DNA from: Rubrivirga sp. SAORIC476 | Lineage (GTDB): Bacteria > Bacteroidota > Rhodothermia > Rhodothermales > Rubricoccaceae | Assembly: GCF_002283555.1 (NCBI RefSeq) | Contig: NZ_MVOI01000006.1 | Location: 700,040-764,039, forward strand | Reading direction: 5' to 3' | Length of the DNA stretch: 64,000 nt | Shown: piece by piece, positions 1 to 64,000 of the stretch | Layout of the letters: every line of letters begins with the position of its first letter | Numbering within the stretch: position 1 is the stretch's first letter | Made by a program: the position numbers and the translations under genes | The notes under the pieces: generated by a model | The model's input: the letters and a program-made list of their open reading frames with translations, nothing else | Told to the model about the DNA's origin: nothing | Database searches by the model: none

Positions 1-28
1 AGACCACACCACCCAACCCTCTCGACTC

Positions 29-256
29 ATGGAGTCCATCGCTCTCGGTTACCTCGCCGCCGGTCTCGGTGCCGGCCTCTGCGTCCTCGGTGCCGGCCTC
101 GGCATCGGCCGTCTCGCCGCCGCCGCCCTCGAAGGCTCGGCCCGTCAGCCCGAGGCTGCCGGTGACATCCGGACCACGATGATCATCGCCGCCGCGCTCA
201 TCGAGGGCGCCACGTTCTTCGGCCTGATCGTCTGCATCCTCATGGCGATCGCCTAG
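29..256 (+). CDS. atpE: F0F1 ATP synthase subunit c
   Basis: Proteolipid subunit of the membrane rotor that carries ions between the a-subunit half-channels. The 75-residue protein has two hydrophobic helices (about 4-34 and 50-74) joined by the polar RQPE loop at 39-42, the family hallmark. The ion-binding carboxylate is E59 in the second helix (LIEGATFF). It is followed by Gly rather than the Ser/Thr usual in sodium-binding c subunits, so proton coupling is the better guess. Length is normal. A strong hairpin lies between this gene and atpF, unlike a tightly packed operon. The a subunit (atpB) is expected just left of the window. Confidence 0.97.
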   Translation: MESIALGYLAAGLGAGLCVLGAGLGIGRLAAAALEGSARQPEAAGDIRTTMIIAAALIEGATFFGLIVCILMAIA

Positions 257-303
257 GTCGCCCCGGGCCGCCGCCTCAGTGGCCCGACCGACCGTGCCCG
301 GGA

Positions 304-333
304 GCACGGCCCCGCCAGAGAGCGGGGCCGTGC
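304..333 (+). promoter_or_regulatory. Perfect 12-bp stem-loop in the atpE-atpF spacer
   Basis: GCACGGCCCCGC at 304-315 pairs perfectly with GCGGGGCCGTGC at 322-333 around a 6-nt loop. No T-tract follows, so it is not a textbook intrinsic terminator. It could attenuate or process the transcript, or protect the upstream atpE message, which is needed in many copies per complex. Confidence 0.6.
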
Positions 334-369
334 ATCATGCCCGACCCTACCCCTTAGACCGCTCTCCCG

Positions 370-879
370 ATGGCTCTCGTCCTCGCCGCCAGCCTGCTCT
401 CGGCCAACTTCGGCCTCGCGATCTGGCTCGGCATCGCGTTCCTGCTCCTGATGATCTTGCTCCGCAAGTTCGCCTGGGGCCCGATCACGTCTGCCCTGGA
501 GGAGCGTGAGAGCACGATCGAGGAGTCGATCACCCGCGCCGAGCGCGCCCTCGCCGAGGCGAAGCAACTCCAGGCCGACAACGAATCGGCACGGCGCGAC
601 GCCGAGCGGCAGGCGCAGTCCATCCTCGCGGACGCCCGCGCGGAGGCCACGCGTCAGTCGGAGGCCGCCACGGCGTCCCTCGACGCCAAGCTGGCCGAGC
701 GCCAGGCCAAGGCCGAGGCCGACATCGACCGCCAGAAGCAGCAGGCGCTCTCCGAGCTCCGCGCCGAGGTGGCCGCCCTGGCCGTCGGAGCCGCCGAGAA
801 GATCCTCCGCAAGGAGATCGACGCGGACCAGCAGCGCGGCCTCGTCGACCAGTTCATCGCCGACCTGCCCCAGAACTAG
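370..879 (+). CDS. atpF: F0F1 ATP synthase subunit b
   Basis: Peripheral stalk subunit linking the membrane a subunit to delta and alpha in F1. The 169-residue protein has one N-terminal membrane helix (about 8-28) followed by a long charged, Ala/Glu/Arg-rich helix typical of the b dimer (about 45-150), and it ends in a short non-helical tail. Length is normal for the family. It follows atpE after 113 nt that contain a hairpin, and precedes atpH after a 75-nt repeat-rich spacer. The ATG start places the membrane helix at the N terminus. Confidence 0.96.
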   Translation: MALVLAASLLSANFGLAIWLGIAFLLLMILLRKFAWGPITSALEERESTIEESITRAERALAEAKQLQADNESARRDAERQAQSILADARAEATRQSEAATASLDAKLAERQAKAEADIDRQKQQALSELRAEVAALAVGAAEKILRKEIDADQQRGLVDQFIADLPQN

Positions 880-882
880 TTC

Positions 883-953
883 CGAGTTGAGAGTCCAGGG
901 TCCAGAGTTCGCCTCTGACGACCCCGAGCTCTGAACCCCGAACTCCGAACTCC
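883..953 (+). repeat. Inverted 7-bp-periodic repeat (hairpin) in the atpF-atpH spacer
   Basis: The spacer is built of degenerate heptamers. The right arm (922-953) repeats CYCYGAA-type units (CTCTGAA, CCCCGAA, CTCCGAA). The left arm (880-914) carries the complementary type (TTCCGAG, TTGAGAG, TCCAGAG). Aligning 883-910 with 926-953 by hand gives 21 Watson-Crick pairs and one G-U in 28 positions, with a 15-nt loop. The array ends one base before the atpH ATG, so any ribosome entry must take place in or beside it. Confidence 0.6.
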
Positions 954-954
954 T

Positions 955-1506
955 ATGGACCCCGTCGCTCGCCGCTACGCCCAGGCCCTCACCGAGGAGG
1001 CCCAGTCCATGGGCGCCCTCGACGCGTCCGACGCCGACGTGGCGCTCCTCACGGAGACCCTGTCCGGCTCGCGGGACCTGCAGGTCGCGCTGACCAGCCC
1101 CGTCGTCTCGCACGACAAGAAGCTGGCCATCCTGAGCCGCCTCTTCGACGGCAAGGTCTCCGACCTCACGTTGCGCTTCCTGAAGCTGCTCGTGTCTAAG
1201 CAGCGCGACGGCCAGATCCCGGCCATCCTCGACGCCTACCGCCAACTCCGCGACGAGCGGACGAACACGGTCGAGGCGCTCGTCCGCACTGCGACCCCGC
1301 TGTCGCCGGACGCGGCCGACCGCCTCAAGGCGGCACTCGAAGCCCGCTCCGGCTCGACGGTCCGCATGGACCTCCGCGTCGACCCGTCGCTCATCGGCGG
1401 CCTCGTCGTCCGGCTGGGCGACGTCGTCTACGACCGCAGCGTCAAGCACCAGCTCGACACCCTCCGCGGCCAGCTCGCTGAGCGCGCCGCCGTCAGTCTG
1501 AACTGA
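955..1506 (+). CDS. atpH: F0F1 ATP synthase subunit delta
   Basis: Delta (OSCP-type) subunit that joins the b stalk to the top of the alpha3beta3 head. At 183 residues it is of normal length. The N-terminal half is helical (starting [16 protein letters not shown], the usual YAxAL motif). The C-terminal domain has the conserved pattern ending with [20 protein letters not shown] at about 150-169. It sits in the canonical atpF-atpH-atpA order and is flanked on both sides by heptamer-repeat hairpins. Confidence 0.96.
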
Positions 1507-1510
1507 TTCC

Positions 1511-1585
1511 TGTTGCGTATTGCGTGCCGCGTCCTCAGCGTCGCCACGCGGTACGAAACACGCAACACGTAACACGAAACACGCA
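1511..1585 (+). repeat. Heptamer array and 22-nt hairpin in the atpH-atpA spacer
   Basis: Right arm: six consecutive 7-mers at 1544-1585 of the type ACACGNA. Left arm: three complementary 7-mers at 1511-1531 (TGTTGCG, TATTGCG, TGCCGCG). Segment 1511-1532 pairs with 1546-1567 using 19 Watson-Crick pairs and one G-U out of 22, around a 13-nt loop. The array ends six bases before the atpA ATG. The word differs from that of the atpF-atpH spacer, but the 7-bp period and inverted layout are shared. Confidence 0.62.
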
Positions 1586-1591
1586 CCCCCC

Positions 1592-3184
<1,593 letters not shown>

Positions 3185-3194
3185 TCCTGACGTG

Positions 3195-3216
3195 GGGGCG
3201 TGTTGCGATACGCCCC
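3195..3216 (+). promoter_or_regulatory. Stem-loop in the atpA-atpG spacer
   Basis: GGGGCGT (3195-3201) pairs with ACGCCCC (3210-3216) around an 8-nt loop, inside the 55-nt spacer. It is shorter than the other atp spacer hairpins and has no T-tract. Confidence 0.45.
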
Positions 3217-3239
3217 TCTCCTGACGCCCCCTTCCACGC

Positions 3240-4163
3240 ATGGCTTCTCTTCGCGACATCCGCAGCCGGATCGGCTCGGTCCAGAACACGCAGCAGATCA
3301 CGCGCGCCATGAAGATGGTCGCCGCGGCGAAGCTGCGGAAGGCGCAGGAGCGGATCTTCGCCGCGCGCCCCTACGCGTTCAAGATCCGAGAGATGATCGG
3401 ACACCTCCGCCAGCGGCTCGACGTGGCGACGCACCCGCTCTTCGAGGAGCGCGAGGGCGTCGGCGGCGCGCTGCTGATCGTGGTGACGAGTGACCGTGGG
3501 CTCGCAGGCGCCTTCAACGCCAACCTCCTCAAGGTGGCCGAGGCGACCATCGCCGAGCGCTTCCAGGCGCAGCGCGACGCGGGCACGCTCCGCATCGTCG
3601 GCGTCGGGCGCAAGGCCCATGAGTACTTCTCGAAGCGCGGCTTCGAGATGGTGGGCGACTACCAGGGCGTCTTCAACGATCTTCGCTTCCCGCTCGCGGG
3701 CGAGATCGTGGACCTTGCCGTGGAGGGCTTCGTCGACGGGGAGTGGGACGTGGTGGAGGTCGTCTACAACGAGTTCAAGAACACGATCACGCAGAACCGC
3801 GTCGCCGAGCAACTCCTCCCGATCCCGGCGGAGACGTTCTTTACGCCGGTCATGGAGGACGCGGCGGATGTCGACACAGACGGCGGCGAGGTCTCGGAGG
3901 TCGAGTACCTCTTCGAGCCCTCGGCCGACGTGCTGCTGGAGCGCCTCATCCCGGAGTATCTCCAGTACCAGCTCTGGCGCGCCTTCCTGGAGTCCAACGC
4001 CTCCGAGCAGGGCGCCCGGATGGTGGCCATGGACGCTGCCACGACCAACGCGGGCGAGCTCCTCAAGGACCTCAAGCTGACGTACAACCGCGTCCGTCAG
4101 GCGGCCATCACGACGGAGATCATCGAGATCTCGTCCGGCGCCGACGCCCTGGCCGCGCAGTAG
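3240..4163 (+). CDS. atpG: F0F1 ATP synthase subunit gamma
   Basis: Central rotor shaft that couples c-ring rotation to catalysis in F1. The 307-residue protein has the classic N-terminal helix (MASLRDIRSRIGSVQNTQQI, then TRAMKMVAAAKL) and the matching C-terminal coiled-coil helix (NRVRQAAITTEIIEISSGA), with a Rossmann-like middle. The middle carries an acidic insertion around residues 205-225 (DVDTDGGEVSEVEY), common in Bacteroidota gamma subunits. It is the last gene here. atpD and atpC are absent downstream, as expected where they head the operon, and a GC hairpin terminator follows. Confidence 0.96.
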   Translation: MASLRDIRSRIGSVQNTQQITRAMKMVAAAKLRKAQERIFAARPYAFKIREMIGHLRQRLDVATHPLFEEREGVGGALLIVVTSDRGLAGAFNANLLKVAEATIAERFQAQRDAGTLRIVGVGRKAHEYFSKRGFEMVGDYQGVFNDLRFPLAGEIVDLAVEGFVDGEWDVVEVVYNEFKNTITQNRVAEQLLPIPAETFFTPVMEDAADVDTDGGEVSEVEYLFEPSADVLLERLIPEYLQYQLWRAFLESNASEQGARMVAMDAATTNAGELLKDLKLTYNRVRQAAITTEIIEISSGADALAAQ

Positions 4164-4189
4164 CGCGACCCTCTCGGGCCGACCCCTTC

Positions 4190-4221
4190 GACCGCCCCGG
4201 TTCTCGCGAGCCGGGGCGGTC
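4190..4221 (+). terminator. Hairpin terminator after atpG
   Basis: GACCGCCCCGG (4190-4200) and CCGGGGCGGTC (4211-4221) form a perfect 11-bp stem with a 10-nt loop, 27 nt after the atpG stop. There is no strong T-run. It separates the plus-strand atp operon from the convergent ankyrin genes. Confidence 0.6.
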
Positions 4222-4252
4222 GTGCGTTGAGGCTCTTCGCCTCGGGTCCCTG

Positions 4253-4273
4253 CACCTCGACACCGAGGCGGGC
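4253..4273. repeat. Dispersed CTCGG-CCGAG palindrome, copy 1
   Basis: Element of the form CACCTCG..CCGAGGCGGGC. It abuts the minus-strand stop codon at 4278-4280 and differs at only two positions from the copy at 7114-7134. Confidence 0.55.
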
Positions 4274-4277
4274 GGGG

Positions 4278-6116
4278 TCAGGGAGCGTCCTCAGACAGGA
4301 GGGCGATCGTCTCGGAGTCGCCGTACTCGAGGGCCCAGTCGAGCGGCGTCTTGCCGGACTCGTCGGTGGCCGAGGCGTCGGCGCCCGCATCCAGCAGCAC
4401 GGATACGAGCGGGCCGAGGCCGTCGGCGGCGGCGTAGTGGAGGGGCGTCATGCCGCCGCCCTCCGTCGCGTTCACGTCGGCGCCTGCGTCGACGAGCAGC
4501 GGGACGAGGTCGGGCTCGAACTGGAGCGCGTACCAGGCCCCGGCGAGGAAGTCGGTCGGGGGTGTCTGGCCGAGCGCGAGCAGCGCGCGCATCAGGGCGG
4601 TGTTCTGGTCATTCGAGGCGGTGCTCCAGGCGCCTTCCGGCCCGTCCTCGGCGAGGAGAGCCTCGGCCTCGGCCTGCGCCATCTCGGCCGTCGTCTGGCC
4701 GCCGCGGGTGCGGAGGAGCGCCTCGACCTCCGGCCACCCCCGCTGGATCGCCACGTCGAGCGCCGTATACGGGTTCTCGCCGACCTGCCCGGTCTCCATC
4801 CCGGCGTCCAGCAGCGCGCGGACCGTCTCGAGGTGACCGAAGTGGACCGCGAAGCCGAGCGCGTTGTAGCCGTAGCCCATGCTCGCGTTGGTCGAGTAGT
4901 CGGGCGAGGCACCTGCGTCGAGCAGCATCTGGACGGCCCCGGCCTCGCCCGCCGCTGCGGCCCAGTGGATCGGCTCCATGCCGAGGAAGGGGTGCTCAGT
5001 CGTGCTCTCGGGAGCCGCGCCCGCGGCTAGCAGCGCGGCGAGTGTGGCGGTGTTTCCCCGCTCGGCGGCGACCTTGACGGCCGGGTGTCCGGCGCCGTTG
5101 ACCGCGTCGAGCGTCGCCCTGCCCTCAGCGAGGACCTGGATCACCGCCTCGCTCGCGCCCACGTGGGCCGCGAGGTGGAGGGGGCCGCCGTCGTCGACGA
5201 AGTCGTCCGAGTAGAAGTCGTCGCCGCGGACGCCCGCGTTCGGGGGCGCTCCCGCTGCGAGCGCGGTGCGGACCGCCTCGGCGTCGTCGTCGAGGATGGC
5301 GAGCAGCAGGTCGGCCTGGGCGAGCGTCTGCGCCTCGCCGACGTAGAAGGAGAAGATGCGCGCCGCGCCGCGTTCGTGGGCCAGTTCGCCCGGCGTCTGT
5401 CCCTGGTTGTCGCGCGTGCCCGTGTCGGCGCCGCGGTCGAGCAGGAGGGCGGTGACGAGCAGCCCGCCCGGCGTGTCGCTGATGGCCCGGTGGAGGGGCG
5501 TCTGGCCACGATCATCGGAGACAGTCGGGTCGGCGCCGCGGTCCAGCAGTAGCGCCACCGTGGTCGCGTTGCCGAACGAGTCGCCGAAGGTGCGGATGGC
5601 GCGACTGAGCGGCGACCGGCCACCCGGCCCGGGTCCCTCGATGTCCGCCCCAGCGTCGAGCAGGACCGTGACCACGTCGTCGGCCCCTTTGAAGACGGCC
5701 CAGCCGAGCGGCGTCGTGCCCTCCTCGTTGCGCGCCTCCAGGTCGACGCCAGCCTCGATGAGGAGACGGGCGGATTCCGGGCTCAGGCCCTCGGCGCTGT
5801 AGCGGAGCGGCGTGTTGCCGGTCGAGTCCGGCAACATCGGGTCGGCGCCGCGCTCCAGCAGCAGGCGGACCGCCTCGGGCCGGTCGTTCGCGGCCGCCCC
5901 GATGAGCGGCGTCCAGCGGTCCAGCCCCATCCCGCGCCCGACCGCGTTCGGGTCGGCCCCGGCATCGAGGGCGCGCGCGAGCGCGTCGGTCCGGCCCTGC
6001 TCGGCGAGGCGGACGACAGCGTCGGGCGCGGGGGGCGTCGGCTGGGCCGTCGCGACGGGAGTGGAGCCGCAGCCTGCGAGGAGGCCGGTCAGGAGGGTGA
6101 AGCAGAGAAGGCGCAT
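4278..6116 (-). CDS. Ankyrin-repeat lipoprotein
   Basis: The 612-residue protein starts with a lipoprotein signal (MRLLCFTLLTGLLAGC, lipobox LAGC with Cys16). It then consists almost entirely of about fifteen ankyrin repeats with the TPLxxA...LLLxxGADP pattern, from about residue 30 to the end; some middle repeats are degenerate (about 240-275 and 470-510). It is probably a periplasm-facing or surface membrane-anchored binding scaffold; no catalytic domain is seen. It lies 23 nt downstream of a second ankyrin gene on the same strand, so the two are probably co-transcribed. Its ligand cannot be told from sequence. Confidence 0.85.
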   Translation of the reverse strand: MRLLCFTLLTGLLAGCGSTPVATAQPTPPAPDAVVRLAEQGRTDALARALDAGADPNAVGRGMGLDRWTPLIGAAANDRPEAVRLLLERGADPMLPDSTGNTPLRYSAEGLSPESARLLIEAGVDLEARNEEGTTPLGWAVFKGADDVVTVLLDAGADIEGPGPGGRSPLSRAIRTFGDSFGNATTVALLLDRGADPTVSDDRGQTPLHRAISDTPGGLLVTALLLDRGADTGTRDNQGQTPGELAHERGAARIFSFYVGEAQTLAQADLLLAILDDDAEAVRTALAAGAPPNAGVRGDDFYSDDFVDDGGPLHLAAHVGASEAVIQVLAEGRATLDAVNGAGHPAVKVAAERGNTATLAALLAAGAAPESTTEHPFLGMEPIHWAAAAGEAGAVQMLLDAGASPDYSTNASMGYGYNALGFAVHFGHLETVRALLDAGMETGQVGENPYTALDVAIQRGWPEVEALLRTRGGQTTAEMAQAEAEALLAEDGPEGAWSTASNDQNTALMRALLALGQTPPTDFLAGAWYALQFEPDLVPLLVDAGADVNATEGGGMTPLHYAAADGLGPLVSVLLDAGADASATDESGKTPLDWALEYGDSETIALLSEDAP

Positions 6117-6139
6117 GTCGATGACGGAGAGGTGTGGGG

Positions 6140-7033
6140 TTACCGAGCCGACAGCAGGGTGGCGATCTCACGCAGCACCGGACGCGCCTCGTCGTCGGTC
6201 CAGTCGGCCTCGGCAAGGTCGGCGGCGAGGTCGGCGGGAGTCTGGCCCTCGGCGGTCGGCGCCGTCGGGTCGGCGCCACGGTCCAGCAGCAGGCGGACCA
6301 CGTCGAGGCGCCCTCCGTAGACCGCGGAGACGAGCGGCGGTGAGGTCATGCCCTGGGCATCGGTGGCGTTGGGGTCGGCGCCTGCGTCCATCAGGAGGTC
6401 GATGAGGTCCGCGTGGCCCGCGTCCGCGGCTTCGTGGAGCGGTCGGTAGAGCGTCATCGTCATCTGGTAGCCGCCTCCGTCGGTCCCGGCCATCGCGTTC
6501 GGGTCCGCGCCCGCGTCGAGCAGCATGCGAGCGGCAGCGAGGTGCCCGGCCGCGGCGGCGACGTGGAGGGCTGTCCGGTAGCTCGCGTCCTGCCGATGCA
6601 CGGCGCCTTCGTCCGCGGTGAGCGCGGCTTCCAGAGCGGCGAGATCGTCGAAGAGGGCGGCTTCGTGGAGCGAGAGCGGGAGCGTCGGCGCCGCGACCAA
6701 CTCGACCGAGAGCGCCTCGACCCTCTCATCCTCGCCCAGGAACGTGGTGGTCCAGGTGCCCGGCTGGGCGTCCGGGACGACGCGGGAGGTCCCGGTGGTG
6801 ATGTAGAACGACACGCCCGGCTCGTACTCCTGCTCGTCCAGTACTGCCCCATCGGGCTGGACGATGGCGACGGGGACGGCGCTCGACGCCGGGCCGTACC
6901 GGTGGTTGGCGACCCGGATCAGCAGGGCGTCGCCTGCGGAAACCTCGACCGTGTGGGGTTCTCCGCGCGCCGTGTCGACCGGCTGGGCGAGGGCAGAGCC
7001 TGAGAGGAGAAGGGCGAGGAGGAGCGGGCGCAT
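6140..7033 (-). CDS. Secreted ankyrin-repeat protein with beta-rich N-domain
   Basis: The 297-residue protein has a signal peptide (MRPLLLALLLSGSALAQ). A beta-rich segment at about 20-110 contains TVEVSAGDALLIRVANH and resembles PPC-type binding domains. Five ankyrin repeats follow (about 118-285), e.g. RTALHVAAAAGHLAAARMLL. It is first of a two-gene minus-strand unit with the ankyrin lipoprotein. Having both proteins exported suggests that they act together in the periplasm or on the surface. Specific role unknown. Confidence 0.82.
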   Translation of the reverse strand: MRPLLLALLLSGSALAQPVDTARGEPHTVEVSAGDALLIRVANHRYGPASSAVPVAIVQPDGAVLDEQEYEPGVSFYITTGTSRVVPDAQPGTWTTTFLGEDERVEALSVELVAAPTLPLSLHEAALFDDLAALEAALTADEGAVHRQDASYRTALHVAAAAGHLAAARMLLDAGADPNAMAGTDGGGYQMTMTLYRPLHEAADAGHADLIDLLMDAGADPNATDAQGMTSPPLVSAVYGGRLDVVRLLLDRGADPTAPTAEGQTPADLAADLAEADWTDDEARPVLREIATLLSAR

Positions 7034-7113
7034 GGGGAGCCGGAGGGCAGGAAGGAGGCGGCAGCCTACCGCCCGGTCTGCCGTCGCGCCTCCCCGTCGT
7101 GGGGGAGTGCCCT

Positions 7114-7134
7114 CACCTCGGCGCCGAGGCGGGC
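7114..7134. repeat. Dispersed palindrome, copy 2
   Basis: CACCTCGGCGCCGAGGCGGGC contains the perfect 14-bp palindrome CCTCGGCGCCGAGG. It lies just downstream of the minus-strand M24 stop codon (7139-7141). Possible bidirectional terminator or REP-like element. Confidence 0.6.
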
Positions 7135-7138
7135 GGGG

Positions 7139-8428
7139 TCAGCGGGAGCGAATCAGGATGAGGTCTTCCTGCGGCGGCGTCAGCCACTCGGCGCCCGTCT
7201 CTGTGATGACCACCATCTCCTCGACCGAGATCGTCTTCGTGTCCTCGCCCTCCAGCGGCCACGCGTGGAAGCCGTCGAAGGCGAACGTCATGCCGGGGCG
7301 GAGGACGTCCAACTGGGCACCTGCAGGCGTCCGCCCAGCCTGCCCGCCGCCGAGGCTCGGCCCAGAGTCGTGCGCCCAATAGCCGACCGGGTGGCCGGTG
7401 CTCCACATGACCGGCAGCGACCCGTTGGCCTCCATCACCGCCCGCTGCGCGCGGTCCACGTCGACGCCGCGGACGCCGGGGCGCATGGCGGCAAAAGCCG
7501 CGCGGCTGCCGCGCTTGGCGGCCTCCCAGCGTGCGAGCGCCTCCGCGGGCGGCTCGGTCTCACCGGGCGCCAGCACGTACGCGAACCGCTGGATGTCCGT
7601 CACCCACATGTCCCCGACGCGGATGCCGAAGTCGGTCTGGATGAAGTCGCCCGGCTGGATGACGCGGTCGGTCGGGTGCGAGTGGCCCCGGTCGCGCCCC
7701 GAGTTGACGGCCGGGTTCTGGTCCGCCGCCCACCCGTCCCCGACGCCCGCCTCGGCCATCTTGGCCTCCAGGAAGTCGGCGATGTCTCGGTCGGTGGTGA
7801 CGCCGGGCACGGCCGCGGCGTAGGCCAGCTCCTGCCAGAGCGCCGTGAGCGAGGCCGCGCGGCGCATGAAGTCCACCTCGGCGGGTGTCTTGACGGACAG
7901 CCACTCGGAGATGAGGCGCTCGGCCGAGACGGTGAACGCCATCCAGTCCGGCCCGAGGCCCTCCTGCATCCGCTCGTACTGGGTCGACGAGAGGCCGTCG
8001 GCGATGGGCGTGCGGCCGCGGTTGATGGCGATGTCGACCGGCGCGTCGTCGTCGATGAGCGCGCGGACGGTCGGCCAGACCGACTCGCCGCGTGGGATCT
8101 CGATCACCTCGTGCAGGCCGATCTCCGCCAGCGCCGTCGCCTCGCCGGAGGGGGACACCGCGACCGAGCGAACGCCCTCGACGGTCCGGAAGAACACGAC
8201 GGCCATCTCGCCGCCTGCGTTCTCGCAGCCCACGTGCCGGGCCATCGGGTCGTTGTCGTTCTCGCGGCACAGGATCAGCCAGGCCTCGACCCCCGCGCGG
8301 TCCATCGCGTCCGGGAGGAGCGTCGCGATCCGCTCGGCGCGAATGGCGGGCCAGGGGTCCGACGCGTCCGACTGCGCCTGGACGGTGGGGGCGAGGAGGA
8401 GGACGAGGGCGGCAGCGAGGGGGCGCAT
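7139..8428 (-). CDS. M24-family Xaa-Pro peptidase-like secreted protein
   Basis: Creatinase/prolidase (pita-bread) fold protein of 429 residues, exported by a signal peptide (MRPLAAALVLLLAPTVQAQ), which also decides the start against a much longer open frame. Visible metal-ligand positions: Asp in QTDFG (about 264), Asp in VTDIQR (about 274), His in GHPVGYWAHD (about 345) and Glu in SVEEMVV (about 400). The position that is normally Glu (GMxFTxEPG) reads FAFDGF here, an Asp. M24 enzymes cleave Xaa-Pro bonds using two divalent metals. Activity is plausible, but the ligand change is unusual. Divergently transcribed from the amidohydrolase gene. Confidence 0.82.
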   Translation of the reverse strand: MRPLAAALVLLLAPTVQAQSDASDPWPAIRAERIATLLPDAMDRAGVEAWLILCRENDNDPMARHVGCENAGGEMAVVFFRTVEGVRSVAVSPSGEATALAEIGLHEVIEIPRGESVWPTVRALIDDDAPVDIAINRGRTPIADGLSSTQYERMQEGLGPDWMAFTVSAERLISEWLSVKTPAEVDFMRRAASLTALWQELAYAAAVPGVTTDRDIADFLEAKMAEAGVGDGWAADQNPAVNSGRDRGHSHPTDRVIQPGDFIQTDFGIRVGDMWVTDIQRFAYVLAPGETEPPAEALARWEAAKRGSRAAFAAMRPGVRGVDVDRAQRAVMEANGSLPVMWSTGHPVGYWAHDSGPSLGGGQAGRTPAGAQLDVLRPGMTFAFDGFHAWPLEGEDTKTISVEEMVVITETGAEWLTPPQEDLILIRSR

Positions 8429-8585
8429 CGGCAGGGGAGAGACAGGGGCCGAGAACCTACGTCGGCCCATCCCCGAAGGCGAGGCTGCCCGCCTCGGCGT
8501 TCCTTCGGCGGAGGAGGCAGGAAGGCCCGCCTCTGCCTGCCCGGCGGTGGTTTCTTGCGCTTCCGTCTTCCCTGCCCGACCGCCC
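8429..8585. other. Divergent intergenic region
   Basis: Spacer of 157 bp between the M24 gene (leftward) and the amidohydrolase gene (rightward), so it must hold both promoters. It is rich in degenerate palindrome-family sequence (CCCGCCTCGGCG near 8489, and a GAGGAGGCAGG/CCCGCCTC pair near 8510-8540). I see no convincing promoter hexamers. Confidence 0.35.
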
Positions 8586-11500
8586 GTGCTCCGCCTTCTC
8601 GCGCTCTCGCTCGTCCTCACGCTCAGCGCCTCGGCGCAGCACGCGCCCCTCCAGCCCGCCGCCGCTGCGCCGCCCGACACCACCGCCGAGGTGTCGGACA
8701 CCTGGGACGTGTCCGCGCCCCACGGCCCCACGAAAGCCGTCCGCTTCACCACCACCGAGGGGACGTGGATGAACCTCGACGTGAGCCCCGACGGGCGGAC
8801 GATCGTGTTCGACCTGCTGGGTGACCTGTACCTGCTGCCCATCGAGGGCGGCACCGCGCGGCGCCTCACGTCCGGCCCCGCGTTCGACCTCCAGCCGCGC
8901 TTCTCGCCCGACGGCACGCGCCTCTCGTTCACGTCCGACCGCGCGGGCGGCGACAACATCTGGACGATGGCGGCCGACGGCTCCGACCCCCAGCAGGTCA
9001 CCGAGGAGGACTTCCGCCTGCTCAACAACGCTGTCTGGACCCCCGATGGCGAGTACCTGATCGCGCGGAAGCACTTTACGTCCGGCCGCTCGCTGGGCGC
9101 GGGCGAGCTGTGGCTCTACCACCGCTCTGGCGGCGCAGGCCTCCGCCTGACCGAGCGCCGCAACGACCAGCAGGACGCGGGCGAGCCCGCCGTGTCGCCC
9201 GACGGCCGCTATGTCTACTTCTCCGAAGACCTGACGCCGGGCCCGAGCTTCGAGTACAACAAGGACCCCAACGCCGGCATCTACGCCATCCGCCGGCTGG
9301 ACCGAACGACGGGCGAGCTGGACACGATCCTGCAGGGGCCCGGCGGCGCCGCGCGCCCGCAGCCCTCGCCCGACGGTCGGCGCCTCGCCTTCGTGCGCCG
9401 CGTGCGCGACGAGACGGCGCTCTTCCTCTACGACACCGAGACGGGCGCCGAGACGCCGCTCACGGGAGGCCTCAGCCGCGACCAGCAGGAGACGTGGGCC
9501 ATCTTCGGCGTCTACCCCAACTTCGCGTGGACGCCGGACGGCTCGGCGCTCGTGCTCTGGGCCAACGGCGGCCTCCACCGCGTCGACGCCGCGACGGGCG
9601 CGATGACGGCCATCCCGTTCTCGGCCGAGGTGGACCAGACGGTCACCGAGGCCGTCCGCAGCACGCGCCCGGCGGCCGAGGACCGGCTCACGGTCCGCAT
9701 GATCCGCGACGCGGCGACCTCGCCGGACGGGCGGACGCTCGTCTTCAGCGCCCTCGGCCACCTCTGGCAGACGCGCGACGGCGGCTCGCCCCGGCGCGTC
9801 ACCGAGGCCGAGCACTTCGAGTACGACCCGGCCTTCTCGCCCGACGGCCGCTTGCTCGTCTACACGACCTGGAGCGACGGCGACCTCGGCGCCGTCCGCC
9901 TGCTCGACCTCGGCAGCGGGCGCTCGCGCGTGCTCACGACGCGGCCCGGCCACTACGAGACGCCCCGGTTCTCGCCCGACGGGCGGCAGATCGTCTACGA
10001 GCGCAGCGGCGGCAGCGGCCTTCGTGGCGGGCTCCACACGCTCGACACCGGCCTCTACGTGATGGACGCCGACGGCTCCGACGCGCGCCGCGTCACCACC
10101 GGCGGGCGCGACCCGCGGTTCTCCGCCGACGGCACGCGGCTGATCTACCTCACCGGCGGCGGCCTCTCGAAGCAGGTCCGGAGCATCGACCTGGATGGCG
10201 CGGACTGCCAGCCTCAGGAGTGCGGCGAGCGAACCCACTTCACGCTGGAGTACGCCACCGACCTCGTCCCCAGCCCCGACGGGCGGTACGTCGCCTTCGT
10301 GGAGGCGTTCAACGTCTACGTGGCGCCGTTCCCGCAGACGGGCGGGCCGGTGGCGCTGAGCAAGGACACCGGAGCCATTCCGGTCACGCGCGTCAGCCGC
10401 GACGCGGGGACGGACCTCCACTGGACCGACGCGAGCACGCTGCGCTGGCTGATCGGCGAGGAGGTGTTCACGCGCTCCCTCGACGACGCCTTCGCCTTCC
10501 GCCCCGGCGCGCCGGACGACCTCCCGGCGCCCGACTCGACGGGCACGCCCATCGGGCTCGTCGTGGCCCATGCGCAACCTGAGGGCACGGTTGCCTTCGT
10601 CGGTGCCCGCATCGTGACGGTCGAGGGCGACCGGGTGATCGAGGACGGGACGGTCGTGGTGCGCGGCAACCGGATCGAGGCGGTCGGCCCGCGCGCCGAG
10701 GTGGCCGTGCCACGCGGCGCCGAGGTGATCGACGTGGCCGGGGCGACGATCATGCCGGGCATCGTGGACGTCCACGCCCACGGGCACTTCGGCAGCGGCC
10801 CGCTCCCGCAGGCCAACTGGATCTACTACGCCAACCTGGCCTTCGGCGTGACGACGATGCACGACCCGTCGGCCTCGACAGAGCTGGTGTTCAGCCTGTC
10901 GGAGATGGTCAAGGCGGGCGCGACCGTCGGGCCGCGCGTCTTCTCGACCGGCTCCATTCTCTACGGCGCCGACGGCGACATCCGCGTCCAGATCAACGCC
11001 CTCGACGACGCGCGGAGCCACCTCCGGCGGCTCCAGGCCGTGGGCGCCTTCTCCGTCAAGAGCTACAACCAGCCGCGCCGCGACCAGCGCCAGCAGGTGC
11101 TCGCGGCGGCTCGCGAACTCGACATGCTCGTCATGCCCGAGGGCGGCTCGACGTTCTTCCACAACGTCAACATGGTGGTTGACGGTCACACGGGCATCGA
11201 GCACGCCGTCCCGGTGGCGCCGCTCTACAACGACGTGCTGACGCTCTGGGGCGAGACCGACGTCGCCTACACGCCCACGCTGATCGTCGGCTACGGCGGG
11301 CTGTGGGGCGAGAACTACTGGTACGCCGAGTCGAACGTGTGGGAAAACGAGCGCCTGCTGCGGTTCACGCCGCGTGGCACCGTCGACGCGCGCTCGCGGC
11401 GGCGGACGCTCGCGCCGGACACCGAATGGTGGCACCCGACCCTGTCCGCCTCGGTGAACGACCTGAGCCAGCGGGGCGTGGGCGTTCAACTCGGCGCCCA

Positions 11501-11867
11501 CGGTCAGCTCCAGGGGCTCGGCGCGCAGTGGGAGCTGTGGATGATGGAGCAGGGTGGCATGAGCCCGCTGGAGGCCATCCGGGTCGCCACGCTGGGCGGC
11601 GCCGAGTACCTCGGCATGGAGGCCGACCTCGGCTCCATCACCGCGGGCAAGCTGGCCGACTTCCTCGTGCTCGACGGCGACCCGCTCGCCGATCTCCGGC
11701 AGACGCAGAACATCCGCTACACCGTCGCCAACGGGCGCGTCTTCGAGGCCGAGACGATGGACCAGGTCTGGCCCGAGGCCGTCGCCCGGCCGACGTTCTG
11801 GTTCGAGCGCCTGGGCGCGTCGGACGCGATGCTCTGGCAGTCGGGCCACGGGCACGGCGAGGAGTAA
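8586..11867 (+). CDS. Secreted TolB-propeller amidohydrolase
   Basis: Two-part exported enzyme of 1,093 residues. The GTG at 8586 is chosen because it starts a clean signal peptide (VLRLLALSLVLTLSASAQ). Residues about 50-640 are PD40/TolB-like beta-propeller blades, recognised by many repeats of the type FSPDGxxLxF/Y and SPDGRY. Residues about 660-1060 are a metal-dependent amidohydrolase domain with PGIVDVHAHGHF (HxH at about 726-730) and a C-terminal ITAGKLADFLVLDGDP motif. Family members hydrolyse amide or peptide-like bonds; the propeller may admit or bind oligopeptides. Substrate unknown. Convergent with the cyanophycinase-like gene, 11 nt apart. Confidence 0.88.
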   Translation: MLRLLALSLVLTLSASAQHAPLQPAAAAPPDTTAEVSDTWDVSAPHGPTKAVRFTTTEGTWMNLDVSPDGRTIVFDLLGDLYLLPIEGGTARRLTSGPAFDLQPRFSPDGTRLSFTSDRAGGDNIWTMAADGSDPQQVTEEDFRLLNNAVWTPDGEYLIARKHFTSGRSLGAGELWLYHRSGGAGLRLTERRNDQQDAGEPAVSPDGRYVYFSEDLTPGPSFEYNKDPNAGIYAIRRLDRTTGELDTILQGPGGAARPQPSPDGRRLAFVRRVRDETALFLYDTETGAETPLTGGLSRDQQETWAIFGVYPNFAWTPDGSALVLWANGGLHRVDAATGAMTAIPFSAEVDQTVTEAVRSTRPAAEDRLTVRMIRDAATSPDGRTLVFSALGHLWQTRDGGSPRRVTEAEHFEYDPAFSPDGRLLVYTTWSDGDLGAVRLLDLGSGRSRVLTTRPGHYETPRFSPDGRQIVYERSGGSGLRGGLHTLDTGLYVMDADGSDARRVTTGGRDPRFSADGTRLIYLTGGGLSKQVRSIDLDGADCQPQECGERTHFTLEYATDLVPSPDGRYVAFVEAFNVYVAPFPQTGGPVALSKDTGAIPVTRVSRDAGTDLHWTDASTLRWLIGEEVFTRSLDDAFAFRPGAPDDLPAPDSTGTPIGLVVAHAQPEGTVAFVGARIVTVEGDRVIEDGTVVVRGNRIEAVGPRAEVAVPRGAEVIDVAGATIMPGIVDVHAHGHFGSGPLPQANWIYYANLAFGVTTMHDPSASTELVFSLSEMVKAGATVGPRVFSTGSILYGADGDIRVQINALDDARSHLRRLQAVGAFSVKSYNQPRRDQRQQVLAAARELDMLVMPEGGSTFFHNVNMVVDGHTGIEHAVPVAPLYNDVLTLWGETDVAYTPTLIVGYGGLWGENYWYAESNVWENERLLRFTPRGTVDARSRRRTLAPDTEWWHPTLSASVNDLSQRGVGVQLGAHGQLQGLGAQWELWMMEQGGMSPLEAIRVATLGGAEYLGMEADLGSITAGKLADFLVLDGDPLADLRQTQNIRYTVANGRVFEAETMDQVWPEAVARPTFWFERLGASDAMLWQSGHGHGEE

Positions 11868-11878
11868 CCCCCCGCCCC

Positions 11879-13642
11879 CTACCGCACCACCGTGAGGGGC
11901 GTGGCGATCCGCTCGCCATCGCCCGCGACGCGAACCGAATAGACCCCGCTCGGCAGGTCACCCACGTCCACCGTCACCGTCCGCGACCCGGCCCCCTCGC
12001 TCACCAAGCGGACGCGGCGGCCCAGCGCGTCGACGATCTCGACCGTCACCGCCCCCGCCGCCTCGATGTCGATGCGGACCGAGTCGCGCGCCGGGTTGGG
12101 GGACATGGAGAGCATCGGCACGATGGAGGAACGGGCCGAGCCTCGGTGCAGAGCAGGATGGGTGCCGCGCACACGGCGCGTCCGCGTGTCGATCTGGAGG
12201 AAGCGGTATTCGGCCGCCGGTGCGAGCACGTGGAGGCGCGCGTTCACCAGCGCCGCTGAGCGCACGCCGTAGCGGTTGACCGTCGGCGCGAGCCCCTTGT
12301 GCGTCATCGTCGACCCGTCGACCACGATCGTTGCCATCTCGCCGGCGGGGAAGAGGCGGTCGGGCGTGGACGAGCGGCGCGTGAGGGCGCCCGCCGCCGC
12401 ACCGTCATACGCATCGAACAGGAGCACGCCGAGGGCCTCCGGGTGGTCGTAGAGCGCCCGGAAGAGGGTCTCCTGCCGGTCGCCCCGGTGCCCGTCGTTG
12501 ACACCCGCGCCCGTGAACCCGACCGCGTCGCGCACGACCACGGAGGCCGTCGACGGCGTCAGCGTGTACGGGCTCGGGTCGTGGGTGGCGACCCAGGCGA
12601 AGGCGTCCGCGCCGTTCGGGTCGTCGCCGAAGATGCGGAGCGGGCCGCTGTTGGCGCCGCCGGGCGCGAAGGAGACCGCCTCGGCGCCCTCGGGGAGCGG
12701 GTCGAGGACGGGCCGCCGCCGCGCGAGGTGGTAGGCCCAGCCGTCCGTCAGCCGGTCCAGCCGCAGGTGTGTGTAGACGAGCGGCTCGCCCGCGTCGCGG
12801 ACGCGCAGCGTCTGGCCGGTAGGGCGGACGAATGCCACGGCGCCCTCACCGTGGACCGTCGCCACGCCGTCGCGGATCACCACGCCCGTCTGGCGCTCCA
12901 CGCCGACGGCCAGGACGGCGTCGGTGCCCGCCTGCTCGGTCGTCGCCGCGAGCACGCCCAGCATGCGCCCGAGGCGGCCGCGCTCGGTATAGTGCGTCTC
13001 GACGGTCACGCCCGGCAGCACGCCCAGGAAGTCGCTGTGGATGCCCGACGTGCCGGGCTCGGAGGCGTCGTCCATCCAGTCGGTGCGGGCGTTCTTCATC
13101 ACGTCGGCCGAGATGAGGTCGCGCCCGCCGCAGAGGCAGTGCTCGGCGAGACTCATCGCACCCGCGCTCGTCCCCCCGACGGCGCCGCCCCCCGCGACCA
13201 GCGCGCGGACGTGGGCCTCGACGAGCGTGTCGTTCCACAGGTCGTAGTACGCGCCCTGGTCGCCGCCCTTGAGGAAGATCACGTCGGCCGTCGCCAGCGT
13301 CGCCGTCGCCGTCGGGCTGTTGGCCGTGCCGCGCGACGAGACGCGCACGTTCGCGGCGTCGACCGTCAGGCCGCGCTCGGCGCCGAGCCATTCGAAGTAG
13401 CCGGGCAGCCACTGCGTCTCGGCGTTGCGCGAGACCACCGCGACCCGGATCACGCCGTCGCCGTCGGTGTCGCCGTTCTCGACGAGCGCGCCGTAGAGGC
13501 CGTAGGACCACGCCGCCGTGTCGCCCGCATCGCCCTCGCCGCCGCCGCCCGCCAGCACGACCGTCTGGGCGCCCGCGAACGGCGCGAAGAGAAGCAGTGT
13601 GAGAAGGCGAAGCGTCACAAGGGTCGGCAGAAGACGCGCCAA
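11879..13642 (-). CDS. Cyanophycinase-like S51 peptidase with T9SS sorting domain
   Basis: The 587-residue exported protein has a signal peptide to about residue 25 and then a class-I-glutaminase-like fold. Nucleophile motif GGTSAGAM lies at about 157-164, preceded by VIFLKGGDQ, as in cyanophycinase and peptidase E (S51). The last 85 residues form a type A T9SS sorting domain (SPNPARDSVRIDIEAAG ... VEIVDALGRRV ... LPSGVYSVRVAG ... VVR). Cyanophycinases cut beta-Asp-Arg bonds in the storage polymer. An exported, T9SS-sorted version could scavenge cyanophycin or isoaspartyl peptides. Exact substrate is inference. Downstream of the MORN gene on the same strand (51-nt gap). Confidence 0.85.
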   Translation of the reverse strand: MARLLPTLVTLRLLTLLLFAPFAGAQTVVLAGGGGEGDAGDTAAWSYGLYGALVENGDTDGDGVIRVAVVSRNAETQWLPGYFEWLGAERGLTVDAANVRVSSRGTANSPTATATLATADVIFLKGGDQGAYYDLWNDTLVEAHVRALVAGGGAVGGTSAGAMSLAEHCLCGGRDLISADVMKNARTDWMDDASEPGTSGIHSDFLGVLPGVTVETHYTERGRLGRMLGVLAATTEQAGTDAVLAVGVERQTGVVIRDGVATVHGEGAVAFVRPTGQTLRVRDAGEPLVYTHLRLDRLTDGWAYHLARRRPVLDPLPEGAEAVSFAPGGANSGPLRIFGDDPNGADAFAWVATHDPSPYTLTPSTASVVVRDAVGFTGAGVNDGHRGDRQETLFRALYDHPEALGVLLFDAYDGAAAGALTRRSSTPDRLFPAGEMATIVVDGSTMTHKGLAPTVNRYGVRSAALVNARLHVLAPAAEYRFLQIDTRTRRVRGTHPALHRGSARSSIVPMLSMSPNPARDSVRIDIEAAGAVTVEIVDALGRRVRLVSEGAGSRTVTVDVGDLPSGVYSVRVAGDGERIATPLTVVR

Positions 13643-13693
13643 GCTACCGGCGCAGGCCCGTCCGACGGACAGTGGAGCCCACGCCCGCGGCCC

Positions 13694-14596
13694 CTACTCC
13701 GTGCGGACGAACTCGCCTCCTTCGAAGCGAACGGGGTACGGCTCCCCGTCGAGAGGGATCAGCGTGCCGTCCACGGGGGCGTCGTCCACCCAGGTCCCGT
13801 CGAAGCGCTTTCCGTCTGAGAACGTGAAGACGCCGGTCCCGTGGCGTTCGCCGGATGCGAACTGCCCCTCGTAGCGCCGCCCATCGGGCCATGTGAACAC
13901 GCCGATGCCCTGGCGCGTGCCGGACTCGAACTGCCCTTCGTAGCGCCGCCCGTCGGGCCATGTGAAGAGGCCCTCGCCCTGGCGCTCGCCCGATACGAAC
14001 AGGCCTTCGTAGCGCCGCCCATCCGGCCAGGAGTGGACCCCGCGGCCGTGATACGCGTCGTCTTGCCAGGCTCCTTCATAGCGCCGGCCGTCGGCGAAGA
14101 GAAAGACGCCGAGGCCCCAGCGCTTCCCATTGGCGAAGGCCCCCTCGTAGCGGTTCCCGTTGGCGAACGTGTTGACCCCCTGGCCATGCAGTTTCCCGTT
14201 TCGCCAGCCACCTTCGTAGCGGTCCCCGCTCGGGTAGTCTGCTCGGCCCTGTCCGTGCGGGACGAGCGGCCCCAGCGCGTCCGGGTCGGTTTCCAGCAGG
14301 CCTCCCTGGTAGCGCCAGCCGCTGGTCCTGACGACGGATCCCTCGGCGCCCCCCTCGCCGTCGAAAGTGGCCTCGATGCGGGTCCCGGATTCGAGCGTCA
14401 GCACGCCCGAGCCGAACGGGCGTCCTTCGCGAAAGGAGCCCCGGTAGGTATGGCCGTTCGCCGTCGCCACGCCTGTCCCGTTGAGGCATGTCCCCGCGAA
14501 GCAGCCGACGGCCTCGTGCGACGTGTGTGGCTGCGAGGTCGCCGGGAGGGCGGTCGCGACGGCGACGGCGACGGCGAGGAGGAGGAGAGGACGCAT
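13694..14596 (-). CDS. Secreted MORN-repeat protein
   Basis: The 300-residue protein starts at the ATG at 14596 (an in-frame GTG six bases upstream is possible). It has a signal peptide (MRPLLLLAVAVAVATALPATSQ) and then about nine MORN repeats with the pattern GxxYEGxWxxGxxxGxGxxxxxDG, e.g. GRRYEGQFESGTRQGIGVFT, through residue 290. MORN repeats form an elongated beta-meander used in binding proteins or lipids. Here it is exported, probably periplasmic, with no catalytic domain. Repeats at about 190-265 are nearly identical to each other, suggesting recent internal duplication. Confidence 0.85.
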   Translation of the reverse strand: MRPLLLLAVAVAVATALPATSQPHTSHEAVGCFAGTCLNGTGVATANGHTYRGSFREGRPFGSGVLTLESGTRIEATFDGEGGAEGSVVRTSGWRYQGGLLETDPDALGPLVPHGQGRADYPSGDRYEGGWRNGKLHGQGVNTFANGNRYEGAFANGKRWGLGVFLFADGRRYEGAWQDDAYHGRGVHSWPDGRRYEGLFVSGERQGEGLFTWPDGRRYEGQFESGTRQGIGVFTWPDGRRYEGQFASGERHGTGVFTFSDGKRFDGTWVDDAPVDGTLIPLDGEPYPVRFEGGEFVRTE

Positions 14597-14707
14597 CGAC
14601 ACCGAGGGAGCGTGTCCGATACTACGGCAGCGGCTCTGACTGAGAGTCTCCGGCTCTGGGGCGGACCGTCACGCTCATTTCGATTGCCGGGCGTCGCGGC
14701 ACGCTCT

Positions 14708-14715
14708 TATCTTCG
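14708..14715 (+). promoter_or_regulatory. Possible -7 element for tRNA-Ser
   Basis: TATCTTCG lies 37 nt before the tRNA 5' end. It resembles the Bacteroidota -7 box TAnnTTTG with one change. No clear -33 TTTG is present at standard spacing, so this is tentative. Confidence 0.25.
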
Positions 14716-14752
14716 CGACCCGGCCCGCGGCTCCTCGCTGACGGCCGGCACC

Positions 14753-14842
<90 letters not shown>

Positions 14843-15061
14843 ATAGGACGTCGAGGCAGTCCTCGGCGCCAGGGCTCACGTTCGGAGGGAACGTCGGCGA
14901 CCGGGGCGGGACTCTAGGGGAGTTCCTTCACGAATCCGGTGCAACCGAGTGGTCGCGGTGCCGTCGAGCGCTGCCATGGGCTCTCGATGGTCGAGGCGAC
15001 GGTATCCCATGAGCCCGTTCGCCTCGATGCGACGTTTCTCACTCGTACATGCTAGACTTTT

Positions 15062-15496
15062 GTGATCGACTACATCATCCTTTCCGAGCAGCGGCTCATT
15101 GTCGAGCGGCTCCGGGGGCACGTCTCGTTGACCGAGGTGGAGGAGATCACCGAGCGAATCTGGCAGGACCCTGCCTACGATAAGTCGTTCAGCATCATCG
15201 CCGACATACGGGAGGCCGACCTCGGTTTAAACAGGCAGGGCATCCAGGCGCTCTCGGACATGATCCTGTCGTCCGAGGATGCGAGCCAGGGAGCGGTCGC
15301 AATCCTGTCGACCAAGCCTGTGGAGACGGCGATGAGTTACCTGTTCTCCAGGCGGCTGGCGACGAAGAACCCCGTCGCGGTGTTCAGCACCTGGGACGCG
15401 GTGGGCCGATTCGTGAGCCTGTCCCCATCGATGCTGGAGATCATCGCGGACGACCAGGCGTACGACGCGCTGTTCGAGACGGAGCAGAACCTCTAG
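15062..15496 (+). CDS. Hypothetical protein, SpoIIAA/STAS-like
   Basis: 144 residues, GTG start (an upstream in-frame TAG at about 15053 limits the 5' end). The pattern of alternating strands and helices (DYIILSEQRLIVERLRGHVS ... FSIIADIREADLGL ... GAVAILSTKPVETAMSYLF) resembles single-domain SpoIIAA/STAS-like proteins of Bacteroidota, which hold regulatory or anti-anti-sigma-like roles. I see no signal peptide. Codon use is less GC-extreme than that of its neighbours. It stands alone downstream of tRNA-Ser. Function unproven. Confidence 0.6.
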   Translation: MIDYIILSEQRLIVERLRGHVSLTEVEEITERIWQDPAYDKSFSIIADIREADLGLNRQGIQALSDMILSSEDASQGAVAILSTKPVETAMSYLFSRRLATKNPVAVFSTWDAVGRFVSLSPSMLEIIADDQAYDALFETEQNL

Positions 15497-15571
15497 AGGC
15501 AACTTCACCTCGCAGCGAGGGAACGCCCGGCGGGATGAATCGTGGGAGCGCGGTCCACGCCGCTCCACCTC

Positions 15572-15901
15572 GTGACTGCTCGCCTCGGCCTGCTCGTCGG
15601 CCTGCTGGCCCTCGCTTCGGCGACGGGCCAGGCGCGCACGGTGCACGCGGACGCCCCGCCGGAGAGCGGGCAGGTGACGCGTCCTGGCGGCCCATCGGCC
15701 GTCTCCATCGAGCCTGCGCTGAGGCCTGCCCTGACCGGGCAGGACGAGAGGGGGCCGGTGCTGCGTCTGTTGCCCCGCCCCGGCGCCGATGGGCGGCGGC
15801 CGGTGGATGTCGAACGCGACTTCGCCATTGCGGCGTGGGAGGGCGGCTGTGGGCCTCGGCTCGTCGCGGACCCCCGGCGTGGAGATGTTCTGAGACTCTG
15901 A
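15572..15901 (+). CDS. Possible small secreted protein
   Basis: 109 residues from a GTG at 15572. The N terminus is signal-peptide-like (VTARLGLLVGLLALASATGQA), followed by a Pro/Arg/Gly-rich tail with two Asp/Glu-rich patches and no recognised domain. Support is only an intact frame with a plausible signal peptide; GC-rich DNA makes such frames common by chance. If it is not real, 15497-15992 is a 496-bp stretch without a gene in which I see nothing else. Confidence 0.35.
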   Translation: MTARLGLLVGLLALASATGQARTVHADAPPESGQVTRPGGPSAVSIEPALRPALTGQDERGPVLRLLPRPGADGRRPVDVERDFAIAAWEGGCGPRLVADPRRGDVLRL

Positions 15902-15992
15902 GGAGACGAACCGCGCGGTCGCGCGGGAGGCACTGCCTCCATCGTCTCGCCCGGCCTTCCCGGGCGTTCCGTCCTCCTCGTCTCCGGTTGTC

Positions 15993-16139
15993 ATGCCTAC
16001 CCCCGTTGGCCCCACTGTGGGCCTTCCCACCCCCACTCCGACTCCGTCTCGGAAGGGAGACACCGTCGCGCTCTTCTTCTTCATCGTCCTGGTCGTCCTC
16101 GGGATGATCGCCGCGGGCCTCTCGTTCGCTCGGATGTAG
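15993..16139 (+). CDS. 48-residue single-pass membrane protein
   Basis: Short ORF starting ATG. The N-terminal 18 residues are Pro/Thr-rich (MPTPVGPTVGLPTPTPTP), then a basic SRKGD and one strong membrane helix (TVALFFFIVLVVLGMIAAGL, about 24-43), ending SFARM. The sharp polar/hydrophobic division and a hairpin terminator 17 nt after the stop support a real gene. No homolog recognised. Probably an inner-membrane small protein of unknown role. Confidence 0.55.
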   Translation: MPTPVGPTVGLPTPTPTPSRKGDTVALFFFIVLVVLGMIAAGLSFARM

Positions 16140-16156
16140 CCGTGCCTCGGTTCGTG

Positions 16157-16188
16157 GACGCCCCGTCGGCTCGCGCTGGCGGGGCGTC
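16157..16188 (+). terminator. Hairpin terminator after the small membrane protein
   Basis: GACGCCCCG (16157-16165) pairs with CGGGGCGTC (16180-16188), a 9-bp perfect stem with a 14-nt loop. It has no T-tract and resembles the hairpin after atpG in style. Confidence 0.5.
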
Positions 16189-16326
16189 GCTGTATCGCAC
16201 GGAGTCTCTGCCGGAGCGGAGAGCCGTTGCATGGGGCTCCACACGGGATTCCTCCGCGCGTGACATGGAGACTGACGGACGAACGTTGGACACGCTCGAC
16301 TCTCTTCTCGCTGTCCCCTCGTCGCC

Positions 16327-17367
16327 ATGCGCCTCCTGTTGCTGTCTCTTCTCCTCGCCACCGTCGGCTGCGCCTCCGTTCAGCCCGTGCCCGCGGGGGC
16401 CGACCCCGCACTGACGGGCACCGTCACGTACCTCCAGCGCATCGCGCTCCCGCCTGACGCCGTCGTCACGGTCCGCCTGCTGGACGTGAGTCTCGCCGAC
16501 GCGCCCTCGGTCACGCTGGCCGAGCAGACGATCCGCCTTGGGGGCCGCAACGTCCCGATCCCGTACGCGCTCTCCTACGACCCGGGCCGCGTCGACGCCC
16601 GGCACCGGTACGTGGTGCGGGCCGAGATCCGCGACGGCGCAGGCTCGCTCCTCTGGACCACCGACACGGCCATCCCGGTCCTCACGAACGGCGCCCCTGC
16701 CGACGAAGTCGAGATCCGCGTCGTCCAAGTCGGCGAGGCCCGCGCGACTCCCGAGGCCGACGCACTGGTCGGCCCCGAGTGGCGCTTGGTTGAGATGACC
16801 CTACCCGACGGCACCCCGCTGCGCCCGGAGCCGGGGGCCGAGCTGACGCTCACGTTCGACGCCGAAGGCCGTGTCAGCGGCCGGGCGGACTGCAATCGCT
16901 TCGGTGGCTCTTTCACCCTGGGCGCGGAGGGTCACATTCGCCTCGACCAGGTCGTCTCGACGCTGATGGCGTGTCCGCCGCCGTCGCAGGGAGACACGTT
17001 CCTGCGCCTGCTCAATGGCGTCGACCACGCGTCCGTGGCGGGCGGCCAGTTGTCGCTTCGAGGCGGGGCCGGCGAGATGCTGCTCGCCCGCATGGACGAC
17101 CTCGGCATGGCGCCTCAGCCCACCGGGCGCACGCTCGTGTACGGCTGCGATGGCGGCGGCTTCACGTTCCGCATCCGGACCGGACCGGGCGAGGTCGCGC
17201 TCTGGCTGCCTGCGCGCTTCGGGAGCCGCTACCTCGTGCTCGGCCAGGTCCGCGCCGCCAGCGGGGCGAAGTATCAGGACGGCGACGTGACGGTCTGGAC
17301 GAACGGCGACGAGGCGCTCCTGGAAGTGGACGGCGAGACGTTCACCGGCTGCCAACTCCAGCGCTGA
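16327..17367 (+). CDS. YbaY-META-MliC three-domain lipoprotein
   Basis: The 346-residue lipoprotein (MRLLLLSLLLATVGCAS, Cys15) has three domains. A YbaY/YscW-like beta-sandwich at about 28-140 includes GTVTYLQRIALPPDAVVTV. A META (HslJ-like) domain at about 145-255 includes WRLVEM and GRADCNRFGGSF. A MliC-type domain at about 265-344 includes LVYGCDGGGFTFRI and AASGAKY, with two Cys that fit the family disulfide. MliC proteins inhibit c-type lysozyme through a conserved Ser and Lys. The Ser of ASGAKY is present, but the Lys position of WxKG reads N326 (WTNGDEA), so inhibition is doubtful. A cell-envelope stress role is inferred. Confidence 0.85.
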   Translation: MRLLLLSLLLATVGCASVQPVPAGADPALTGTVTYLQRIALPPDAVVTVRLLDVSLADAPSVTLAEQTIRLGGRNVPIPYALSYDPGRVDARHRYVVRAEIRDGAGSLLWTTDTAIPVLTNGAPADEVEIRVVQVGEARATPEADALVGPEWRLVEMTLPDGTPLRPEPGAELTLTFDAEGRVSGRADCNRFGGSFTLGAEGHIRLDQVVSTLMACPPPSQGDTFLRLLNGVDHASVAGGQLSLRGGAGEMLLARMDDLGMAPQPTGRTLVYGCDGGGFTFRIRTGPGEVALWLPARFGSRYLVLGQVRAASGAKYQDGDVTVWTNGDEALLEVDGETFTGCQLQR

Positions 17368-17372
17368 CCCGT

Positions 17373-17421
17373 CCCACCTCGGTGCCGAGGCCGGAGGTTT
17401 CGGTGCGAGGGCGGAGGTGGG
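17373..17421. terminator. Nested palindromic bidirectional terminator (palindrome copy 3)
   Basis: Inner palindrome CCTCGGTGCCGAGG sits next to an outer 8-bp inverted repeat, CCCACCTC (17373-17380) with GAGGTGGG (17414-17421). It fills the gap between the convergent YbaY-META-MliC and PPOX genes and ends two bases before the latter's stop codon. Confidence 0.55.
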
Positions 17422-17422
17422 C

Positions 17423-18025
17423 TTACAGGTCCGGCGCGTAGCGGGCGACCATCTCCGCCTGCGTCTCCGGCGGCTGGGCGATGCCGGTGTGGTCGCTCAG
17501 GATGGTGCGGGTGGGGGGCAGCGCCGACCGCTCCTGCCGAACGTCCGGGTTCCACAGCTGCGACCGCATCAGCGCCTTGGCGCAGTGGAGGTAGGCTTCC
17601 TCGACGGTGATCTCCAGCACCACGCGTGGCGGCCGGCGCTCGTCGGCGAAGGTGGCCAGCGCCTCGTCGTCGGCGCGGACGCGGGCGGTACCGTTGACGC
17701 GCAGCGTCTCGTCGATGCCGGGCACGAGCACCAGCACCCCCACCCGGCCGACCTCGGCGACGTTGGCGAGCGAGTCGAGGCGGTTGTTGCCGGGCGCGTC
17801 CGGCAGCCACAGGGTGTGGGCGTCCACGACGCGGACGAAGCCGGGGGCGCCGCCTCTCGGCGACGCATCGTGCCGTCCGTCCGCGCCGGAGGTGGCGAGA
17901 ACGACGAACGGCGACAGCGCCAGGAACTCTCGGCAGTGGGCGTCCAGGTGATCGATGGACTTTCGCAGCGCGCGGTCGGTGGGCGTCGGGAAGAGCGGGC
18001 GGAGGGCGTCGGGCGACTCGATCAT
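17423..18025 (-). CDS. PPOX-type FMN-dependent flavoprotein (MSMEG_1061-like)
   Basis: Pyridoxamine-5'-phosphate-oxidase-fold protein of 200 residues. Features matching the MSMEG_1061-type family: FVVLATSGADGRHDASPRGG (about 40-59), LWLPDAPGNNRLDSLANV (about 72-89) and the C-terminal AKALMRSQLWNP segment (about 149-160). Members bind FMN or F420-like cofactors and reduce or oxidise small molecules; the substrate is not known. Cytoplasmic, with no signal. Single gene, convergent on its left with the three-domain lipoprotein. Confidence 0.82.
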   Translation of the reverse strand: MIESPDALRPLFPTPTDRALRKSIDHLDAHCREFLALSPFVVLATSGADGRHDASPRGGAPGFVRVVDAHTLWLPDAPGNNRLDSLANVAEVGRVGVLVLVPGIDETLRVNGTARVRADDEALATFADERRPPRVVLEITVEEAYLHCAKALMRSQLWNPDVRQERSALPPTRTILSDHTGIAQPPETQAEMVARYAPDL

Positions 18026-18210
18026 CCAGGGCGCGGGGCAGTCTGGGAGAACGATACGGCGACCGCGCTCGGCGTCGGCACGATCTCCACGAACCGCCTA
18101 TCGCGCACGAGAACAGGTCGTTGGGAGGAGGCGCTTTGCAGCACGGACGGGGGCTGGGGATCCGACCGGAGCCATCGTCGTGTGACAGCGCTCCTTCCTC
18201 TCCCGACTCC

Positions 18211-18564
18211 ATGTCCCGTTTCCTACTCGCCCTGTCCCTCACGTTCGCCTTCGGCACCGCCACGGTCCTGACGGGCTGTGAGACCGAAACCCAGACCGAA
18301 ATCGAGTCCGACGGCGACGTCGACACCGACACCGAACTGACGCTCGACGACGAGGTCGAGGCTGATGCCGAGGCCGCCGCCGCCGACGCCGAGGCGGGCC
18401 TCGACGCGCTCGGCAACGACATCCAGGAGGGCGCCAACGCTGCCGGTGAGAACCTCCGCGAAGGCGCCGCTGAGGCGGGCGCGGCCATCCGGGAGGGCGC
18501 CCAGGACGTCCACGACGCCGTCGACAGCAACGTCGACCTCGGCGACAACGCGGAGAACCAGTAG
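18211..18564 (+). CDS. Acidic alanine-rich lipoprotein
   Basis: 117 residues. A lipoprotein signal ends LTGC (Cys23). The rest is a highly acidic segment (TQTEIESDGDVDTDTELTLD) and an Ala/Glu-rich amphipathic helical repeat (EGANAAGENLREGAAEAGAA). It resembles small envelope lipoproteins with entericidin- or LEA-like composition rather than any enzyme. The upstream 185 bp probably hold its promoter, with no clear motif. Convergent with DUF5996, only 15 nt apart. Confidence 0.7.
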   Translation: MSRFLLALSLTFAFGTATVLTGCETETQTEIESDGDVDTDTELTLDDEVEADAEAAAADAEAGLDALGNDIQEGANAAGENLREGAAEAGAAIREGAQDVHDAVDSNVDLGDNAENQ

Positions 18565-18579
18565 GCTCCCGCCGCTGGG

Positions 18580-19518
18580 TCAGCCGTCCGGCCCCCTCGT
18601 CGCGTCGTCGGCGAGGGGGCCGTTCCATTCGAGGGCGTCGCGGTCCCAGTCGCCGAGGTCGGCGGCGGCGGCGTAGGTGGTCTGCAGGAAGGCGAGCAGC
18701 GCCGCGTCCGGGTCCTCGGCCGTGCGGACGGCCTCGTACGGCAGGATGAACTCGCCCAGCTCGGCGTGATAGAACGCCGCCTCGGGCTCGACGGAGGCCG
18801 CGCGGTAGCCGTCGGGCTCCGGGTAGGCGTACGAGTAGAAGGCCGGTTCTCCCAGCCCCTCGCCCGGCCAGAAGCCCGCGCTCGACACCTCGTGCGAGTA
18901 GGCCTCCGCCATCACCCAGTCGGCGAGGTGAGGGGCGCCGCCGGGGTGCGTCGGCGCCGTCCGTCCGGAAAAGCGTGTCACGGCGAGGTCGAACGCGCCC
19001 CAGAAGAAGTGGACGGGGCTGACCTTGCCCGTGAACCCGGCTCGGAAGCGCGTCAGCACGCGCTGGACGCTCACGAGCACCTGCCAGAAACGCGCGACGG
19101 CCTCGGGGTCGTAGGCCGCGTGCTCGGCGTCGTCGGGGAACGGCGTGACCGGGTCCGGGATCTCGACCGGCATCGGCCACACGTCCGCCTCGATGCCCAC
19201 CTCGGCGAGGGCGCCCATCAGGAGATCGTGGAACGCGGCGACGGTCATCGGGCGGAGCGCGAACGAGCGGCGGTCGCCCCCGGTGGTCTCGATCCGCAGC
19301 CGGTGATCGACGAGGTCGAACGTGACCTCGAACCCGCCGTCGGCCATCGGAACGAGCGAGGTCGACAGCCCTCTCGCGGTGACGTAGAGGGGTACGTGCC
19401 AGGAGTGGTTGACCCAGGGCGCGTAGGCCAGTCGCACCTTGCCGACGAGTTGAGCCCAGCGGTGGAGCGTGGCGACCGTGTCGCGCCAGTCGTCGAGGGG
19501 GAGGGAGGGCCAGGGCAT
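18580..19518 (-). CDS. DUF5996 family protein
   Basis: 312 residues of the DUF5996 type, recognised by WPSLPLDDWRDTVATLHRW at the start, YVTARGLSTSLVP, the KVSPVHFFWGAFDLAVTRFS core (about 165-184) and the LPYEAVRTAEDPDAALLAFL end. The family is widespread but uncharacterised. No signal peptide or membrane helix is seen, so a cytoplasmic protein is likely. It lies 70 nt downstream of the BaiN/YhiN gene on the same strand and may be co-transcribed, although a palindrome copy lies between them. Confidence 0.82.
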   Translation of the reverse strand: MPWPSLPLDDWRDTVATLHRWAQLVGKVRLAYAPWVNHSWHVPLYVTARGLSTSLVPMADGGFEVTFDLVDHRLRIETTGGDRRSFALRPMTVAAFHDLLMGALAEVGIEADVWPMPVEIPDPVTPFPDDAEHAAYDPEAVARFWQVLVSVQRVLTRFRAGFTGKVSPVHFFWGAFDLAVTRFSGRTAPTHPGGAPHLADWVMAEAYSHEVSSAGFWPGEGLGEPAFYSYAYPEPDGYRAASVEPEAAFYHAELGEFILPYEAVRTAEDPDAALLAFLQTTYAAAADLGDWDRDALEWNGPLADDATRGPDG

Positions 19519-19560
19519 GGCGGTGCGGAATGGGGACCGCAGAGTACGGCTCGTCCTCTC

Positions 19561-19580
19561 GCCTCCATGCCGAGGCGGGC
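19561..19580. repeat. Dispersed palindrome, copy 4 (degenerate)
   Basis: GCCTCCATGCCGAGGCGGGC keeps the right arm CCGAGGCGGGC of the family and has a mutated left arm. It is again just past a minus-strand stop codon (19589-19591). Confidence 0.4.
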
Positions 19581-19588
19581 CGGGTCGG

Positions 19589-20836
19589 TCAGTTCGTAGC
19601 GGCGCCGAGGCCTGCGAGCCGCCCCGTCGCCCAGGCCCAGAAGAAGTTGTAGCCGCCGATGGGACCGAACGCGTCGAGCACCTCGCCCGCGAAGAAGAGC
19701 CCGGGCTGGCGATTGCTCTCCATCGTCCGCGGGTTTACCTCCCCCAGGCCGACCCCGCCGCCCGTGACTTCGGCCTTCTTGTAGCCCTCGTCGCCGGTCC
19801 ACGGCAGGGCATACGCCGTCAAGGCATCCAGGAGGCGACGGCGCTCGTCCTTGCGGAGGTCGGCGCGGGCGCGGTCGGGCGGTACGCCGGCGTCGGCCAG
19901 GAGGCGGTCGGCGAGACGAGCGGGGAGGGCGGCGCGGAGCGTCGCGGCGACCAGCCCACGGCCGGGCTCGGTGAGCGCGGCCTCCCAGTCGGCCGCCGAC
20001 GTGTCGGTCCAGGCGACGTGGACGGCGGGAGCGTCTCCGCGCGCACGTCCGAGCGCGGTCAGGTGCGACACGTTGAGGACGGCCGGGCCGGAGTAGCCGC
20101 GGTGGGTGAACAGGAAGCCGCCGGCGGTCTCGAAGGCCCCCTTCGTCAGCGGCACGCGGACCTGCGCGTCGGGCACCGAGACGCCCGCCAGATCGGCGTG
20201 TGGGGCCAGGTCGGCGGTGAGCGGGGCGAGGGCGGGGTAGGTCGGTTCCATGCGGTGGCCCGTCGTCCGCGCCAGCCGCAGGCCGAAGCCGTCGCTGCCG
20301 GTCTTGGGCACCGACAGGCCGCCGGTCGCGACGATCACGGTGCGAGCCGAAAGCGTCGGGCCGTCGCGGAGCGTCGCCGCCCACCCCTCGTCCGCGGGAG
20401 AGAGGGCCGTCACGTCGGCCCCGGTGCGGATCTCGACCCCGGCCGCCTCGGCGGCGCCGACCAGCGCGTCGCGGACATCGGAGGCGCGGTTGGACACGGG
20501 GAACAGCTTGCCCGTCTCGGGCTCCAGGGCCAGCGGTACGCCGAGGTCGTCCTCGAAGAAGCGGCGCTGGTCGGCCAGCGGCCACGACGCCAGAATGCGG
20601 CTCATGAGCCGCCGCGACGAGTCGGTCACGAACACTCGCTCGTCCAGCACCGACGGCAGCACGTTGCACCGGCCGCCGCCGCTGATCACGATCTTGGTCC
20701 CCACCCGGCGCGTCTTCTCGAGGAGCACGACGCGCGCCCCGGCTCGGCCCGCCGTCAGCGCCGCCATCAGCCCGGCTGCGCCGCCGCCGAGGACGAGCAC
20801 ATCGGGAGGAAGAGAGGGGGGAGGGAGGCGCGCCAT
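19589..20836 (-). CDS. BaiN/YhiN (HI0933)-family FAD oxidoreductase
   Basis: 415-residue flavoprotein with dinucleotide-binding motif VLVLGGGAAGLMAALTAG at about 13-30, the family signature KIVISGGGRCN at about 48-58, and C-terminal segments VTGGGVGLGEVNPRTMES and GLFFAGEVLDAFGPIGGYNF (about 350-400). Start chosen at the ATG at 20836 because the dinucleotide fold begins immediately after it; an 84-codon upstream extension is low-complexity. Members include bile-acid 3-oxo reductase BaiN, but most have no known substrate. Divergent from lacI. Confidence 0.88.
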   Translation of the reverse strand: MARLPPPSLPPDVLVLGGGAAGLMAALTAGRAGARVVLLEKTRRVGTKIVISGGGRCNVLPSVLDERVFVTDSSRRLMSRILASWPLADQRRFFEDDLGVPLALEPETGKLFPVSNRASDVRDALVGAAEAAGVEIRTGADVTALSPADEGWAATLRDGPTLSARTVIVATGGLSVPKTGSDGFGLRLARTTGHRMEPTYPALAPLTADLAPHADLAGVSVPDAQVRVPLTKGAFETAGGFLFTHRGYSGPAVLNVSHLTALGRARGDAPAVHVAWTDTSAADWEAALTEPGRGLVAATLRAALPARLADRLLADAGVPPDRARADLRKDERRRLLDALTAYALPWTGDEGYKKAEVTGGGVGLGEVNPRTMESNRQPGLFFAGEVLDAFGPIGGYNFFWAWATGRLAGLGAATN

Positions 20837-20847
20837 GCCGCAAGAAC

Positions 20848-20861
20848 GCCCCGGCCGGGGC
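20848..20861. repeat. Perfect 14-bp palindrome upstream of the BaiN/YhiN gene
   Basis: GCCCCGGCCGGGGC lies 12 bp upstream of the minus-strand start codon. It could be an operator or a leader hairpin; no regulator is identified. Confidence 0.35.
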
Positions 20862-21005
20862 GCGTTTCCGAGAGAAGAGGAGAAGAGGAGGGCTCCGGTC
20901 CGCAGGCCGCGGCTTCGCGGGGGCGCTCGGGGCCGCGGTGCGCTCTTCGTCGGGGAGCAGCCGAGTGTCGGGGCGGACTGATTGCACGAGGCGCCCGCTC
21001 GTCCC

Positions 21006-21034
21006 TTGACAGGCACACCGGAAGGGCTTACGTT
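21006..21034 (+). promoter_or_regulatory. Promoter of the LacI-led locus
   Basis: TTGACA (21006-21011), a 17-nt spacer and TACGTT (21029-21034) fit a sigma-70-type promoter. The same DNA also reads CTTG-N20-TACGTTGA, close to the Bacteroidota -33/-7 pattern. It lies six bases upstream of a 14-bp palindromic operator and about 90 bp before the lacI start. Confidence 0.6.
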
Positions 21035-21039
21035 GAGAC

Positions 21040-21053
21040 TGTAACCGGTTACA
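21040..21053 (+). promoter_or_regulatory. LacI-type palindromic operator
   Basis: TGTAACCGGTTACA is a perfect 14-bp palindrome with the central CG step preferred by LacI/GalR regulators. Its place immediately downstream of the -10/-7 box implies repression by blocking initiation, and autoregulation by the adjacent LacI protein. Confidence 0.65.
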
Positions 21054-21105
21054 TCGCTGTTTCCGGTCCGGACGGGTCGATAGGTCATTTCTTTTCACTG
21101 GATTC

Positions 21106-21117
21106 GGTAGCGCTTCC
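21106..21117 (+). promoter_or_regulatory. Second operator-like imperfect palindrome
   Basis: GGTAGCGCTTCC has the inner AGCGCT palindrome and one mismatched pair. It lies 3 bp before the lacI ATG. It may be an auxiliary LacI-family site; weak evidence. Confidence 0.3.
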
Positions 21118-21120
21118 ATC

Positions 21121-22095
21121 ATGGCGGTCACCATGCGCGACGTTGCTCGGCAGGCTGGGGTCTCGGTCGCGACCGTGTCGCGCGTGCTCAACGCGAGCGG
21201 GCCGGTGGGGGAGGGCACGCGCCGCCGCATCCTGAAGACGGCCGGGGACCTCCGCTACGTCCCCAACGGCACCGCGCGGAGCCTGACCACCAGCACCACT
21301 GAGACCATCGGCGTGCTGCTGCCGAACCTCTACGGCGAGTTCTACTCGGAGGTCATCCGAGGCATCGAGGGCGCCGTCCGCGCCCATCGCTACCACACGC
21401 TCCTGTCGTCGGTCCACGACGGCCCCGACGAGCTGGTCTCGGCGCTCCGGACGCTCGTCGGCCGCGTCGATGGGCTCGTGGTGATGTCGCCCGACATCGA
21501 GGCCGACGTGTTGCGGGCCAACCTTCCGGCCGACCTCCCGGTGGTGCTCCTCGGCAGCGCGCTCACGGGCCACGCGGCCGTGACGATCGACAACGAGGAG
21601 GGCGCTGCCGCGATGGTCCGCCACCTTGCCGGCCTCGGGCACCGCCGGATCGCCCTCATCGGCGGCGCCGCCGTCAACACGGACGCGCAGGCGCGGCTGG
21701 CGGGCTACCGCCGCGCGGTCGCCGAGGGCGGCCTCGACGCCGACCCCGCGCTCGTGGTTGGCGGCGACTTCACCGAGCAGTCGGGCCACGCCGCCGCCGC
21801 GACGCTGCTGGCCCTCGCCGACCGGCCCACGGCCGTCTTCGCGGCCAACGACTCGATGGCCATCGGCGCCCTCCGTGCGATCCGCGAGGCGGGCCTGGAC
21901 GTGCCCCGCGACCTCGCGCTGGCGGGCTTCGACGACATCCCGGTCGCCCAGTACGTCACGCCCGCGCTCACCTCGGTCCACGTGCCGATCCACGAGATGG
22001 GCACCCGCGCCGTCGAGGCGGTCCTCTCCGACGCGGCCTCCCAGACCACCACGCTCCCCACGCGCCTCATCGTCCGCGAGTCCTGCGGCGCCTGA
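21121..22095 (+). CDS. LacI-family transcriptional regulator of the glucan locus
   Basis: 324 residues: N-terminal helix-turn-helix (MRDVARQAGVSVATVSRVLN, about 5-24) and hinge helix (NGTARSLTTSTTETIGVLLP), then a periplasmic-binding-protein-like effector domain (GLVVMSPDIEA, IDNEEGAAAMVRHLAGLGHR, FAANDSMAIGALRAIREAG, AGFDDIPVAQYVTPALTSV). Such proteins usually release DNA when bound to a sugar. It heads a long plus-strand carbohydrate locus, and a perfect LacI-type palindrome sits at its own promoter, so it probably controls the locus in response to a pathway sugar (inference). Confidence 0.92.
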   Translation: MAVTMRDVARQAGVSVATVSRVLNASGPVGEGTRRRILKTAGDLRYVPNGTARSLTTSTTETIGVLLPNLYGEFYSEVIRGIEGAVRAHRYHTLLSSVHDGPDELVSALRTLVGRVDGLVVMSPDIEADVLRANLPADLPVVLLGSALTGHAAVTIDNEEGAAAMVRHLAGLGHRRIALIGGAAVNTDAQARLAGYRRAVAEGGLDADPALVVGGDFTEQSGHAAAATLLALADRPTAVFAANDSMAIGALRAIREAGLDVPRDLALAGFDDIPVAQYVTPALTSVHVPIHEMGTRAVEAVLSDAASQTTTLPTRLIVRESCGA

Positions 22096-22151
22096 CCCCC
22101 TTCGTTCCCCCACCCCGGCCCGGCCGGTCCTCCCCACAACCCCACCTCTCC

Positions 22152-24110
22152 ATGCAACGCTTCGCTACCCTCTCCGTGCTCGGCCTCCTGCTGGCCGGCA
22201 CCGCCATTGCCCAGCCCGACCGGGTGGGGCAGGACGTCATGTGGGCCCGAGACATCGGCTCCGCGACCATCGCCGTCGACGGCAACCTCGACGAGGCCGT
22301 CTGGGCCCAGGCCGAGACCTACACCATCGCCTGGGACGGCGTCCACCCGCTGCCCGGCAGCGGCCAGTCGATCCGGGACAACCCGGCCGGCCTCGACGCC
22401 CCCCTCGACCCCACCAACGCGACCGTCTACTTCCTCCGCAAGGGGAACGAGCTGTACCTCGGCCTCCAGGCGCAGGACGCCTCCATCGGCGGCGACCGCG
22501 GCTTCTTCGTCGGCGACGGCCTGATGATGACGCTCGTCCGCCCGCTCGACCGTCCGACGACGTTCACCGACCGGGATGACTACTTCGAGTCCTCGGCCGT
22601 CCGCGAGGAGATGTTCTACGGCTGGCAGCACCCGAGCGACACGACCGCCACCGGCGGCCAGGTGCCGGGCATCGCGCCGAAGGCGTGGAGCACCGACTTC
22701 GGCTACACCGCGGGCGACATGATGTCCGCCACGCCGCGTAGCCCCGAGGCCTGGGAGTTCGCCGCCGTCGTCGACGGCGTCGCCAACGACGACTACAACG
22801 GCGGCAGCAGCTTCGTGGCCGACAACGGCTACACGTTCGAGATGCGGATCCGGCTCGACTCGCTCGGCTGGGACCTCACGCAGCCGATGGCGCGCATGCC
22901 GCTGACGATGTCCATCATGGACCGCGACTTCTCGTGGCCGATCGACGCGGAGCGCTTCATGCGCCACTGGACGTGGTGGCAGGGCCGCTGGTTCAACAAC
23001 TTCAACGAGGGCATGGCCTTCATCGCGGGCGACCCGAGCGTGACCGTGTCGTCCGGCCCCGTCCCGGCCTACACCGAACCCGAGTTCACGGTCCCGAGCG
23101 GCATGAACACGCCCGCCCCGACCATCGACGGCGTGCTGGACGAGCCGGTCTGGAGCCTCGTCGACCCGCAGTTCAAGATCAAGTACCAGGCCACGGCCGA
23201 GGAACTCGACGCCGGCCTCCCGGGCGCGGCCGCCCCGAACTACACGTTCTACTTCCACCCGGACGCCAACCCGGTGCTCGACCCGACCGAGGGCCGGTTC
23301 CACATGTACTACCGGGAGAACATGCTCTACATCGGCCTCGACACCGATGACCAGGCGGTCAACGGGTCGGAGTCGGAGAACACCCGCGACGGCTTCCGCT
23401 TCACGATCGCGGCGCGCGACAGCCTCAAGGACGGCCTCGGCGGTTCGCTGGCCGGCGTTCAGTTCGACTTCTCCGTCGACTCGACCGGCACGGCCCGCCT
23501 CGGCAACTACGCGGCCACGCTCGCCGAGGAGAACCCGTCCGCCATCATGGCGGGGGTCTCGATGAAGAACGGGTCCACCCCGGCCGACCCGTCGGACATC
23601 GACGCGGGCTACCAGATGGAGGTCGCCATCGACCTGACGGCGCTCGGCTTCCCGGCCAACCTCGACGACGAGCAGATCTACATCGCGCTCAACTACTTCG
23701 ACGGGGACTCGCTGGAGGACGACGCGCAGAGCTACGGCACGCGGACGTGGGTGATCGGAGAGCGGAACAATGGGGCGAGCCTCTACGGCCTCCTGAGCTC
23801 GTCCGCGCTCGTCAACACGGCCAGCGACCGCGGCCCCGAGAGCGACGGCCTCCGCGCCCTCGGCACGGCGCCGAACCCGGCCACCGACCGCACGCAGGTC
23901 CGCTTCTCGCTCGACCGCACCGCCGAGGTGACCGTCGAGGTGTTCGACGTCCTCGGCCGTCTCGTGCAGACGATCGACGGCGGCGCCCAGGTTGCGGGTG
24001 AGCGCGCCATCACCGTCGACACGGCGGGCCTGAGCACCGGCGCGTACATCTACCGCGTCCGTCTCGACGACGGCGCGGCCGTGACCGGCCGCATGATGGT
24101 CGTCCGCTAG
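22152..24110 (+). CDS. Secreted double CBM9-like sugar-binding protein, T9SS-sorted
   Basis: 652 residues. Signal peptide to about residue 20. Two CBM9/DOMON-like domains follow, each beginning with the family's 'VDGxLDEAVW' pattern: ATIAVDGNLDEAVWAQAETY (about 38-57) and APTIDGVLDEPVWSLVDPQF (about 319-338). Residues about 573-652 form a type A T9SS sorting domain (GTAPNPATDRTQVRFSLDRT ... VEVFDVLGRLVQ ... LSTGAYIYRVRL ... MMVVR). It probably binds extracellular glucan or oligosaccharide at the cell surface, a role that SusD/E-type proteins hold in Bacteroidetes loci. First gene after lacI, followed by two hairpins. Confidence 0.82.
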   Translation: MQRFATLSVLGLLLAGTAIAQPDRVGQDVMWARDIGSATIAVDGNLDEAVWAQAETYTIAWDGVHPLPGSGQSIRDNPAGLDAPLDPTNATVYFLRKGNELYLGLQAQDASIGGDRGFFVGDGLMMTLVRPLDRPTTFTDRDDYFESSAVREEMFYGWQHPSDTTATGGQVPGIAPKAWSTDFGYTAGDMMSATPRSPEAWEFAAVVDGVANDDYNGGSSFVADNGYTFEMRIRLDSLGWDLTQPMARMPLTMSIMDRDFSWPIDAERFMRHWTWWQGRWFNNFNEGMAFIAGDPSVTVSSGPVPAYTEPEFTVPSGMNTPAPTIDGVLDEPVWSLVDPQFKIKYQATAEELDAGLPGAAAPNYTFYFHPDANPVLDPTEGRFHMYYRENMLYIGLDTDDQAVNGSESENTRDGFRFTIAARDSLKDGLGGSLAGVQFDFSVDSTGTARLGNYAATLAEENPSAIMAGVSMKNGSTPADPSDIDAGYQMEVAIDLTALGFPANLDDEQIYIALNYFDGDSLEDDAQSYGTRTWVIGERNNGASLYGLLSSSALVNTASDRGPESDGLRALGTAPNPATDRTQVRFSLDRTAEVTVEVFDVLGRLVQTIDGGAQVAGERAITVDTAGLSTGAYIYRVRLDDGAAVTGRMMVVR

Positions 24111-24117
24111 GTGACCC

Positions 24118-24184
24118 GGGCCGGGGGCACGCGCTCCCGGCCCCTGTTCGATTCGATCCGGGGCGGGCGTGGTGCCCGCCCCGG
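24118..24184 (+). terminator. Two tandem GC hairpins after the CBM9-like gene
   Basis: Hairpin 1: GGGCCGGG (24118-24125) with CCCGGCCC (24136-24143). Hairpin 2: CCGGGGCGGGC (24158-24168) with GCCCGCCCCGG (24174-24184), 11 bp with a 5-nt loop. No T-tract. They may partly terminate or protect the upstream message before the TonB receptor gene. Confidence 0.55.
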
Positions 24185-24211
24185 TGTTCGCGACTGCCCT
24201 CCGTGATTCCC

Positions 24212-26971
24212 ATGACCTCTCGGTTCTCCCTGCTCTCCCGTCTCACGACGCTGGCGCTCGTCTCCCTCGCCTTCCTGGCGACGGCCGCGAGCGCGAGCGC
24301 CCAGACCGGCAAGCTCTCCGGCCGCGTGGTCGACCAGGACGGCCAGCCGCTCATCTCCGCCTCCGTCCTGGTCGTCGGCACCACGTACGGCGCCGCGACC
24401 GACCTCGACGGCGTCTACAACATCCTCCGCATCCCGCCGGGGACCGTCTCGGTGCGCGTCAGCAGCATCGGCTACCAGACGCAGCTCATCGAGGGCGTCC
24501 AGATGGCGTCCAACACCACCACCACGCTCAACGTGACGCTGGTGGACGAGACCGTGCGCGGCGAGGAGGTGGTGGTCACCGCCGACCAGCCCATCGTGGA
24601 CGTCACCCAGACGAGCACGCTGGCCACCATCGGCCGCGACGAGATCGCGGCGCTGCCCGTCCAGGAACTCGGCGACGTGGTCAACCTGCAGGCGGGCGTC
24701 GTCGACGGCCACTTTCGCGGCGGACGCATCGGTGAGGTCCAGTTCCAAGTGGACGGCGTCTCGGTCAACAACCCCTACGACAACACGTCCACGCTGACGC
24801 TCGACCGGAGCGTGCTCCAGGAGGTGCAGGTCATCTCGGGCACGTTCGACGCCGAGTACGGGCAGGCGCTCTCGGGCGTCGTCAACGCCGTCCTCCGCAG
24901 CGGCGACCCGAGCCGCTACGAGGCCTCGTTCGAGATCTTCGGGGGCGACTTCATCAGCCCCGGCAACGACTCGACGCAGGTCCGCACGTTCATCGGCGGA
25001 CGCGACTCAGTGGCGACGGTCGCCCAGATCCCCTACATCAGCGACGTCGATCCGATGTCGCGGCTGAACCTGCAGGCGAGCCTGAGCGGCCCGGTCCCGG
25101 TCGTGCCCAACACGACGTTCCTGTTCAACGGCCAGCGCTTCCGCAGCGAGTCCGAACTGGCGGGCGTCCGCACGTTCGTGCCGACCGACTCCAGCAACTT
25201 CGAGAGCAACGTCTTCCTCCCGACCGGAGACGGCGCGGTGGTCCCGCTGGGCTTCAGCGAGCGGTGGTCGTACCTGGCGAAGGTCCAGAACACGTCGATT
25301 CGCAACGTGCGGATGGACTACCAGGTCATCGGCAGCGTCCGCGACGGGCAGAACGCGAACTACGCCTACCGCTTCAACCCGGACGGGCAGCGGCAGCAGC
25401 ACGAGGTCTCGTACGTGCACGGCTTCGGCCTGCAGCACACGCTCTCGAACAACGTGTTCTACGAGCTGAACCTGCGCCAGAACGTCTTCAACTTCGCCGA
25501 CTACCGCTTCGAGAGCCTGGGCACGCTGCCCGAGACGGGCACCCGGTTCGCGCTCCCGGACGACTCGCCGTACGCCGCCGCGGGCCGCCCGATCGGGTCG
25601 CAGAACTTCGGAAATGGCGCCATCATCCAGGGCAACGACCTCGGGCGCTTCGTGCAGCGGACGAACGCGCTCGTGGCGAAGGGCGCGATGACGGCGCAGG
25701 TCACGAACGTGCACCTCATCAAGGGCGGCTTCGAGGTCCAGCGCTCCGACGTCGAGTTCGGCACGCCGGGCTCGGTCCGCGCGCTCGTCATCGACGGCGT
25801 GCAGCGCCTCGGCGTGCTGCGCGACACGCTGGGCGCCCAGGTGATCGACTTCCAGCCCGTCCAGGGCGCCGCGTTCGTCCAGGACCGCATCGAGTGGGGC
25901 GACCTGCGCGTGCGGGCCGGCCTGCGGATGGAGTTCTTCGACGCCAACGCGACCGTCCCGAGCGACCTCCAGAACCCGGCCAACTCCATCGACGGCGCCC
26001 CCGAGTCGGTCCCGGTGGACACGACGCCGAAGGTGGTGTTCGCGCCGCGCCTCGGCGTCTCATTCCCCTTCCTCGACCGCGCCTCGCTGTTCTTTTCGTA
26101 CGGCCACTTCTACCAGCTCCCCGGCCTCGGGACGTTCTTCAACAACGCCGACTACTCGGTGCTGCGCGACCTCCAGCAGGGCAACGAGGGCAGCCAGGGC
26201 ATCCTCGGCAATCCGGACCTCGACCCCGAGTTCACGGCCCAGTACGAGTTCGGCTTCAAGAGCCAGGTCACGCGCGACCTCGGCCTCGACGTGAGCCTGT
26301 TCTACAAGGACATCCGGAGCCTGCTCGGCGTCGAGTTCATCCAGACCTACACGGCGGCGCAGTACGCCCGCTGGACCAACGTCGACTTCGGCAACGTGCG
26401 GGGCTTCACGGTCTCGGTCAACCAGCGCAACCTCGGCCCGCTCTCGACGACGCTGGACTACTCGTTCCAGATCGCGACCGGCAACACGTCCGACCCGCGG
26501 GAGACTTTCAACCGTGTCCAGGGCGGCGACGACGCGCTCCCGCGCGTGGCGCCGTTCAACTGGGACCAGCGGCACACGCTCAACGCGACCGCCATCCTCT
26601 CGCAGCCGAACAGCTACAACGTCACGGGCATCCTGCGGATGGGCTCCGGTCAGCCCTACACACCCTCACTGGGCACGGGCTTCGGCGCCAACCTGGAGCC
26701 CAACTCGGGCCGCAAGGACCTCTCGGTCACGGTCGACCTCCGCGCCGAGAAGGTGCTCAGCATCGGGCCGGGCGGGGGCTCCGCCTTCCTCCGCGTCTTC
26801 AACGTGTTCGACAGCTACTACCAGAACGGCTTCGTCTACGCCGACACCGGCAGCCCGTACTACACGCTCAACCCCGAGACGCAGCTCAATCCCAACCCGG
26901 GTCGGTTCGCGGCCCCGCGCCGGATCGAGATCGGCCTCTCCGTCAACCTCGCGCGTCCCACCCGCCGCTGA
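24212..26971 (+). CDS. TonB-dependent outer-membrane receptor (SusC-like role)
   Basis: 919 residues from the ATG at 24212 (a GTG nine bases upstream is possible). Signal peptide ends ASASAQ. Residues about 33-108 are a carboxypeptidase-regulatory-like beta-sandwich (GKLSGRVVDQDGQPLISASV). A TonB-box-like segment EEVVVTADQP precedes the plug (FQVDGVSVNNPYDN, VISGTFDAEYGQALSGVVNA). The remainder is a 22-strand barrel pattern ending in PRRIEIGLSVNLARPTRR. It should import glucan fragments across the outer membrane with TonB energy. No SusD follows; its partner seems to be the T9SS-sorted protein next door. Confidence 0.93.
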   Translation: MTSRFSLLSRLTTLALVSLAFLATAASASAQTGKLSGRVVDQDGQPLISASVLVVGTTYGAATDLDGVYNILRIPPGTVSVRVSSIGYQTQLIEGVQMASNTTTTLNVTLVDETVRGEEVVVTADQPIVDVTQTSTLATIGRDEIAALPVQELGDVVNLQAGVVDGHFRGGRIGEVQFQVDGVSVNNPYDNTSTLTLDRSVLQEVQVISGTFDAEYGQALSGVVNAVLRSGDPSRYEASFEIFGGDFISPGNDSTQVRTFIGGRDSVATVAQIPYISDVDPMSRLNLQASLSGPVPVVPNTTFLFNGQRFRSESELAGVRTFVPTDSSNFESNVFLPTGDGAVVPLGFSERWSYLAKVQNTSIRNVRMDYQVIGSVRDGQNANYAYRFNPDGQRQQHEVSYVHGFGLQHTLSNNVFYELNLRQNVFNFADYRFESLGTLPETGTRFALPDDSPYAAAGRPIGSQNFGNGAIIQGNDLGRFVQRTNALVAKGAMTAQVTNVHLIKGGFEVQRSDVEFGTPGSVRALVIDGVQRLGVLRDTLGAQVIDFQPVQGAAFVQDRIEWGDLRVRAGLRMEFFDANATVPSDLQNPANSIDGAPESVPVDTTPKVVFAPRLGVSFPFLDRASLFFSYGHFYQLPGLGTFFNNADYSVLRDLQQGNEGSQGILGNPDLDPEFTAQYEFGFKSQVTRDLGLDVSLFYKDIRSLLGVEFIQTYTAAQYARWTNVDFGNVRGFTVSVNQRNLGPLSTTLDYSFQIATGNTSDPRETFNRVQGGDDALPRVAPFNWDQRHTLNATAILSQPNSYNVTGILRMGSGQPYTPSLGTGFGANLEPNSGRKDLSVTVDLRAEKVLSIGPGGGSAFLRVFNVFDSYYQNGFVYADTGSPYYTLNPETQLNPNPGRFAAPRRIEIGLSVNLARPTRR

Positions 26972-26992
26972 GCGGGGAGCCTGGCCGAAGCC

Positions 26993-27010
26993 CGAGGACG
27001 GTCGTCCTCG
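26993..27010 (+). promoter_or_regulatory. Hairpin between the TonB receptor gene and its partner
   Basis: CGAGGAC (26993-26999) and GTCCTCG (27004-27010) form a 7-bp perfect stem with a 4-nt loop in the 79-nt spacer. Confidence 0.4.
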
Positions 27011-27050
27011 CTGCCTCCGCCGCGCCCCCCTCCCCCCACACTCTGATCGG

Positions 27051-30000
27051 ATGAACCGACTTCTCCCCGTCCTCCTCCTGCTCGCCTCGGTGGCCGTGAG
27101 CGCGCAGACGCCCCTGCCCGTCACGCCGCCCGAGTTCCGCGGCAGCATCAACGCCGAGCGGCAGGGCCTCCACGACGCCAACCGCATGCGGACGTTGTTC
27201 TACAACTACGGCATGGTGGGCGACTTCCAGGGCGGCGCCGACCTGAGCGTGTTCCACTCCGTCGAGGTCCCTCGTGGGATCGGCCTCAACTACTCCGACG
27301 GCATCACGCCCTACGTGCTCGCGAAGGTCACCCAGGCCAACGGGACCCAGGCCTACATCATGCTGACCGGCTTCCGCGAGCGGCAGGCCACCAGCCCCAT
27401 CTCCAGCCGCATCATGCGGTTCGAGCCCCGCCCCGGCTACGCCGAGGCGGACCCGACCATCAACGCGGGGCGCTCGACGGCCATCTCGAACGACTTCCGG
27501 ACGTGGCCCGGCGCGGCGGCCCCAGGTGGCGTCTTCGATCCCGCCTCCGACCCCACCGAGTGCTGGTACGACAAGCGCGACGACCCGGACGATCCGGGCT
27601 GGTGCGGCTCGTGGAACGGCTTCTTCGGCAAGCGCCCCAACGCCGACCAAGAGTCGTTCTACGTCATGGACGACAACCTCTACGACGCGTTCGGCTTCTT
27701 CCCGGACAGCCGCGACCGGACGCGGCGCGGCCTCGGGCTCCGCGTCGAGGTCCGCGGCTTCCAGTGGTCCAACCCGCAGGCGCAGGACGTCATCTTCTGG
27801 CACTACGACATCGTCAACGAGTCGACGACCCAGTACGACGACATCATCTTCGGCCTCTACATGGACTCGGGCGTGGGGGGCTCGGGCATCTCGTGCGACG
27901 GCGTCGCCGAGAGCGACGACGACAACGCGCGCTTCGTGCAGAACGTCGAGGGCCGGGACCTGGACCTCGTCTACACGTGGGACGAGGGCGGCAACGGGGT
28001 CAGCCTCCGGTCCAACTGTGAGAAGACGGGCTACCTCGGCTACGCCTACCTCGAAACCCCCGGCGACGCCACCGACGGCATCGACAACGACGACGACGGC
28101 ATCATCGACGAGCGCCGCGACAACGGGCCCGGAGACCGGATCGAGGGCCAGGAGAACATCCGCGCCGCCATGCTCGCGCGGGGCTACGACCTGAGCCAGT
28201 TCGAGACCGAGTACGGCGCCCTGGAGACCCGCCCGGCCTATGTGGCGGGCGTGTGGTGGACCGGCGACGAGGACCTCGACTGGACCGCCGAGTTCTCCGA
28301 CACCGGCCGCGACGGCGTCTACGCCGACGACGCCACGTTCGGGTCGGGCGTCCCGGACACCGGCGAGAACGACGGCATGCCCACCGACGGCGAGCCCAAC
28401 TTCAACCAGACCGACATCACAGAGTCGGACCAGATCGGCCTGACGGGTTTCAAGCTGAACCGCATCCGAGGGGCCGGCGAGACCGACGGCATCGTGTTCT
28501 TCACCAACGAGCAGAACTGGCCGGAGCGGCTCTACAACCAGTTCTCGAACCCCGACCCGAACGTCGCCTTCGACCCGACGATCGTCAACAACTACAACGT
28601 CGGGTTCCTCTTCGCCTCGGGGCCGTTCACGCTCGACATCGGGCGCCGCGAGCGCTTCAGCCTCGCGCTGGCCTACGGCTCCAACCTGACCGACCTGCAG
28701 GACAACGTCGAGGTGGTCCAGTCGATCTACGACGCCAACTACCGCTTCGCGACGCCGCCGCCGCTGCCGACTGTCCAGGCGTTCGCCGAGGACGGCAAGG
28801 TCACGCTCGTCTGGGACACGCGCGCCGAGCGTTCCATCGACCCGGTGACAAACCTCAACGACTTCGAGGGCTACCGGATCTACCGGTCCACGGACCCCAA
28901 CTTCCTCGACCCGCAGGTCATCCTCGACGGGCGCGGCACGGGCCCGCTGGGCAACGGCCGGCCCGAGGCCCAGTTCGACCTCGCCAACGGGATCACCGGC
29001 TACTCGAACATCTCCGTCAGCGGCATCCAGTACTACCTCGGCAGCGACACGGGTCTGACCCACCGCTGGACCGACGACGACGTGGTCAACGGCCAGACCT
29101 ACTACTACGCCGTCACGTCCTATGACAGCGGCTCGGAGGCCTTCAACTTCTACCCCTCCGAGAGCCCGATCACGGTCTCGCGGACGCTCCGCGGCGGCAC
29201 CATCCTGCCGCCGAACGTCGTGCAGGTGCGCCCCAACGCGCGCGTGCCGGGCTACGTCGGCGCGACGGCCAGCGAGGTCACCCAGACCTCCGGCACCGGC
29301 ACCGGAACGGTCAGCGCGGAGATCGTCAACTCGGATGACGTCCCGGAGGGCCGCTTCCGGGTCGAGTTCCAGGGCTCGGCCGACAGCGTCGCCGCGCGGA
29401 CCTACTCGCTGATCGACCTGTCGACCGGCGAGCCGGTCTTCGAGGGCGGCACCGACTTCAGCGGCGAGCGCACCGGCCCGATCGCGTTCGGCATCCAGCC
29501 CATCGTCACGACGCTCGACGGCGTCCAGGTGGAACCCGACGCGAGCGGCTTCACCTCGGGCAGCACGTCGACGGTACTGCTGGGCAGCCACACGGGGTCG
29601 ATCCCGCGGAACCTGATCCGCGAGGGGTACCCCGAGGACGTGATCCTGACCTTCGCCGACACGCCGATCTCGACCTCCCGGGCCGCCATCGGCCAGCCCG
29701 CGACCCCGGCCAAGTTCAAGCCCGTCGGCGCCACCTCGGGCTTCGAGTACGAGTTTTTCTACCGTGAGCTCAACGGCGACAACACCCTGAGCGCGAGCGG
29801 CGAGTTCATCGACCTGCTCACGCGCAACGCCAGCGGGGCCCTCCGCCCGACCTGGCGCATCGAGTGGGTCGAGGGCGCCGACGCGCCGGGCCAGGGCGAT
29901 GTCTACCGCCTCGTCGTGCTGACGCCGTTCGGGCCCGGCGACGCGTTCGAGTTCACGACCTCGCCCGCCTTCGTCGACGCCGCGCGGGCGGCCAACCAGT

Positions 30001-30317
30001 TCGAGGAGCAGGAGCCGTACGTGGTGCCCAACCCGTACGTCGCCGCGGCCTCGTTCGAGCCGGAGCGCTTCGCGACCGCCGGGCGCGGCCCGCGGCGGAT
30101 CGAGTTCCGAGCCATCCCGGCGGGGGCCACGATCCGCATCTACACCGTCACCGGCGACCTCGTCCAGACGCTCCAGCACGACGGGTTCACGACCGGCATG
30201 GTGCCGTGGGACCTCCGCTCGAAGGACAACCTGGAGGTCGCGCCGGGCCTGTACCTCTTCCACGTCGACGCCCCCGACGTGGGCGAGTCGGTCGGCCGGT
30301 TCGCCATCATCAAGTAG
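27051..30317 (+). CDS. Large T9SS-sorted protein paired with the TonB receptor
   Basis: 1,088 residues, signal peptide to about residue 20. Not recognised as a named family. Visible parts: an N-terminal beta-rich region; an Asp-rich calcium-type loop (DNDDDGIIDE, about 345-354); a fibronectin-III-like region at about 570-705 (GKVTLVWDT, YRIYRSTD, YYYAVTSYDSG); a segment at about 855-967 clearly homologous to residues 172-285 of the GH144 protein (LSASGEFIDLLT versus LSASGEYIEVLT); and a FlgD-like T9SS sorting domain at about 990-1088 ending in FAIIK. Its place between a TonB receptor and a PorV-like barrel suggests a surface binding or lid partner of the receptor. Confidence 0.75.
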   Translation: MNRLLPVLLLLASVAVSAQTPLPVTPPEFRGSINAERQGLHDANRMRTLFYNYGMVGDFQGGADLSVFHSVEVPRGIGLNYSDGITPYVLAKVTQANGTQAYIMLTGFRERQATSPISSRIMRFEPRPGYAEADPTINAGRSTAISNDFRTWPGAAAPGGVFDPASDPTECWYDKRDDPDDPGWCGSWNGFFGKRPNADQESFYVMDDNLYDAFGFFPDSRDRTRRGLGLRVEVRGFQWSNPQAQDVIFWHYDIVNESTTQYDDIIFGLYMDSGVGGSGISCDGVAESDDDNARFVQNVEGRDLDLVYTWDEGGNGVSLRSNCEKTGYLGYAYLETPGDATDGIDNDDDGIIDERRDNGPGDRIEGQENIRAAMLARGYDLSQFETEYGALETRPAYVAGVWWTGDEDLDWTAEFSDTGRDGVYADDATFGSGVPDTGENDGMPTDGEPNFNQTDITESDQIGLTGFKLNRIRGAGETDGIVFFTNEQNWPERLYNQFSNPDPNVAFDPTIVNNYNVGFLFASGPFTLDIGRRERFSLALAYGSNLTDLQDNVEVVQSIYDANYRFATPPPLPTVQAFAEDGKVTLVWDTRAERSIDPVTNLNDFEGYRIYRSTDPNFLDPQVILDGRGTGPLGNGRPEAQFDLANGITGYSNISVSGIQYYLGSDTGLTHRWTDDDVVNGQTYYYAVTSYDSGSEAFNFYPSESPITVSRTLRGGTILPPNVVQVRPNARVPGYVGATASEVTQTSGTGTGTVSAEIVNSDDVPEGRFRVEFQGSADSVAARTYSLIDLSTGEPVFEGGTDFSGERTGPIAFGIQPIVTTLDGVQVEPDASGFTSGSTSTVLLGSHTGSIPRNLIREGYPEDVILTFADTPISTSRAAIGQPATPAKFKPVGATSGFEYEFFYRELNGDNTLSASGEFIDLLTRNASGALRPTWRIEWVEGADAPGQGDVYRLVVLTPFGPGDAFEFTTSPAFVDAARAANQFEEQEPYVVPNPYVAAASFEPERFATAGRGPRRIEFRAIPAGATIRIYTVTGDLVQTLQHDGFTTGMVPWDLRSKDNLEVAPGLYLFHVDAPDVGESVGRFAIIK

Positions 30318-30322
30318 CCGCC

Positions 30323-31324
30323 ATGACACGCACGCTTCTCCTCCTGGCGGCCCTCGTCGCCGCGGCGCCTCTGAGCGCCCAGACCAAGACCGGCACCACG
30401 TTCGGGCAGTTCTTGCAGATCGAGCCCAGCGCCGCACTCGCGGCGCAGGGCAACGTCGGCGCGACCGCCCGGACCGACGTGATGTCGGCGTACTACAACC
30501 CTGGCGCGCTCGGCTTCCAGACCGGCTCCAACGCGGGCTTCTCGCACAGCTCGTGGCTGGCGGGCATCGACTACAACTATGCCGCGGTGGGGCTCAAGAT
30601 GGGCTCTGCGACGACGGTCGCCCTCTCGGTGTCGTCGCTGAGTTCGGGCGACATCGACGTGCGGACGGCCGAGCAGCCGCTGGGCACGGGCGAGCGCTAC
30701 TCCGTCGAGGATCTCGCCATCGGCATCGGCGTCGGGCGGCAGTTCACGGACCGCTTCGGCGCGGGGGCGACCGTCAAGTACGTCCAGGAGACGATCTGGC
30801 GCAGCTCCGCGCAGACGATCGCGCTGGACGCGGGCGTCATCTACGAGCTGCCCTTCCAAGCCGTCCTCGGGGCCAGCATCTCCAACTTCGGCGTCCCAGC
30901 TTCCTTCGACGGCACCGACCTGCGGATCCGGTACGACCAGGACCCAGACGTCTTCGGCGACAACGACAACCTCCCGGCCGCCCTGGTGACCGAGGAGTAC
31001 GCGCTGCCGGTGTTCTTCCGGGTCGGCATGAGCGTGCCCGTCCGCATGGGCGACAGCCAGCTCACGCTCGCCGCCGACGCCTACCAGCCGAGCGATAACA
31101 GCAACAGCATCAGCGTGGGCGGCGAGTGGACGTACGCCAACCTGATCTCGGCACGCGCGGGCTACCAGGACCTGTTCCTGGAGGACGGAGAGGGCGGCCT
31201 TCGCCTCGGTGGCGGCGTCGCCTACCGCGTGAGCGGCTTCGATCTCCAGTTCGACTACGCCTGGGCCGACCACGGCAGCCGCCTCGGCGCCACCCAGCGC
31301 TTCACCCTCGGCCTCGGCTTCTAG
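30323..31324 (+). CDS. PorV/PorQ-family outer-membrane protein
   Basis: 333 residues with a signal peptide ending PLSAQ. The N-terminal part contains ARTDVMSAYYNPGALGFQTG, typical of PorV/PorQ and FadL-like barrels, followed by alternating amphipathic strands to the end (LDFDYAW-type motif, C-terminal Phe). PorV and PorQ belong to T9SS, receiving sorted cargo at the outer membrane; other members are transport barrels. It begins 5 nt after the previous gene, so it is translationally close. A cargo-specific helper for the locus proteins is inferred. Confidence 0.82.
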   Translation: MTRTLLLLAALVAAAPLSAQTKTGTTFGQFLQIEPSAALAAQGNVGATARTDVMSAYYNPGALGFQTGSNAGFSHSSWLAGIDYNYAAVGLKMGSATTVALSVSSLSSGDIDVRTAEQPLGTGERYSVEDLAIGIGVGRQFTDRFGAGATVKYVQETIWRSSAQTIALDAGVIYELPFQAVLGASISNFGVPASFDGTDLRIRYDQDPDVFGDNDNLPAALVTEEYALPVFFRVGMSVPVRMGDSQLTLAADAYQPSDNSNSISVGGEWTYANLISARAGYQDLFLEDGEGGLRLGGGVAYRVSGFDLQFDYAWADHGSRLGATQRFTLGLGF

Positions 31325-31330
31325 GCGCGG

Positions 31331-31372
31331 TCCCTCCTGCGACGCCTTCCCCCCGAGGGGGAGGCAGAGGGA
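31331..31372 (+). promoter_or_regulatory. Two-part hairpin before the secreted GH144 gene
   Basis: Outer TCCCTC/GAGGGA (31331-31336 with 31367-31372) and an inner stem 44-52/58-65 of 8 bp with one bulge. It separates the receptor/barrel genes from the hydrolase genes. Confidence 0.4.
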
Positions 31373-31455
31373 GGAGATCGTCTGAGGCCCAGCCCACCGA
31401 GTTCACTCCCGTCCCCTCCTGTTCGGAAGGGGACCTCTTCAGGCTCCCCTCTCTT

Positions 31456-34284
31456 GTGATCCGTCGGTCCGCCTTTCTCCTCGCCGCCCTGCTCGCCACT
31501 GCGGCGGGTGCCCAGACGGCGACGCCGATCTTCGATGAGGACGACGGCGGAGATGGCGGGGTCTACGAGGCGTCGGACGGAGGTGCGGTGGGGAACGCGA
31601 CGCTCGACCTCGTCGATGGTCGGATGCCCCTCGCCTCGGGTCCCGCCGCCAGCGGGACGGACGTCGGGGTGCTGACTTACGCGTCAGGTGACGGCGGCAG
31701 GTGGCAGATCCTCGTCGGTGCGCCCGGCTTCGCGCCGCTCGACCTGACTGAGGCGGACAGCCTCGTGCTCTTCCTCAACGGGCCGGTCGGTGTGCCCGGC
31801 GTGGCGCTGCCGCAGGTCCGCCTGCAGGATGCCGACGGCGACCAGACGGCGGCGCTTCCGCTCGACTTCGGCACGCAGGTCGGGTTCGCGGCGAGCCGGA
31901 GCGGTTTCCTAGACGGCTCGGCGACCGATCTCGCGGTGTCGGTGGACTACCTCGACGTGCTCCCGGCCGACCTCGCGCGGCCCGGCTATCCGGAGTCGAT
32001 CCGCATCACGTTCTCGAATCAGGTCGTCGCCACCTCGAGCCCTGCCATCGGCGTTCCGGCGGTGCCCGCCAGGTTCACCGTCGCCACGGAGGGCGGCCTG
32101 GAACTGGCGTTCCGGTTCGTCGACACGGACGGCGACGGGACGCTGAGCGCCAGCGGCGAGTACATCGAGGTGCTGACCGAGGAGCCGGCGACGGGGCGGC
32201 TCCGCCAGACGTGGCGCGTCCAGGTGCAGGGCACGCCCGCCACCCCGCCGACGCTCGGCGACGCTTACCGGCTGGCCGTCTTCACCAGCGGCACCGACGA
32301 CGACCCGGCGACGTGGCAGCGGCGCGCCGTCTCGATCCGCGACTTCGGCCCGCTCGGCACGGTCGGCCTCGGGCAGATCGCGGGCGTGGTCCTGGAGAGC
32401 ACCGAGGCGGGCTCGTCGGAGCGCACGCTCTGGATCGACGCGGTCTCGGCGCGAGCCGACACCGGCGTGCCCGATGGCCCGGCACCGCCGACCGGCCTCA
32501 CCGCCGAGGCGGGGGACGAGACGGTCTGGCTGCGGTGGGCGCCCGCTCCCGGAGCGAGCGGCGTGGTCGTCTATCGCCAGTCGCTCGCGGGCGGCCCGTT
32601 CGAGCGGATCACACCCGACGTGGTCCGGCGGGACGCCTTCTTCGACCTCACCGCCGAGAATGGCGAGGCGGTTCGCTACGTCCTACGGTCGGTCCAGAAC
32701 AACGGCCTCTCGGCCCCGATCCTGGGCGCGGACTCGGAGGCGGTCGAGGCGACGGTAGGGGGCGCGACCGATCCTTACATCGACGAGACGGCGCGGCGGG
32801 CGTTCGAGTTTTTCTGGCGCGAGGCAAACCCGGCCAACGGGCTCGTCAAGGACCGCAGCACGCCGGGCTCGGCGTCGTCCATCGCGTCGGTCGGGTTCGG
32901 GCTGTCGGCCATCACGGTCGCCATCGACCGGGGCTGGATCACGCGCGAGCAGGGCGTCGCGCGGACGCTCGCGACGCTGGACTTCTTCGCGACGTGCCCC
33001 CAGGGCAACGCGGCGTCGGGCACGTGCGGCTACAAGGGCTTCTTCTACCACTTCCTCAACATGCAGACCGGGGAGCGGCAGGGGACGAACGAACTCTCGA
33101 CCATCGACACGGCGCTGCTGCTGGGCGGCGTCCTCCACGCGGCGCAGTACTACGACGGCACCGGCGACGAGGCGACGATCCGCGCGCGTGCCGACCTGAT
33201 CTGGCGGCGCGTCGACTGGCAGTGGGCCGCCAACCGGGCGCCGCTCGTGACGCTGGGCTGGAAGCCCGAGGAGGGATTCAACATCTGCAACGGCAATCTG
33301 TGCGACTGGAATGGCTACAACGAGGCCATGCTCCTCTACATCCTGGGAATGGGCTCCCCGACGTTCCCTCTGGCGGACGACGCCTGGGAGGCGTGGACGG
33401 GCGGCTACGGCAGCCAGTGGCAGACGCAGTACGGCTACACGTTCCTCACCTTCCCGCCGCTCTTCGGCCACCAGTACAGCCACGTCTGGGTCGACTTCCG
33501 CAACATGCAGGACGACTACATGCGGGGCCGGGGCATCACCTACTTCGAGAACAGCCGCCGCGCGACGCTCGCCAGCCGCAACTACGCCATCGCCAACCCC
33601 GGCGGCTACCCCAACTACTCGGCCGACGAGTGGGGATTGACGGCGTCCGACGACCCGTTCGGGTACCGCGCCCACGGCGCGCCGCCCGCCCAGAGCGACA
33701 ACGGGACCATCACGCCGACCGCCGCAGGCGGCTCGTACGCCTTCACGCCCGATCTCTCGCGCGCAGCCCTGCGGACGTTCTACGAGCGCTACTACGCCCG
33801 CCTCTGGGGTGACTACGGCCTCCGCGACGCCTACAACATCCAGGAGAACTGGTTCGCGAGCGACGTACTGGGCATCGACCAGGGGCCGATCGTGCTCATG
33901 ATCGAGAACGACCGGACGGGCGCCATCTGGGAGTCGTTCATGACGCACCCCGACGTGCGCGTCGGCCTGGAGCGGGCGGGCTTCGACGTGCCTGCCGTGG
34001 CTGACGAGCCCGGCCCCGAGGCGACCGTCTCGCTGGCCCTGCCCGCGCCCAACCCGACCACCGGAAGCGTCCGCCTCGGCGTGTCGCTGGCCACCGCCGG
34101 CCCCGTTCGCCTGACCGTAGTCGACGTGCTCGGCCGCGAGGTCGCCCGCCTGCTCGACGGCGAGCACCCGGCAGGGGCCGCCACCGTCGACTGGAATGCC
34201 GAGGCGGTGGCCTCTGGCATCTACATCGTCCGTCTGGAGGCCGCTGGCCTCGTCCGCACCCGCACCCTCGTCGTCGCCCGCTGA
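31456..34284 (+). CDS. Secreted glycoamylase-like GH144-type endo-beta-1,2-glucanase, T9SS-sorted
   Basis: 942 residues. GTG start gives a clean signal (VIRRSAFLLAALLATAAGAQ). Domains: CBM-like beta-sandwich (about 20-170 and resuming about 290-335) interrupted by a domain shared with the preceding T9SS protein (about 172-285); fibronectin-III-like domain (about 338-432); glycoamylase-like catalytic domain (about 435-850) with FEFFWREANPANGLVKDR, GYKGFFYHFLNMQTGER, ELSTIDTALLLGGVL, YNEAMLLYILGMGSPTFPL, FGHQYSHVWVDFRN, YFENSRRATL and LGIDQGPIVLMIENDRTG; and a T9SS sorting domain (about 860-942, ending LVVAR). GH144 enzymes cut beta-1,2-glucan internally. Assignment is by motif memory, not a search. 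Confidence 0.8.
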   Translation: MIRRSAFLLAALLATAAGAQTATPIFDEDDGGDGGVYEASDGGAVGNATLDLVDGRMPLASGPAASGTDVGVLTYASGDGGRWQILVGAPGFAPLDLTEADSLVLFLNGPVGVPGVALPQVRLQDADGDQTAALPLDFGTQVGFAASRSGFLDGSATDLAVSVDYLDVLPADLARPGYPESIRITFSNQVVATSSPAIGVPAVPARFTVATEGGLELAFRFVDTDGDGTLSASGEYIEVLTEEPATGRLRQTWRVQVQGTPATPPTLGDAYRLAVFTSGTDDDPATWQRRAVSIRDFGPLGTVGLGQIAGVVLESTEAGSSERTLWIDAVSARADTGVPDGPAPPTGLTAEAGDETVWLRWAPAPGASGVVVYRQSLAGGPFERITPDVVRRDAFFDLTAENGEAVRYVLRSVQNNGLSAPILGADSEAVEATVGGATDPYIDETARRAFEFFWREANPANGLVKDRSTPGSASSIASVGFGLSAITVAIDRGWITREQGVARTLATLDFFATCPQGNAASGTCGYKGFFYHFLNMQTGERQGTNELSTIDTALLLGGVLHAAQYYDGTGDEATIRARADLIWRRVDWQWAANRAPLVTLGWKPEEGFNICNGNLCDWNGYNEAMLLYILGMGSPTFPLADDAWEAWTGGYGSQWQTQYGYTFLTFPPLFGHQYSHVWVDFRNMQDDYMRGRGITYFENSRRATLASRNYAIANPGGYPNYSADEWGLTASDDPFGYRAHGAPPAQSDNGTITPTAAGGSYAFTPDLSRAALRTFYERYYARLWGDYGLRDAYNIQENWFASDVLGIDQGPIVLMIENDRTGAIWESFMTHPDVRVGLERAGFDVPAVADEPGPEATVSLALPAPNPTTGSVRLGVSLATAGPVRLTVVDVLGREVARLLDGEHPAGAATVDWNAEAVASGIYIVRLEAAGLVRTRTLVVAR

Positions 34285-36605
34285 TGCTGATTCGCCGTTC
34301 CGTACTCGCCCTCGCCTTGCTGACCGTCGCCGCGAGCGCCCAGCCTGCGCCGGCCTTCTACGCGGGCTACGACTGGGACGCCGAGGCGGCCCTCGTCGAG
34401 GACCTGCTCTCCCGGATGACGGTGGAGGAGAAGCTCGGCCAGCTGACGCAGTACACTGGCCAGTGGGCCGTGACCGGGCCCGCCGTCACGCAGGGCGGTG
34501 AGGACGTGATCCGCGCGGGCGGCGTGGGCTCGTTCCTCAACGTGTACGGCGCTGAGGCCACGCGCCGGGCGCAGGAGGTGGCCGTCGAAGAGTCCCGCCT
34601 CGGCATCCCGCTGATCATCGGCTACGACGTGGTGCACGGCTTCCGGACCGTCTTCCCGGTGCCGCTCGCGGAGACCGCCAGCTGGAACCTGGACGCCGCC
34701 GAGCTGGCCGCCCGTGTCGCCGCCCGCGAGGCCGCGGCGGCCGGCATCCACTGGACGTTCGCGCCGATGGTCGACATCGCCCGCGACGGACGCTGGGGCC
34801 GGATCGTGGAGGGCGCGGGCGAGGACCCGTTCCTGGGCAGCCGCTTCGCCGAGGCGCGCGTGCGCGGCTTCCAGGGCCACACGCTCACGGACCTCGCCTC
34901 GGACACGACGCTGGTCGCCACCGCCAAGCACTTCGCGGGCTACGGCTTCGCCGAGGGCGGGCGCGACTACAACACGGCCGACCTGAGCGAGCGGACGCTC
35001 CGCGAGGTCGTCCTGCCTCCGTTCCGTGCCGCCGTCGATGCCGGTGCGCAGACGCTGATGTCGGCCTTCAATGAGATCGGCGGCGTTCCCTCGACCGGCG
35101 ACCACGCGCTGTTCACCTACGTGCTCCGCGGTGAGTGGGGCTTCGACGGCTTCGTCGTGGCCGACTACACCGCCGTCCGCGAGCTGATGTGGCACGGCAT
35201 CGCCGCCGACAGCGCCGAGGCAGGGCGCCGCGCGCTGGTCGCGGGCGTCGACATGAGCATGGTGGACGGCATCTACGCCCGCAACCTGCCCGCGCTCGTC
35301 GAGAGCGGCGCGTTGCCGATGGACGTGATCGACGAGGCCGTCCGCCGCGTGCTCCGCGTCAAGCGCCGCGCCGGGCTGTTCGAGGACCCATACCGGTACT
35401 CCGACCCCGACAAGGAGGCCACCGTCCTGTTCTCGGACGCGCACCGCGCGATCGCCCGAGACGTGGCCCGCCAGTCGATGGTGCTCCTTAAGAACGACGC
35501 CCGCCCTGGAGCGGCGGGACCCGTGCTGCCGCTGGCCCGCGACCTCGGCTCGGTCGCTGTCATCGGCGCGCTCGCGGCCGACTCGGTCTCGGCGATGGGC
35601 TCGTGGGCGGGGGCGGGCCGCTGGCCCGAGACGACGCCCATCCTGCCCGCCCTCATCGAGGCGATGCCGAACACCGAGGTCCGCTACGCGCCCGGCTACC
35701 CCGTCGTGCCGCGTGGGCCGTTCCTCCAGATGGTCGAGACGGCGTTCTCGATGGACACCTCCGGCCACGACGAGGCCGTCCGCCTCGCGGAGACCTCGGA
35801 TGCGGTCGTGCTGGTGCTCGGCGAGCACCGCGAGCTGACCGGCGAGGCCGCCAGCCGGACCGACACGCGCCTGCCGGGCGCGCAGCTGGAACTGGCCCGG
35901 CGCGTCCTCGACGCGGCCGGGGACAAGCCGGTCGCGGTGCTGCTCACGAATGGTCGGCCGCTCGCGCTCACCGACCTCGACGCCATCGCGCCGTCGATCC
36001 TGGAGGTGTGGCACCTGGGCAGCGAGATGGGCCCCGCCGTCGCCGACGTGCTCCTCGGGTACCACAGCCCGTCGGGCAAGCTGCCGGTCACGTTCCCGCA
36101 CGTGACCGGCCAGGAGCCGCTCTACTACAACCATCGCCGCACCGGTCGCCCGCACGACGTGCCCGGCGCCAGCGACAAGTACGTCTCGCGCTACCTCGAC
36201 GCGCCCGTCGAGCCGCTCTACCCGTTCGGCCACGGCCTGAGCTACACCACGTTCGGGTACAGCGCGCCGCGTCTCAGCACCCCCCGCCTCGGGCCCGAGG
36301 CGGGCGAGGTCGTGGTCTCGGTGGACGTGACCAACACGGGCGAGCGTGTCGGCGTGGAGGTCGTCCAGCTCTACGTCTGGGACGAGGCCGCCAGCGTCAC
36401 GCGCCCCGTGCAGGAGCTGAAGGGCTTCGAGCGGATCGAGCTGGCCCCCGGCGAGACGCAGACCGTCGCGTTCTCCCTCACGCCCGACGACCTCCAGTTC
36501 TGGGGCGACGGCGAGTGGACCGTCGAGCCCGGCTGGTTCACGGTCAGGGTCGGCGGGTCGTCGGCCGAGACGCAGGCCGCCCGCTTCGAACTCGTCGCCG
36601 AGTAA
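34284..36605 (+). CDS. GH3 beta-glucosidase (BglX-like)
   Basis: 773-residue exported GH3 enzyme, signal peptide MLIRRSVLALALLTVAASAQ. Three GH3 domains: TIM barrel (KLGQLTQYTG, GYDVVHGFRTVFP, KHFAGYG, nucleophile Asp in GFVVADYTAV, about residue 290), alpha/beta sandwich carrying the acid/base region GEHRELTGEAASRTD (about 513-527), and a fibronectin-III-like C-terminal domain (VTNTGERVGVEVVQLYV). It removes beta-linked glucose from non-reducing ends in the periplasm. GH3 beta-1,2-glucosidases accompany GH144 enzymes in Bacteroides. TGATG overlap with the GH144 gene shows coupling. Confidence 0.92.
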   Translation: MLIRRSVLALALLTVAASAQPAPAFYAGYDWDAEAALVEDLLSRMTVEEKLGQLTQYTGQWAVTGPAVTQGGEDVIRAGGVGSFLNVYGAEATRRAQEVAVEESRLGIPLIIGYDVVHGFRTVFPVPLAETASWNLDAAELAARVAAREAAAAGIHWTFAPMVDIARDGRWGRIVEGAGEDPFLGSRFAEARVRGFQGHTLTDLASDTTLVATAKHFAGYGFAEGGRDYNTADLSERTLREVVLPPFRAAVDAGAQTLMSAFNEIGGVPSTGDHALFTYVLRGEWGFDGFVVADYTAVRELMWHGIAADSAEAGRRALVAGVDMSMVDGIYARNLPALVESGALPMDVIDEAVRRVLRVKRRAGLFEDPYRYSDPDKEATVLFSDAHRAIARDVARQSMVLLKNDARPGAAGPVLPLARDLGSVAVIGALAADSVSAMGSWAGAGRWPETTPILPALIEAMPNTEVRYAPGYPVVPRGPFLQMVETAFSMDTSGHDEAVRLAETSDAVVLVLGEHRELTGEAASRTDTRLPGAQLELARRVLDAAGDKPVAVLLTNGRPLALTDLDAIAPSILEVWHLGSEMGPAVADVLLGYHSPSGKLPVTFPHVTGQEPLYYNHRRTGRPHDVPGASDKYVSRYLDAPVEPLYPFGHGLSYTTFGYSAPRLSTPRLGPEAGEVVVSVDVTNTGERVGVEVVQLYVWDEAASVTRPVQELKGFERIELAPGETQTVAFSLTPDDLQFWGDGEWTVEPGWFTVRVGGSSAETQAARFELVAE

Positions 36606-36627
36606 CCCATCCTCACCTTCCGGACTC

Positions 36628-36771
36628 ATGTCGACTGACGCCGCCAACACCTTGAAGAAGTGGGGGCAGGCCCTCGAACGCCTGCTCCGCGGCCTCCTCG
36701 GCAAGGACGACGAGCCGCAGCCCGTGCCGGTGCGCGTCCGCCGGTTCACCCTGCCCGGGATGGACTCATGA
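36628..36771 (+). CDS. 47-residue hypothetical protein
   Basis: Short ORF from an ATG 22 nt after GH3. N-terminal amphipathic helix (NTLKKWGQALERLLRGLLGK, about 7-26), then an acidic/Pro-rich tail and a basic patch (VPVRVRRF). Its TGA overlaps the next ATG (ATGA at 36768-36771), indicating translational coupling to the sulfatase frame. No family recognised. A real small protein is plausible; a remnant of an upstream reading frame is the alternative. Confidence 0.45.
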   Translation: MSTDAANTLKKWGQALERLLRGLLGKDDEPQPVPVRVRRFTLPGMDS

Positions 36772-38303
36772 AGCGTGCCCTCTGGATCCTGCTCGCGGTG
36801 CTGTCCATTCCCTTCGTGGGCAACGCCCTCGTGGACCGGGTGAAGCGAGCCCTCGTGGTCGCGCTGGCGGTGCTCGCCTCGGCGTCCGCGTGGGCGCAGC
36901 CCCGCATCGCACAGCGACCCGCCCCGCGAAACGTGGTCGTCATCCTGACCGACGACCACCGCTACGACTTCATGGGCTTCCACCCGGACGCGCCCGTCTT
37001 CCTGCGGACGCCCAACCTGGACCGCATGGCGGTCGGGGGCGCCCACCTCGCCAACGCGTTCGTCACCACGAGCCTCTGCTCGCCGAGCCGCGCGAGCATC
37101 CTGACCGGCCAGTACGCCCACACGCACGGCGTCGTGGACAACACGAGCCCGATCCCGGAGGGGACGCGCTTCTTCCCCGAGGACCTCCAGGAAGCGGGCT
37201 ACCAGACGGCGTTCATCGGCAAGTGGCACATGGGCGAGGACGACGACCGCCCGCGCGACGGCTTCGACCGCTGGGTCAGCTTCCGCGGGCAGGGCGCCTA
37301 CACGAACCCGCTCCTCAACGTCGACGGCACCCAGATCCCGCACGACGGCTACACGACCGACATCCTGACCGACTACGCGGTCGACTGGCTCCGCGAGGGC
37401 CGCGACGGCGACCAGCCGTTCTTCCTGGAGCTGTCCCACAAGGCCGTCCACGCCGAGTTCGAGCCCGCGCCGCGCCACACCGGCGCTTACGACGACGTCA
37501 CCATCCCGTACCCGCCGACGATGTGGCTCACCGAGCGCAACTACCTCGGCAAGCCCCACTGGGTCCGCCAGCAGCGCGGCTCCTGGCACGGCGTCGACTT
37601 CATGTTCCACGGCGACCTCGGACCGGGCATGGACGGGTTCGACAACTTCTACCGCCGCTACGCCTCCACGCTGCTCGCCGCCGACGAGTCGGTCGGCCGC
37701 GTGCTCGACACGCTCGAAGAGCTGGGGCTGGACGAGACCACACTCGTCCTCTACCTCGGCGACAACGGCTTCCTGCTCGGCGAGCACGGCCTGATCGACA
37801 AGCGGAACGCCTACGAGGAGTCGATCCGGATCCCGATGCTCGCCTGGGCGCCCGGCTGGATCGAGCCCGGCACGACCGTCGACGGCCTCGTCCGCAACCT
37901 CGACATCGCGCCGACGATCCTGGAACTGACCGGCACGCGGTCGGCCATCGACATGGACGGCACCTCGTTCCTCGACCTGCTCCGTGGCGGCGACGGCGGC
38001 GCGGGCGACCGCGAGTTCCTCTACGAGTACTACTGGGAATACGCCTTCCCCCACACGCCGACGACCTTCGCGCTGCGCGGCGACCAGTACAAGTTCATCA
38101 CCTACCACGGCGTCTGGGACACCGAGGAGCTGTACGACATCGTCGCCGACCCGGAGGAGCGGACCAACCTCGTGGAGGCGCTGCCGCAGGTAGCCGCCCA
38201 GATGCGCAGCCGCCTCTACGACCGCCTCGCGGCCGACGACGCCATGCGGGTCCCGATGCGCCGCGGCTCCTGGAAGGCAGGCGAGCGGCTGGTGTACGAC
38301 TGA
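36768..38303 (+). CDS. Family S1 sulfatase
   Basis: Exported formylglycine-dependent sulfatase, 511 residues from the ATG at 36768. Motifs: metal-binding VILTDDHRYDFMGF (about 60-73), the modification motif CSPSRASILTG with Cys104 (becomes formylglycine), GKWHMGEDDDRPRDGFDRW, LYLGDNGFLLGEHGLIDKRN, and C-terminal LYDIVADPEERTNL. The N terminus is odd: two hydrophobic stretches (MKRALWILLAVLSIPFVG, then VKRALVVALAVLASASAWAQ). The second is a classic signal peptide, and a GTG at 36840 would start it exactly, so 36840 is a strong alternative start (487 residues). Removes sulfate esters from sugars. TGATG overlap with GH2. Confidence 0.88.
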   Translation: MKRALWILLAVLSIPFVGNALVDRVKRALVVALAVLASASAWAQPRIAQRPAPRNVVVILTDDHRYDFMGFHPDAPVFLRTPNLDRMAVGGAHLANAFVTTSLCSPSRASILTGQYAHTHGVVDNTSPIPEGTRFFPEDLQEAGYQTAFIGKWHMGEDDDRPRDGFDRWVSFRGQGAYTNPLLNVDGTQIPHDGYTTDILTDYAVDWLREGRDGDQPFFLELSHKAVHAEFEPAPRHTGAYDDVTIPYPPTMWLTERNYLGKPHWVRQQRGSWHGVDFMFHGDLGPGMDGFDNFYRRYASTLLAADESVGRVLDTLEELGLDETTLVLYLGDNGFLLGEHGLIDKRNAYEESIRIPMLAWAPGWIEPGTTVDGLVRNLDIAPTILELTGTRSAIDMDGTSFLDLLRGGDGGAGDREFLYEYYWEYAFPHTPTTFALRGDQYKFITYHGVWDTEELYDIVADPEERTNLVEALPQVAAQMRSRLYDRLAADDAMRVPMRRGSWKAGERLVYD

Positions 38304-40942
38304 TGCGAACCGGGACGCCCGCACCGACGATGAGGTCTCCCGCGAGGGGGTACCGCAGTCCGGCTCTGCTCGGCCTGCGAGCGGTGGCGCTTCTCCTCTG
38401 CTCGGGTCTCGTCCTGCCCGCGCTCGCCCAGCGGACGCAGGTCTCGGTCAACGACGGCTGGCGCTTCTGGAACGACGACTCCCCCGGCGCCGACGCCCCG
38501 GCCTTCGACGACGCGAACTGGGAGCAGGTCGACCTCCCGCACACCTGGAACGCCGAGGACGCCTTCGACGACGTGCCCGGCTACCGACGCGGCATCGGCT
38601 GGTACCGGCGTACCCTCCACCTCGGTGCCGAGACGGGCAGCCCCGGCCGTCGCCGGTTCCTGCACGTCGAGGGCGCCAATCAGGTCGCCGAGGTGTGGGT
38701 GAACGGGCAGCCCGTCGGCGGCCACGTGGGTGGCTACACCGCGTTCACGCTCGACGTGACCGACGCTGTACGGCCCGGCGACAACACCGTCGCCGTGCGC
38801 GTGGACAACCGCCACGACGCCGACATCCCGCCGCTCGATGCCGACTTTACGTTCTACGGGGGGCTCTACCGCGACGTGTGGCTGGTCGAGACCGACGCGG
38901 TCCACCTGAGCACCGCGTGGGGCGCCTCGGGCGTCCGGCTGGACACGCCGGCGCTGGCCGACGGCGACACGCGGGTCCGCGCCCGCGCCGGGGTGGTCAA
39001 CGACGGCCTCGAGGCGGTCCAGGCGATGGTGACGCACACGCTCCGCGACCCGGCCGGTGGCGTCGTAGCGGTGTGGCAGCAGACCGCGGCAGTCGGGGCG
39101 GGGGAGACGGTCGAGGTCGAGGCGTGGAGCGAGGCGATCTCCGACCCGGCGCTCTACACGCCCGAGACACCCGCCGTCTACCGCGTCGAGACGCGGGTCA
39201 CGGCCGGGCGGCACCAGGACGCGGTCACGAGTCCGCTTGGCTTCCGCTGGGTCGCCGCCGACGGCGACGGGTTCATGCTCAACGGCGTCCGTCGCCAGCT
39301 CCACGGCACGAACCGCCACCAGGACTGGGCGGGCCTCGGCAACGCGCTCTCCGACGACCAGCACCGGCGCGACGTGCAGATCGTGGAGGAGACCGGCTTC
39401 GACTTCCTCCGCCTGGCCCACTACCCGCAGGACGAGGCCGTGCTCGCCGAGGCCGACCGGCTGGGGCTGCTCGTCTGGGAGGAGATCCCGGTCGTCAACA
39501 CGATCACGCAATCGGAGGCCTTCGCCGCGAACGCCGAGCGGCGACTGCGTGAGATGGTCCGCCAGCATTACAACCACCCGTCCGTCGTGATGTGGGGGTA
39601 CATGAACGAGATCCTGCTGCGAATCCCCGAGGACGCGCCGCCGGATTACGTCGACGACGTGCGCACCCTCGCCGAGCGGCTGGACGCGGTCGCCCAGGCC
39701 GAGGACGCCACGCGCCTCACCGCGATGGCGGTTTCGTTCAACGAGGCCGCGTACCGCATCGCCGACGCCGCCGACGTGTTCGCCTTCAACCTCTACTTCG
39801 GCTGGTACCACGACACGTTCGCCGACCTCGGCGTCTTCCTCGACAGCCTCCACACGGCGCACCCGGACGTGCCGCTGATGCTGAGCGAGTACGGCGCAGG
39901 CTCCGACGAGCGGATCCACAGCGACCGGCCGGTCCGCTTCGACTTCTCGACCGAGCACGCCGAGGACTTCCACCGGGCGTCCCTGCGGACCGTCCTCGAC
40001 CGCCCGTGGATGGTCGGCAGTGCGGTCTGGAACCAGTTCGACTTCGGCTCGGCCGGGCGCCAGGACACGAAGGACGGCATCAACCAGAAAGGGCTCTTCT
40101 TCTTCGACCGGACGCCGAAGGACGTGGCGCACCTGTACCGGGCGATGCTCCGCGACGATCTCGTGATCCATGTCGAGCACGACCACCCGCACCGGTCCGG
40201 GCCGCACCGCCAGCGCGTGCGGGTGTTTTCGAACGCCGACGAGGTGGGGCTGACAGTCGGCACGAAGATCATGGGACCCGCCGTGCCGGAGGATGGGCTC
40301 GTGGTGTTCGAGGTCGACCTCGTGCCAGGGGAGAACCCGCTCCAGGCAGTCGGCCTGTCGGGGGATCAGGCCGTGTTCCACGCCACCACGCTCCACTACG
40401 CCGACCTCGGCGCGTTCTTCGAGGGGACCGCCGACGCCCCGCCCGCCGTCGCCCTCAACGTCGGCGCCGACCACTCGTTCGCCGACCCGGCGGGCCTCGT
40501 CTACGTCGCCGAGGCGGACTGGCCCGGCCCGATGCCGGTGGGGGAGGCCCGCCGCACGCACCACCGCATCGACGGGACCGAGGAGGACGCCCGCTTCCAG
40601 TCCTTCCGCGAGATGCCTGCGGTCTGGTCGCTGCCGATGCTGCCCGCCGGGACCTACGACCTCACGCTCGGTGCCGCCCGCGCGGGGGGCGAGCCGGGGA
40701 CCGTTACGGTACGGCTCGGGGATGCCGCGTGGGGCCTCCAGGCCGAGCACGCCGCGATGGCGCGGAACCACGTCCCGCTCGGCCCCGCCCTCGGGATGCT
40801 CCGCCTCGACCTCGCCGATCCCTGGTGGGCCGTCGAGAGCCGCGTCCGGTTCACCCTCGCCCAGCCGACCGCGCCCGTCCTCGCCGTCACCGGAGACGGT
40901 GGGCGTCCGGTCCTGTCCACCCTCGTCCTCCGCCGCCTCTAG
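38303..40942 (+). CDS. GH2-family beta-glycosidase
   Basis: 879 residues, exported (signal around 22-42 after a long basic N-region). GH2 architecture: jelly-roll (VNDGWRFWNDD, VEGANQVAEVWVNGQPVGGH, FYGGLYRDVWLV), Ig-like domain, TIM barrel with LHGTNRHQDWAGLG, acid/base Glu436 in MWGYMNEI and nucleophile Glu529 in LSEYGAGSD, plus extra C-terminal beta domains (about 620-879). Family activities include beta-galactosidase, beta-glucuronidase, beta-mannosidase and beta-glucosidase; which one applies here is unknown. The dispersed palindrome (38621-38632) lies inside the coding region at HLGAETGSPGR. Starts on the sulfatase stop codon. Confidence 0.88.
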   Translation: MRTGTPAPTMRSPARGYRSPALLGLRAVALLLCSGLVLPALAQRTQVSVNDGWRFWNDDSPGADAPAFDDANWEQVDLPHTWNAEDAFDDVPGYRRGIGWYRRTLHLGAETGSPGRRRFLHVEGANQVAEVWVNGQPVGGHVGGYTAFTLDVTDAVRPGDNTVAVRVDNRHDADIPPLDADFTFYGGLYRDVWLVETDAVHLSTAWGASGVRLDTPALADGDTRVRARAGVVNDGLEAVQAMVTHTLRDPAGGVVAVWQQTAAVGAGETVEVEAWSEAISDPALYTPETPAVYRVETRVTAGRHQDAVTSPLGFRWVAADGDGFMLNGVRRQLHGTNRHQDWAGLGNALSDDQHRRDVQIVEETGFDFLRLAHYPQDEAVLAEADRLGLLVWEEIPVVNTITQSEAFAANAERRLREMVRQHYNHPSVVMWGYMNEILLRIPEDAPPDYVDDVRTLAERLDAVAQAEDATRLTAMAVSFNEAAYRIADAADVFAFNLYFGWYHDTFADLGVFLDSLHTAHPDVPLMLSEYGAGSDERIHSDRPVRFDFSTEHAEDFHRASLRTVLDRPWMVGSAVWNQFDFGSAGRQDTKDGINQKGLFFFDRTPKDVAHLYRAMLRDDLVIHVEHDHPHRSGPHRQRVRVFSNADEVGLTVGTKIMGPAVPEDGLVVFEVDLVPGENPLQAVGLSGDQAVFHATTLHYADLGAFFEGTADAPPAVALNVGADHSFADPAGLVYVAEADWPGPMPVGEARRTHHRIDGTEEDARFQSFREMPAVWSLPMLPAGTYDLTLGAARAGGEPGTVTVRLGDAAWGLQAEHAAMARNHVPLGPALGMLRLDLADPWWAVESRVRFTLAQPTAPVLAVTGDGGRPVLSTLVLRRL

Positions 40943-40944
40943 TC

Positions 40945-43092
40945 ATGGCCCGACTCCCTCTGCTCCTCGCCCTGCTGGCCGTCGCCGCGTGCGCGCCGTC
41001 CGCCCCGTTGGCTCCGCCCCCCTCGGTCGCCGAGGTGGAGGGCGTCGCCTACACGATGTCGGCCGAGGAGGAGGCCTTCCTCGACACGCTCCAAGCGCGC
41101 ACCTTCCGCTGGTTCTGGGAGACGACCCCGGAGAACGGCCTCACGCACGACCGCTACCCGAGCCGCGACTTCTCCTCGGTCGCTGCCATCGGCTTCGCGC
41201 TCCCGGCCTACGGCATCGGCGCCGAGCGCGGCTTCGTGACGCGCGCCGCCGCCGCCGAGCGGACGCTGACGACGCTCCGCACCCTCTACACCGCGCCCCA
41301 GGGACCCGAGCAGGTCGGCACGGCCGGCCACCGCGGCTACTTCTACCACTTCCTGGAGTACGACGACGCGACGCGCTTCCGCAACGTCGAGTTGTCTACC
41401 ATCGACACGGCGCTGCTCATGGCGGGCGTCCTGTTCTCGCGCGAGTACTTCGACGGGACCGCCGAGGCGGAGCAGGACATCCGGGCCTATGCCGACTCGC
41501 TCTACCAGCGCGTCGAGTGGCCGTGGTTCCGCAAGCCCGGCGACACGCGCCTCACGATGGGCTGGCACCCGGAAACCGACTTCCTGCGCGCCGACTGGCG
41601 GGGCTACAACGAGGCGATGATCCTCTACCTCCTCGGCCTCGGTTCCCCGACGCACCCCCTCGACGCGTCCGTCTGGCCGACCTGGACGAGCACCTACGAG
41701 TGGGAAGACTTCTACGGCTACGAGCACGTCAACTTCACGCCGCTCTTCGGCCACCAGTACAGCCACATGTTCGTCGACTTCCGCGGCATCCAGGACCAGT
41801 GGATGCGCGACCGATCGGCCGAGGAGGGCGAGCCCATCGACTACTTCGAGAACAGCCGCCGGGCGACGCTCAGCCAGCAGGCCTATGCCATCGACAACCC
41901 GGGCGGCTGGGCCGACTACTCGGCCGAGATTTGGGGCCTCACGGCCAGCGACGGTCCCTCTGACGCCGCCGTCGAGGTGAACGGCGAGGAGCGCCAGTTC
42001 CACACGTACTGGGCGCGCGGCGCCAGCACGGACCACGTCAACGACGACGGCACGCTCACGCCGACGGCCGCGGGCGGCTCGATCCCGTTCGCGCCCGAGA
42101 TCACGATCCCGACGCTGATGGCGATGGCCGAGCGCTACCCCGCGCTCTGGACCGACGACTACGGCTTCCGCGACGCCGTCAACCCGACGTTCACCTTCGA
42201 GGACGTCCAGATCAAGCGCAACTCGGAGGTCACGCCGTACGGCTGGGTGGACCACGACTACCTCGGCATCGACCAGGGCCCGATCCTGATCATGGCCGAG
42301 AACTACCGGACGGGGCTCGTCTGGGAGACGCTCAAGCGCAGCCCCTACCTCGTTCGCGGCCTGCAGCGCGCCGGCTTCGAGGGTGGCTGGCTCGACGGCG
42401 CCCGCGCCGAAGCCGTCGAGGCCCTCGACCTGCCCCCCGCCCGGGTGGCCGAGGGCCCTGGCGCCGACCGCCTGCTGGTGGTGGTCCTGGGCTCCTCGAC
42501 GGCCGAGGGCACTGGCCCGACGCACCGCGACAGCACCTGGGTGAATCGCTTCCGCACCCACCTGGAGGGCGTCGACGCGCGGTTCGACGTGCTCAACCTC
42601 GCCCGCGGCGGGTATGCGACGTTCCACCTGATGCCCGGCGGGACCGTCGCTCCTGACCACATCCGGAACGCGCCCGACCCGGCGCGCAACATCGACGCGG
42701 CGCTCGCCCGCAATCCGGACGCCATCGTCATCAACCTGCCGTCCAACGACGCCGCCTACGGGGTCGATGCGGCGACGCAGATGTCCAACTTCGACGCCAT
42801 GATCGCGAAGGCCGACGCCGCCGGGGTCCCGGTCTGGATCACCACGACGCAGCCGCGCGATTTTTCTGACCCCGAGCAGGTCGCGGTCCAGCGCGCCGTC
42901 CGCGACCAGATCCGGGCCCGCTACGGCGACCGCGCCATCGACTTCTGGACCGGCTTCGAGGACACCGACGGCGGCCAGGACGCCGATTGGGGGTCGGGCG
43001 ACAACGTCCACTACAACGACGCCGCCCACCGCGTCTTCTTCGAGCGCGTCCGCGACGCCGGCGTCGCCGCCACCGTCCTCGCCGGCAACTAG
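40945..43092 (+). CDS. GH144-type glucanase fused to an SGNH esterase, lipoprotein
   Basis: 715 residues. Lipoprotein signal (MARLPLLLALLAVAACAPS, Cys16). Residues about 30-490: glycoamylase-like GH144-type domain (FRWFWETTPENGLTHDRYPS, GYFYHFLEYD, ELSTIDTALLMAGVL, YNEAMILYLLGLGSPTHPL, YFENSRRATL, LGIDQGPILIMAENYRTG). Residues about 505-715: SGNH/GDSL hydrolase with block I GSSTAEG (Ser nucleophile), block II NLARGGYA, block III NLPSNDA and block V DNVHYNDAAH (Asp/His). All four blocks look intact, so both domains may be active. It would cut glucan and remove ester substituents at the membrane (inference). Follows GH2 by 2 nt. Confidence 0.82.
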   Translation: MARLPLLLALLAVAACAPSAPLAPPPSVAEVEGVAYTMSAEEEAFLDTLQARTFRWFWETTPENGLTHDRYPSRDFSSVAAIGFALPAYGIGAERGFVTRAAAAERTLTTLRTLYTAPQGPEQVGTAGHRGYFYHFLEYDDATRFRNVELSTIDTALLMAGVLFSREYFDGTAEAEQDIRAYADSLYQRVEWPWFRKPGDTRLTMGWHPETDFLRADWRGYNEAMILYLLGLGSPTHPLDASVWPTWTSTYEWEDFYGYEHVNFTPLFGHQYSHMFVDFRGIQDQWMRDRSAEEGEPIDYFENSRRATLSQQAYAIDNPGGWADYSAEIWGLTASDGPSDAAVEVNGEERQFHTYWARGASTDHVNDDGTLTPTAAGGSIPFAPEITIPTLMAMAERYPALWTDDYGFRDAVNPTFTFEDVQIKRNSEVTPYGWVDHDYLGIDQGPILIMAENYRTGLVWETLKRSPYLVRGLQRAGFEGGWLDGARAEAVEALDLPPARVAEGPGADRLLVVVLGSSTAEGTGPTHRDSTWVNRFRTHLEGVDARFDVLNLARGGYATFHLMPGGTVAPDHIRNAPDPARNIDAALARNPDAIVINLPSNDAAYGVDAATQMSNFDAMIAKADAAGVPVWITTTQPRDFSDPEQVAVQRAVRDQIRARYGDRAIDFWTGFEDTDGGQDADWGSGDNVHYNDAAHRVFFERVRDAGVAATVLAGN

Positions 43093-43103
43093 ACGAAGGG
43101 GGG

Positions 43104-43121
43104 CTGGGCGACTCCGCCCAG
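43104..43121 (+). promoter_or_regulatory. Hairpin between the surface-enzyme genes and the ABC importer genes
   Basis: CTGGGCG (43104-43110) and CGCCCAG (43115-43121), perfect 7-bp stem with tetraloop ACTC, in the 48-nt spacer. Confidence 0.4.
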
Positions 43122-43140
43122 GCCACGCCCACACGCCACC

Positions 43141-44418
43141 ATGACCGTCCGCCTCCTCCTGCTCCTCGGCCTCGGCGTCGCGCTCGGCCCCCTCGCGGGC
43201 TGCGCCGAGGCGGACGCGGACGAGGTGGTGCTGGAGTTCTGGGCGATGGGCGCCGAGGGAGAGAAGGTGCAGCCGCTCATCGAGCGGTTCGAGGCCGAGC
43301 ACCCCGGTATCCGCGTCGAGGTCCAGCAGCAGCCCTGGACCTCCGTCCACGAGAAGCTGCTGACGGCGTTCGCGGGCCGCTCCACGCCCGACGTGTCGCA
43401 GTTCGGCAACACGTGGGTCGCCGAGATGGAGGCGCTCGGCGCGCTGGAGGACCTCACGCCCTACGTTCGCCGGTCGGCCGTGGTGGACGAGGCGGACTAC
43501 TTCTCCGGCGTATGGGACACCAACGTGATCGACGGCCGGCTGTGGGGCGTCCCGTGGTACGTCGACACGCGGCTGCTCTTCTACCGGACCGACCTGTTCG
43601 CCCAGGCGGGCTACGACGCGATGCCGGACACCTGGGACGGGTGGGTCGAGGCCATGCACGCCGTGAAGGCGGTCCAGCCGGAGGGCGGCTACCCGATCCT
43701 GCTCCCCGTCAACGAGTTCGAGCCGCCGCTCATCCTCGGCCTCAACACCGCCGACGTGCTCCGCGACGGCGACCGCTACGGCAACTTCCGCAGCGACGGC
43801 TTCCGGCGCGCGTTCACGTTCTACGTCGACCTCTTCCGCGAGGGGCTGGCGCCGGCGACCTCGGGGACCGAGATCTCGAACCTGTACCAGGAGATCGACC
43901 GCGGGCGCTTCGCGAGCACCATCACTGGCCCCTGGAACATCGGCGAGTTCCAGCGCCGCCTGACCGAGCACCCGGACGACTGGGGGACGGCGCCCATTCC
44001 CGGCCCGGACCCGGGCACGCCGGGCGTCTCGGTCGCGGGCGGGGCCAGCCTGGTCATCTTCGAGCGGTCGCCCCACAAGGCCGAGGCGTGGCTGCTGGTC
44101 GAGTTCCTCTCGCGGCCCGACATCCAGGCCGAGTTCAACGCGCTCACGGGCGACCTCCCGCCGCGGGCGTCGGTCTGGGAGACGACCGGCCTCGCCTCCG
44201 ATCCCTACGCGCGGGCCTTCTTCGAGCAACTGGCGCACGTCCGCCCGACCCCCAAGATCCCGGAGCAGGAGCGCATCGCGCAGACCATCCGCCAGTACGC
44301 CGAGGCGGCGGCGCGCGGCCAGCGCACCATCGACGAAGCGCTCGCCGCGCTGGACGCGGACGTGGACCGGGCCCTCGAAAAGCGGCGCTGGCTGCTGGAC
44401 CGCGAGGTGGGGCGATGA
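43141..44418 (+). CDS. ABC sugar transporter solute-binding lipoprotein
   Basis: 425-residue family-1 extracellular solute-binding protein. Lipoprotein signal ends GPLAGC (Cys21). Typical features: VLEFWAMGAEGEKVQPLIERF, PDVSQFGNTWVAEMEALGAL, GVPWYVDTRLLFYRTDLF, GRFASTITGPWNIGEF and VAGGASLVIFERSPHKAEAW. It binds oligosaccharides in the periplasm and delivers them to the two permeases encoded next. The stop overlaps the malF-like start (ATGA at 44415-44418). Given the neighbouring GH144 and GH94 genes, a beta-1,2-gluco-oligosaccharide ligand is inferred, as for the Listeria binding protein of the equivalent operon. Confidence 0.92.
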   Translation: MTVRLLLLLGLGVALGPLAGCAEADADEVVLEFWAMGAEGEKVQPLIERFEAEHPGIRVEVQQQPWTSVHEKLLTAFAGRSTPDVSQFGNTWVAEMEALGALEDLTPYVRRSAVVDEADYFSGVWDTNVIDGRLWGVPWYVDTRLLFYRTDLFAQAGYDAMPDTWDGWVEAMHAVKAVQPEGGYPILLPVNEFEPPLILGLNTADVLRDGDRYGNFRSDGFRRAFTFYVDLFREGLAPATSGTEISNLYQEIDRGRFASTITGPWNIGEFQRRLTEHPDDWGTAPIPGPDPGTPGVSVAGGASLVIFERSPHKAEAWLLVEFLSRPDIQAEFNALTGDLPPRASVWETTGLASDPYARAFFEQLAHVRPTPKIPEQERIAQTIRQYAEAAARGQRTIDEALAALDADVDRALEKRRWLLDREVGR

Positions 44419-45395
44419 GCACCGTCACCCATACCGACGCCGACCTCGCGGCGACCGTCGGCCCGCCCGCTGTGCCCACCTCGGCACCGAGGCGGGTCCG
44501 GTGGCGTCCGCGGATGCCGCAGACGGCCGCCAGCCGGGCGGCGGCGCTGTTCATCGCGCCGTCGCTGCTGGTGATCGGGCTGTTCTTCTTCCTGCCGGTC
44601 GCCGCCGCGCTCGCGCTGAGCCTGACCGACTTCGACCTCTACGCCCTCGCCGACCCCAGCACGGCGCGGTTCGTGGGGCTGAAGAACTACGCGGAACTGG
44701 CGCAGTCGGCTGAGTTCTGGCAGGCGCTCCGGAATACGCTCTACTTCGTCGTCGTCGGCGGCCCGTTGTCGGTGGCCGTGTCGCTGGGCACCGCGCTGCT
44801 GGTTAGCTCGAAGCTGACGCGCTGGAAGGGGCTCTGGCGGACGGTCTTCTTCGCGCCCGTCGTGACCACGCTCGTCGCCGTCGCGGTCGTCTGGCGGTAC
44901 CTCTACAACGGCCAGTACGGGCTGCTCAACGCGGCGCTGGGCGCGGTCGGCATTGAGGGCGTCGACTGGCTGGGCGACCCGGCCTGGGCGATGCCGGCCA
45001 TCATCGGGCTGGCCGTGTGGAAGAACTTCGGGTACAACATGATCATCTTCGTGGCCGGGCTCGCGGGCGTCCCCGAGGAACTCTACGAGGCCGCGCGGAT
45101 CGACGGGGCCGGGTGGTGGGCGCAGTTCCGCCACGTAACGCTCCCAGAGCTCGCGCCGACGTTCCTGTTCGTCGGCGTGATCACCATGATCGGCTACTTC
45201 CAGCTCTTCGCCGAGCCCTACGTGATGACCGAGGGCGGCCCGCTCAGGAGCACCGTCAGCGTGGTCTACCTGATGTACGAGGAGGGCTTCAAGTGGTGGA
45301 ATCTGGGCTACGCCTCCGCCGTCGCCTTCGTCCTGTTCGCGATGATGCTGGTCGGGACGCTCGTGCAGCTTCGCCTGCAGCGAGGGGACCCATGA
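44415..45395 (+). CDS. ABC sugar permease, MalF-type
   Basis: 326-residue inner-membrane permease with six membrane helices (first at about 42-63: FIAPSLLVIGLFFFLPVAAA) and the EAA loop EELYEAARIDGAGWWAQFRH that docks the ATPase. The cytoplasmic N-terminal tail (1-35) is unusually Arg/Pro-rich because the dispersed palindrome (44479-44492) is translated there as TSAPRR. Coupled by ATGA overlap to the binding protein and to a mini-ORF before malG. No ATPase gene is in the locus, so a shared MsmX/MsmK-type ATPase elsewhere is expected. Confidence 0.93.
   Translation: MSTVTHTDADLAATVGPPAVPTSAPRRVRWRPRMPQTAASRAAALFIAPSLLVIGLFFFLPVAAALALSLTDFDLYALADPSTARFVGLKNYAELAQSAEFWQALRNTLYFVVVGGPLSVAVSLGTALLVSSKLTRWKGLWRTVFFAPVVTTLVAVAVVWRYLYNGQYGLLNAALGAVGIEGVDWLGDPAWAMPAIIGLAVWKNFGYNMIIFVAGLAGVPEELYEAARIDGAGWWAQFRHVTLPELAPTFLFVGVITMIGYFQLFAEPYVMTEGGPLRSTVSVVYLMYEEGFKWWNLGYASAVAFVLFAMMLVGTLVQLRLQRGDP
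44479..44492. repeat. Dispersed palindrome inside the malF-like coding region
   Basis: CCTCGGCACCGAGG, perfect outer arms with CA/CC centre, followed by CGGGT as in the intergenic copies. It is translated in the disordered N-terminal tail of the permease. Confidence 0.55.
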
Positions 45396-45451
45396 GCGCC
45401 ACCGACATCGCCCGCCTCGGCACCGAGGTGGAGGCACCCGCCACCCGATGA
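45392..45451 (+). CDS. 19-codon bridging mini-ORF containing a palindrome copy
   Basis: ATG at 45392 overlaps the malF-like stop (ATGA), and its own TGA at 45449-45451 overlaps the malG-like ATG (ATGA again). The product would be 19 residues (MSATDIARLGTEVEAPATR). Palindrome CCTCGGCACCGAGG lies at 45415-45428. It looks like an insertion of about 56 bp into a former malF-malG ATGA overlap that kept translational coupling. Probably a coupling leader, not a functional protein. Confidence 0.4.
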   Translation: MSATDIARLGTEVEAPATR

Positions 45452-46269
45452 ACCGACGCCTCACCACGACGCTCCTCCACGTCGCGCTCCTCGGGGTCGC
45501 GGCCGTGACGGCGTTCCCGCTGCTGTGGATGCTGTCGGCGTCGTTCATGCCGAGCGGCGAGGCCAGCACGTTTCCGCCGCCGCTGCTGCCGTCGACGCCG
45601 ACGTTGGAGCACTACCAGGCCCTGTTCGCGCGCGCCGACATGGGCCGCTACCTCCTCAACAGCGCGCTGGTGGCGACGGCCGTCACCGTCGTCTCGCTGT
45701 TCATCAACTCGCTGGCCGGGTACGCCTTCGCCAAGCTCCGCTTCCGGGGGCGGGAGAAGCTGTTCCGCTCGCTGCTGGCCGCGCTCGTGATCCCGGCGCA
45801 GGTGGCGATGCTGCCGCTGTTTCTGGAGATGCGCGCGCTCGGGCTGGTCAACTCGTACGCGGGCGTCATCGTCCCGGCGGCGGCGAGCATCTTCGGCATC
45901 TTTCTCATTCGCCAGTTCGCGCTCTCGATCCCGGAGAGCCTGCTGGAGGCGGCGCGCATCGACGGGGCGACCGAGTTCGAGATCTACTGGCGCATCGCGA
46001 TGCCTCTCATGCGCCCCGTCCTCGTGACGCTGGCCCTGTTCACCTTCATGGGGTCGTGGAACGACTTCATGTGGCCTCTGATCGTCCTCACCGACGACGA
46101 CCTGTACACCCTGCCCGTCGCGCTGGCGACGCTCACGCGCGAGCGGGTGCAGGACAACGAGTTCATGATGGCGGGCGCCGTCGTGACCACGCTGCCGGTG
46201 CTCGTCGTCTTCCTCGCCCTCCAGCGCCACTACGTCCGCGGCATCATGCTCGGCGGCGTGAAGGGGTAG
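45448..46269 (+). CDS. ABC sugar permease, MalG-type
   Basis: 273-residue second permease of the importer: six membrane helices (first at about 9-30, HVALLGVAAVTAFPLLWMLS), the proline-rich MalG-type loop PPPLLPSTPTLEHYQALFA, and the EAA motif PESLLEAARIDGATEFEIYW before helix 5. It pairs with the MalF-like permease to move oligosaccharides into the cytoplasm. Followed by an intercistronic hairpin and the GH94 gene, which would process the imported sugars. Confidence 0.93.
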   Translation: MNRRLTTTLLHVALLGVAAVTAFPLLWMLSASFMPSGEASTFPPPLLPSTPTLEHYQALFARADMGRYLLNSALVATAVTVVSLFINSLAGYAFAKLRFRGREKLFRSLLAALVIPAQVAMLPLFLEMRALGLVNSYAGVIVPAAASIFGIFLIRQFALSIPESLLEAARIDGATEFEIYWRIAMPLMRPVLVTLALFTFMGSWNDFMWPLIVLTDDDLYTLPVALATLTRERVQDNEFMMAGAVVTTLPVLVVFLALQRHYVRGIMLGGVKG

Positions 46270-46274
46270 GGGCG

Positions 46275-46310
46275 TGAGGGAGGGGCCCCGTCGACGCAGC
46301 TCCTCCCTCA
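46275..46310 (+). promoter_or_regulatory. Hairpin between malG-like and GH94 genes
   Basis: TGAGGGAGG (46275-46283) pairs with CCTCCCTCA (46302-46310), 9 bp, with extra GGGCG/CGCCC pairing outside a small bulge. It may terminate part of the transcription or protect the permease message before GH94. Confidence 0.5.
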
Positions 46311-46344
46311 CCCCGCCCTCCCACACACCCAGCCTCCTCTCCCT

Positions 46345-49300
46345 GTGGAACTCGCAGTCTCCACCCGCTTCACCACCGCGGACCTCGCGCGGCCCGTCAG
46401 TCCGATGCTCCTCCTCGGCGGAGGCGGGCTGACGGCGGCCCTGTCGGCCGCGGGCACGGGCGTCGTCACCTCCGGCGGCTCCGACCTGACCCGCTGGCGA
46501 GCCGACCGGGTCGAGGACGCCGACGGACTGGCCCTCTTCCTCCGCGACCTCGACACGGGCCACGTCTGGACCGCCGGGTGGCGGCCGGGCGACGAGGCCT
46601 ACGAGGCGCGCTTCGGCGTGGGGACGGTCGAGATCGTCCGCCAGGATGCGGGCGTCGAGACGCGGCTGTGCCTCGCCGTGGCGCCTGAGGGCGCGCTCGT
46701 GGGGCGCCTCCAGCTTCGCTCGCTGGACGGCCGGGCGCGGCGGATCGAGGTGACGACGCTGGCAGAGGTCGTTCTCCACGACCGCTCGGCAGATGCCTCG
46801 CACCCGGCGTTCTCGAAGCTGTTCGTGCAGACGGAGCGCCTCGACGATCGGCCGGTGCTCCTCGCCAAGCGTCGCCCGCGGACGCCCGAGGACCCCTCGG
46901 TGTGGCTCGGCCACTGGCTCGACGACGCGGCCGCGGCGGTGTCGTGGGAGACCGACCGGCTCCGGTGTGTCGGCCGCGGGCGGCGGCGGACCGACCCGGC
47001 GATGATGGACGCCTCCGGCGACCTCGGGGGCACGGTGGGGGCGGTGCTCGACCCCGTCGTCGCGCTGCGGACGGTGGTCGCGGTCTCCGCCGAGGGCGTC
47101 GCGACGCGCGCGTTCGGGCTGGCTGGTGGTGCGTCCCGCGAGGCCGTCTCCGCCCACGCCGGCGCGCTGGGCGACCTCGGGGCCGTCGACCTGGCCCTCC
47201 GGGCGGCCTCGGACGCCGAGCAGGCCCGCCGCGACTGCCTCGGCCTGGACGATGCCGCGGCCGACGCCGCCCAGTCGCTCATCGGGCCGTTGCTGATGGG
47301 CGACCCCAGCCTCTGGGCGCCCGCCGCGCTCCGCGCGGCTGCGACCGACGGCGACGCGCTCCCCATCGACGGTGCCGGGCCGCTGGTGGTCGTCCGCGTG
47401 CGGACCGAGGCGGGCGTGGGGGCGGTCCGCCACCTCGCCGCGTGGCAACGCTACTGGGCCGACCTCGGGCTGCCCGTCCGCCTCCTCGCCGTCGCCGACG
47501 ACCCCGACGCGCTCGCCGAGGAAGGCGGCCCGGTCGTCGGCGCGGACCGGGAGGCGCAGGCGGCCCGGCTCGCCGACGTGTGGGCGGACGACGCGCTGCC
47601 GGTTGCGTCCGCCAAGCCGGCCATGCTGGCCGAGGGCACCCGCCCCGCTGTCCCCACGGGCGACCTCGCCCTGGACGACGCCGACCTCCGCGAGTTCAAC
47701 GGCACCGGGGGCTTCTCGGCCGACGGCACCGAGTACGTGATGCACCTCCGGCCGGGGACCGACGGGCGGCTGTCGCTCCCGCCGCTGCCGTGGGCCAACG
47801 TGATCGCCAACGAGCACGGCGGCTTCCTCGTCACCGAGCGCGGCGCGGCGTCGACGTGGAGCGCCAACAGCCGCGAGAACCGCGTCACGCCGTGGGGCAA
47901 CGACCCCGTCGAAGACCCCGGCGAGGCGCTCCACCTGCAGGACCTCGACGCCGGAACGCTGTGGTCGCCCACGGGCGGGCCGACCCCCGCCGCCGCGCCG
48001 GTCGAGGTGCGCCACGGCTTCGGCTACTCGACCTGGCGAACGGTGGTCGAGGGCATCGCGCAGCATACGACGATGTCGATCGCGCCCGACGCGAGCGCGA
48101 AGCTGACCGTCCTCCGCCTCACCAACGTCGGAGACACGCCGCGCCGACTCGCCGTGACGGCGAGCGCGCAGCTGACGCTCGGTCCGCGCGAGACGCCGCG
48201 GGACGTCGTGACCGCCCGCGTCGGGGAGGTCCTGACGGCCCGTAACACAGCCCGGGGCGAGTTCTCGGACCGCGTTGCCGTCGCCCGCGCCGTGGCGCCG
48301 GAGGGCGCCGAGGTCTCGCTCACCGCCGACCGGGCCGCCTTCCTCGGCCGGTTCGGGACGCCCGAGGCGCCTCGCGCACTGGTGGCAGGCGGGGCGTTGG
48401 ACGGGGCCGTCGGCCCCGGCCTCGACGCGGCCGTGCACCGGGTCGCGCTGACGCTCGCCCCTGGCGAAACCCAGGAGGTCGCGTTCGTGCTCGGCGAGGC
48501 CGCCGACCCGACCGAGGCGGATGCGCTGGCCGCCCGGTTCGCCCATCTCGGTGCCGTCGCCGACGCCATCGCCGAGACGCGCGCCTTCTGGACGGAGACG
48601 ACGGGCGCGCTCCAGATCCAGACGCCCGACCCGGCGCTCGACCTGATGGTCAACGGCTGGCTGCTCTACCAGAACCTCTCCTGCCGCCTCTGGGGGCGGA
48701 CGGCGTTCTACCAGAGCGGCGGCGCGTACGGCTACCGCGACCAACTCCAGGACACGTCGGCGCTCGTCTACGCGCGGCCGGACCTCACGCGCGCCCAGAT
48801 CCTCCGCAACGCCGCCCACCAGTTCGAGGAGGGCGACGTGCTCCACTGGTGGCACCCGCCGCTGTCGAAGGGCATCCGCACGCGCTTCGCCGACGACCTG
48901 CTCTGGCTCCCGCTCCTCGCCTCGGCCTACGCCGAGACGACCGGCGACGACGGCGTGTTCGACGAGGAGGTCCGCTTCCTCACCGCCCCGCTGCTCGAAG
49001 AGGGCCAGGACGAGGTCTTCCTCCAGCCCACCGAGGCGGGCACCTCGGCGAGCGTCTACGAGCACGCCGCGCGCACCATCGACCGGTCGCTGGCGGTCGG
49101 CGTCCACGGCCTGCCGCTGATGGGGACCGGCGACTGGAACGACGGCATGAACCGGGTCGGCCGCGAGGGACGGGGAGAGAGCGTCTGGATGGGCTTCTTC
49201 CTGGCCTCCGCGCTCGACGCCTTCCTGCCGCACGTCGAGGCCCGCGGCGACGCCGACCGCGCCGCGCGCTACCGCCAGCACCGCGCCCACCTCCAGTCTG

Positions 49301-50100
49301 CGCTCAACGCCGACGGCTGGGACGGCGACTGGTACCGCCGCGCGTTCTACGACAACGGCGCCGTGATGGGCTCGGCCGAGAGCGACGAGTGCCAGATCGA
49401 CGCGCTCGCGCAGGCCTGGGCCGTCCTCTCGGGTGTCGCGCCCGCCGACCGGGCCGCCCAGGCGCTCGACGCGATGGAGGCGCGGCTCGTGGACGAGGAC
49501 GCGGGCATCCTGCGCCTGCTCGCGCCCGCCTTCGACGTGACGCCCAACGACCCGGGGTACATCAAGGGCTACGTGCCGGGCGTCCGCGAGAACGGCGGCC
49601 AGTACACGCACGCGGCGCTGTGGGCCGTCCGTGCGCTCGCCGAGGCGGGGCGCTGCGAGCGCGCGGCGCCGTTGCTGGGGATGCTCTCGCCCGTGCGCCA
49701 CGGCGACTCGCCCGAGGCCGTCGCCGTCTACAAGACCGAGCCCTACGTGATCGCGGCCGACGTGTACGGCGTCGCCCCCCACGTCGGCCGCGGGGGGTGG
49801 ACGTGGTACACCGGCTCGGCCGGGTGGATGCTACGTGTGGCTGTCGAGTCGGTGCTCGGCTTCGGCCTCGACCGCGGCGAGGCGATCACCCTCGCCCCCT
49901 GCATCCCGGCCGACTGGCCCGGCTTCGCGATCCGCTACCGCCTGCCCGACGGATCGGGGACGGTCTACACGATCACCGTCCAGCGCGGCGAGACGCCCGG
50001 CCTCACCCTCGACGGCGCGACCCTGCCCGTCCCGCACACGGGATGGCGGGTGCCGCTGGTCCGCGACGGCGCCGTGCACGAGGTCCAGTTGACGATCTGA
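46345..50100 (+). CDS. Large GH94 phosphorylase, candidate 1,2-beta-oligoglucan phosphorylase
   Basis: 1,251 residues, GTG start, no signal peptide or membrane helix, so cytoplasmic. C-terminal two thirds show the GH94 fold: YGYRDQLQDTSALVYARPDL, FEEGDVLHWWHPPLSKGIRT, the catalytic-acid region LMGTGDWNDGMNRVG (about 927-941), YIKGYVPGVRENGGQYTHAA and GRGGWTWYTGSAGWMLRVAV (phosphate/sugar binding). It lacks the GT84 and membrane parts of cyclic beta-1,2-glucan synthase. Size suits the 1,2-beta-oligoglucan phosphorylase branch (about 1,100 residues) rather than 800-residue cellobiose phosphorylases. Would yield glucose 1-phosphate. Linkage specificity is inferred from context. Confidence 0.88.
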   Translation: MELAVSTRFTTADLARPVSPMLLLGGGGLTAALSAAGTGVVTSGGSDLTRWRADRVEDADGLALFLRDLDTGHVWTAGWRPGDEAYEARFGVGTVEIVRQDAGVETRLCLAVAPEGALVGRLQLRSLDGRARRIEVTTLAEVVLHDRSADASHPAFSKLFVQTERLDDRPVLLAKRRPRTPEDPSVWLGHWLDDAAAAVSWETDRLRCVGRGRRRTDPAMMDASGDLGGTVGAVLDPVVALRTVVAVSAEGVATRAFGLAGGASREAVSAHAGALGDLGAVDLALRAASDAEQARRDCLGLDDAAADAAQSLIGPLLMGDPSLWAPAALRAAATDGDALPIDGAGPLVVVRVRTEAGVGAVRHLAAWQRYWADLGLPVRLLAVADDPDALAEEGGPVVGADREAQAARLADVWADDALPVASAKPAMLAEGTRPAVPTGDLALDDADLREFNGTGGFSADGTEYVMHLRPGTDGRLSLPPLPWANVIANEHGGFLVTERGAASTWSANSRENRVTPWGNDPVEDPGEALHLQDLDAGTLWSPTGGPTPAAAPVEVRHGFGYSTWRTVVEGIAQHTTMSIAPDASAKLTVLRLTNVGDTPRRLAVTASAQLTLGPRETPRDVVTARVGEVLTARNTARGEFSDRVAVARAVAPEGAEVSLTADRAAFLGRFGTPEAPRALVAGGALDGAVGPGLDAAVHRVALTLAPGETQEVAFVLGEAADPTEADALAARFAHLGAVADAIAETRAFWTETTGALQIQTPDPALDLMVNGWLLYQNLSCRLWGRTAFYQSGGAYGYRDQLQDTSALVYARPDLTRAQILRNAAHQFEEGDVLHWWHPPLSKGIRTRFADDLLWLPLLASAYAETTGDDGVFDEEVRFLTAPLLEEGQDEVFLQPTEAGTSASVYEHAARTIDRSLAVGVHGLPLMGTGDWNDGMNRVGREGRGESVWMGFFLASALDAFLPHVEARGDADRAARYRQHRAHLQSALNADGWDGDWYRRAFYDNGAVMGSAESDECQIDALAQAWAVLSGVAPADRAAQALDAMEARLVDEDAGILRLLAPAFDVTPNDPGYIKGYVPGVRENGGQYTHAALWAVRALAEAGRCERAAPLLGMLSPVRHGDSPEAVAVYKTEPYVIAADVYGVAPHVGRGGWTWYTGSAGWMLRVAVESVLGFGLDRGEAITLAPCIPADWPGFAIRYRLPDGSGTVYTITVQRGETPGLTLDGATLPVPHTGWRVPLVRDGAVHEVQLTI

Positions 50101-50148
50101 GTTCGGTAGGGGCACACCGCCGGTGCGCTCCTACGCCTCTCCTCACGC

Positions 50149-50940
50149 ATGCGGCTTCTCGTCCTCCTGCTCTTCCTCGTGGGCTGCACTGCCGCGCCGC
50201 CCGCCCCGGCGCCGACGGTCGACGTCGTCACGCTCAACCTCTGGAACGACCAGGCCGACTGGCCCGCGCGCCTCGGCGTCATCGCGGACACGCTCGGCGC
50301 GCTCCGCCCAGACGTGATCGTGCTCCAGGAGGTGCTGCAGGACTCGGCGAAGGGGCTCGCGAACCAGGCCGAGACGCTGGGCGACCGCCTCGGCTATGCG
50401 GTCGTGTTCGCTTCCGTCGACGGCCCCGATCGGGCGAAGCGCTACGGCAACGCGATCCTGAGCCGTCACCCGGTCCTCGACACCAACTGGGTCCGCCTTC
50501 GCCCGCTGACCGACTACCGCGTCGCCGCCCACGCCCGGCTCGACATCGGGGGCCGACCGCTCGATGTGGTCGCGACCCACCTTCACCACACGATGGAGGG
50601 CGGTGCGATCCGCGCGGAGCAGGTCGCCGACCTCCTCGCGCTCCTCGACCAGACCGCCGGCGCGCGCTGGGTCGTCGCGGGCGACTTCAACGCGCCCGCC
50701 CACGCGCCCGAGCTGTCGCCGCTGGCCGACCGCGCCGCCGACGCCTTCGGCACCCTCCACCCCGGCGCCGCGGTGTCGACGCTGGTGGAAGCGCTCGGCC
50801 ACACGCCGCGGCGCATCGACCACGTGCTCGCGGGCCCCGGCCTCACGCCCGAGGCCGCCCGTCTCGTGCTGGCGGAGCCCGTCGGGGGCGTGCAGCCGTC
50901 CGACCACCGGGGCGTCTCGGTGCGGCTGCGGTGGCCGTAG
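50149..50940 (+). CDS. Endonuclease/exonuclease/phosphatase-fold lipoprotein
   Basis: 263 residues, short lipoprotein signal (MRLLVLLLFLVGC, Cys13). EEP catalytic motifs are all present: TLNLWND, LQEV, THLHH, GDFNAP, RIDHVLAG and SDHRGV. Such proteins hydrolyse phosphodiesters or phosphomonoesters of nucleic acids, lipids or small molecules in a Mg-dependent way. It ends the plus-strand locus 48 nt after GH94 (a small GTAGG/CTAC hairpin lies between them). It may remove phosphodiester substituents from glucans, or be an unrelated periplasmic phosphodiesterase. Confidence 0.85.
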   Translation: MRLLVLLLFLVGCTAAPPAPAPTVDVVTLNLWNDQADWPARLGVIADTLGALRPDVIVLQEVLQDSAKGLANQAETLGDRLGYAVVFASVDGPDRAKRYGNAILSRHPVLDTNWVRLRPLTDYRVAAHARLDIGGRPLDVVATHLHHTMEGGAIRAEQVADLLALLDQTAGARWVVAGDFNAPAHAPELSPLADRAADAFGTLHPGAAVSTLVEALGHTPRRIDHVLAGPGLTPEAARLVLAEPVGGVQPSDHRGVSVRLRWP

Positions 50941-50972
50941 GCCCGCCTCGGCGCGAAGGCGAGGAGGCAGGC
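50941..50972. terminator. Palindrome-family element between convergent genes (copy 7)
   Basis: GCCCGCCTCG at 50941-50950 and CGAGGAGGCAGGC at 50960-50972 form an imperfect stem directly after the EEP stop. It sits between convergent genes and probably acts as a bidirectional terminator. Confidence 0.45.
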
Positions 50973-50992
50973 CGGGGGCACGCACCGCCCGG

Positions 50993-51772
50993 CTACGGGC
51001 TCGGGCGGTCGTGCATCGCCTCCCACGCGAACTGCTCCTCGACGTCTGTGAAGAGCGAATCCCACAGCGCATACGATCCCGTGTCGGAGGGGTCCTCTTC
51101 TCTGAGTGCCGTGCTCCCGACGACCTGGAGGGACTCCGCGTAGAGGCCGTGATCATGCGCGGCGATCCAGTAGAGCGACGCGTTTCCCTTCCAGAGGTGG
51201 TGGGTCAGGTGGAGCCAGTCGCGCCGCTCGAACACGCCGGGCTCGGGCGCGGATGGCGCGTGGTAGCGGAGGACGCCGATGAGGTTGTCGCCCTCCTTGG
51301 AGCGTCGCGCCGCCAGCACGACGGCGGCTCCGAACGCCCCGTCGTCGAGCCGGAGGGACAGGCAGTCTCCGGCCGCATAGACCGCATCGCGGAGACGGCG
51401 CCCCTGGCGGGAGCGCGGCGCCTCGGCTGGAATGCGGATCCGGGCCAGAAACGCCTCCAGCGCCCGTTCGCGCGGTCGCAGGTGCGCCGGTCCCGCCTCG
51501 TGCCACCGGTCGAGACCGCGCCCGCTGGCGACGATGTCCTCGACCTCGGCGAGGACGGCCGGGTCGAGCGCGCCGCATTCCCACTGGGCCTGGGCCAACG
51601 CGAGCCAGAAGACGGGGCCCTCGTCCAGGTCGCTCCGCGGCTCAGCGTAGGTTCGGTGCAACGCGCGGGTGATGGCGGCGACCGTCTCGCCCGCGTCGTA
51701 GCGGGCGAGGAAGTCGCTGTGAACGTCCGCCGCCAAGTCGTCGGAGAGGATCTCGGGTCCCCAGGTGCCCAT
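50993..51772 (-). CDS. DUF4259-like protein
   Basis: 259 residues. The N terminus MGTWGPEILSDDLAADVHSD has the MGTWG..SDD pattern of DUF4259 proteins. The rest is helical and ends with a segment rich in aromatic and acidic residues (WLHLTHHLWKGNASLYWIAA, LYAESLQVVGST). No signal peptide. The family is uncharacterised; some members occur near polymorphic-toxin immunity genes, but no toxin is seen here. Convergent with the EEP gene. It lies downstream of DUF2262 and GH1 on the same strand. Confidence 0.6.
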   Translation of the reverse strand: MGTWGPEILSDDLAADVHSDFLARYDAGETVAAITRALHRTYAEPRSDLDEGPVFWLALAQAQWECGALDPAVLAEVEDIVASGRGLDRWHEAGPAHLRPRERALEAFLARIRIPAEAPRSRQGRRLRDAVYAAGDCLSLRLDDGAFGAAVVLAARRSKEGDNLIGVLRYHAPSAPEPGVFERRDWLHLTHHLWKGNASLYWIAAHDHGLYAESLQVVGSTALREEDPSDTGSYALWDSLFTDVEEQFAWEAMHDRPSP

Positions 51773-51836
51773 TCGTCTCGGAAGGGTGTTGTGGAACGCG
51801 GGGCAACGTAGCTATGGACTGGGGGGGCGGCCGATG

Positions 51837-52268
51837 TTACCCGGCGATGTCGGCCTCGTCCCACGTGCCGTCCGCCGCGCGGTCGACCAGGATGGCGTGG
51901 CCCCAAAACAGGTCGCCATCCTCGAACGAGAACGTCACCACGCCGTCGGGGGCGAGCCCGACCGACTCCAGGCGCAGCTTCGCCCGGAAGCTCTCGGCCG
52001 TCTCCGCCCCCTCGCCGTCGTCCTCGTCGAGCCACTCCTCGTTCTTGAGCGCCAGCAGGTCGGCGACGGCCTGCGCCTCGGCATCCTCGCGGAGCCGGTC
52101 GAGGTCGGCCACGACGGCCGCGAGGGCGTCGAAGGCGGGCGGCCCCTCGTCACACGACAGGGTGAGGGCGACGGGCAGGCCGCGCGACTCCGTCTGGCCC
52201 TGGTACCAATGGAGGTCGGGGTCGTAGGTCATCCGTCCCAGGACGGGGTGGTCGACGGGGGAGGTCAT
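51837..52268 (-). CDS. DUF2262 family protein
   Basis: 143 residues from the ATG at 52268 (an ATG at 52280 would add MPDA and overlap the GH1 gene). HPVLGRMTYDPDLHWYQGQT near the start and SFEDGDLFWGHAILVDRAAD near the end match DUF2262, a small cytoplasmic family of unknown function found in Bacteroidetes and Planctomycetes. It begins 4 nt after the GH1 stop, so it is probably co-transcribed with GH1, although a functional link is not evident. Confidence 0.7.
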   Translation of the reverse strand: MTSPVDHPVLGRMTYDPDLHWYQGQTESRGLPVALTLSCDEGPPAFDALAAVVADLDRLREDAEAQAVADLLALKNEEWLDEDDGEGAETAESFRAKLRLESVGLAPDGVVTFSFEDGDLFWGHAILVDRAADGTWDEADIAG

Positions 52269-52272
52269 GGCG

Positions 52273-53700
52273 TCAGGCATTCGAGGAGGCGGCTTCCTGC
52301 AGCGACGACGCCGTCTGGTGCGCCGACGCCACCACCGCCTCCGTCGTCGGGATGCGGGGCGCGTCCGCGAGGCAGGCGCCGTTTGAGTCGATCACCTCGC
52401 GGTAGAAGGCCGCGCTCTGCTTGGGCGTCCGCGCGAGCGTCTCGAAGTCCACGTGGACGAGGCCGAAGCGCTTCGTCGTGCCCTGGCTCCACTCGACGTT
52501 GTCCAGCAGCGACCACGCGAAGTAGCCCCGCACGTCCACGCCCGCTGCGATGGCGTCGCGGACCGCGAGCAGGTGGTCGTGCAGGTACGCGATCCGCATC
52601 GGGTCGGAGACCTCGCCGCCGACCACCTGCGGCGGGTCGTAGAACGACGCCCCGTTCTCGGTCACGTACTGCGGGATGTCGCCGTAGCGGTCGCGCACCC
52701 AGACCATCAGGTCGCGGAAGGCGGGTGCGTACACCTCCCAGCCCATCTCCGTGTACGGGTGCCGCGGCTGGCGGACGCGCCGGGCGCGCTCGGGCGCGTC
52801 GTCGGGGTCGTCCACGCACACGGCCCGCGTGTAGTAGTTGATGCCGAAGAAGTCCGTCTCGGTCCGGATCTCGTCCAGGTCGGCGTCCGCGAAGGTGGGC
52901 CACGAGGCGCCGAAGACCTCCGGCAGCTCCTCCGGGTAGCGGCCGTGGACGATGGGGTCCAGGAAAATGCGGTTCATGTAGGCGTCCGCCCGTGCCGTCG
53001 CCGCCACGTCCTCCGGTTTGTCGGTCGCTGCCACCTTCGGCTCCAGGTTGACCGCGATGCCGACGTTCCCGGCGCCCTCGGCGCGGAGCGCGGCCGTCGC
53101 GCGGGCGTGCGCCAGCAGGAGGTGGTGCGCCACCATGGCCCCCTCGGCGTGGACGCGGTGTCCCGGCGCGAGCCCGCCGCGCACGTAGCCGCCGTCCATC
53201 ACCACCCACGGCTCGTTGAGCGTGATCCAGCGGCTCACGCGGTCCCCGAGGCGGGCGTGGACGGCCCGCGCGTAGTCCGCCAGCCAGTCGGCGACGTCGC
53301 GGTTGAGCCAGCCGCCGCGGTCGTCGAGCGCGGCGGGGAGGTCCCAGTGGTAGAGCGTCAGCATCGGCTCGATGCCCGCCTCGGCGAGGCGGTCGACCAG
53401 GCGGTCGTAGAAGTCGAGGCCGGGCCCGTTGACGGCGCCCGTGCCGTCGGGCAGCACGCGGCCCCAGTTGACGCTGAAGCGGTACGCCTGTAGGCCGAGG
53501 CGCTGCATCAGCGCCACGTCCTCCGGCATCCGGTGGTAGTGGTCGCAGGCGACGTCGCCGGTCTCGCCGCCGACGGTGAGGCCGGGCGTGCGGGCGAACC
53601 GCTGCCAGATGCTCGGCCCGGCGCCGTCGGCCAGGGGCGAGCCCTCGATCTGGAACGCGGACGTGGCGGCGCCCCACAGGAAACCGTCGGGGAAGGACAT
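52273..53700 (-). CDS. GH1 beta-glucosidase
   Basis: 475-residue cytoplasmic GH1 enzyme (no signal peptide; start at MSFPDGFLWGAATSAFQIEG, the standard GH1 N terminus). Acid/base Glu in TLNEPW (about 160-165), nucleophile Glu in YVTENGA (about 343-349), glycone-site motifs LYHWDLP and WSLLDNVEWSQGTTKRFGL. It hydrolyses beta-glucosides or related disaccharides. Encoded next to the glucan locus but on the opposite strand, it could finish the disaccharides left by GH94. Divergent from the PPC-like gene. Confidence 0.94.
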   Translation of the reverse strand: MSFPDGFLWGAATSAFQIEGSPLADGAGPSIWQRFARTPGLTVGGETGDVACDHYHRMPEDVALMQRLGLQAYRFSVNWGRVLPDGTGAVNGPGLDFYDRLVDRLAEAGIEPMLTLYHWDLPAALDDRGGWLNRDVADWLADYARAVHARLGDRVSRWITLNEPWVVMDGGYVRGGLAPGHRVHAEGAMVAHHLLLAHARATAALRAEGAGNVGIAVNLEPKVAATDKPEDVAATARADAYMNRIFLDPIVHGRYPEELPEVFGASWPTFADADLDEIRTETDFFGINYYTRAVCVDDPDDAPERARRVRQPRHPYTEMGWEVYAPAFRDLMVWVRDRYGDIPQYVTENGASFYDPPQVVGGEVSDPMRIAYLHDHLLAVRDAIAAGVDVRGYFAWSLLDNVEWSQGTTKRFGLVHVDFETLARTPKQSAAFYREVIDSNGACLADAPRIPTTEAVVASAHQTASSLQEAASSNA

Positions 53701-53856
53701 GCGCAGGGAGGAAGGGGAGGGAGACGTACCCGCCTGGGCCGCGCGGGTGCCCGGCGAGGGGTGGGAAGGGGAGACGGGGGCGCCCACAGACGGCCGACCG
53801 CCGGTGCCGCGTTCCGGGTCTCCCCAGAGAGCCCCGCGACGCCCTGGCGCGTCGGC

Positions 53857-53864
53857 TATCTTTG
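53857..53864 (+). promoter_or_regulatory. Bacteroidota-type -7 box
   Basis: TATCTTTG matches TAnnTTTG exactly, 32 nt before the GTG start at 53897. No TTTG is found 19 nt upstream, so the -33 element is weak or absent. Confidence 0.45.
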
Positions 53865-53896
53865 CCGCTCCCACCGTCCCGGGCTGACGTCCCCCC

Positions 53897-55705
53897 GTGC
53901 CCCCTCCCGAGACAACAACCGACTCCGCGCCGGACGCCACCCCGGACGCCACCCCCGAGGCCGCTGAGGCTCTGGAGACGACCGACCCGCCCGCCGAGGG
54001 CGAGGCGGTGGAGGAGCCCTCCCTGCGCGCCCATCTCGTGGAGCTGTGGCACCGGGTCCCGTTCGCCGTCCGCTGGGGGGCCGTCGGGGCGGTCGCGCTG
54101 CTGCTGGCGCTCGCCGTCGTGCCGCCCGTCCTCGACGCCGCCGAGGGGCCGACCGACGAGGAGCGCCTCGCCGAGGCCGCCCGCGAGCGCGCCATGTGGG
54201 CCGCTGCGCTCCGCATGGACCCGGCCGAACTGGACACCGCCATCGTCGCCAACGCGCTCGGGCCTGGCGACGCCGAGCGCGCCGACGACCGCTACGCGGA
54301 CTACTACGTCCACGAGGCCGACAGCGTGGCCTTCTCCGTTCTCGTCACGTCGAGCGACTTCGCGCCCGACCTCGCGGTGCGCCTGCCGGACGGGCGCGAG
54401 CTGGCGGCCTCGGACCTGCTCCAGACCGACACGCGCGCCGAGATCGACGGCCTCCAGGGGCCGGGCCGCTTCGAGGTCGTCGTCACGTCGCGCGACCCGC
54501 GCGCGCGCGGCGCCTACGAGCTGGCCGTGCTCCCCGCCCGCCCCGCCGACTCGCTCTACGTCGACGACGAGGCCCGCCTCGACACGCTCGGCGGCGGGGC
54601 CCGTCGCGCAGGCCGCTTCGAGCGGATGTATGGCCTCGCCACGGACACCGACCTGCCCATCGTCATCCGCGTGGTGTCGTCCGCGTTCCGTCCGCGGATC
54701 CAGTTGATCGGGCCGAACGGGCAGGTCCGCGACGCGTCGTGGTCGCTGGAGACCTCGGCCCAGGGCGACAGCCTCTTCGGCGCCGTGGCGCGCTACATGC
54801 CCGGCTGGGAGGCGCCGTACCGCCTGCTGGTCAGCTCGGAGACGCCCGGCGCGCGGGGCGCCTTCGCGCTCGACGCCCGCAGCGTCCCCATCCGCGACCT
54901 CGCCGTCAACTCGTCGGGCATCCGGCGGACGCTCGGCGACGAGAGCTGGCTCCAGGACGGCCACTACCTCGACACCTACCGCATCCGCATTCCCGAGGAC
55001 CGCAAGACGACCGTCCGCGTCACGTCCGACGCGTTCCCGCCCGCGTTCCGACTCTGGCGCATCGAGCGGCAGGCCCGCGCCGAGGTGGCCGAGGCGCTCA
55101 ACGCCGCCGGGGCCAACGCCGCCCAGTACGAGGGCACGCTGGACGCCGGCGAGTACTACGTCGAGGTGACCTCCGGCGGACGGGCCGAGGATGACGATCC
55201 GCCGGAGATCCCGCTCGGCGGGGAGTACGGGCTCGTCGTCCGTGCGGAGTCGCTGGAGCCGGCACCCGCCCCGCCCCATGCCGACGACGGCGAGGACCCG
55301 AAGCCGTCGGGCTCGAAGGTCTTCTCCACCGAAGTCCGCCGGACCGGTCAGAGCGGCGGCAGCAGCTTCGAGGTGGGCGTGACCAACGTGGCGATCTCGT
55401 ACCCCGGCAGCTCGCGCACGCGGGTCCAGCTCAGCGTCACCGTCCGCTCCATCGACTACACGGGCAACTGGGCGCCGTGGGCGAGCTTCGCCGGCCAGGC
55501 CTACGTCGTGGACGACCGGGGCCGCCGCTACACGGTGTCGCAGAACGAGAGCAGCAGCCCCTCCGGCTCGTCCGCCGAGCCGGGGACGGCGCGCCGCGGC
55601 GTGGTCGTGTTCTACCATCCGAAGGCCGTCGGCGGTCTGGAGCGCCTCGTGCTGGTGGCGTCCGTTGGTGACGAGTCGGTTACGCTTCCGATTCCGGTGC
55701 CGTAG
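53897..55705 (+). CDS. Membrane-anchored protein with PPC-like repeats
   Basis: 602 residues, GTG start. A 50-residue acidic/Pro/Thr-rich cytoplasmic head, one membrane helix (about 58-80, VRWGAVGAVALLLALAVVPP), then three repeated PPC-like beta-sandwiches (about 125-215, 220-330, 340-455), each with an SVLVTSSDFAPDLAVRLPDG-like or VRVTSDAFPPAFRLW motif. The C-terminal domain (about 475-602; VAISYPGSSRTRVQLSVTVR) resembles DUF4352-type beta folds. No catalytic motif. Perhaps an envelope sensor or scaffold; function unknown. Confidence 0.7.
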   Translation: MPPPETTTDSAPDATPDATPEAAEALETTDPPAEGEAVEEPSLRAHLVELWHRVPFAVRWGAVGAVALLLALAVVPPVLDAAEGPTDEERLAEAARERAMWAAALRMDPAELDTAIVANALGPGDAERADDRYADYYVHEADSVAFSVLVTSSDFAPDLAVRLPDGRELAASDLLQTDTRAEIDGLQGPGRFEVVVTSRDPRARGAYELAVLPARPADSLYVDDEARLDTLGGGARRAGRFERMYGLATDTDLPIVIRVVSSAFRPRIQLIGPNGQVRDASWSLETSAQGDSLFGAVARYMPGWEAPYRLLVSSETPGARGAFALDARSVPIRDLAVNSSGIRRTLGDESWLQDGHYLDTYRIRIPEDRKTTVRVTSDAFPPAFRLWRIERQARAEVAEALNAAGANAAQYEGTLDAGEYYVEVTSGGRAEDDDPPEIPLGGEYGLVVRAESLEPAPAPPHADDGEDPKPSGSKVFSTEVRRTGQSGGSSFEVGVTNVAISYPGSSRTRVQLSVTVRSIDYTGNWAPWASFAGQAYVVDDRGRRYTVSQNESSSPSGSSAEPGTARRGVVVFYHPKAVGGLERLVLVASVGDESVTLPIPVP

Positions 55706-55782
55706 CGGGTACTACGCTCGCGAGGGGGAGGGGACGGGTAGAGGGAAATCCGGTGGCACCCGGTGCCCGAGGTGGACATCTT

Positions 55783-55845
55783 CTCAGTCCTCAGTCCTCA
55801 GTCCTCAGTCCTCAGTCCTCAGTCCTCAGTCCTCAATCCTCAGTC
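55783..55845 (+). repeat. Nine-unit heptamer tandem array upstream of the SDR gene
   Basis: Nine head-to-tail copies of CTCAGTC (63 bp; the eighth reads CTCAATC), ending 3 bp before the SDR ATG. All three plus-strand frames are open through the array. Slippage by one unit would shift any upstream start by one frame and change leader length by 7 nt. Confidence 0.9.
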
Positions 55846-55848
55846 TCC

Positions 55849-56547
55849 ATGTCCCTCGTTCTCGTCACCGGTGCCTCCCGTGGGATCGGCGCGGCCGTCG
55901 CCGAGGCGTTCGCGGCGCGCGGCGACCGCCTCGCCCTCGTCGCCCGTGATGCCGACGCGCTGGCCGAGGTCGCCCGCCGCTGTGCCGAGGCGGGCGGGGA
56001 CGCGCGGGTGTTCGTGTGCGACGTGACCGACGGCGCGGCCGTCGACGCGCTGGCCGCCTCGGTGCGCGACTGGGCCGGGACGCCGGACGTGGTGGTCAAC
56101 AACGCCGGGCTGTTCGAACCCGGCGGGATCCTGGAGACCTCGCCGGAGGCCTTCCGGCGACAGATGGAGGTCAACGTCGTCAGCGCCTTCCTCGTGACGC
56201 GTGCCTTCCTCGCCGCGATGCGGGCGCGCGGCTCCGGGCGCATCCTGATGATGGGCTCCGTCGCGTCGATCCGCGGCTACCCCGGCGGCGCGGCGTACGG
56301 CGCGGCCAAACACGCGCTGCTCGGGCTGGCCCGGTCGGTCCGCCAGGAGATGCTGGGCACCGGCGTCTCGGTGACGACCCTCCTACCCGGCGCCACGCGC
56401 ACCGGCTCCTGGGACGGCACCGATTTGCCCGACGACCGCTTCATGCCGCCCGAGGACATCGCACGCGTCGCGGTCGAGGTCGCGACGCTGTCCGGGCGGA
56501 CGGTCGTCGAGGAGGTCCTGCTCCGGCCGGACGCGGGGGACATCTAG
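55849..56547 (+). CDS. Short-chain dehydrogenase/reductase
   Basis: 232-residue classical SDR. Cofactor motif TGASRGIG (7-14), NNAG at about 84-87, and catalytic Ser/Tyr/Lys in MMGSVASI and YGAAK (about 148-152). Arg/Asp pattern after strand 2 (VARDADAL) suits NADP(H). It oxidises or reduces a small alcohol or ketone; the substrate is unknown. Start taken as the ATG directly after the heptamer array; an in-frame upstream ATG at 55753 would translate the array into a 32-residue low-complexity leader. Followed by a small GNAT gene. Confidence 0.9.
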   Translation: MSLVLVTGASRGIGAAVAEAFAARGDRLALVARDADALAEVARRCAEAGGDARVFVCDVTDGAAVDALAASVRDWAGTPDVVVNNAGLFEPGGILETSPEAFRRQMEVNVVSAFLVTRAFLAAMRARGSGRILMMGSVASIRGYPGGAAYGAAKHALLGLARSVRQEMLGTGVSVTTLLPGATRTGSWDGTDLPDDRFMPPEDIARVAVEVATLSGRTVVEEVLLRPDAGDI

Positions 56548-56638
56548 GGCGCTCGCGGGAGACAGGGAACGGGTGAATGGCGAGCATCGTCGCCGATGGA
56601 TTCGTAGCCCCTCGGCCCTGGCCCCCTCTCCTCGACTC

Positions 56639-56914
56639 ATGCCTGACGTCCATCACGACCCCGACCACCACCTGTTCTCCGCCGACGTGGACGGCGGCAC
56701 CGCTCAACTGGAGTACCGCCAGAAGGACGATGTGATCGCCTTCGTCCACACGTTCGTGCCGGAGCCGTCGCGCGGGCAGGACGTCGGCGAGGCGCTGGTG
56801 GAGGCCGGGCTGGCTTTCGCCCGCGAGAACGACCTGAGCGTAATTCCGCAGTGTCCGTTCGTCCGGCACTACGTCGAGACGCACCCCGAGACGCAGGATC
56901 TGATCCAAGGCTGA
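56639..56914 (+). CDS. Small GNAT-type N-acetyltransferase (YjdJ-like)
   Basis: 91 residues. The single-domain YjdJ-like acetyltransferase pattern is clear: YRQKDDVIAFVHTFVPEPSR, then the acetyl-CoA loop SRGQDVGEALVEAGLAFARE and VIPQCPFVRHYVETHPETQD. The loop reads RGQDVG where most relatives have RGQGIG. It probably acetylates an amine on a small molecule or protein. Lies 91 nt after the SDR gene. The hairpin after it separates it from a convergent gene. Confidence 0.82.
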   Translation: MPDVHHDPDHHLFSADVDGGTAQLEYRQKDDVIAFVHTFVPEPSRGQDVGEALVEAGLAFARENDLSVIPQCPFVRHYVETHPETQDLIQG

Positions 56915-56940
56915 CGCCCGCCTCGCTGCCGAGGCGGGCG
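56915..56940. terminator. Bidirectional hairpin terminator (palindrome copy 8)
   Basis: CGCCCGCCTCG (56915-56925), loop CTGC, CGAGGCGGGCG (56930-56940): perfect 11-bp stem exactly filling the gap between the convergent GNAT and Arg/Asp-repeat genes. The clearest evidence that the dispersed palindrome works at gene ends. Confidence 0.7.
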
Positions 56941-56947
56941 GTCAGGG

Positions 56948-57268
56948 TTACGAGCAGCCCACGGGGCCGCGCCGCGCGTCGCGGACGTCCTCACGTCGGT
57001 CGCGCCGGTCCTCGGCGCGGTCGCGGACATCCTCACGCCGGTCGCGGCGGTCTTCGAGCCGGTCGAGCACGCCCCCTCGGTAGCGCGCGTCGCGGACGTC
57101 CTCGCGCCGGTCGCGGCGGTCTTCGGCGCGGTCGCGGACATCTTCGCGGCGGTCGCGGACCTGCTCGGCGCAATCCGCGAGGACGCGGGCGGCGCGGGTG
57201 GGGGCACGCTGCGCGGAGGCGGGCAGCGCGACGAGAACGAGGAGCAGGGCGGGGAGGAGGAGGCGCAT
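56948..57268 (-). CDS. Secreted Arg/Asp-repeat protein
   Basis: 106 residues, signal peptide (MRLLLPALLLVLVALPASAQ). The mature part is almost only R, D, E, V and A in a near-regular alternation; the block RREDVRDRAEDRRDRREDV occurs twice, about 34 residues apart, with a short YRGGVLDRLED linker. It should form a long charged single helix. Ends in a Cys-containing tail (GPVGCS), with another Cys near residue 33. Function unknown; similar charged repeats occur in small envelope proteins of Bacteroidota. Downstream of the CocE-like gene on the same strand. Confidence 0.7.
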   Translation of the reverse strand: MRLLLPALLLVLVALPASAQRAPTRAARVLADCAEQVRDRREDVRDRAEDRRDRREDVRDARYRGGVLDRLEDRRDRREDVRDRAEDRRDRREDVRDARRGPVGCS

Positions 57269-57372
57269 GGCCGGAGTCAGTTGGTGAGCCTCCAAGAGAC
57301 GACGCCCCCTGTCGCGCCCGATCACGGCGCGTCGTCGGCTCTGCGTCCGATCCGTGGCGGATGTGTGTCGGC

Positions 57373-57394
57373 CGCCTCGGTGCCGAGGCGGGCC
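57373..57394. repeat. Dispersed palindrome, copy 9
   Basis: CGCCTCGGTGCCGAGGCGGGCC, containing the palindrome CGCCTCGG..CCGAGGCG. It lies between the CocE-like stop and the Arg/Asp-repeat gene, 20 nt past the stop. Confidence 0.55.
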
Positions 57395-57413
57395 GTATCG
57401 CGTGCGTCGGTCC

Positions 57414-59255
57414 TTACTCCAGCACGCGGACGGACAGGTGCGACGGGTGCTCCGGCGACACAAACACGCGGTGCGTCGCGGCCTGGAAGTCCTCCTCGGT
57501 GGCCTCGTGGATGGGCATGAACCGCTGCGGGTTGCGGTCCACCATCGGGAACCACGTGCTCTGGATCTGGACCATCATCCGGTGGCCGCGGCGGAACGTG
57601 TGGGCCACGTCCTGCATGTCGAACGTCACCTCGGTCACCTCGCCGGGCACGAACGGGACCGGGGCTGAGAAGTCCTCCCGGAACTTGCCCCGCATCACCT
57701 CGCCGCGAACGAGCTGCTGGAAGTGGCCCATCGGGACCGAGCAGTCGCCGTCGGGCAACTCGCACGCGGCGTCGCCGGGGTACACGTCGATCAGCTTGAC
57801 GATGAAGTCGGCATCGGTGCCGGTGACGGTCACGAACAGCGTTGCGCCGAGGTCGCCGGTCAGCGTCACGTCCTCCTCCAGCACGGGCGATTCGAACACG
57901 AGCACGTCCGGGCGGGTGCTCGCGAAGCGCTGGTCTTGCGTCACGTAGCGGTCGTCCCGGCGGACGACGATCTGGGGCGTGTGGGGGACGGGCTTGAAGG
58001 GGTCCGAGACGTACTCCGCGAACAGGCCCGCCTCGGTGGGGGCGTCGGAGCCCAGCCCGCCGCCGGGCTGGAGGTAGAGGCTCTGCTCGCGCGAGGCGCG
58101 GGGCGGCCACGCGTCGAAGAAGCGCCACTGGTCGGCCCCGGTGACGAAGACGGACGCCTCGTGGAGGTCGGGGTCGCCGTCGCCCTTGAGGTGGGCGTCG
58201 AAGAAGCGGGCCTCCAGGTTCTCGCGGTAGAAGACGGAGGTGTTCTGGCCGAACCAGAGGTCGCCGTAGCGGTCGCCGTCGCCGCGCGCCCAGCCGCCGT
58301 GCCACCACGGCCCCATCACGAGGTAGGACTCGGCGTCGGTCTCGTCCTGGATCGTGTGGTAGGTCTTGAGCGGGCCGTAGAGGTCCTGCGCGTCGAACCA
58401 GCCGCCGGTGACGAGCACGGCCGGGCGGACATCACGGAGGTGGGGCAGCGGCGTCCGCGCCTGCCAGTAGGCGTCGTAGGTGTCGTGCGTCAGGATCTCC
58501 TGCCAGAGGTCGTTGGTGCCGCCGAAGAAGCGGTCGTTCACCTCGCCCAGCGGCCCCAGGTCCTGGTACCAGCGGACGCCGTCGGGCGTGCCGTAGTCGC
58601 TGTAGCTGGGCTCGCGCTCGGTCGTCGGCTCGGGGCGCGGGACGCCGTACGACGAGACGAAGCTGAAGGTCGCCTGGAGCTGGAAGGCGCCGTTGTGTCG
58701 GCGGTCGTCGCCCAGGAACCAGTCGGTCACGGGCGCCTGCGGCGAGACGGCCTTGACGGCCGGGTGTGCGTCGATGAGCGCGTGCGTGGCGTAGAAGCCG
58801 GGCGCCGAGATCCCCCAGACGCCCACGCTCCCGTTGTTGGGGGTGTTCGCCAGCAGCCACGCGACCGTGTCGTAGGCGTCGGAGCTCTCGTCGATGTCGC
58901 GCGGCCCCTTGTCCGGGTTGTGGGGACGGACGGCGACGAACTCGCCCTCGGACATCAGCTTGCCGCGCACGTCCTGGTACACGACGATGTAGCCGTCGCG
59001 CATGAGCCGGTCCGACGGGCCCAGGCTGGACCGGTAGGCGTCCGCGCCGTACGGCCCGACGCCGTAGGGCGTCCGCTGGAGCAGGATCGGGTGCGGGCCG
59101 GGCGCCTTCGGGACGTAGATGGACGTGAACAGGCGGACGCCGTCGCGCATCGGCACCATCGCCTCGGTCTTGTCGTAGTGCTGGCGGACCCAGTCGGCCT
59201 GGGCGTCGGCGGGGGCGGCCATGAGGAGGAGGGCGAGGAGCGGAGCGAGGCGCAT
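57414..59255 (-). CDS. CocE/NonD (S15) family alpha/beta hydrolase
   Basis: 613 residues, signal peptide (MRLAPLLALLLMAAPADAQ). Peptidase S15 N-domain: AMVPMRDGVRLFTSIYVPK, TPYGVGPYG, YQDVRGKLMSEGEF, nucleophile Ser in VGVWGISAPGFYATHALID (about 150; the usual GxSYxG Tyr is Ala here), Asp in TGGWFDAQDLYG and His in GPWWHGGWARGD. A C-terminal galactose-binding-like jelly roll follows (about 430-613, TGDLGATLFVTVTGTDADF). Family members are acyl hydrolases, from cocaine esterase to X-Pro dipeptidyl-peptidase. Substrate unknown. Confidence 0.9.
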   Translation of the reverse strand: MRLAPLLALLLMAAPADAQADWVRQHYDKTEAMVPMRDGVRLFTSIYVPKAPGPHPILLQRTPYGVGPYGADAYRSSLGPSDRLMRDGYIVVYQDVRGKLMSEGEFVAVRPHNPDKGPRDIDESSDAYDTVAWLLANTPNNGSVGVWGISAPGFYATHALIDAHPAVKAVSPQAPVTDWFLGDDRRHNGAFQLQATFSFVSSYGVPRPEPTTEREPSYSDYGTPDGVRWYQDLGPLGEVNDRFFGGTNDLWQEILTHDTYDAYWQARTPLPHLRDVRPAVLVTGGWFDAQDLYGPLKTYHTIQDETDAESYLVMGPWWHGGWARGDGDRYGDLWFGQNTSVFYRENLEARFFDAHLKGDGDPDLHEASVFVTGADQWRFFDAWPPRASREQSLYLQPGGGLGSDAPTEAGLFAEYVSDPFKPVPHTPQIVVRRDDRYVTQDQRFASTRPDVLVFESPVLEEDVTLTGDLGATLFVTVTGTDADFIVKLIDVYPGDAACELPDGDCSVPMGHFQQLVRGEVMRGKFREDFSAPVPFVPGEVTEVTFDMQDVAHTFRRGHRMMVQIQSTWFPMVDRNPQRFMPIHEATEEDFQAATHRVFVSPEHPSHLSVRVLE

Positions 59256-59300
59256 CGGGTGGCGTCGGGAGGGACCGCAAGGTAGAGGCGCCTCCCGTCG

Positions 59301-59330
59301 GCCGGCCCCGCCTCGGGCAGTCGGCGGGCG
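59301..59330 (+). repeat. Left arm of a perfect 30-bp inverted repeat
   Basis: Exact reverse complement of 59684-59713. The arms are 353 bp apart and enclose the 70-aa ORF. Begins GCCGGCCCCG and ends TCGGCGGGCG. Confidence 0.85.
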
Positions 59331-59443
59331 GAGTCGGGACCAGCAGGGAGGGACAGGGCGAGTCGGGACGGGCAGAGGCGGGGCGGGCGTGGAACGGAGC
59401 GCGGCGGGCGGTCGTCCGCGGCTCCCTTCTGCCGCCTGCTGCC

Positions 59444-59656
59444 ATGACCACCCGCACCCTGCACGACGCCGACGACACCGAGTGGACCTTCGCCGAGGCT
59501 CTCGTGGGCACCGACGCCGAGCGCGACGACGACGACACGGTGCCGGTCGTAGCGACCCCGAGCGGCAGCGCCCAGTCGGTTCGCCTGGAGCTGGCCCCGG
59601 ACTGGGCCTCGGCCGACGAGGCGGCGCTGCTCGCGGCCCTCGCCGACGCCCGCTGA
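59444..59656 (+). CDS. 70-residue acidic hypothetical protein
   Basis: ATG start. Sequence opens MTTRTLHDADDTEWTFAEAL and contains an Asp-rich run (ERDDDDTVP), a beta-like stretch (AQSVRLELAP) and a short C-terminal helix (DEAALLAALADAR). No signal peptide. No family recognised. It is enclosed by a perfect 30-bp inverted repeat and lies between the divergent CocE-like gene and rarA. Plausible cytoplasmic small protein. Confidence 0.5.
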   Translation: MTTRTLHDADDTEWTFAEALVGTDAERDDDDTVPVVATPSGSAQSVRLELAPDWASADEAALLAALADAR

Positions 59657-59683
59657 CGCCGTCCGGCGCGAAACGTCCGAGGG

Positions 59684-59713
59684 CGCCCGCCGACTGCCCG
59701 AGGCGGGGCCGGC
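59684..59713 (-). repeat. Right arm of the 30-bp inverted repeat
   Basis: Reverse complement of 59301-59330 with no mismatch. Lies 27 nt after the small ORF stop and 27 nt before the rarA start. TAGTTTG at 59730-59736, just before the rarA ATG, resembles a -7 box and could give a nearly leaderless message. Confidence 0.85.
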
Positions 59714-59740
59714 GGCCTCTGCCCGCCGGTAGTTTGGGGC

Positions 59741-61120
59741 ATGCCCGACGACCTCTTCGGCGCCGCCGCGACGGCCCGCCTCCGCGCCAACGCCCCCCTG
59801 GCCGACCGCATGCGGCCCCAGACGCTCGACCAGTACGTCGGGCAGGGGCACATCCTCGCGCAGGGCTCCCTGCTCCGCCGCGCCATCGAGGCCGACCGCG
59901 TGACGAGCCTCATCCTGTTCGGCCCGCCCGGCACGGGCAAGACGACGCTCGCGCGCATCGTCGCCAACACGACGCGCAAGCACTTCGCGAGCCTGAACGC
60001 GGTGCTGGCAGGCGTCAAGGACATCCGCGAGCAGATCTCGGCCGCCCAGGAGCGGCTGCGGCTCCACGGCCAGGGCACGATCCTGTTCGTCGACGAGGTC
60101 CACCGGTTCAACAAGAGCCAGCAGGACGCGCTGCTGCCGCACGTCGAGAACGGGACGGTGACGTTCATCGGGGCGACCACCGAGAACCCGTACTTCGAGG
60201 TCAACAAGGCGCTGGTCTCGCGGAGCCGCGTCTTCGAACTCCGCACGCTCACCGAGGCCGACCTCCGCGGCGTCGTCGCGCAGGCCCTCGCCGACGAGGC
60301 GCGCGGCTACGGCCGTCTCGATGTGGCCGTGGACGAGGACGCGCGCGACCACCTCGTCTCGACCGCCAACGGCGACGCGCGCTCGCTGCTCAACGCCCTC
60401 GAACTGGCCGTCGAGACGACCGAGGCGGACGAGGACGGGACGGTCCGCGTCACGCTGGCCGTCGCCGAGGAGTCCATCCAGCAGCGGGCCGTCCTCTACG
60501 ACAAGGACGGCGACGCCCACTACGACACCGTCTCGGCGTTCATCAAGTCGATGCGCGGCTCCGACCCCGACGCGGCGCTCTACTGGATGGCCAAGATGAT
60601 CTACGCCGGCGAGGACCCGCGCTTCGTGCTCCGGCGGATGGTCATCTTCGCGTGCGAGGACGTGGGGCTGGCCGACCCGAACGCGGTCCGGCAGGCCGTC
60701 GCGTGCCTGGAGGCGTTCGAGTTCGTGGGGATGCCGGAGGGGCGGTTCATGCTGGGGCAGCTGTGCGTCTACCTCGCGATGGCGCCCAAGTCCAACTCGG
60801 GCTTCGCGTTCTTCAGCGCGCTGGAGCACGTCGAGAAGGAGCGCTCGGAGGACCCGCCGAACGCGCTCAAGGACGGCTCGCGCGACAAGAAGGGGCTGGG
60901 GCACGGGGTCGGCTACAAGTACCCGCACGCCTACCAGGACCACTACGTCCCGGAGCAGTACCTGCCGGGCGGGATGCAGGGGACGTACTTCTACGAGCCG
61001 AGCGACCAGGGCTTCGAGGCCAAGCTGGCGGCCCGTCTGGAGCACCTGCGCGCCCGCGACGCCGACGAGTCGATCGAGAAGCGCGTCCAGCGCTACGCCG
61101 AGGACGCCGACGGCGAGTAG
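59741..61120 (+). CDS. rarA: Replication-associated recombination protein RarA (MgsA)
   Basis: 459-residue AAA+ ATPase related to clamp loaders and acting at stalled replication forks. Motifs: RMRPQTLDQYVGQGHIL, Walker A FGPPGTGKTTLARI (about 61-74), Walker B TILFVDEVHRFNKSQQDALL (about 112-131), sensor-1 FIGATTENPYFEVN, and the tetramerisation/C-terminal domain with DKDGDAHYDTVSAFIKSMRG and YKYPHAYQDHYVPEQYLP. Length and motif order are normal. Single gene, ended by a palindrome terminator. Confidence 0.96.
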   Translation: MPDDLFGAAATARLRANAPLADRMRPQTLDQYVGQGHILAQGSLLRRAIEADRVTSLILFGPPGTGKTTLARIVANTTRKHFASLNAVLAGVKDIREQISAAQERLRLHGQGTILFVDEVHRFNKSQQDALLPHVENGTVTFIGATTENPYFEVNKALVSRSRVFELRTLTEADLRGVVAQALADEARGYGRLDVAVDEDARDHLVSTANGDARSLLNALELAVETTEADEDGTVRVTLAVAEESIQQRAVLYDKDGDAHYDTVSAFIKSMRGSDPDAALYWMAKMIYAGEDPRFVLRRMVIFACEDVGLADPNAVRQAVACLEAFEFVGMPEGRFMLGQLCVYLAMAPKSNSGFAFFSALEHVEKERSEDPPNALKDGSRDKKGLGHGVGYKYPHAYQDHYVPEQYLPGGMQGTYFYEPSDQGFEAKLAARLEHLRARDADESIEKRVQRYAEDADGE

Positions 61121-61144
61121 GCCCGCCTCGGCGCCGAGGCAGGC
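61121..61144. terminator. Palindrome terminator after rarA (copy 10)
   Basis: GCCCGCCTCGGCGCCGAGGCAGGC includes the 16-bp perfect palindrome GCCTCGGCGCCGAGGC at 61125-61140. It begins at the base after the rarA stop and separates rarA from the convergent kinase gene. Confidence 0.6.
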
Positions 61145-61157
61145 GCGGGCGCCCGGC

Positions 61158-62966
61158 TCAGAGGGAGACGTGCGGGGCCGTGCGCGGGCTCGTGCCCCGA
61201 CGAGCCCGCGGCGGGGCCTCGGGGAGAGACGTGTCGGAGGCCAGCGGAAGCTCGAACCAGAACGTCGTGCCCCAGGTCGGCGCGCTCTCGACGCCGCACG
61301 CGCCCCCCAGCCGCTCGCTGATCCGGCGCACGATGGAAAGCCCGAGCCCGTGCCCCTCCGCGGCCCCCGACCCGACACGAGCGAACGGCTCGAACAACGC
61401 CTGCTGCTGCTCGGGCGTCAGCCCCGGCCCGTCGTCGTGGACCCAGAAGCGGGCCTGGCCGGTCGCGGTGGTGTCGGCCCCCAGCGTGACGGTCGGGCCG
61501 CCGTACTTGGCGGCGTTGCTGAGGTAGTTGACCCAGACCTCCTCGACCCACGGCGCGTGGCCCAGGGCGACGGGCCACTGGGACGGGACCGTCACCGTCG
61601 GAGCCGCACCGGCATGTTGGAGGCGGCTCAGGGCCTCGGCCACCACCGCCCCCATCTTCATCGGACGCGGCTCGACGGCCGTTTTGCGGACGCCCGCCAA
61701 CAGCAGCAGTTCGTGGATGATGGTCCCCATCTTGTGTCCCACGCTGACGACCCCGTCGGCGGCCTCGTGGTGCTCCAGGGGGGAAAGAACGGCGCCGTCG
61801 TCGCGCAGGATCTCGCCCCAGCCGATCACGCCCTGGACCGAGTTCTTGAGGTCGTGCGCGACGGTATGGGAGAAGGCGTCGAGCTCCTCGTTGCGCGCCT
61901 GGAGCTCCTCATTCCGATGCTGGAGCTCCGCGTTGACGCGGTGAAGCTCGGCTTGCTCGCGACGGCGGCGCGTCACGTCGTGCAGCAGCACCAGGGAGCC
62001 CGTGGGCTCGCCGTCCTCGTTGGAGAGCACCGAGATGCGGAGCTCGACGTAGCGTGCCTCCTCGCCGTCGCCTAGCTGGAACGCCTCGCCCGGTGCGGTT
62101 TCGATGGCCTCGGCCAGCGCGGGGGCGGTGTCGCGCAGCGGACGGCCGCGCACGGCGGCGTCGGCGCCCAGCACCTGCAGGCACTCCGGGTTGGCGTCCG
62201 CCACGCGGCCGGTGGCGTCGAGCACGAGCACGCCCTCGCGCAGGTTGTCCACGAGCGCCTCGCGTGCGACCGGGAGCAGGTCGAGGAGTTTGTAGCGGGT
62301 CAGCCCCAGGGCGAACGCGCCTGCCGAGACGGCGAGCGCGAGCGGCGTGAAGTCCTTCCCGTACGGCCCGATCTCGAAGACGAAGACCACGTTGGCGAGG
62401 AGGGGCACGAGCACCCCAGCGACGATCCAGCGCATGAGCACGCGCTGCTTGGGCTCGGCCGTCGCGAACTCCCACAGCGCCAGGCCCAGCGATGCCGCAA
62501 CCGTGACCCAGGACAAGGCCATCTGGATGAACGACAGGGGAGCCCGCTCGAAGATGACATCCAGGAAGGGGCCGTCGTAGAACGTCTCCGTGCTCGTCCA
62601 GACCCAGTGGTGGGCGTCGTTGGTGAGGCCCAGCGCGACGAACACCGCGGTCCAGGACGCGAGCAGCCCGACGCCCCATCGGGCCGCGCGGGTGAGCCGC
62701 CCGGTGTAGCTCAGCAGAAACGCGATCCACGCGACGCTGGGCAGGGCGCTGATCGCCGCGGCCGTGCGGGCCAGCCCGAGGGTCGCCTCCGTCCCAGGGA
62801 CGAGGAGACTGAGCGCATCGAAGGTGAGCCAGCTCGCCGCGGTCACGCAGATCACGGCCAACTCCTGCCCTCCGGGAACGGGCCGCCGCCGCCACGCCAC
62901 GACGCCGACCGCCCCCATGAGGGTGAGGGCGAACGGGGCGAGCGCGATGAAAACGAAAGACTCCAC
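61158..62966 (-). CDS. Membrane histidine kinase (7TM-PAS-HATPase)
   Basis: 602 residues. Seven membrane helices at about 5-235 in the histidine-kinase 7TM style (SVAWIAFLLSYTGRL, LTNDAHHWVWTSTETFY). PAS domain at about 240-345 (VLVLDATGRVADANPECLQV), then a charged coiled coil (HRVNAELQHRNEELQARNEE). H-box AHDLKNSVQGVIGW (His about 370), N-box NYLSNAAKYGG, G1 VHDDGPGL, F-box FEPFARVG, G2 GHGLGLSIVRRI. It phosphorylates itself and an unknown response regulator; none is adjacent. A close paralog lies upstream. Confidence 0.92.
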   Translation of the reverse strand: MESFVFIALAPFALTLMGAVGVVAWRRRPVPGGQELAVICVTAASWLTFDALSLLVPGTEATLGLARTAAAISALPSVAWIAFLLSYTGRLTRAARWGVGLLASWTAVFVALGLTNDAHHWVWTSTETFYDGPFLDVIFERAPLSFIQMALSWVTVAASLGLALWEFATAEPKQRVLMRWIVAGVLVPLLANVVFVFEIGPYGKDFTPLALAVSAGAFALGLTRYKLLDLLPVAREALVDNLREGVLVLDATGRVADANPECLQVLGADAAVRGRPLRDTAPALAEAIETAPGEAFQLGDGEEARYVELRISVLSNEDGEPTGSLVLLHDVTRRRREQAELHRVNAELQHRNEELQARNEELDAFSHTVAHDLKNSVQGVIGWGEILRDDGAVLSPLEHHEAADGVVSVGHKMGTIIHELLLLAGVRKTAVEPRPMKMGAVVAEALSRLQHAGAAPTVTVPSQWPVALGHAPWVEEVWVNYLSNAAKYGGPTVTLGADTTATGQARFWVHDDGPGLTPEQQQALFEPFARVGSGAAEGHGLGLSIVRRISERLGGACGVESAPTWGTTFWFELPLASDTSLPEAPPRARRGTSPRTAPHVSL

Positions 62967-63026
62967 AGGATGGCAGCAGCAGTCCGTCAGGGTATCGGCG
63001 GCGTGGCACGCGTCGATAACCTCCCC

Positions 63027-63046
63027 CCTGGAGCCGAGGCGGGCAC
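63027..63046. repeat. Dispersed palindrome, copy 11 (degenerate)
   Basis: CCTGGAGCCGAGGCGGGCAC keeps the right arm CCGAGGCGGGC. It lies between the two kinase genes, 45 nt past the upstream kinase's stop. Confidence 0.35.
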
Positions 63047-63090
63047 CCTCCGTCCGGTAGGGTCAGACGGCCGTGGTCAGTCCGTCACGG

Positions 63091-64000
63091 TCAGGCGACC
63101 GCGGTGAGCGCGAGGGGCGCCCGGGCCGAGGTCTCCGAGGCGCAGGGAAGCGCAAACCAGAAGCGTGTCCCGGTCTCGGGGCTGCTCTCGACGCCGCACG
63201 TCCCGCCCAGGCGCTCGGTGATCCGGCGGACGATGGACAGGCCGAGGCCGTGCCCCTCGACGCCCCCCGTGCCGACGCGGGAGAACGGGACGAACAGGGA
63301 GGCCTGGGCCTCCGGCGTCAGCCCCGGACCGTCGTCGTGGACCCAGAACCGGGCCTGGCCGGTCGCGGTGGTGTCGGCCCCCAGCGTGACCGCCGGCCCG
63401 CCGTACTTGGCCGCGTTGCCGAGGTAGTTGGCCCAGATCTCCTCGATCCACGGCGCGTGACCGAGCGCCACGGGCCAGTCGGCGGGCTGGACCGGGGCGA
63501 GGGCATGGGCCAGGCGGACGCGTGCCATCGCCTCCTCCACGACCGCGCCCATCGGGACCGGCAGGATCTCGACGGCCGCCTGCCGGACGCCCGCCAGCAG
63601 CAGCAGCTCGTGGACGATGGTGCCCATCTTGCCGGCCGAGGTCACCACGTCGCCCGCGATCTGGCGGAGTTCATCGGCCGCGAGGTCGGGGCCCTCGTCG
63701 CGTAGGATCTCGGCCCAGCCCAGCACGCCCTGGATGGAGTTCTTGAGGTCGTGGGCGACGGTGTGGGCGAACGCGTCGAGTTCGTCGTTGCGGGCCTGGA
63801 GCTCGGCGTTGGCGTCGTACAGGTCCGCGTTGGCGCGGTGGAGGGCGGCGCGCTCCAGGCGGCGGCGGGTGACGTCGTGGAGCAGCACGAGGCGCCCGGA
63901 GTCCTGGCCCTGGCGGTCGGTCAGGGACGAGACTCGGAGATCGACGTACCGGGCGTCGGCACCCTCCCCGAGGCGGAACGTGGCGTCGGGTTCCGAGGCG
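63091..64000 (-). CDS. Second histidine kinase, 5' part cut by the window edge
   Basis: The frame stays open to base 64000, so at least 302 C-terminal residues are seen. They hold the end of a PAS domain (ATFRLGEGADARYVDLRVSS), the segment LLHDVTRRRLERAALHRAN, a coiled coil, H-box AHDLKNSIQGVLGWAEIL, and the HATPase N, G1, F and G2 boxes (NYLGNAAKYGG, VHDDGPGL, GHGLGLSIVRRI). It closely matches the downstream kinase through its whole visible length, so the pair is a tandem duplication. Membrane part not visible. Ends with a short Ala-rich tail instead of the longer tail of its paralog. Confidence 0.9.
   Translation of the reverse strand, partial: ASEPDATFRLGEGADARYVDLRVSSLTDRQGQDSGRLVLLHDVTRRRLERAALHRANADLYDANAELQARNDELDAFAHTVAHDLKNSIQGVLGWAEILRDEGPDLAADELRQIAGDVVTSAGKMGTIVHELLLLAGVRQAAVEILPVPMGAVVEEAMARVRLAHALAPVQPADWPVALGHAPWIEEIWANYLGNAAKYGGPAVTLGADTTATGQARFWVHDDGPGLTPEAQASLFVPFSRVGTGGVEGHGLGLSIVRRITERLGGTCGVESSPETGTRFWFALPCASETSARAPLALTAVA

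Follow-up and report, generated by a model that had tools for sequence, protein, structure and literature searches.

A lipoprotein of Rubrivirga joins a GH144 glucanase to an SGNH hydrolase domain within a predicted beta-1,2-glucan utilization locus

Beta-1,2-glucans have been described mostly from symbionts and pathogens, in which they are periplasmic or secreted and succinyl and acetyl substituents are frequent. The cyclic forms are often decorated with succinyl and/or acetyl groups (PMC11842490), and acetyl and succinyl are also found on the OPGs of Dickeya (PMC4726272). Among the enzymes that act on these chains, XcSGL (XCC2207, PDB 8XUL), a member of GH144, is a proven endo-beta-1,2-glucanase that is active on beta-1,2-glucans only (PMC12102758), and the XcSGL paper defines the beta-1,2-glucanase clan by the residues E239, F286, and Y367. 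Marine loci in which GH144, GH3, and a sulfatase occur together have been reported (Lapebie et al. 2019, PMC6499787; Maribacter, PMC8072126); an unknown sulfated polysaccharide was inferred by Lapebie et al., and the excerpts of these two reports mention no esterase fusion. Glycosidases and esterases do share one chain within utilization loci in the multicatalytic GH-CE enzymes of Bacteroidota (e.g., CE15-GH8, PMC8417218), but these belong to other families with other substrates, and we found none with GH144. A literature search, with thin coverage of subscription journals, returned neither a GH144-SGNH fusion nor a described esterase that removes succinyl or acetyl groups from beta-1,2-glucans.

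An earlier note on the 64,000-nucleotide stretch of Rubrivirga DNA analyzed here (the window) had proposed that a GH144-type glucanase and an SGNH domain are fused in one lipoprotein. We confirmed this layout: positions 40945..43092 (+) hold a single open frame of 715 amino acids with no internal stop, predicted to encode a surface-anchored GH144 glucanase joined to an intact-looking SGNH domain (GH144b-SGNH). A short hydrophobic leader with a lipobox (VAAC, residues 13 to 16, with the lipidation candidate Cys16) precedes the (alpha/alpha)6 glucanase domain (approximately residues 41 to 486, 41065..42402 (+)), which was delimited by PF10091, the match to XcSGL, and residue mapping. A fast-evolving linker, recognized by codon comparison (approximately residues 487 to 507, 42403..42465 (+)), leads to the SGNH hydrolase domain (approximately residues 508 to 712, 42466..43080 (+)), which was delimited by PF13472, an alignment of 24 homologues, and fold matches. 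Both Pfam matches lie well above the curated cutoffs (PF10091 at residues 217 to 467, E 1e-76; PF13472, GDSL-like SGNH, at residues 514 to 697, E 3.8e-16), and an NCBIfam search of the fused protein returned no family. The coordinates given by the note hold, and the family motifs that it quoted for both halves were all located in the translation (ELSTIDTALL at 149, LGIDQGPI at ∼440, GSSTAEG at 516, GGYA at 555, and PSND at 599, with the Asp/His block as GDNVH at 685). Both enzyme families and this type of locus are already known; what is new is that the two families are combined.

The glucanase half is like XcSGL across the whole catalytic domain, aligning over residues 47 to 484 (E 2.8e-148) with 225 of the 430 aligned residues (52%) identical. 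The clan residues E239, F286, and Y367 map to E223, F268, and Y355, and these, together with E149, D154, and I442, show no variation across the nine fused proteins compared, that is, the window protein and those of eight other distinct loci. Based on this identity and on the conserved clan residues, GH144 membership is as firm as sequence allows, and glucanase activity is predicted. Membership in GH192 to GH194 or in GH189 was ruled out, since XcSGL and CpSGL (5GZK, E 2e-37) match and PgSGL3 (8XUK) does not. D154 is the candidate general base (compare E142 of CpSGL) and its counterpart in 4GL3 is the E of IVES, in an alignment that does not contain CpSGL itself. The deposited 8XUL chain shows Q at the position of E239, presumably an inactive mutant for the ligand complex. 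Behind the barrel, XcSGL has a disordered C-terminal tail alone, whereas the window protein has its SGNH domain there. BDI_3064 (PDB 5Z06), a GH144 protein with an N-terminal domain, has no SGNH domain, and its layout is nearer to that of the second GH144 protein of the window, GH144a, than to that of the fused protein.

The conserved blocks and the modeled fold of the C-terminal domain place it in the SGNH superfamily. Its key residues are S518, G556, N601, D686, and H689; the block I Ser, block III Asn, and block V Asp and His (S518, N601, D686, and H689) do not vary among the nine fused proteins, and across the 24 aligned homologues the block I Ser and block V His are invariant and the block III Asn and block V Asp nearly so. 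The GGYA motif is indeed present, with G555-G556 as block II and G556 as the oxyanion-hole glycine, but this part of the pattern is not general: GG is found in six of the nine fused proteins, and SA (RSAY for RGGY), with Ala replacing the oxyanion-hole glycine, in the other three, all of which come from one family (f3) of the order. An AlphaFold2 model of the domain, built on a five-sequence alignment and of moderate confidence (pLDDT 63.7, pTM 0.68), gave 17 Foldseek matches at E<=0.001, among them the carbohydrate esterase PbeAcXE (7TOH, 1.3e-05) as well as thioesterases and lipases; the model of the whole protein was too poor for use (pLDDT 43.7, shallow alignment). In VIA-align, the domain model reached Z 14.9 with an rmsd of 3.0 over 176 residues to 1YZF, and Z values of ∼14 to 15 were obtained alike for acylhydrolases and acetylxylan esterases (1YZF, Axe2, and PbeAcXE). 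A 12-sequence SGNH profile reaches SGNH esterases in the PDB (E 2e-09), and its match to 7TOG, which we take to be a CE20 enzyme, extends over only part of the domain and scores no better than those to other SGNH proteins (E 4.4e-08). The acetylxylan esterases of the CE20/Axe2 type (PDB 7TOG/7TOH, 4JKO) thus have the SGNH fold in common with the window domain (Z ∼14 to the model) and, for 7TOG, a remote profile similarity, but they share only 14 to 19% sequence identity with it, have xylan substrates, and are tied with acylhydrolases that do not act on carbohydrates. The structural comparison with carbohydrate esterases suggested by the earlier note therefore recovers the fold and yields a tie, which means that a CE family is not assignable from these data. 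A preference for succinyl, a substituent that the note had named, is not supported by these data; the closest structural matches include acetyl(xylan) esterases, tied with unrelated acylhydrolases.

Proteins with this pair of domains occur at eight other distinct loci from independent assemblies, which rules out chance, a split gene, an assembly error, or a frameshift as the origin of the fusion. Further fused copies were found in close relatives, including the Rubrivirga MAG SW42617_bin_3 (L031, apparently the same contig as L092, G423:C684), and in G408 (L098). In named genomes, a pattern search turned up a single close relative, from a Rubrivirga MAG, along with three remote SGNH proteins from Companilactobacillus; no GH144-SGNH fusion was found in the plasmid records searched. 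In one further genome (G407), the gene looks broken, with SGNH and GH144 pieces in different short frames (L097, 4759-5360), and may be either a pseudogene or a sequencing error. The fusion is present in several families of one order. In phylogenetic trees, the SGNH domains of the nine distinct fused proteins group together as a single clade (support 86/97). The glucanase domains of the fused proteins are interleaved with unfused ones, with three changes on the tree; a single ancient fusion that was later lost in some lineages fits this pattern, and other histories are also compatible with it. Codon comparisons with L031 and L090 gave dN/dS values of 0.27 to 0.31 for the SGNH domain (0.08 to 0.17 in closer pairs), 0.25 to 0.26 for the GH144 domain, and ∼0.7 for the linker, which reaches 0.68 to 0.86 against the four closest fused proteins. 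Since the SGNH domain is, like the glucanase domain, under purifying selection while the linker drifts, it is kept as a functional unit.

The fused gene stands in a long run of genes on the same strand, which we read as a marine-type operon for sugar degradation. Upstream lie genes for a TonB-dependent receptor-like protein (24203..26971 (+)), whose orthologues precede GH144a in sister loci; a large conserved protein of 1123 amino acids without a Pfam match (26946..30317 (+)), which always comes next; a PorV-like outer-membrane protein, putative and named from sequence features (30320..31324 (+)), in a conserved place; GH144a (31456..34284 (+)); a GH3 beta-glucosidase-type enzyme (34284..36605 (+)); an S1-type sulfatase with the formylglycine motif CSPSR (36762..38303 (+)); and a GH2 enzyme with an approximate start codon (38324..40942 (+)), for which the closest models are beta-galactosidase and beta-glucuronidase. 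Downstream follow an ABC sugar-binding lipoprotein (43141..44418 (+)), ABC permease 1 (44457..45395 (+), start approximate), ABC permease 2 (45448..46269 (+)), conserved with its counterpart in sister loci, and a GH94 phosphorylase-type enzyme (46345..50100 (+)); the enzymes and the transporter were assigned by Pfam, except permease 2. With two GH144 genes, GH3, GH94, and a sugar ABC transporter, the locus has the predicted makeup of a beta-1,2-glucan utilization locus. It differs from the marine GH144-sulfatase loci in having TonB and PorV-like proteins and an ABC transporter in place of SusCD (PMC6499787, PMC8072126).

As the earlier note had stated, the paralog GH144a has no SGNH domain; it consists of an N-terminal region, the GH144 domain, and a weak T9SS tail, and it aligns with BDI_3064 beyond the barrel. 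This partly alignable N-terminal region and the T9SS tail make a division of labor plausible between GH144a and GH144b, the latter a lipoprotein closest to the endo-acting XcSGL, by predicted location and perhaps by mode of attack. Part of the 1123-amino-acid protein resembles the N-terminal region of GH144a, and this protein, at 54 to 66% identity, lies beside the PorV-like gene in all wholly read sister loci of other families. Among solved structures, the nearest relative of the GH94 enzyme is the GH94 part of the cyclic beta-1,2-glucan synthase NdvB (E 1e-235); cellobiose and chitobiose phosphorylases are less close. The enzyme has ∼400 extra N-terminal residues.

Across sister loci, we observed a conserved core, running from the TonB receptor, the PorV-like protein, and GH144a through an optional set of GH3, sulfatase, and GH2 to GH144b with or without SGNH, the ABC transporter, and GH94. 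Three loci (L037, L040, and L041) have the core and the fusion, with no GH3, sulfatase, or GH2 detected; L085 and L086 have the core and GH3 but lack both SGNH and sulfatase; in L087, GH3, sulfatase, and GH2 are present and SGNH is missing; and L035 has GH3, sulfatase, and SGNH, with no GH2 detected. This separate presence and absence suggests that SGNH and the sulfatase are independent, optional modules for removing decorations. Orthologous loci free of SGNH are L085 to L089 and L101. Unfused orthologues of the glucanase stop a few to ∼20 residues past GFxGGWL, where the linker of the window protein starts, and the existence of such glucanases in the same type of locus indicates that beta-1,2-glucan can in itself be used without deacylation. 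Judging by the sulfatase gene nearby, the glucan may be sulfated as well. The esterase module is the acyl counterpart of the sulfatase in marine GH144 loci, and the genus of the window has both. In a Rubrivirga relative (L031, ∼2960-3940), a formylglycine-generating-enzyme-like protein is encoded between the sulfatase and GH2; in the genome of the window, genes of this type lie only away from the sulfatase locus.

We consider it somewhat probable that the fused protein is a two-activity lipoprotein that deacylates O-acylated beta-1,2-glucan and then cuts it, an account in which we infer the catalysis, the ester, the type of acyl group, and the order of the two steps. The GH144 domain would cut the glucan endolytically, and the SGNH domain, through its Ser-Asp-His triad, would hydrolyze O-acyl esters on the same glucan, most likely acetyl and possibly succinyl. 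Bulky esters would hinder the glucanase cleft, the esterase, being tethered, would strip them from the chain at the site of cutting, and the deacylated products would suit the downstream transporter and the GH94 and GH3 enzymes. Deacylation that enables chain cutting is, in our view, the best explanation for the fusion, and an ester-removing domain fused to the glucanase suggests in turn that the natural glucan eaten carries acid groups to be stripped. The fusion could also be read as pointing to a natural marine beta-1,2-glucan with both sulfate and O-acyl esters, deacylated by a protein that founds a new carbohydrate-esterase family and is coupled to the glucanase, but this is a tentative and rather doubtful extension.

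The ester might instead sit elsewhere on a composite sulfated marine glycan, for instance on side sugars handled by GH2, and not on the beta-1,2-glucan backbone. The sulfatase and GH2 of the window locus would fit such a glycan, as would the unknown sulfated polysaccharide to which the published marine GH144-sulfatase loci point (PMC6499787), and some GH144-linked glycosidases, such as Bxy_22780, are inactive on beta-1,2-glucan oligosaccharides (PMC11739564); yet the fusion also stands in the three loci where neither sulfatase nor GH2 was detected and where two GH144 enzymes, GH94, and the transporter are the matching parts, so that we regard this placement of the ester as unlikely. Even less credible is that the domain acts as an acyltransferase or as a general hydrolase of lipids or aryl esters and that fusion to GH144 merely provides a shared anchor. 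Acyltransferase activity is indeed known for SGNH domains of other systems (PMC12148441), and the thioesterases and lipases among the fold matches leave room for a general hydrolase, but the locus has no membrane acyl-donor partner, the AT3 genes of the window genome lie elsewhere, and across several families the glucanase that bears SGNH is the same one, with the orientation unchanged. That the domain is no longer catalytic and acts as a binding module or spacer, as the RSAY replacement in the three f3-family proteins might indicate, seems very improbable, given that Ser, Asn, Asp, and His are unchanged throughout the nine fused proteins and that selection acts on the domain as on an enzyme. 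If the deacylation proposal holds, a glucanase with a built-in, optional esterase would be a direct enzymatic handle on acylated beta-1,2-glucan. The fusion points to a glucan that is acylated and in some hosts also sulfated, and loci with and without the SGNH domain make the deacylation idea testable.

Outside these loci, the SGNH family has a broader distribution. A search for the domain in 395 genomes of the phylum found 20 positive ones; within the order of the window the domain is fused to GH144, and outside it the domain forms a separate, mostly secreted protein that frequently carries CBM30, PKD, Ig, or T9SS domains. Proteins with PF10091, a profile that also detects the transglycosylase part of cyclic glucan synthases, occur in 19 of the 20 SGNH-positive genomes and in 117 of the 375 others (p 9e-9; p 6e-6 at the genus level; kinship uncorrected). 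Since the control family GH16 is equally full (20/20 versus 216/375), a saccharolytic life explains part of this co-occurrence. Among GH16-positive genomes, with the fused ones left out, GH144 is found in 14/15 versus 108/216 (Fisher p 9e-4, kinship uncorrected), a weak hint that the SGNH family tracks beta-1,2-glucan genome-wide. As general markers of beta-1,2-glucan loci, however, the SGNH relatives were ruled out, the unfused ones having no linkage to GH144 within 12 to 19 kb and mixed neighbors; these neighbors and the other accessory domains (CBM30, PKD, and Ig) indicate that the family is not specific to beta-1,2-glucan.

Elsewhere in the window genome (L105, G000:C3:547000-566900), a 2910-amino-acid protein (4803-13535 (-)) with PF10091-like and GH94 domains has the layout of a cyclic beta-1,2-glucan synthase, and another GH144 gene (13666-15141 (-)) directly adjoins it. 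In G422, G424, G340, G414, and G415, too, a GH144 gene is found a few kilobases from a giant frame that matches PF10091 weakly. Judged from such predicted genes, the host may both synthesize and consume beta-1,2-glucan. Near one unfused SGNH relative, a secreted glycerophosphodiester phosphodiesterase with lectin domains is encoded (L038, 5822-9661); phosphoglycerol is another known substituent of periplasmic glucans.

Follow-up and report, generated by a model that had tools for sequence, protein, structure and literature searches.

A short-chain dehydrogenase (SDR) gene of Rubrivirga sp. SAORIC476 is preceded, almost at its start codon, by a tandem array of a 7-nt unit, which raises the question of whether the array is a switch, a leader, or part of the protein. 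We analyzed the 64,000-nt stretch of DNA that holds the array (the window) together with samples of other genomes. Read directly, the array consists of nine head-to-tail heptamers, (CTCAGTC)7-CTCAATC-CTCAGTC, with unit 8 as the variant, and a TCC (3 nt) separates its end from the SDR ATG. TRF returned period 7, 9.0 copies, 96% match, and a score of 119. The first-pass annotation had described nine units, eight perfect and one variant, ending 3 bp before the ATG, and both analyses confirmed this; the span that it gave, 55783-55851, has the right start and takes in the TCC and the ATG as well. The array is intergenic, lying between the upstream stop codon at 55705 and the conserved SDR start.

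The longest exact lag-7 run in the window comprised 46 matched bases; at lags 4, 5, 8, 10, 11, and 13 the longest exact runs were 7-11, and in 30 mononucleotide shuffles of the window the maximum was 11. The array cannot have arisen by chance. Three consecutive CTCAGTC units occur at a single site in the 4.48-Mb genome, and heptamers other than CTCAGTC are present elsewhere in it.

Table 1. Coordinates of the features discussed (positions in the window)
Feature	Position	Strand	Remark
atpF (assumed)-atpH spacer, inverted heptamers	880..954	+	G side after stop, C side before ATG
atpH-atpA spacer, inverted heptamers	1507..1591	+	TGTTGCG.. / ..CGCAACA
Upstream ORF, 602 aa	53897..55705	+	no Pfam or NCBIfam match
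Stop-to-start spacer with array	55706..55848	+	halves not complementary
G-rich stretch past upstream stop	55720..55746	+	pairs with array in predicted fold; fold no better than shuffles
In-frame upstream GTG	55753..55755	+	extension through array not common to other matched genes
Heptamer array	55783..55845	+	C-rich strand is sense for the SDR gene
SDR gene, 232 aa	55849..56547	+	Pfam adh_short 5.2e-50; conserved start codon

The start of the SDR gene

ORF reading bore out an earlier remark that the array is open in all three forward frames, each of which reads an LSPQSSV repeat. The in-frame upstream start at 55753, previously named as an ATG, is a GTG. The identification of the downstream gene as an SDR agrees with its Pfam match (Table 1). 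We compared the starts of 18 SDR genes, the window's own and the 17 best matches of relatives; loci L033 and L034, with weaker, paralogue-level matches, were omitted. An ATG or GTG was present within one codon of the 55849 position in 17 of the 18 genes, the window included. Besides the window, eight genes had an ATG or GTG at the first codon of the query, seven an ATG one codon later, and one an ATG one codon earlier; the gene of G012 had no start codon at the aligned position. With a conserved start on the 3' side of the array and an upstream extension that the other matched genes lack, the array would be a leader and neither coding sequence nor a frame switch, and because of that conserved start slippage should leave the SDR frame untouched, provided that this start is used. 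The idea of a frame switch was rejected on the same grounds, the SDR start being conserved and 3' of the array. Judged by this comparison, the array is best described as an untranslated leader segment and not a frame switch. The word "leader" in the first-pass annotation thus stands, the array being non-coding 5' sequence adjoining a conserved start codon, and its proposal of phase variation by frame does not.

At the same site in a same-genus genome (G003), where the SDR gene has a similar upstream gene 3' end and a similar downstream gene (compared by eye), the leader is irregular and C-rich (...CGTCTCCCTCCACCGTTTCCACTCCTCC ACC ATG), without the array. The SDR leader of a second same-genus genome (G002) has a degenerate period of 7 (GTACCCG ATACCTC GCACCCC GCATCC), and in G008 CTTCTCC-type heptamers reach up to the start. 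Among 40 relatives, the window's own genome (G000) included, TCCTCARTCCTCARTCCTC was found in G000 and G008 only.

C-rich leaders and the predicted effect of unit number

Bases 1-20 before the called starts of G000 contain about 50% C and about 20% G (clear-heptamer spacers excluded), and no matching C/G skew was present after the stops of G000. Shine-Dalgarno (SD)-like words occurred in 8 of 244 leaders, about chance level by a rough base-composition estimate, and 108 of 244 leaders were at least 70% pyrimidine. Lack of SD use is known in Bacteroidetes, as stated in passages of PMC6847099. C-rich leaders without an SD excess are the local norm, and hence a C-rich array would be a tolerated leader.

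We folded the full spacer plus the gene start with 3 to 13 units and computed the cost of opening positions -18 to +15. The predicted cost was 20.0 kcal/mol at 3 units, 8.6 at 8, and 7.8-8.1 at 9-13, and the start region stayed mostly paired in the full-spacer fold (unpaired fraction 0.29 at every unit number tried). For a transcript beginning at the array, the predicted cost was 2.1-2.2 for 5 to 13 units. Because the cost hardly varies over 8 to 13 units, gaining or losing one unit at a count near nine is predicted to have little effect on it.

The half-to-half complementarity score of the SDR spacer was below that of all 2000 shuffles, so this is not an inverted heptamer spacer, and its predicted fold was ordinary (z 0.79); a significant hairpin at the SDR leader was rejected on these two results. 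No known RNA family was recognised: the sole match, a sub-threshold snoRNA at 17.4 bits against a gathering score of 49, was rejected. Simple scans recognised no promoter overlapping the array.

Period-seven repeats at gene edges

Self-similar segments were counted per lag, at 22 of 28 matches, in samples from four genomes: 464 kb of G000, the window among them, 400 kb from each of G003 and G004, and 263 kb from G008. Gene calls came from a codon-usage script. Lag-7 segments numbered 3, 1, 10, and 27 in G000, G003, G004, and G008, with 3, 1, 9, and 25 of them intergenic; each of the lags 4, 5, 8, 10, 11, and 13 gave 0, 0-1, 0, and 0-2 (the 2 at lag 8), and lag 14, a harmonic, tracked lag 7. 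The units were CCGAACT, CGAAACA, and CTCAGTC in G000, CCCTCAT, CCCCAGT, and CCCAGAA in G004, and TCCGATA, CCCTTCA, and CCTCCGT in G008. The order-level genome G019 had 8 intergenic lag-7 segments versus 2 at lag 8, G007 had 4 versus 1 control, and Blastocatellia SSF51 (G040), in stretches picked around arrays, had 116 versus at most 1. The CTCAGTC array belongs to a class of intergenic repeats with period 7 that is found lineage-wide at gene edges.

A longer array, of about 14 CCGAACT units, adjoins another called start codon in the G000 genome (L190:13472-13579). In G008, different period-7 arrays are stacked in one intergenic region (L239, contig 188, 5786-6224), with G-rich units on the left and C-rich units on the right. 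The order-level relative G016 is rich in CCTCACT arrays: a degenerate pattern matched 35 times in forward and 82 times in reverse orientation.

Polarity was scored in four genomes for segments ending at most 15 nt from a called gene edge, at threshold 20. At all 12 starts and at all 12 stops the C-rich strand led into the coding sequence; with the distance widened to 30 nt it did so at 12/12 and 16/17. At the looser threshold of 19 the counts were 15/17 starts and 15/15 stops within 15 nt, and 18/20 and 19/20 within 30 nt. Within 30 nt, the same polarity was observed at 30/31 starts and 60/63 stops of G040, at 5/5 starts and 5/7 stops of G019, and at both starts of G007, where no stops lay within that distance. 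CCTCAGT arrays at 54 loci of other genomes (80 listed minus 26 of SSF51; 38 stretches without shown titles were dropped) followed it at 11/13 starts and 10/14 stops by cruder ORF calls; since ACTGAGG contains TGA, such arrays can themselves end a reverse-strand ORF, which could inflate stop-side closeness for CCTCAGT, not the order of arms or the stops beside other units. Where a spacer contained both kinds of arm, G-then-C was the order in 36 G040 spacers and in 7 from the other sampled genomes; the single C-then-G spacer was in G040. These counts exclude an exploratory survey of 157 arrays, which relied on longest-ORF gene calls and took in SSF51 as well as viral contigs. The same polarity is reported for two other heptamers in passages of Rehm 2015 (PMC4692102).

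We also scored the complementarity of spacer halves against a swap control, in which halves were exchanged with random partners within the same spacer class and a score above the 99% level was required. Tandem spacers exceeded it in 16/71 cases in G008, 5/143 in G000, 3/110 in G003, 2/125 in G004, 2/101 in G007, 4/118 in G019, and 2/95 in G040; the divergent counts, in the same order, were 0/12, 1/32, 1/26, 0/25, 0/26, 0/26, and 0/12. A first run of the random-partner test gave 18/71 for G008 and 1/125 for G004. Because many G040 spacers have one unit in common, the swap control is strict for that genome; when shuffles served as the control, 30/95 tandem, 13/26 convergent, and 0/12 divergent G040 spacers exceeded the 99% level. 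Convergent matches in G000 (4/23) resemble ordinary terminator hairpins, not heptamers. A universal stop-to-start complementarity was rejected as true only in part, being strong in G008 and weak elsewhere.

Both atp spacers of the window begin with G-side heptamers, placed at the stop codon or close to it, and finish at the start codon with C-side heptamers complementary to them. The complementarity of the halves exceeds that of shuffled spacers, of which 1 and 2 in 2000 scored as well. The genes atpH and atpA were named by TIGR01145 and TIGR00962, above cut-off, and the gene upstream of atpH was taken as atpF from its position only. Among atp spacers of at least 30 nt in eight genomes of the family, 9 of 15 had complementary halves (at most 5 of 500 shuffles), as did 2 of 8 outside the family; one shorter spacer in the family, and two shorter or unrecognised ones outside, were unscored. 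The unit of the atpH-atpA spacer differs by species: TGTTGCG in G000, GGTTAGTAGTTAG in G008, and TATTGCGTACTGCG in G007. A search of the open-licence literature found no description of inverted, species-specific heptamer spacers, which look like a new variant beyond the published heptamer leaders and polarity. Two stop-to-start stems of G008 (L235:8004-8088 and L237:8688-8765) have a period of 8, not 7.

A 24-base CCTCAGT probe matched at least 118 stretches in genome_contigs, and among the matches listed were, by record title, Acidobacteria, Cyanobacteria, Chloroflexi, Planctomycetes, Gemmatimonadetes, Proteobacteria, and others. When viral contigs were probed with 24-base words, CCTCAGT and its reversal CCTGACT each matched 20 stretches, two scrambled words matched 1 and 5, and CCCCAGT matched 0; a phylum search of 395 genomes found three consecutive CCTCAGT units in 7 and the reversed control in 5. 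These control counts weaken the notion of CCTCAGT as a privileged universal signal. In SSF51, which has 644 pattern matches in its genome, many intergenic regions (L035, other JAIBAN loci, and L272-L291) are bracketed by inverted CCTCAGT arrays, often 30 bp long. Indeed, 30 is the commonest exact array length both in SSF51 (18/66 arrays) and at the 54 other loci (13/58).

Explanations and known heptamer systems

With moderate confidence, we regard the array as an untranslated leader segment that arose by 7-nt expansion, belongs to the heptameric spacer class, is tolerated as a C-rich leader, and is unlikely to be a switch. A 7-nt unit would have expanded in the stop-to-start spacer, and copying or slippage with a 7-nt step would build such arrays at the edges of coding sequences; the geometry is observed and the mechanism is putative. 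In these arrays the G-rich strand points outward from the coding sequence, and its C-rich partner runs into it. At the SDR site the C-rich strand is the mRNA leader. The array may be tolerated, and perhaps favoured, because the genes of this genome start behind C-rich, G-poor, SD-poor leaders. Extra units could act as redundant pairing partners for the upstream G-rich stretch, so that the start codon would be freed at a lower predicted cost; this predicted effect is nearly saturated at about 8 units. The number of units probably drifts over evolution, and an on/off switch for the SDR gene is unlikely. Several points go against this reading: the SDR spacer is not inverted, by half-to-half score and fold alike; most of the start region remains paired when the full spacer is folded; the 7-nt-adding process is hypothetical, none having been recognised in the analysis; and polarity has exceptions at looser thresholds and is weaker elsewhere (10/14 stops at the CCTCAGT loci and 5/7 in G019).

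A wider proposal, which we advance only tentatively, is that gaps between genes are rewritten by 7-nt additions outward from the edges of coding sequences, with the G-rich strand leading and one unit often used at the two edges alike. The process would act in this lineage and more strongly in some unrelated ones, and the CTCAGTC array would be a case in which it worked from one side. Such rewriting would turn a spacer into an inverted heptamer repeat and bring the stop codon beside the next start codon. As the units of the atp spacers differ by species, period, polarity, and fold would be kept, and not sequence. For the CTCAGTC array alone the stakes are small, as it is a gene leader and probably not a switch. 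Two observations make it testable whether a DNA process with a 7-nt step acts at gene edges and whether stop-to-start stems couple translation: a polarity rule that applies to starts as well as stops, across different units and distant phyla, and inverted heptamers that vary by species at orthologous spacers of ATP synthase, an essential operon.

Part of this is already in print for other units, namely heptamer leaders in passages of MacGregor 2015 (PMC4679880) and polarity in those of Rehm 2015. In most of the bacterial genomes that Mrazek et al. 2007 surveyed (cited via PMC4679880), heptamers are preferred among long-unit repeats, a preference without an accepted reason. The heptamers that Rehm describes in Xanthomonas and Nostoc, GGGAATC and GGGGA(C/T)T, form G-quadruplexes and have the polarity seen here (at all 12 starts and all 12 stops within 15 nt), with G antisense upstream of starts and sense after stops; they share the preference for spacers with a stop. 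The Nostoc unit, CCCCAGT/CCCCAAT on its C strand, is one letter off CCTCAGT/CCTCAAT. Those heptamers carry GGG or GGGG tracts (PMC4692102), whereas GGACTGA, antisense to CTCAGTC, has GG only and falls short of a tract of three Gs, so a strong quadruplex is not expected from it.

A neutral slippage product without a role, grown from a 7-nt duplication in an unconstrained spacer, appears unlikely. It would account for the absence of the array at the same-genus orthologous site in G003 and, as rapid turnover, for the species-specific units at orthologous atp spacers, and Mrazek et al. 2007 (via PMC4679880) proposed that a preference for 7-nt units is linked to the polymerase. It does not predict the strict polarity, the tight abutment to coding-sequence edges, or the complementary halves of the atp spacers.

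We consider it equally unlikely that the array is a phase-variable contingency repeat, in which slippage would alter the unit number and so SDR expression via promoter spacing or leader length. Nine near-perfect units between an upstream stop and a start are of a length at which slippage is plausible, and a 7-bp tandem repeat in the promoter/5' UTR of one gene, hmw1A of Haemophilus influenzae, tunes expression of that adhesin as its unit number varies (passages of PMC8262952). There the promoters overlap the array; here none was recognised, and the gene encodes an SDR oxidoreductase, not a surface structure or a host-interaction product (a usual, non-obligatory trait of genes with contingency repeats). 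The conserved start 3' of the array leaves no frame effect, and little change is predicted from 8 to 13 units. The unit number was read from one assembly, and the nearest species lacks the array.

It seems quite improbable that the array is a specific regulatory leader, in which a protein or the ribosome (e.g., S1) would recognise a repeated word beside the start, as MacGregor proposed for the TAACTGA repeats of Beggiatoaceae. The two systems are alike in having 7-nt tandem units directly 5' of starts, oriented toward the gene, in genomes with few SD sites and before genes of many functions. The TAACTGA repeats mostly end within several nt of starts (PMC4679880), and the present array, which stops 3 nt short of the ATG, lies where a ribosome-binding site would be. 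The unit itself differs, and TAACTGA is one word at 169 sites, whereas the CTCAGTC array occurs once, leaving no regulon for that word, and other genes and spacers have other heptamers. Here, moreover, some spacers are inverted pairs, and period-7 arrays also abut stop codons with the same polarity, which would not be expected of a signal specific to starts.

Translation of the array from GTG 55753, placing the LSPQSSV repeat at the N-terminus, is very improbable: the frame is open from that codon through the SDR gene, but 17 of 18 matched genes start within one codon of 55849 and the extension is not shared.

The STRR heptamers of Calothrix, attributed to Mazel 1990, are reportedly dispersed words in many copies. 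The CTCAGTC array resembles them, and the class of long SSRs, in being heptameric, tandem beyond chance, and intergenic; it differs in that the same word is not dispersed. We file it under the broad class of heptamer repeats and not under the dispersed single-word STRR family. Tandem heptanucleotides of Calothrix are also mentioned in passages of PMC4692102.

The window contains other tandem repeats. Repeats of 21/42 bp at 56973-57171 lie within a reverse-strand ORF (56948-57463) and encode an Arg/Asp-rich repeat, and three 69-bp tandem repeats (23 codons) at 13824-14029 probably belong to a reverse-strand repeat protein.
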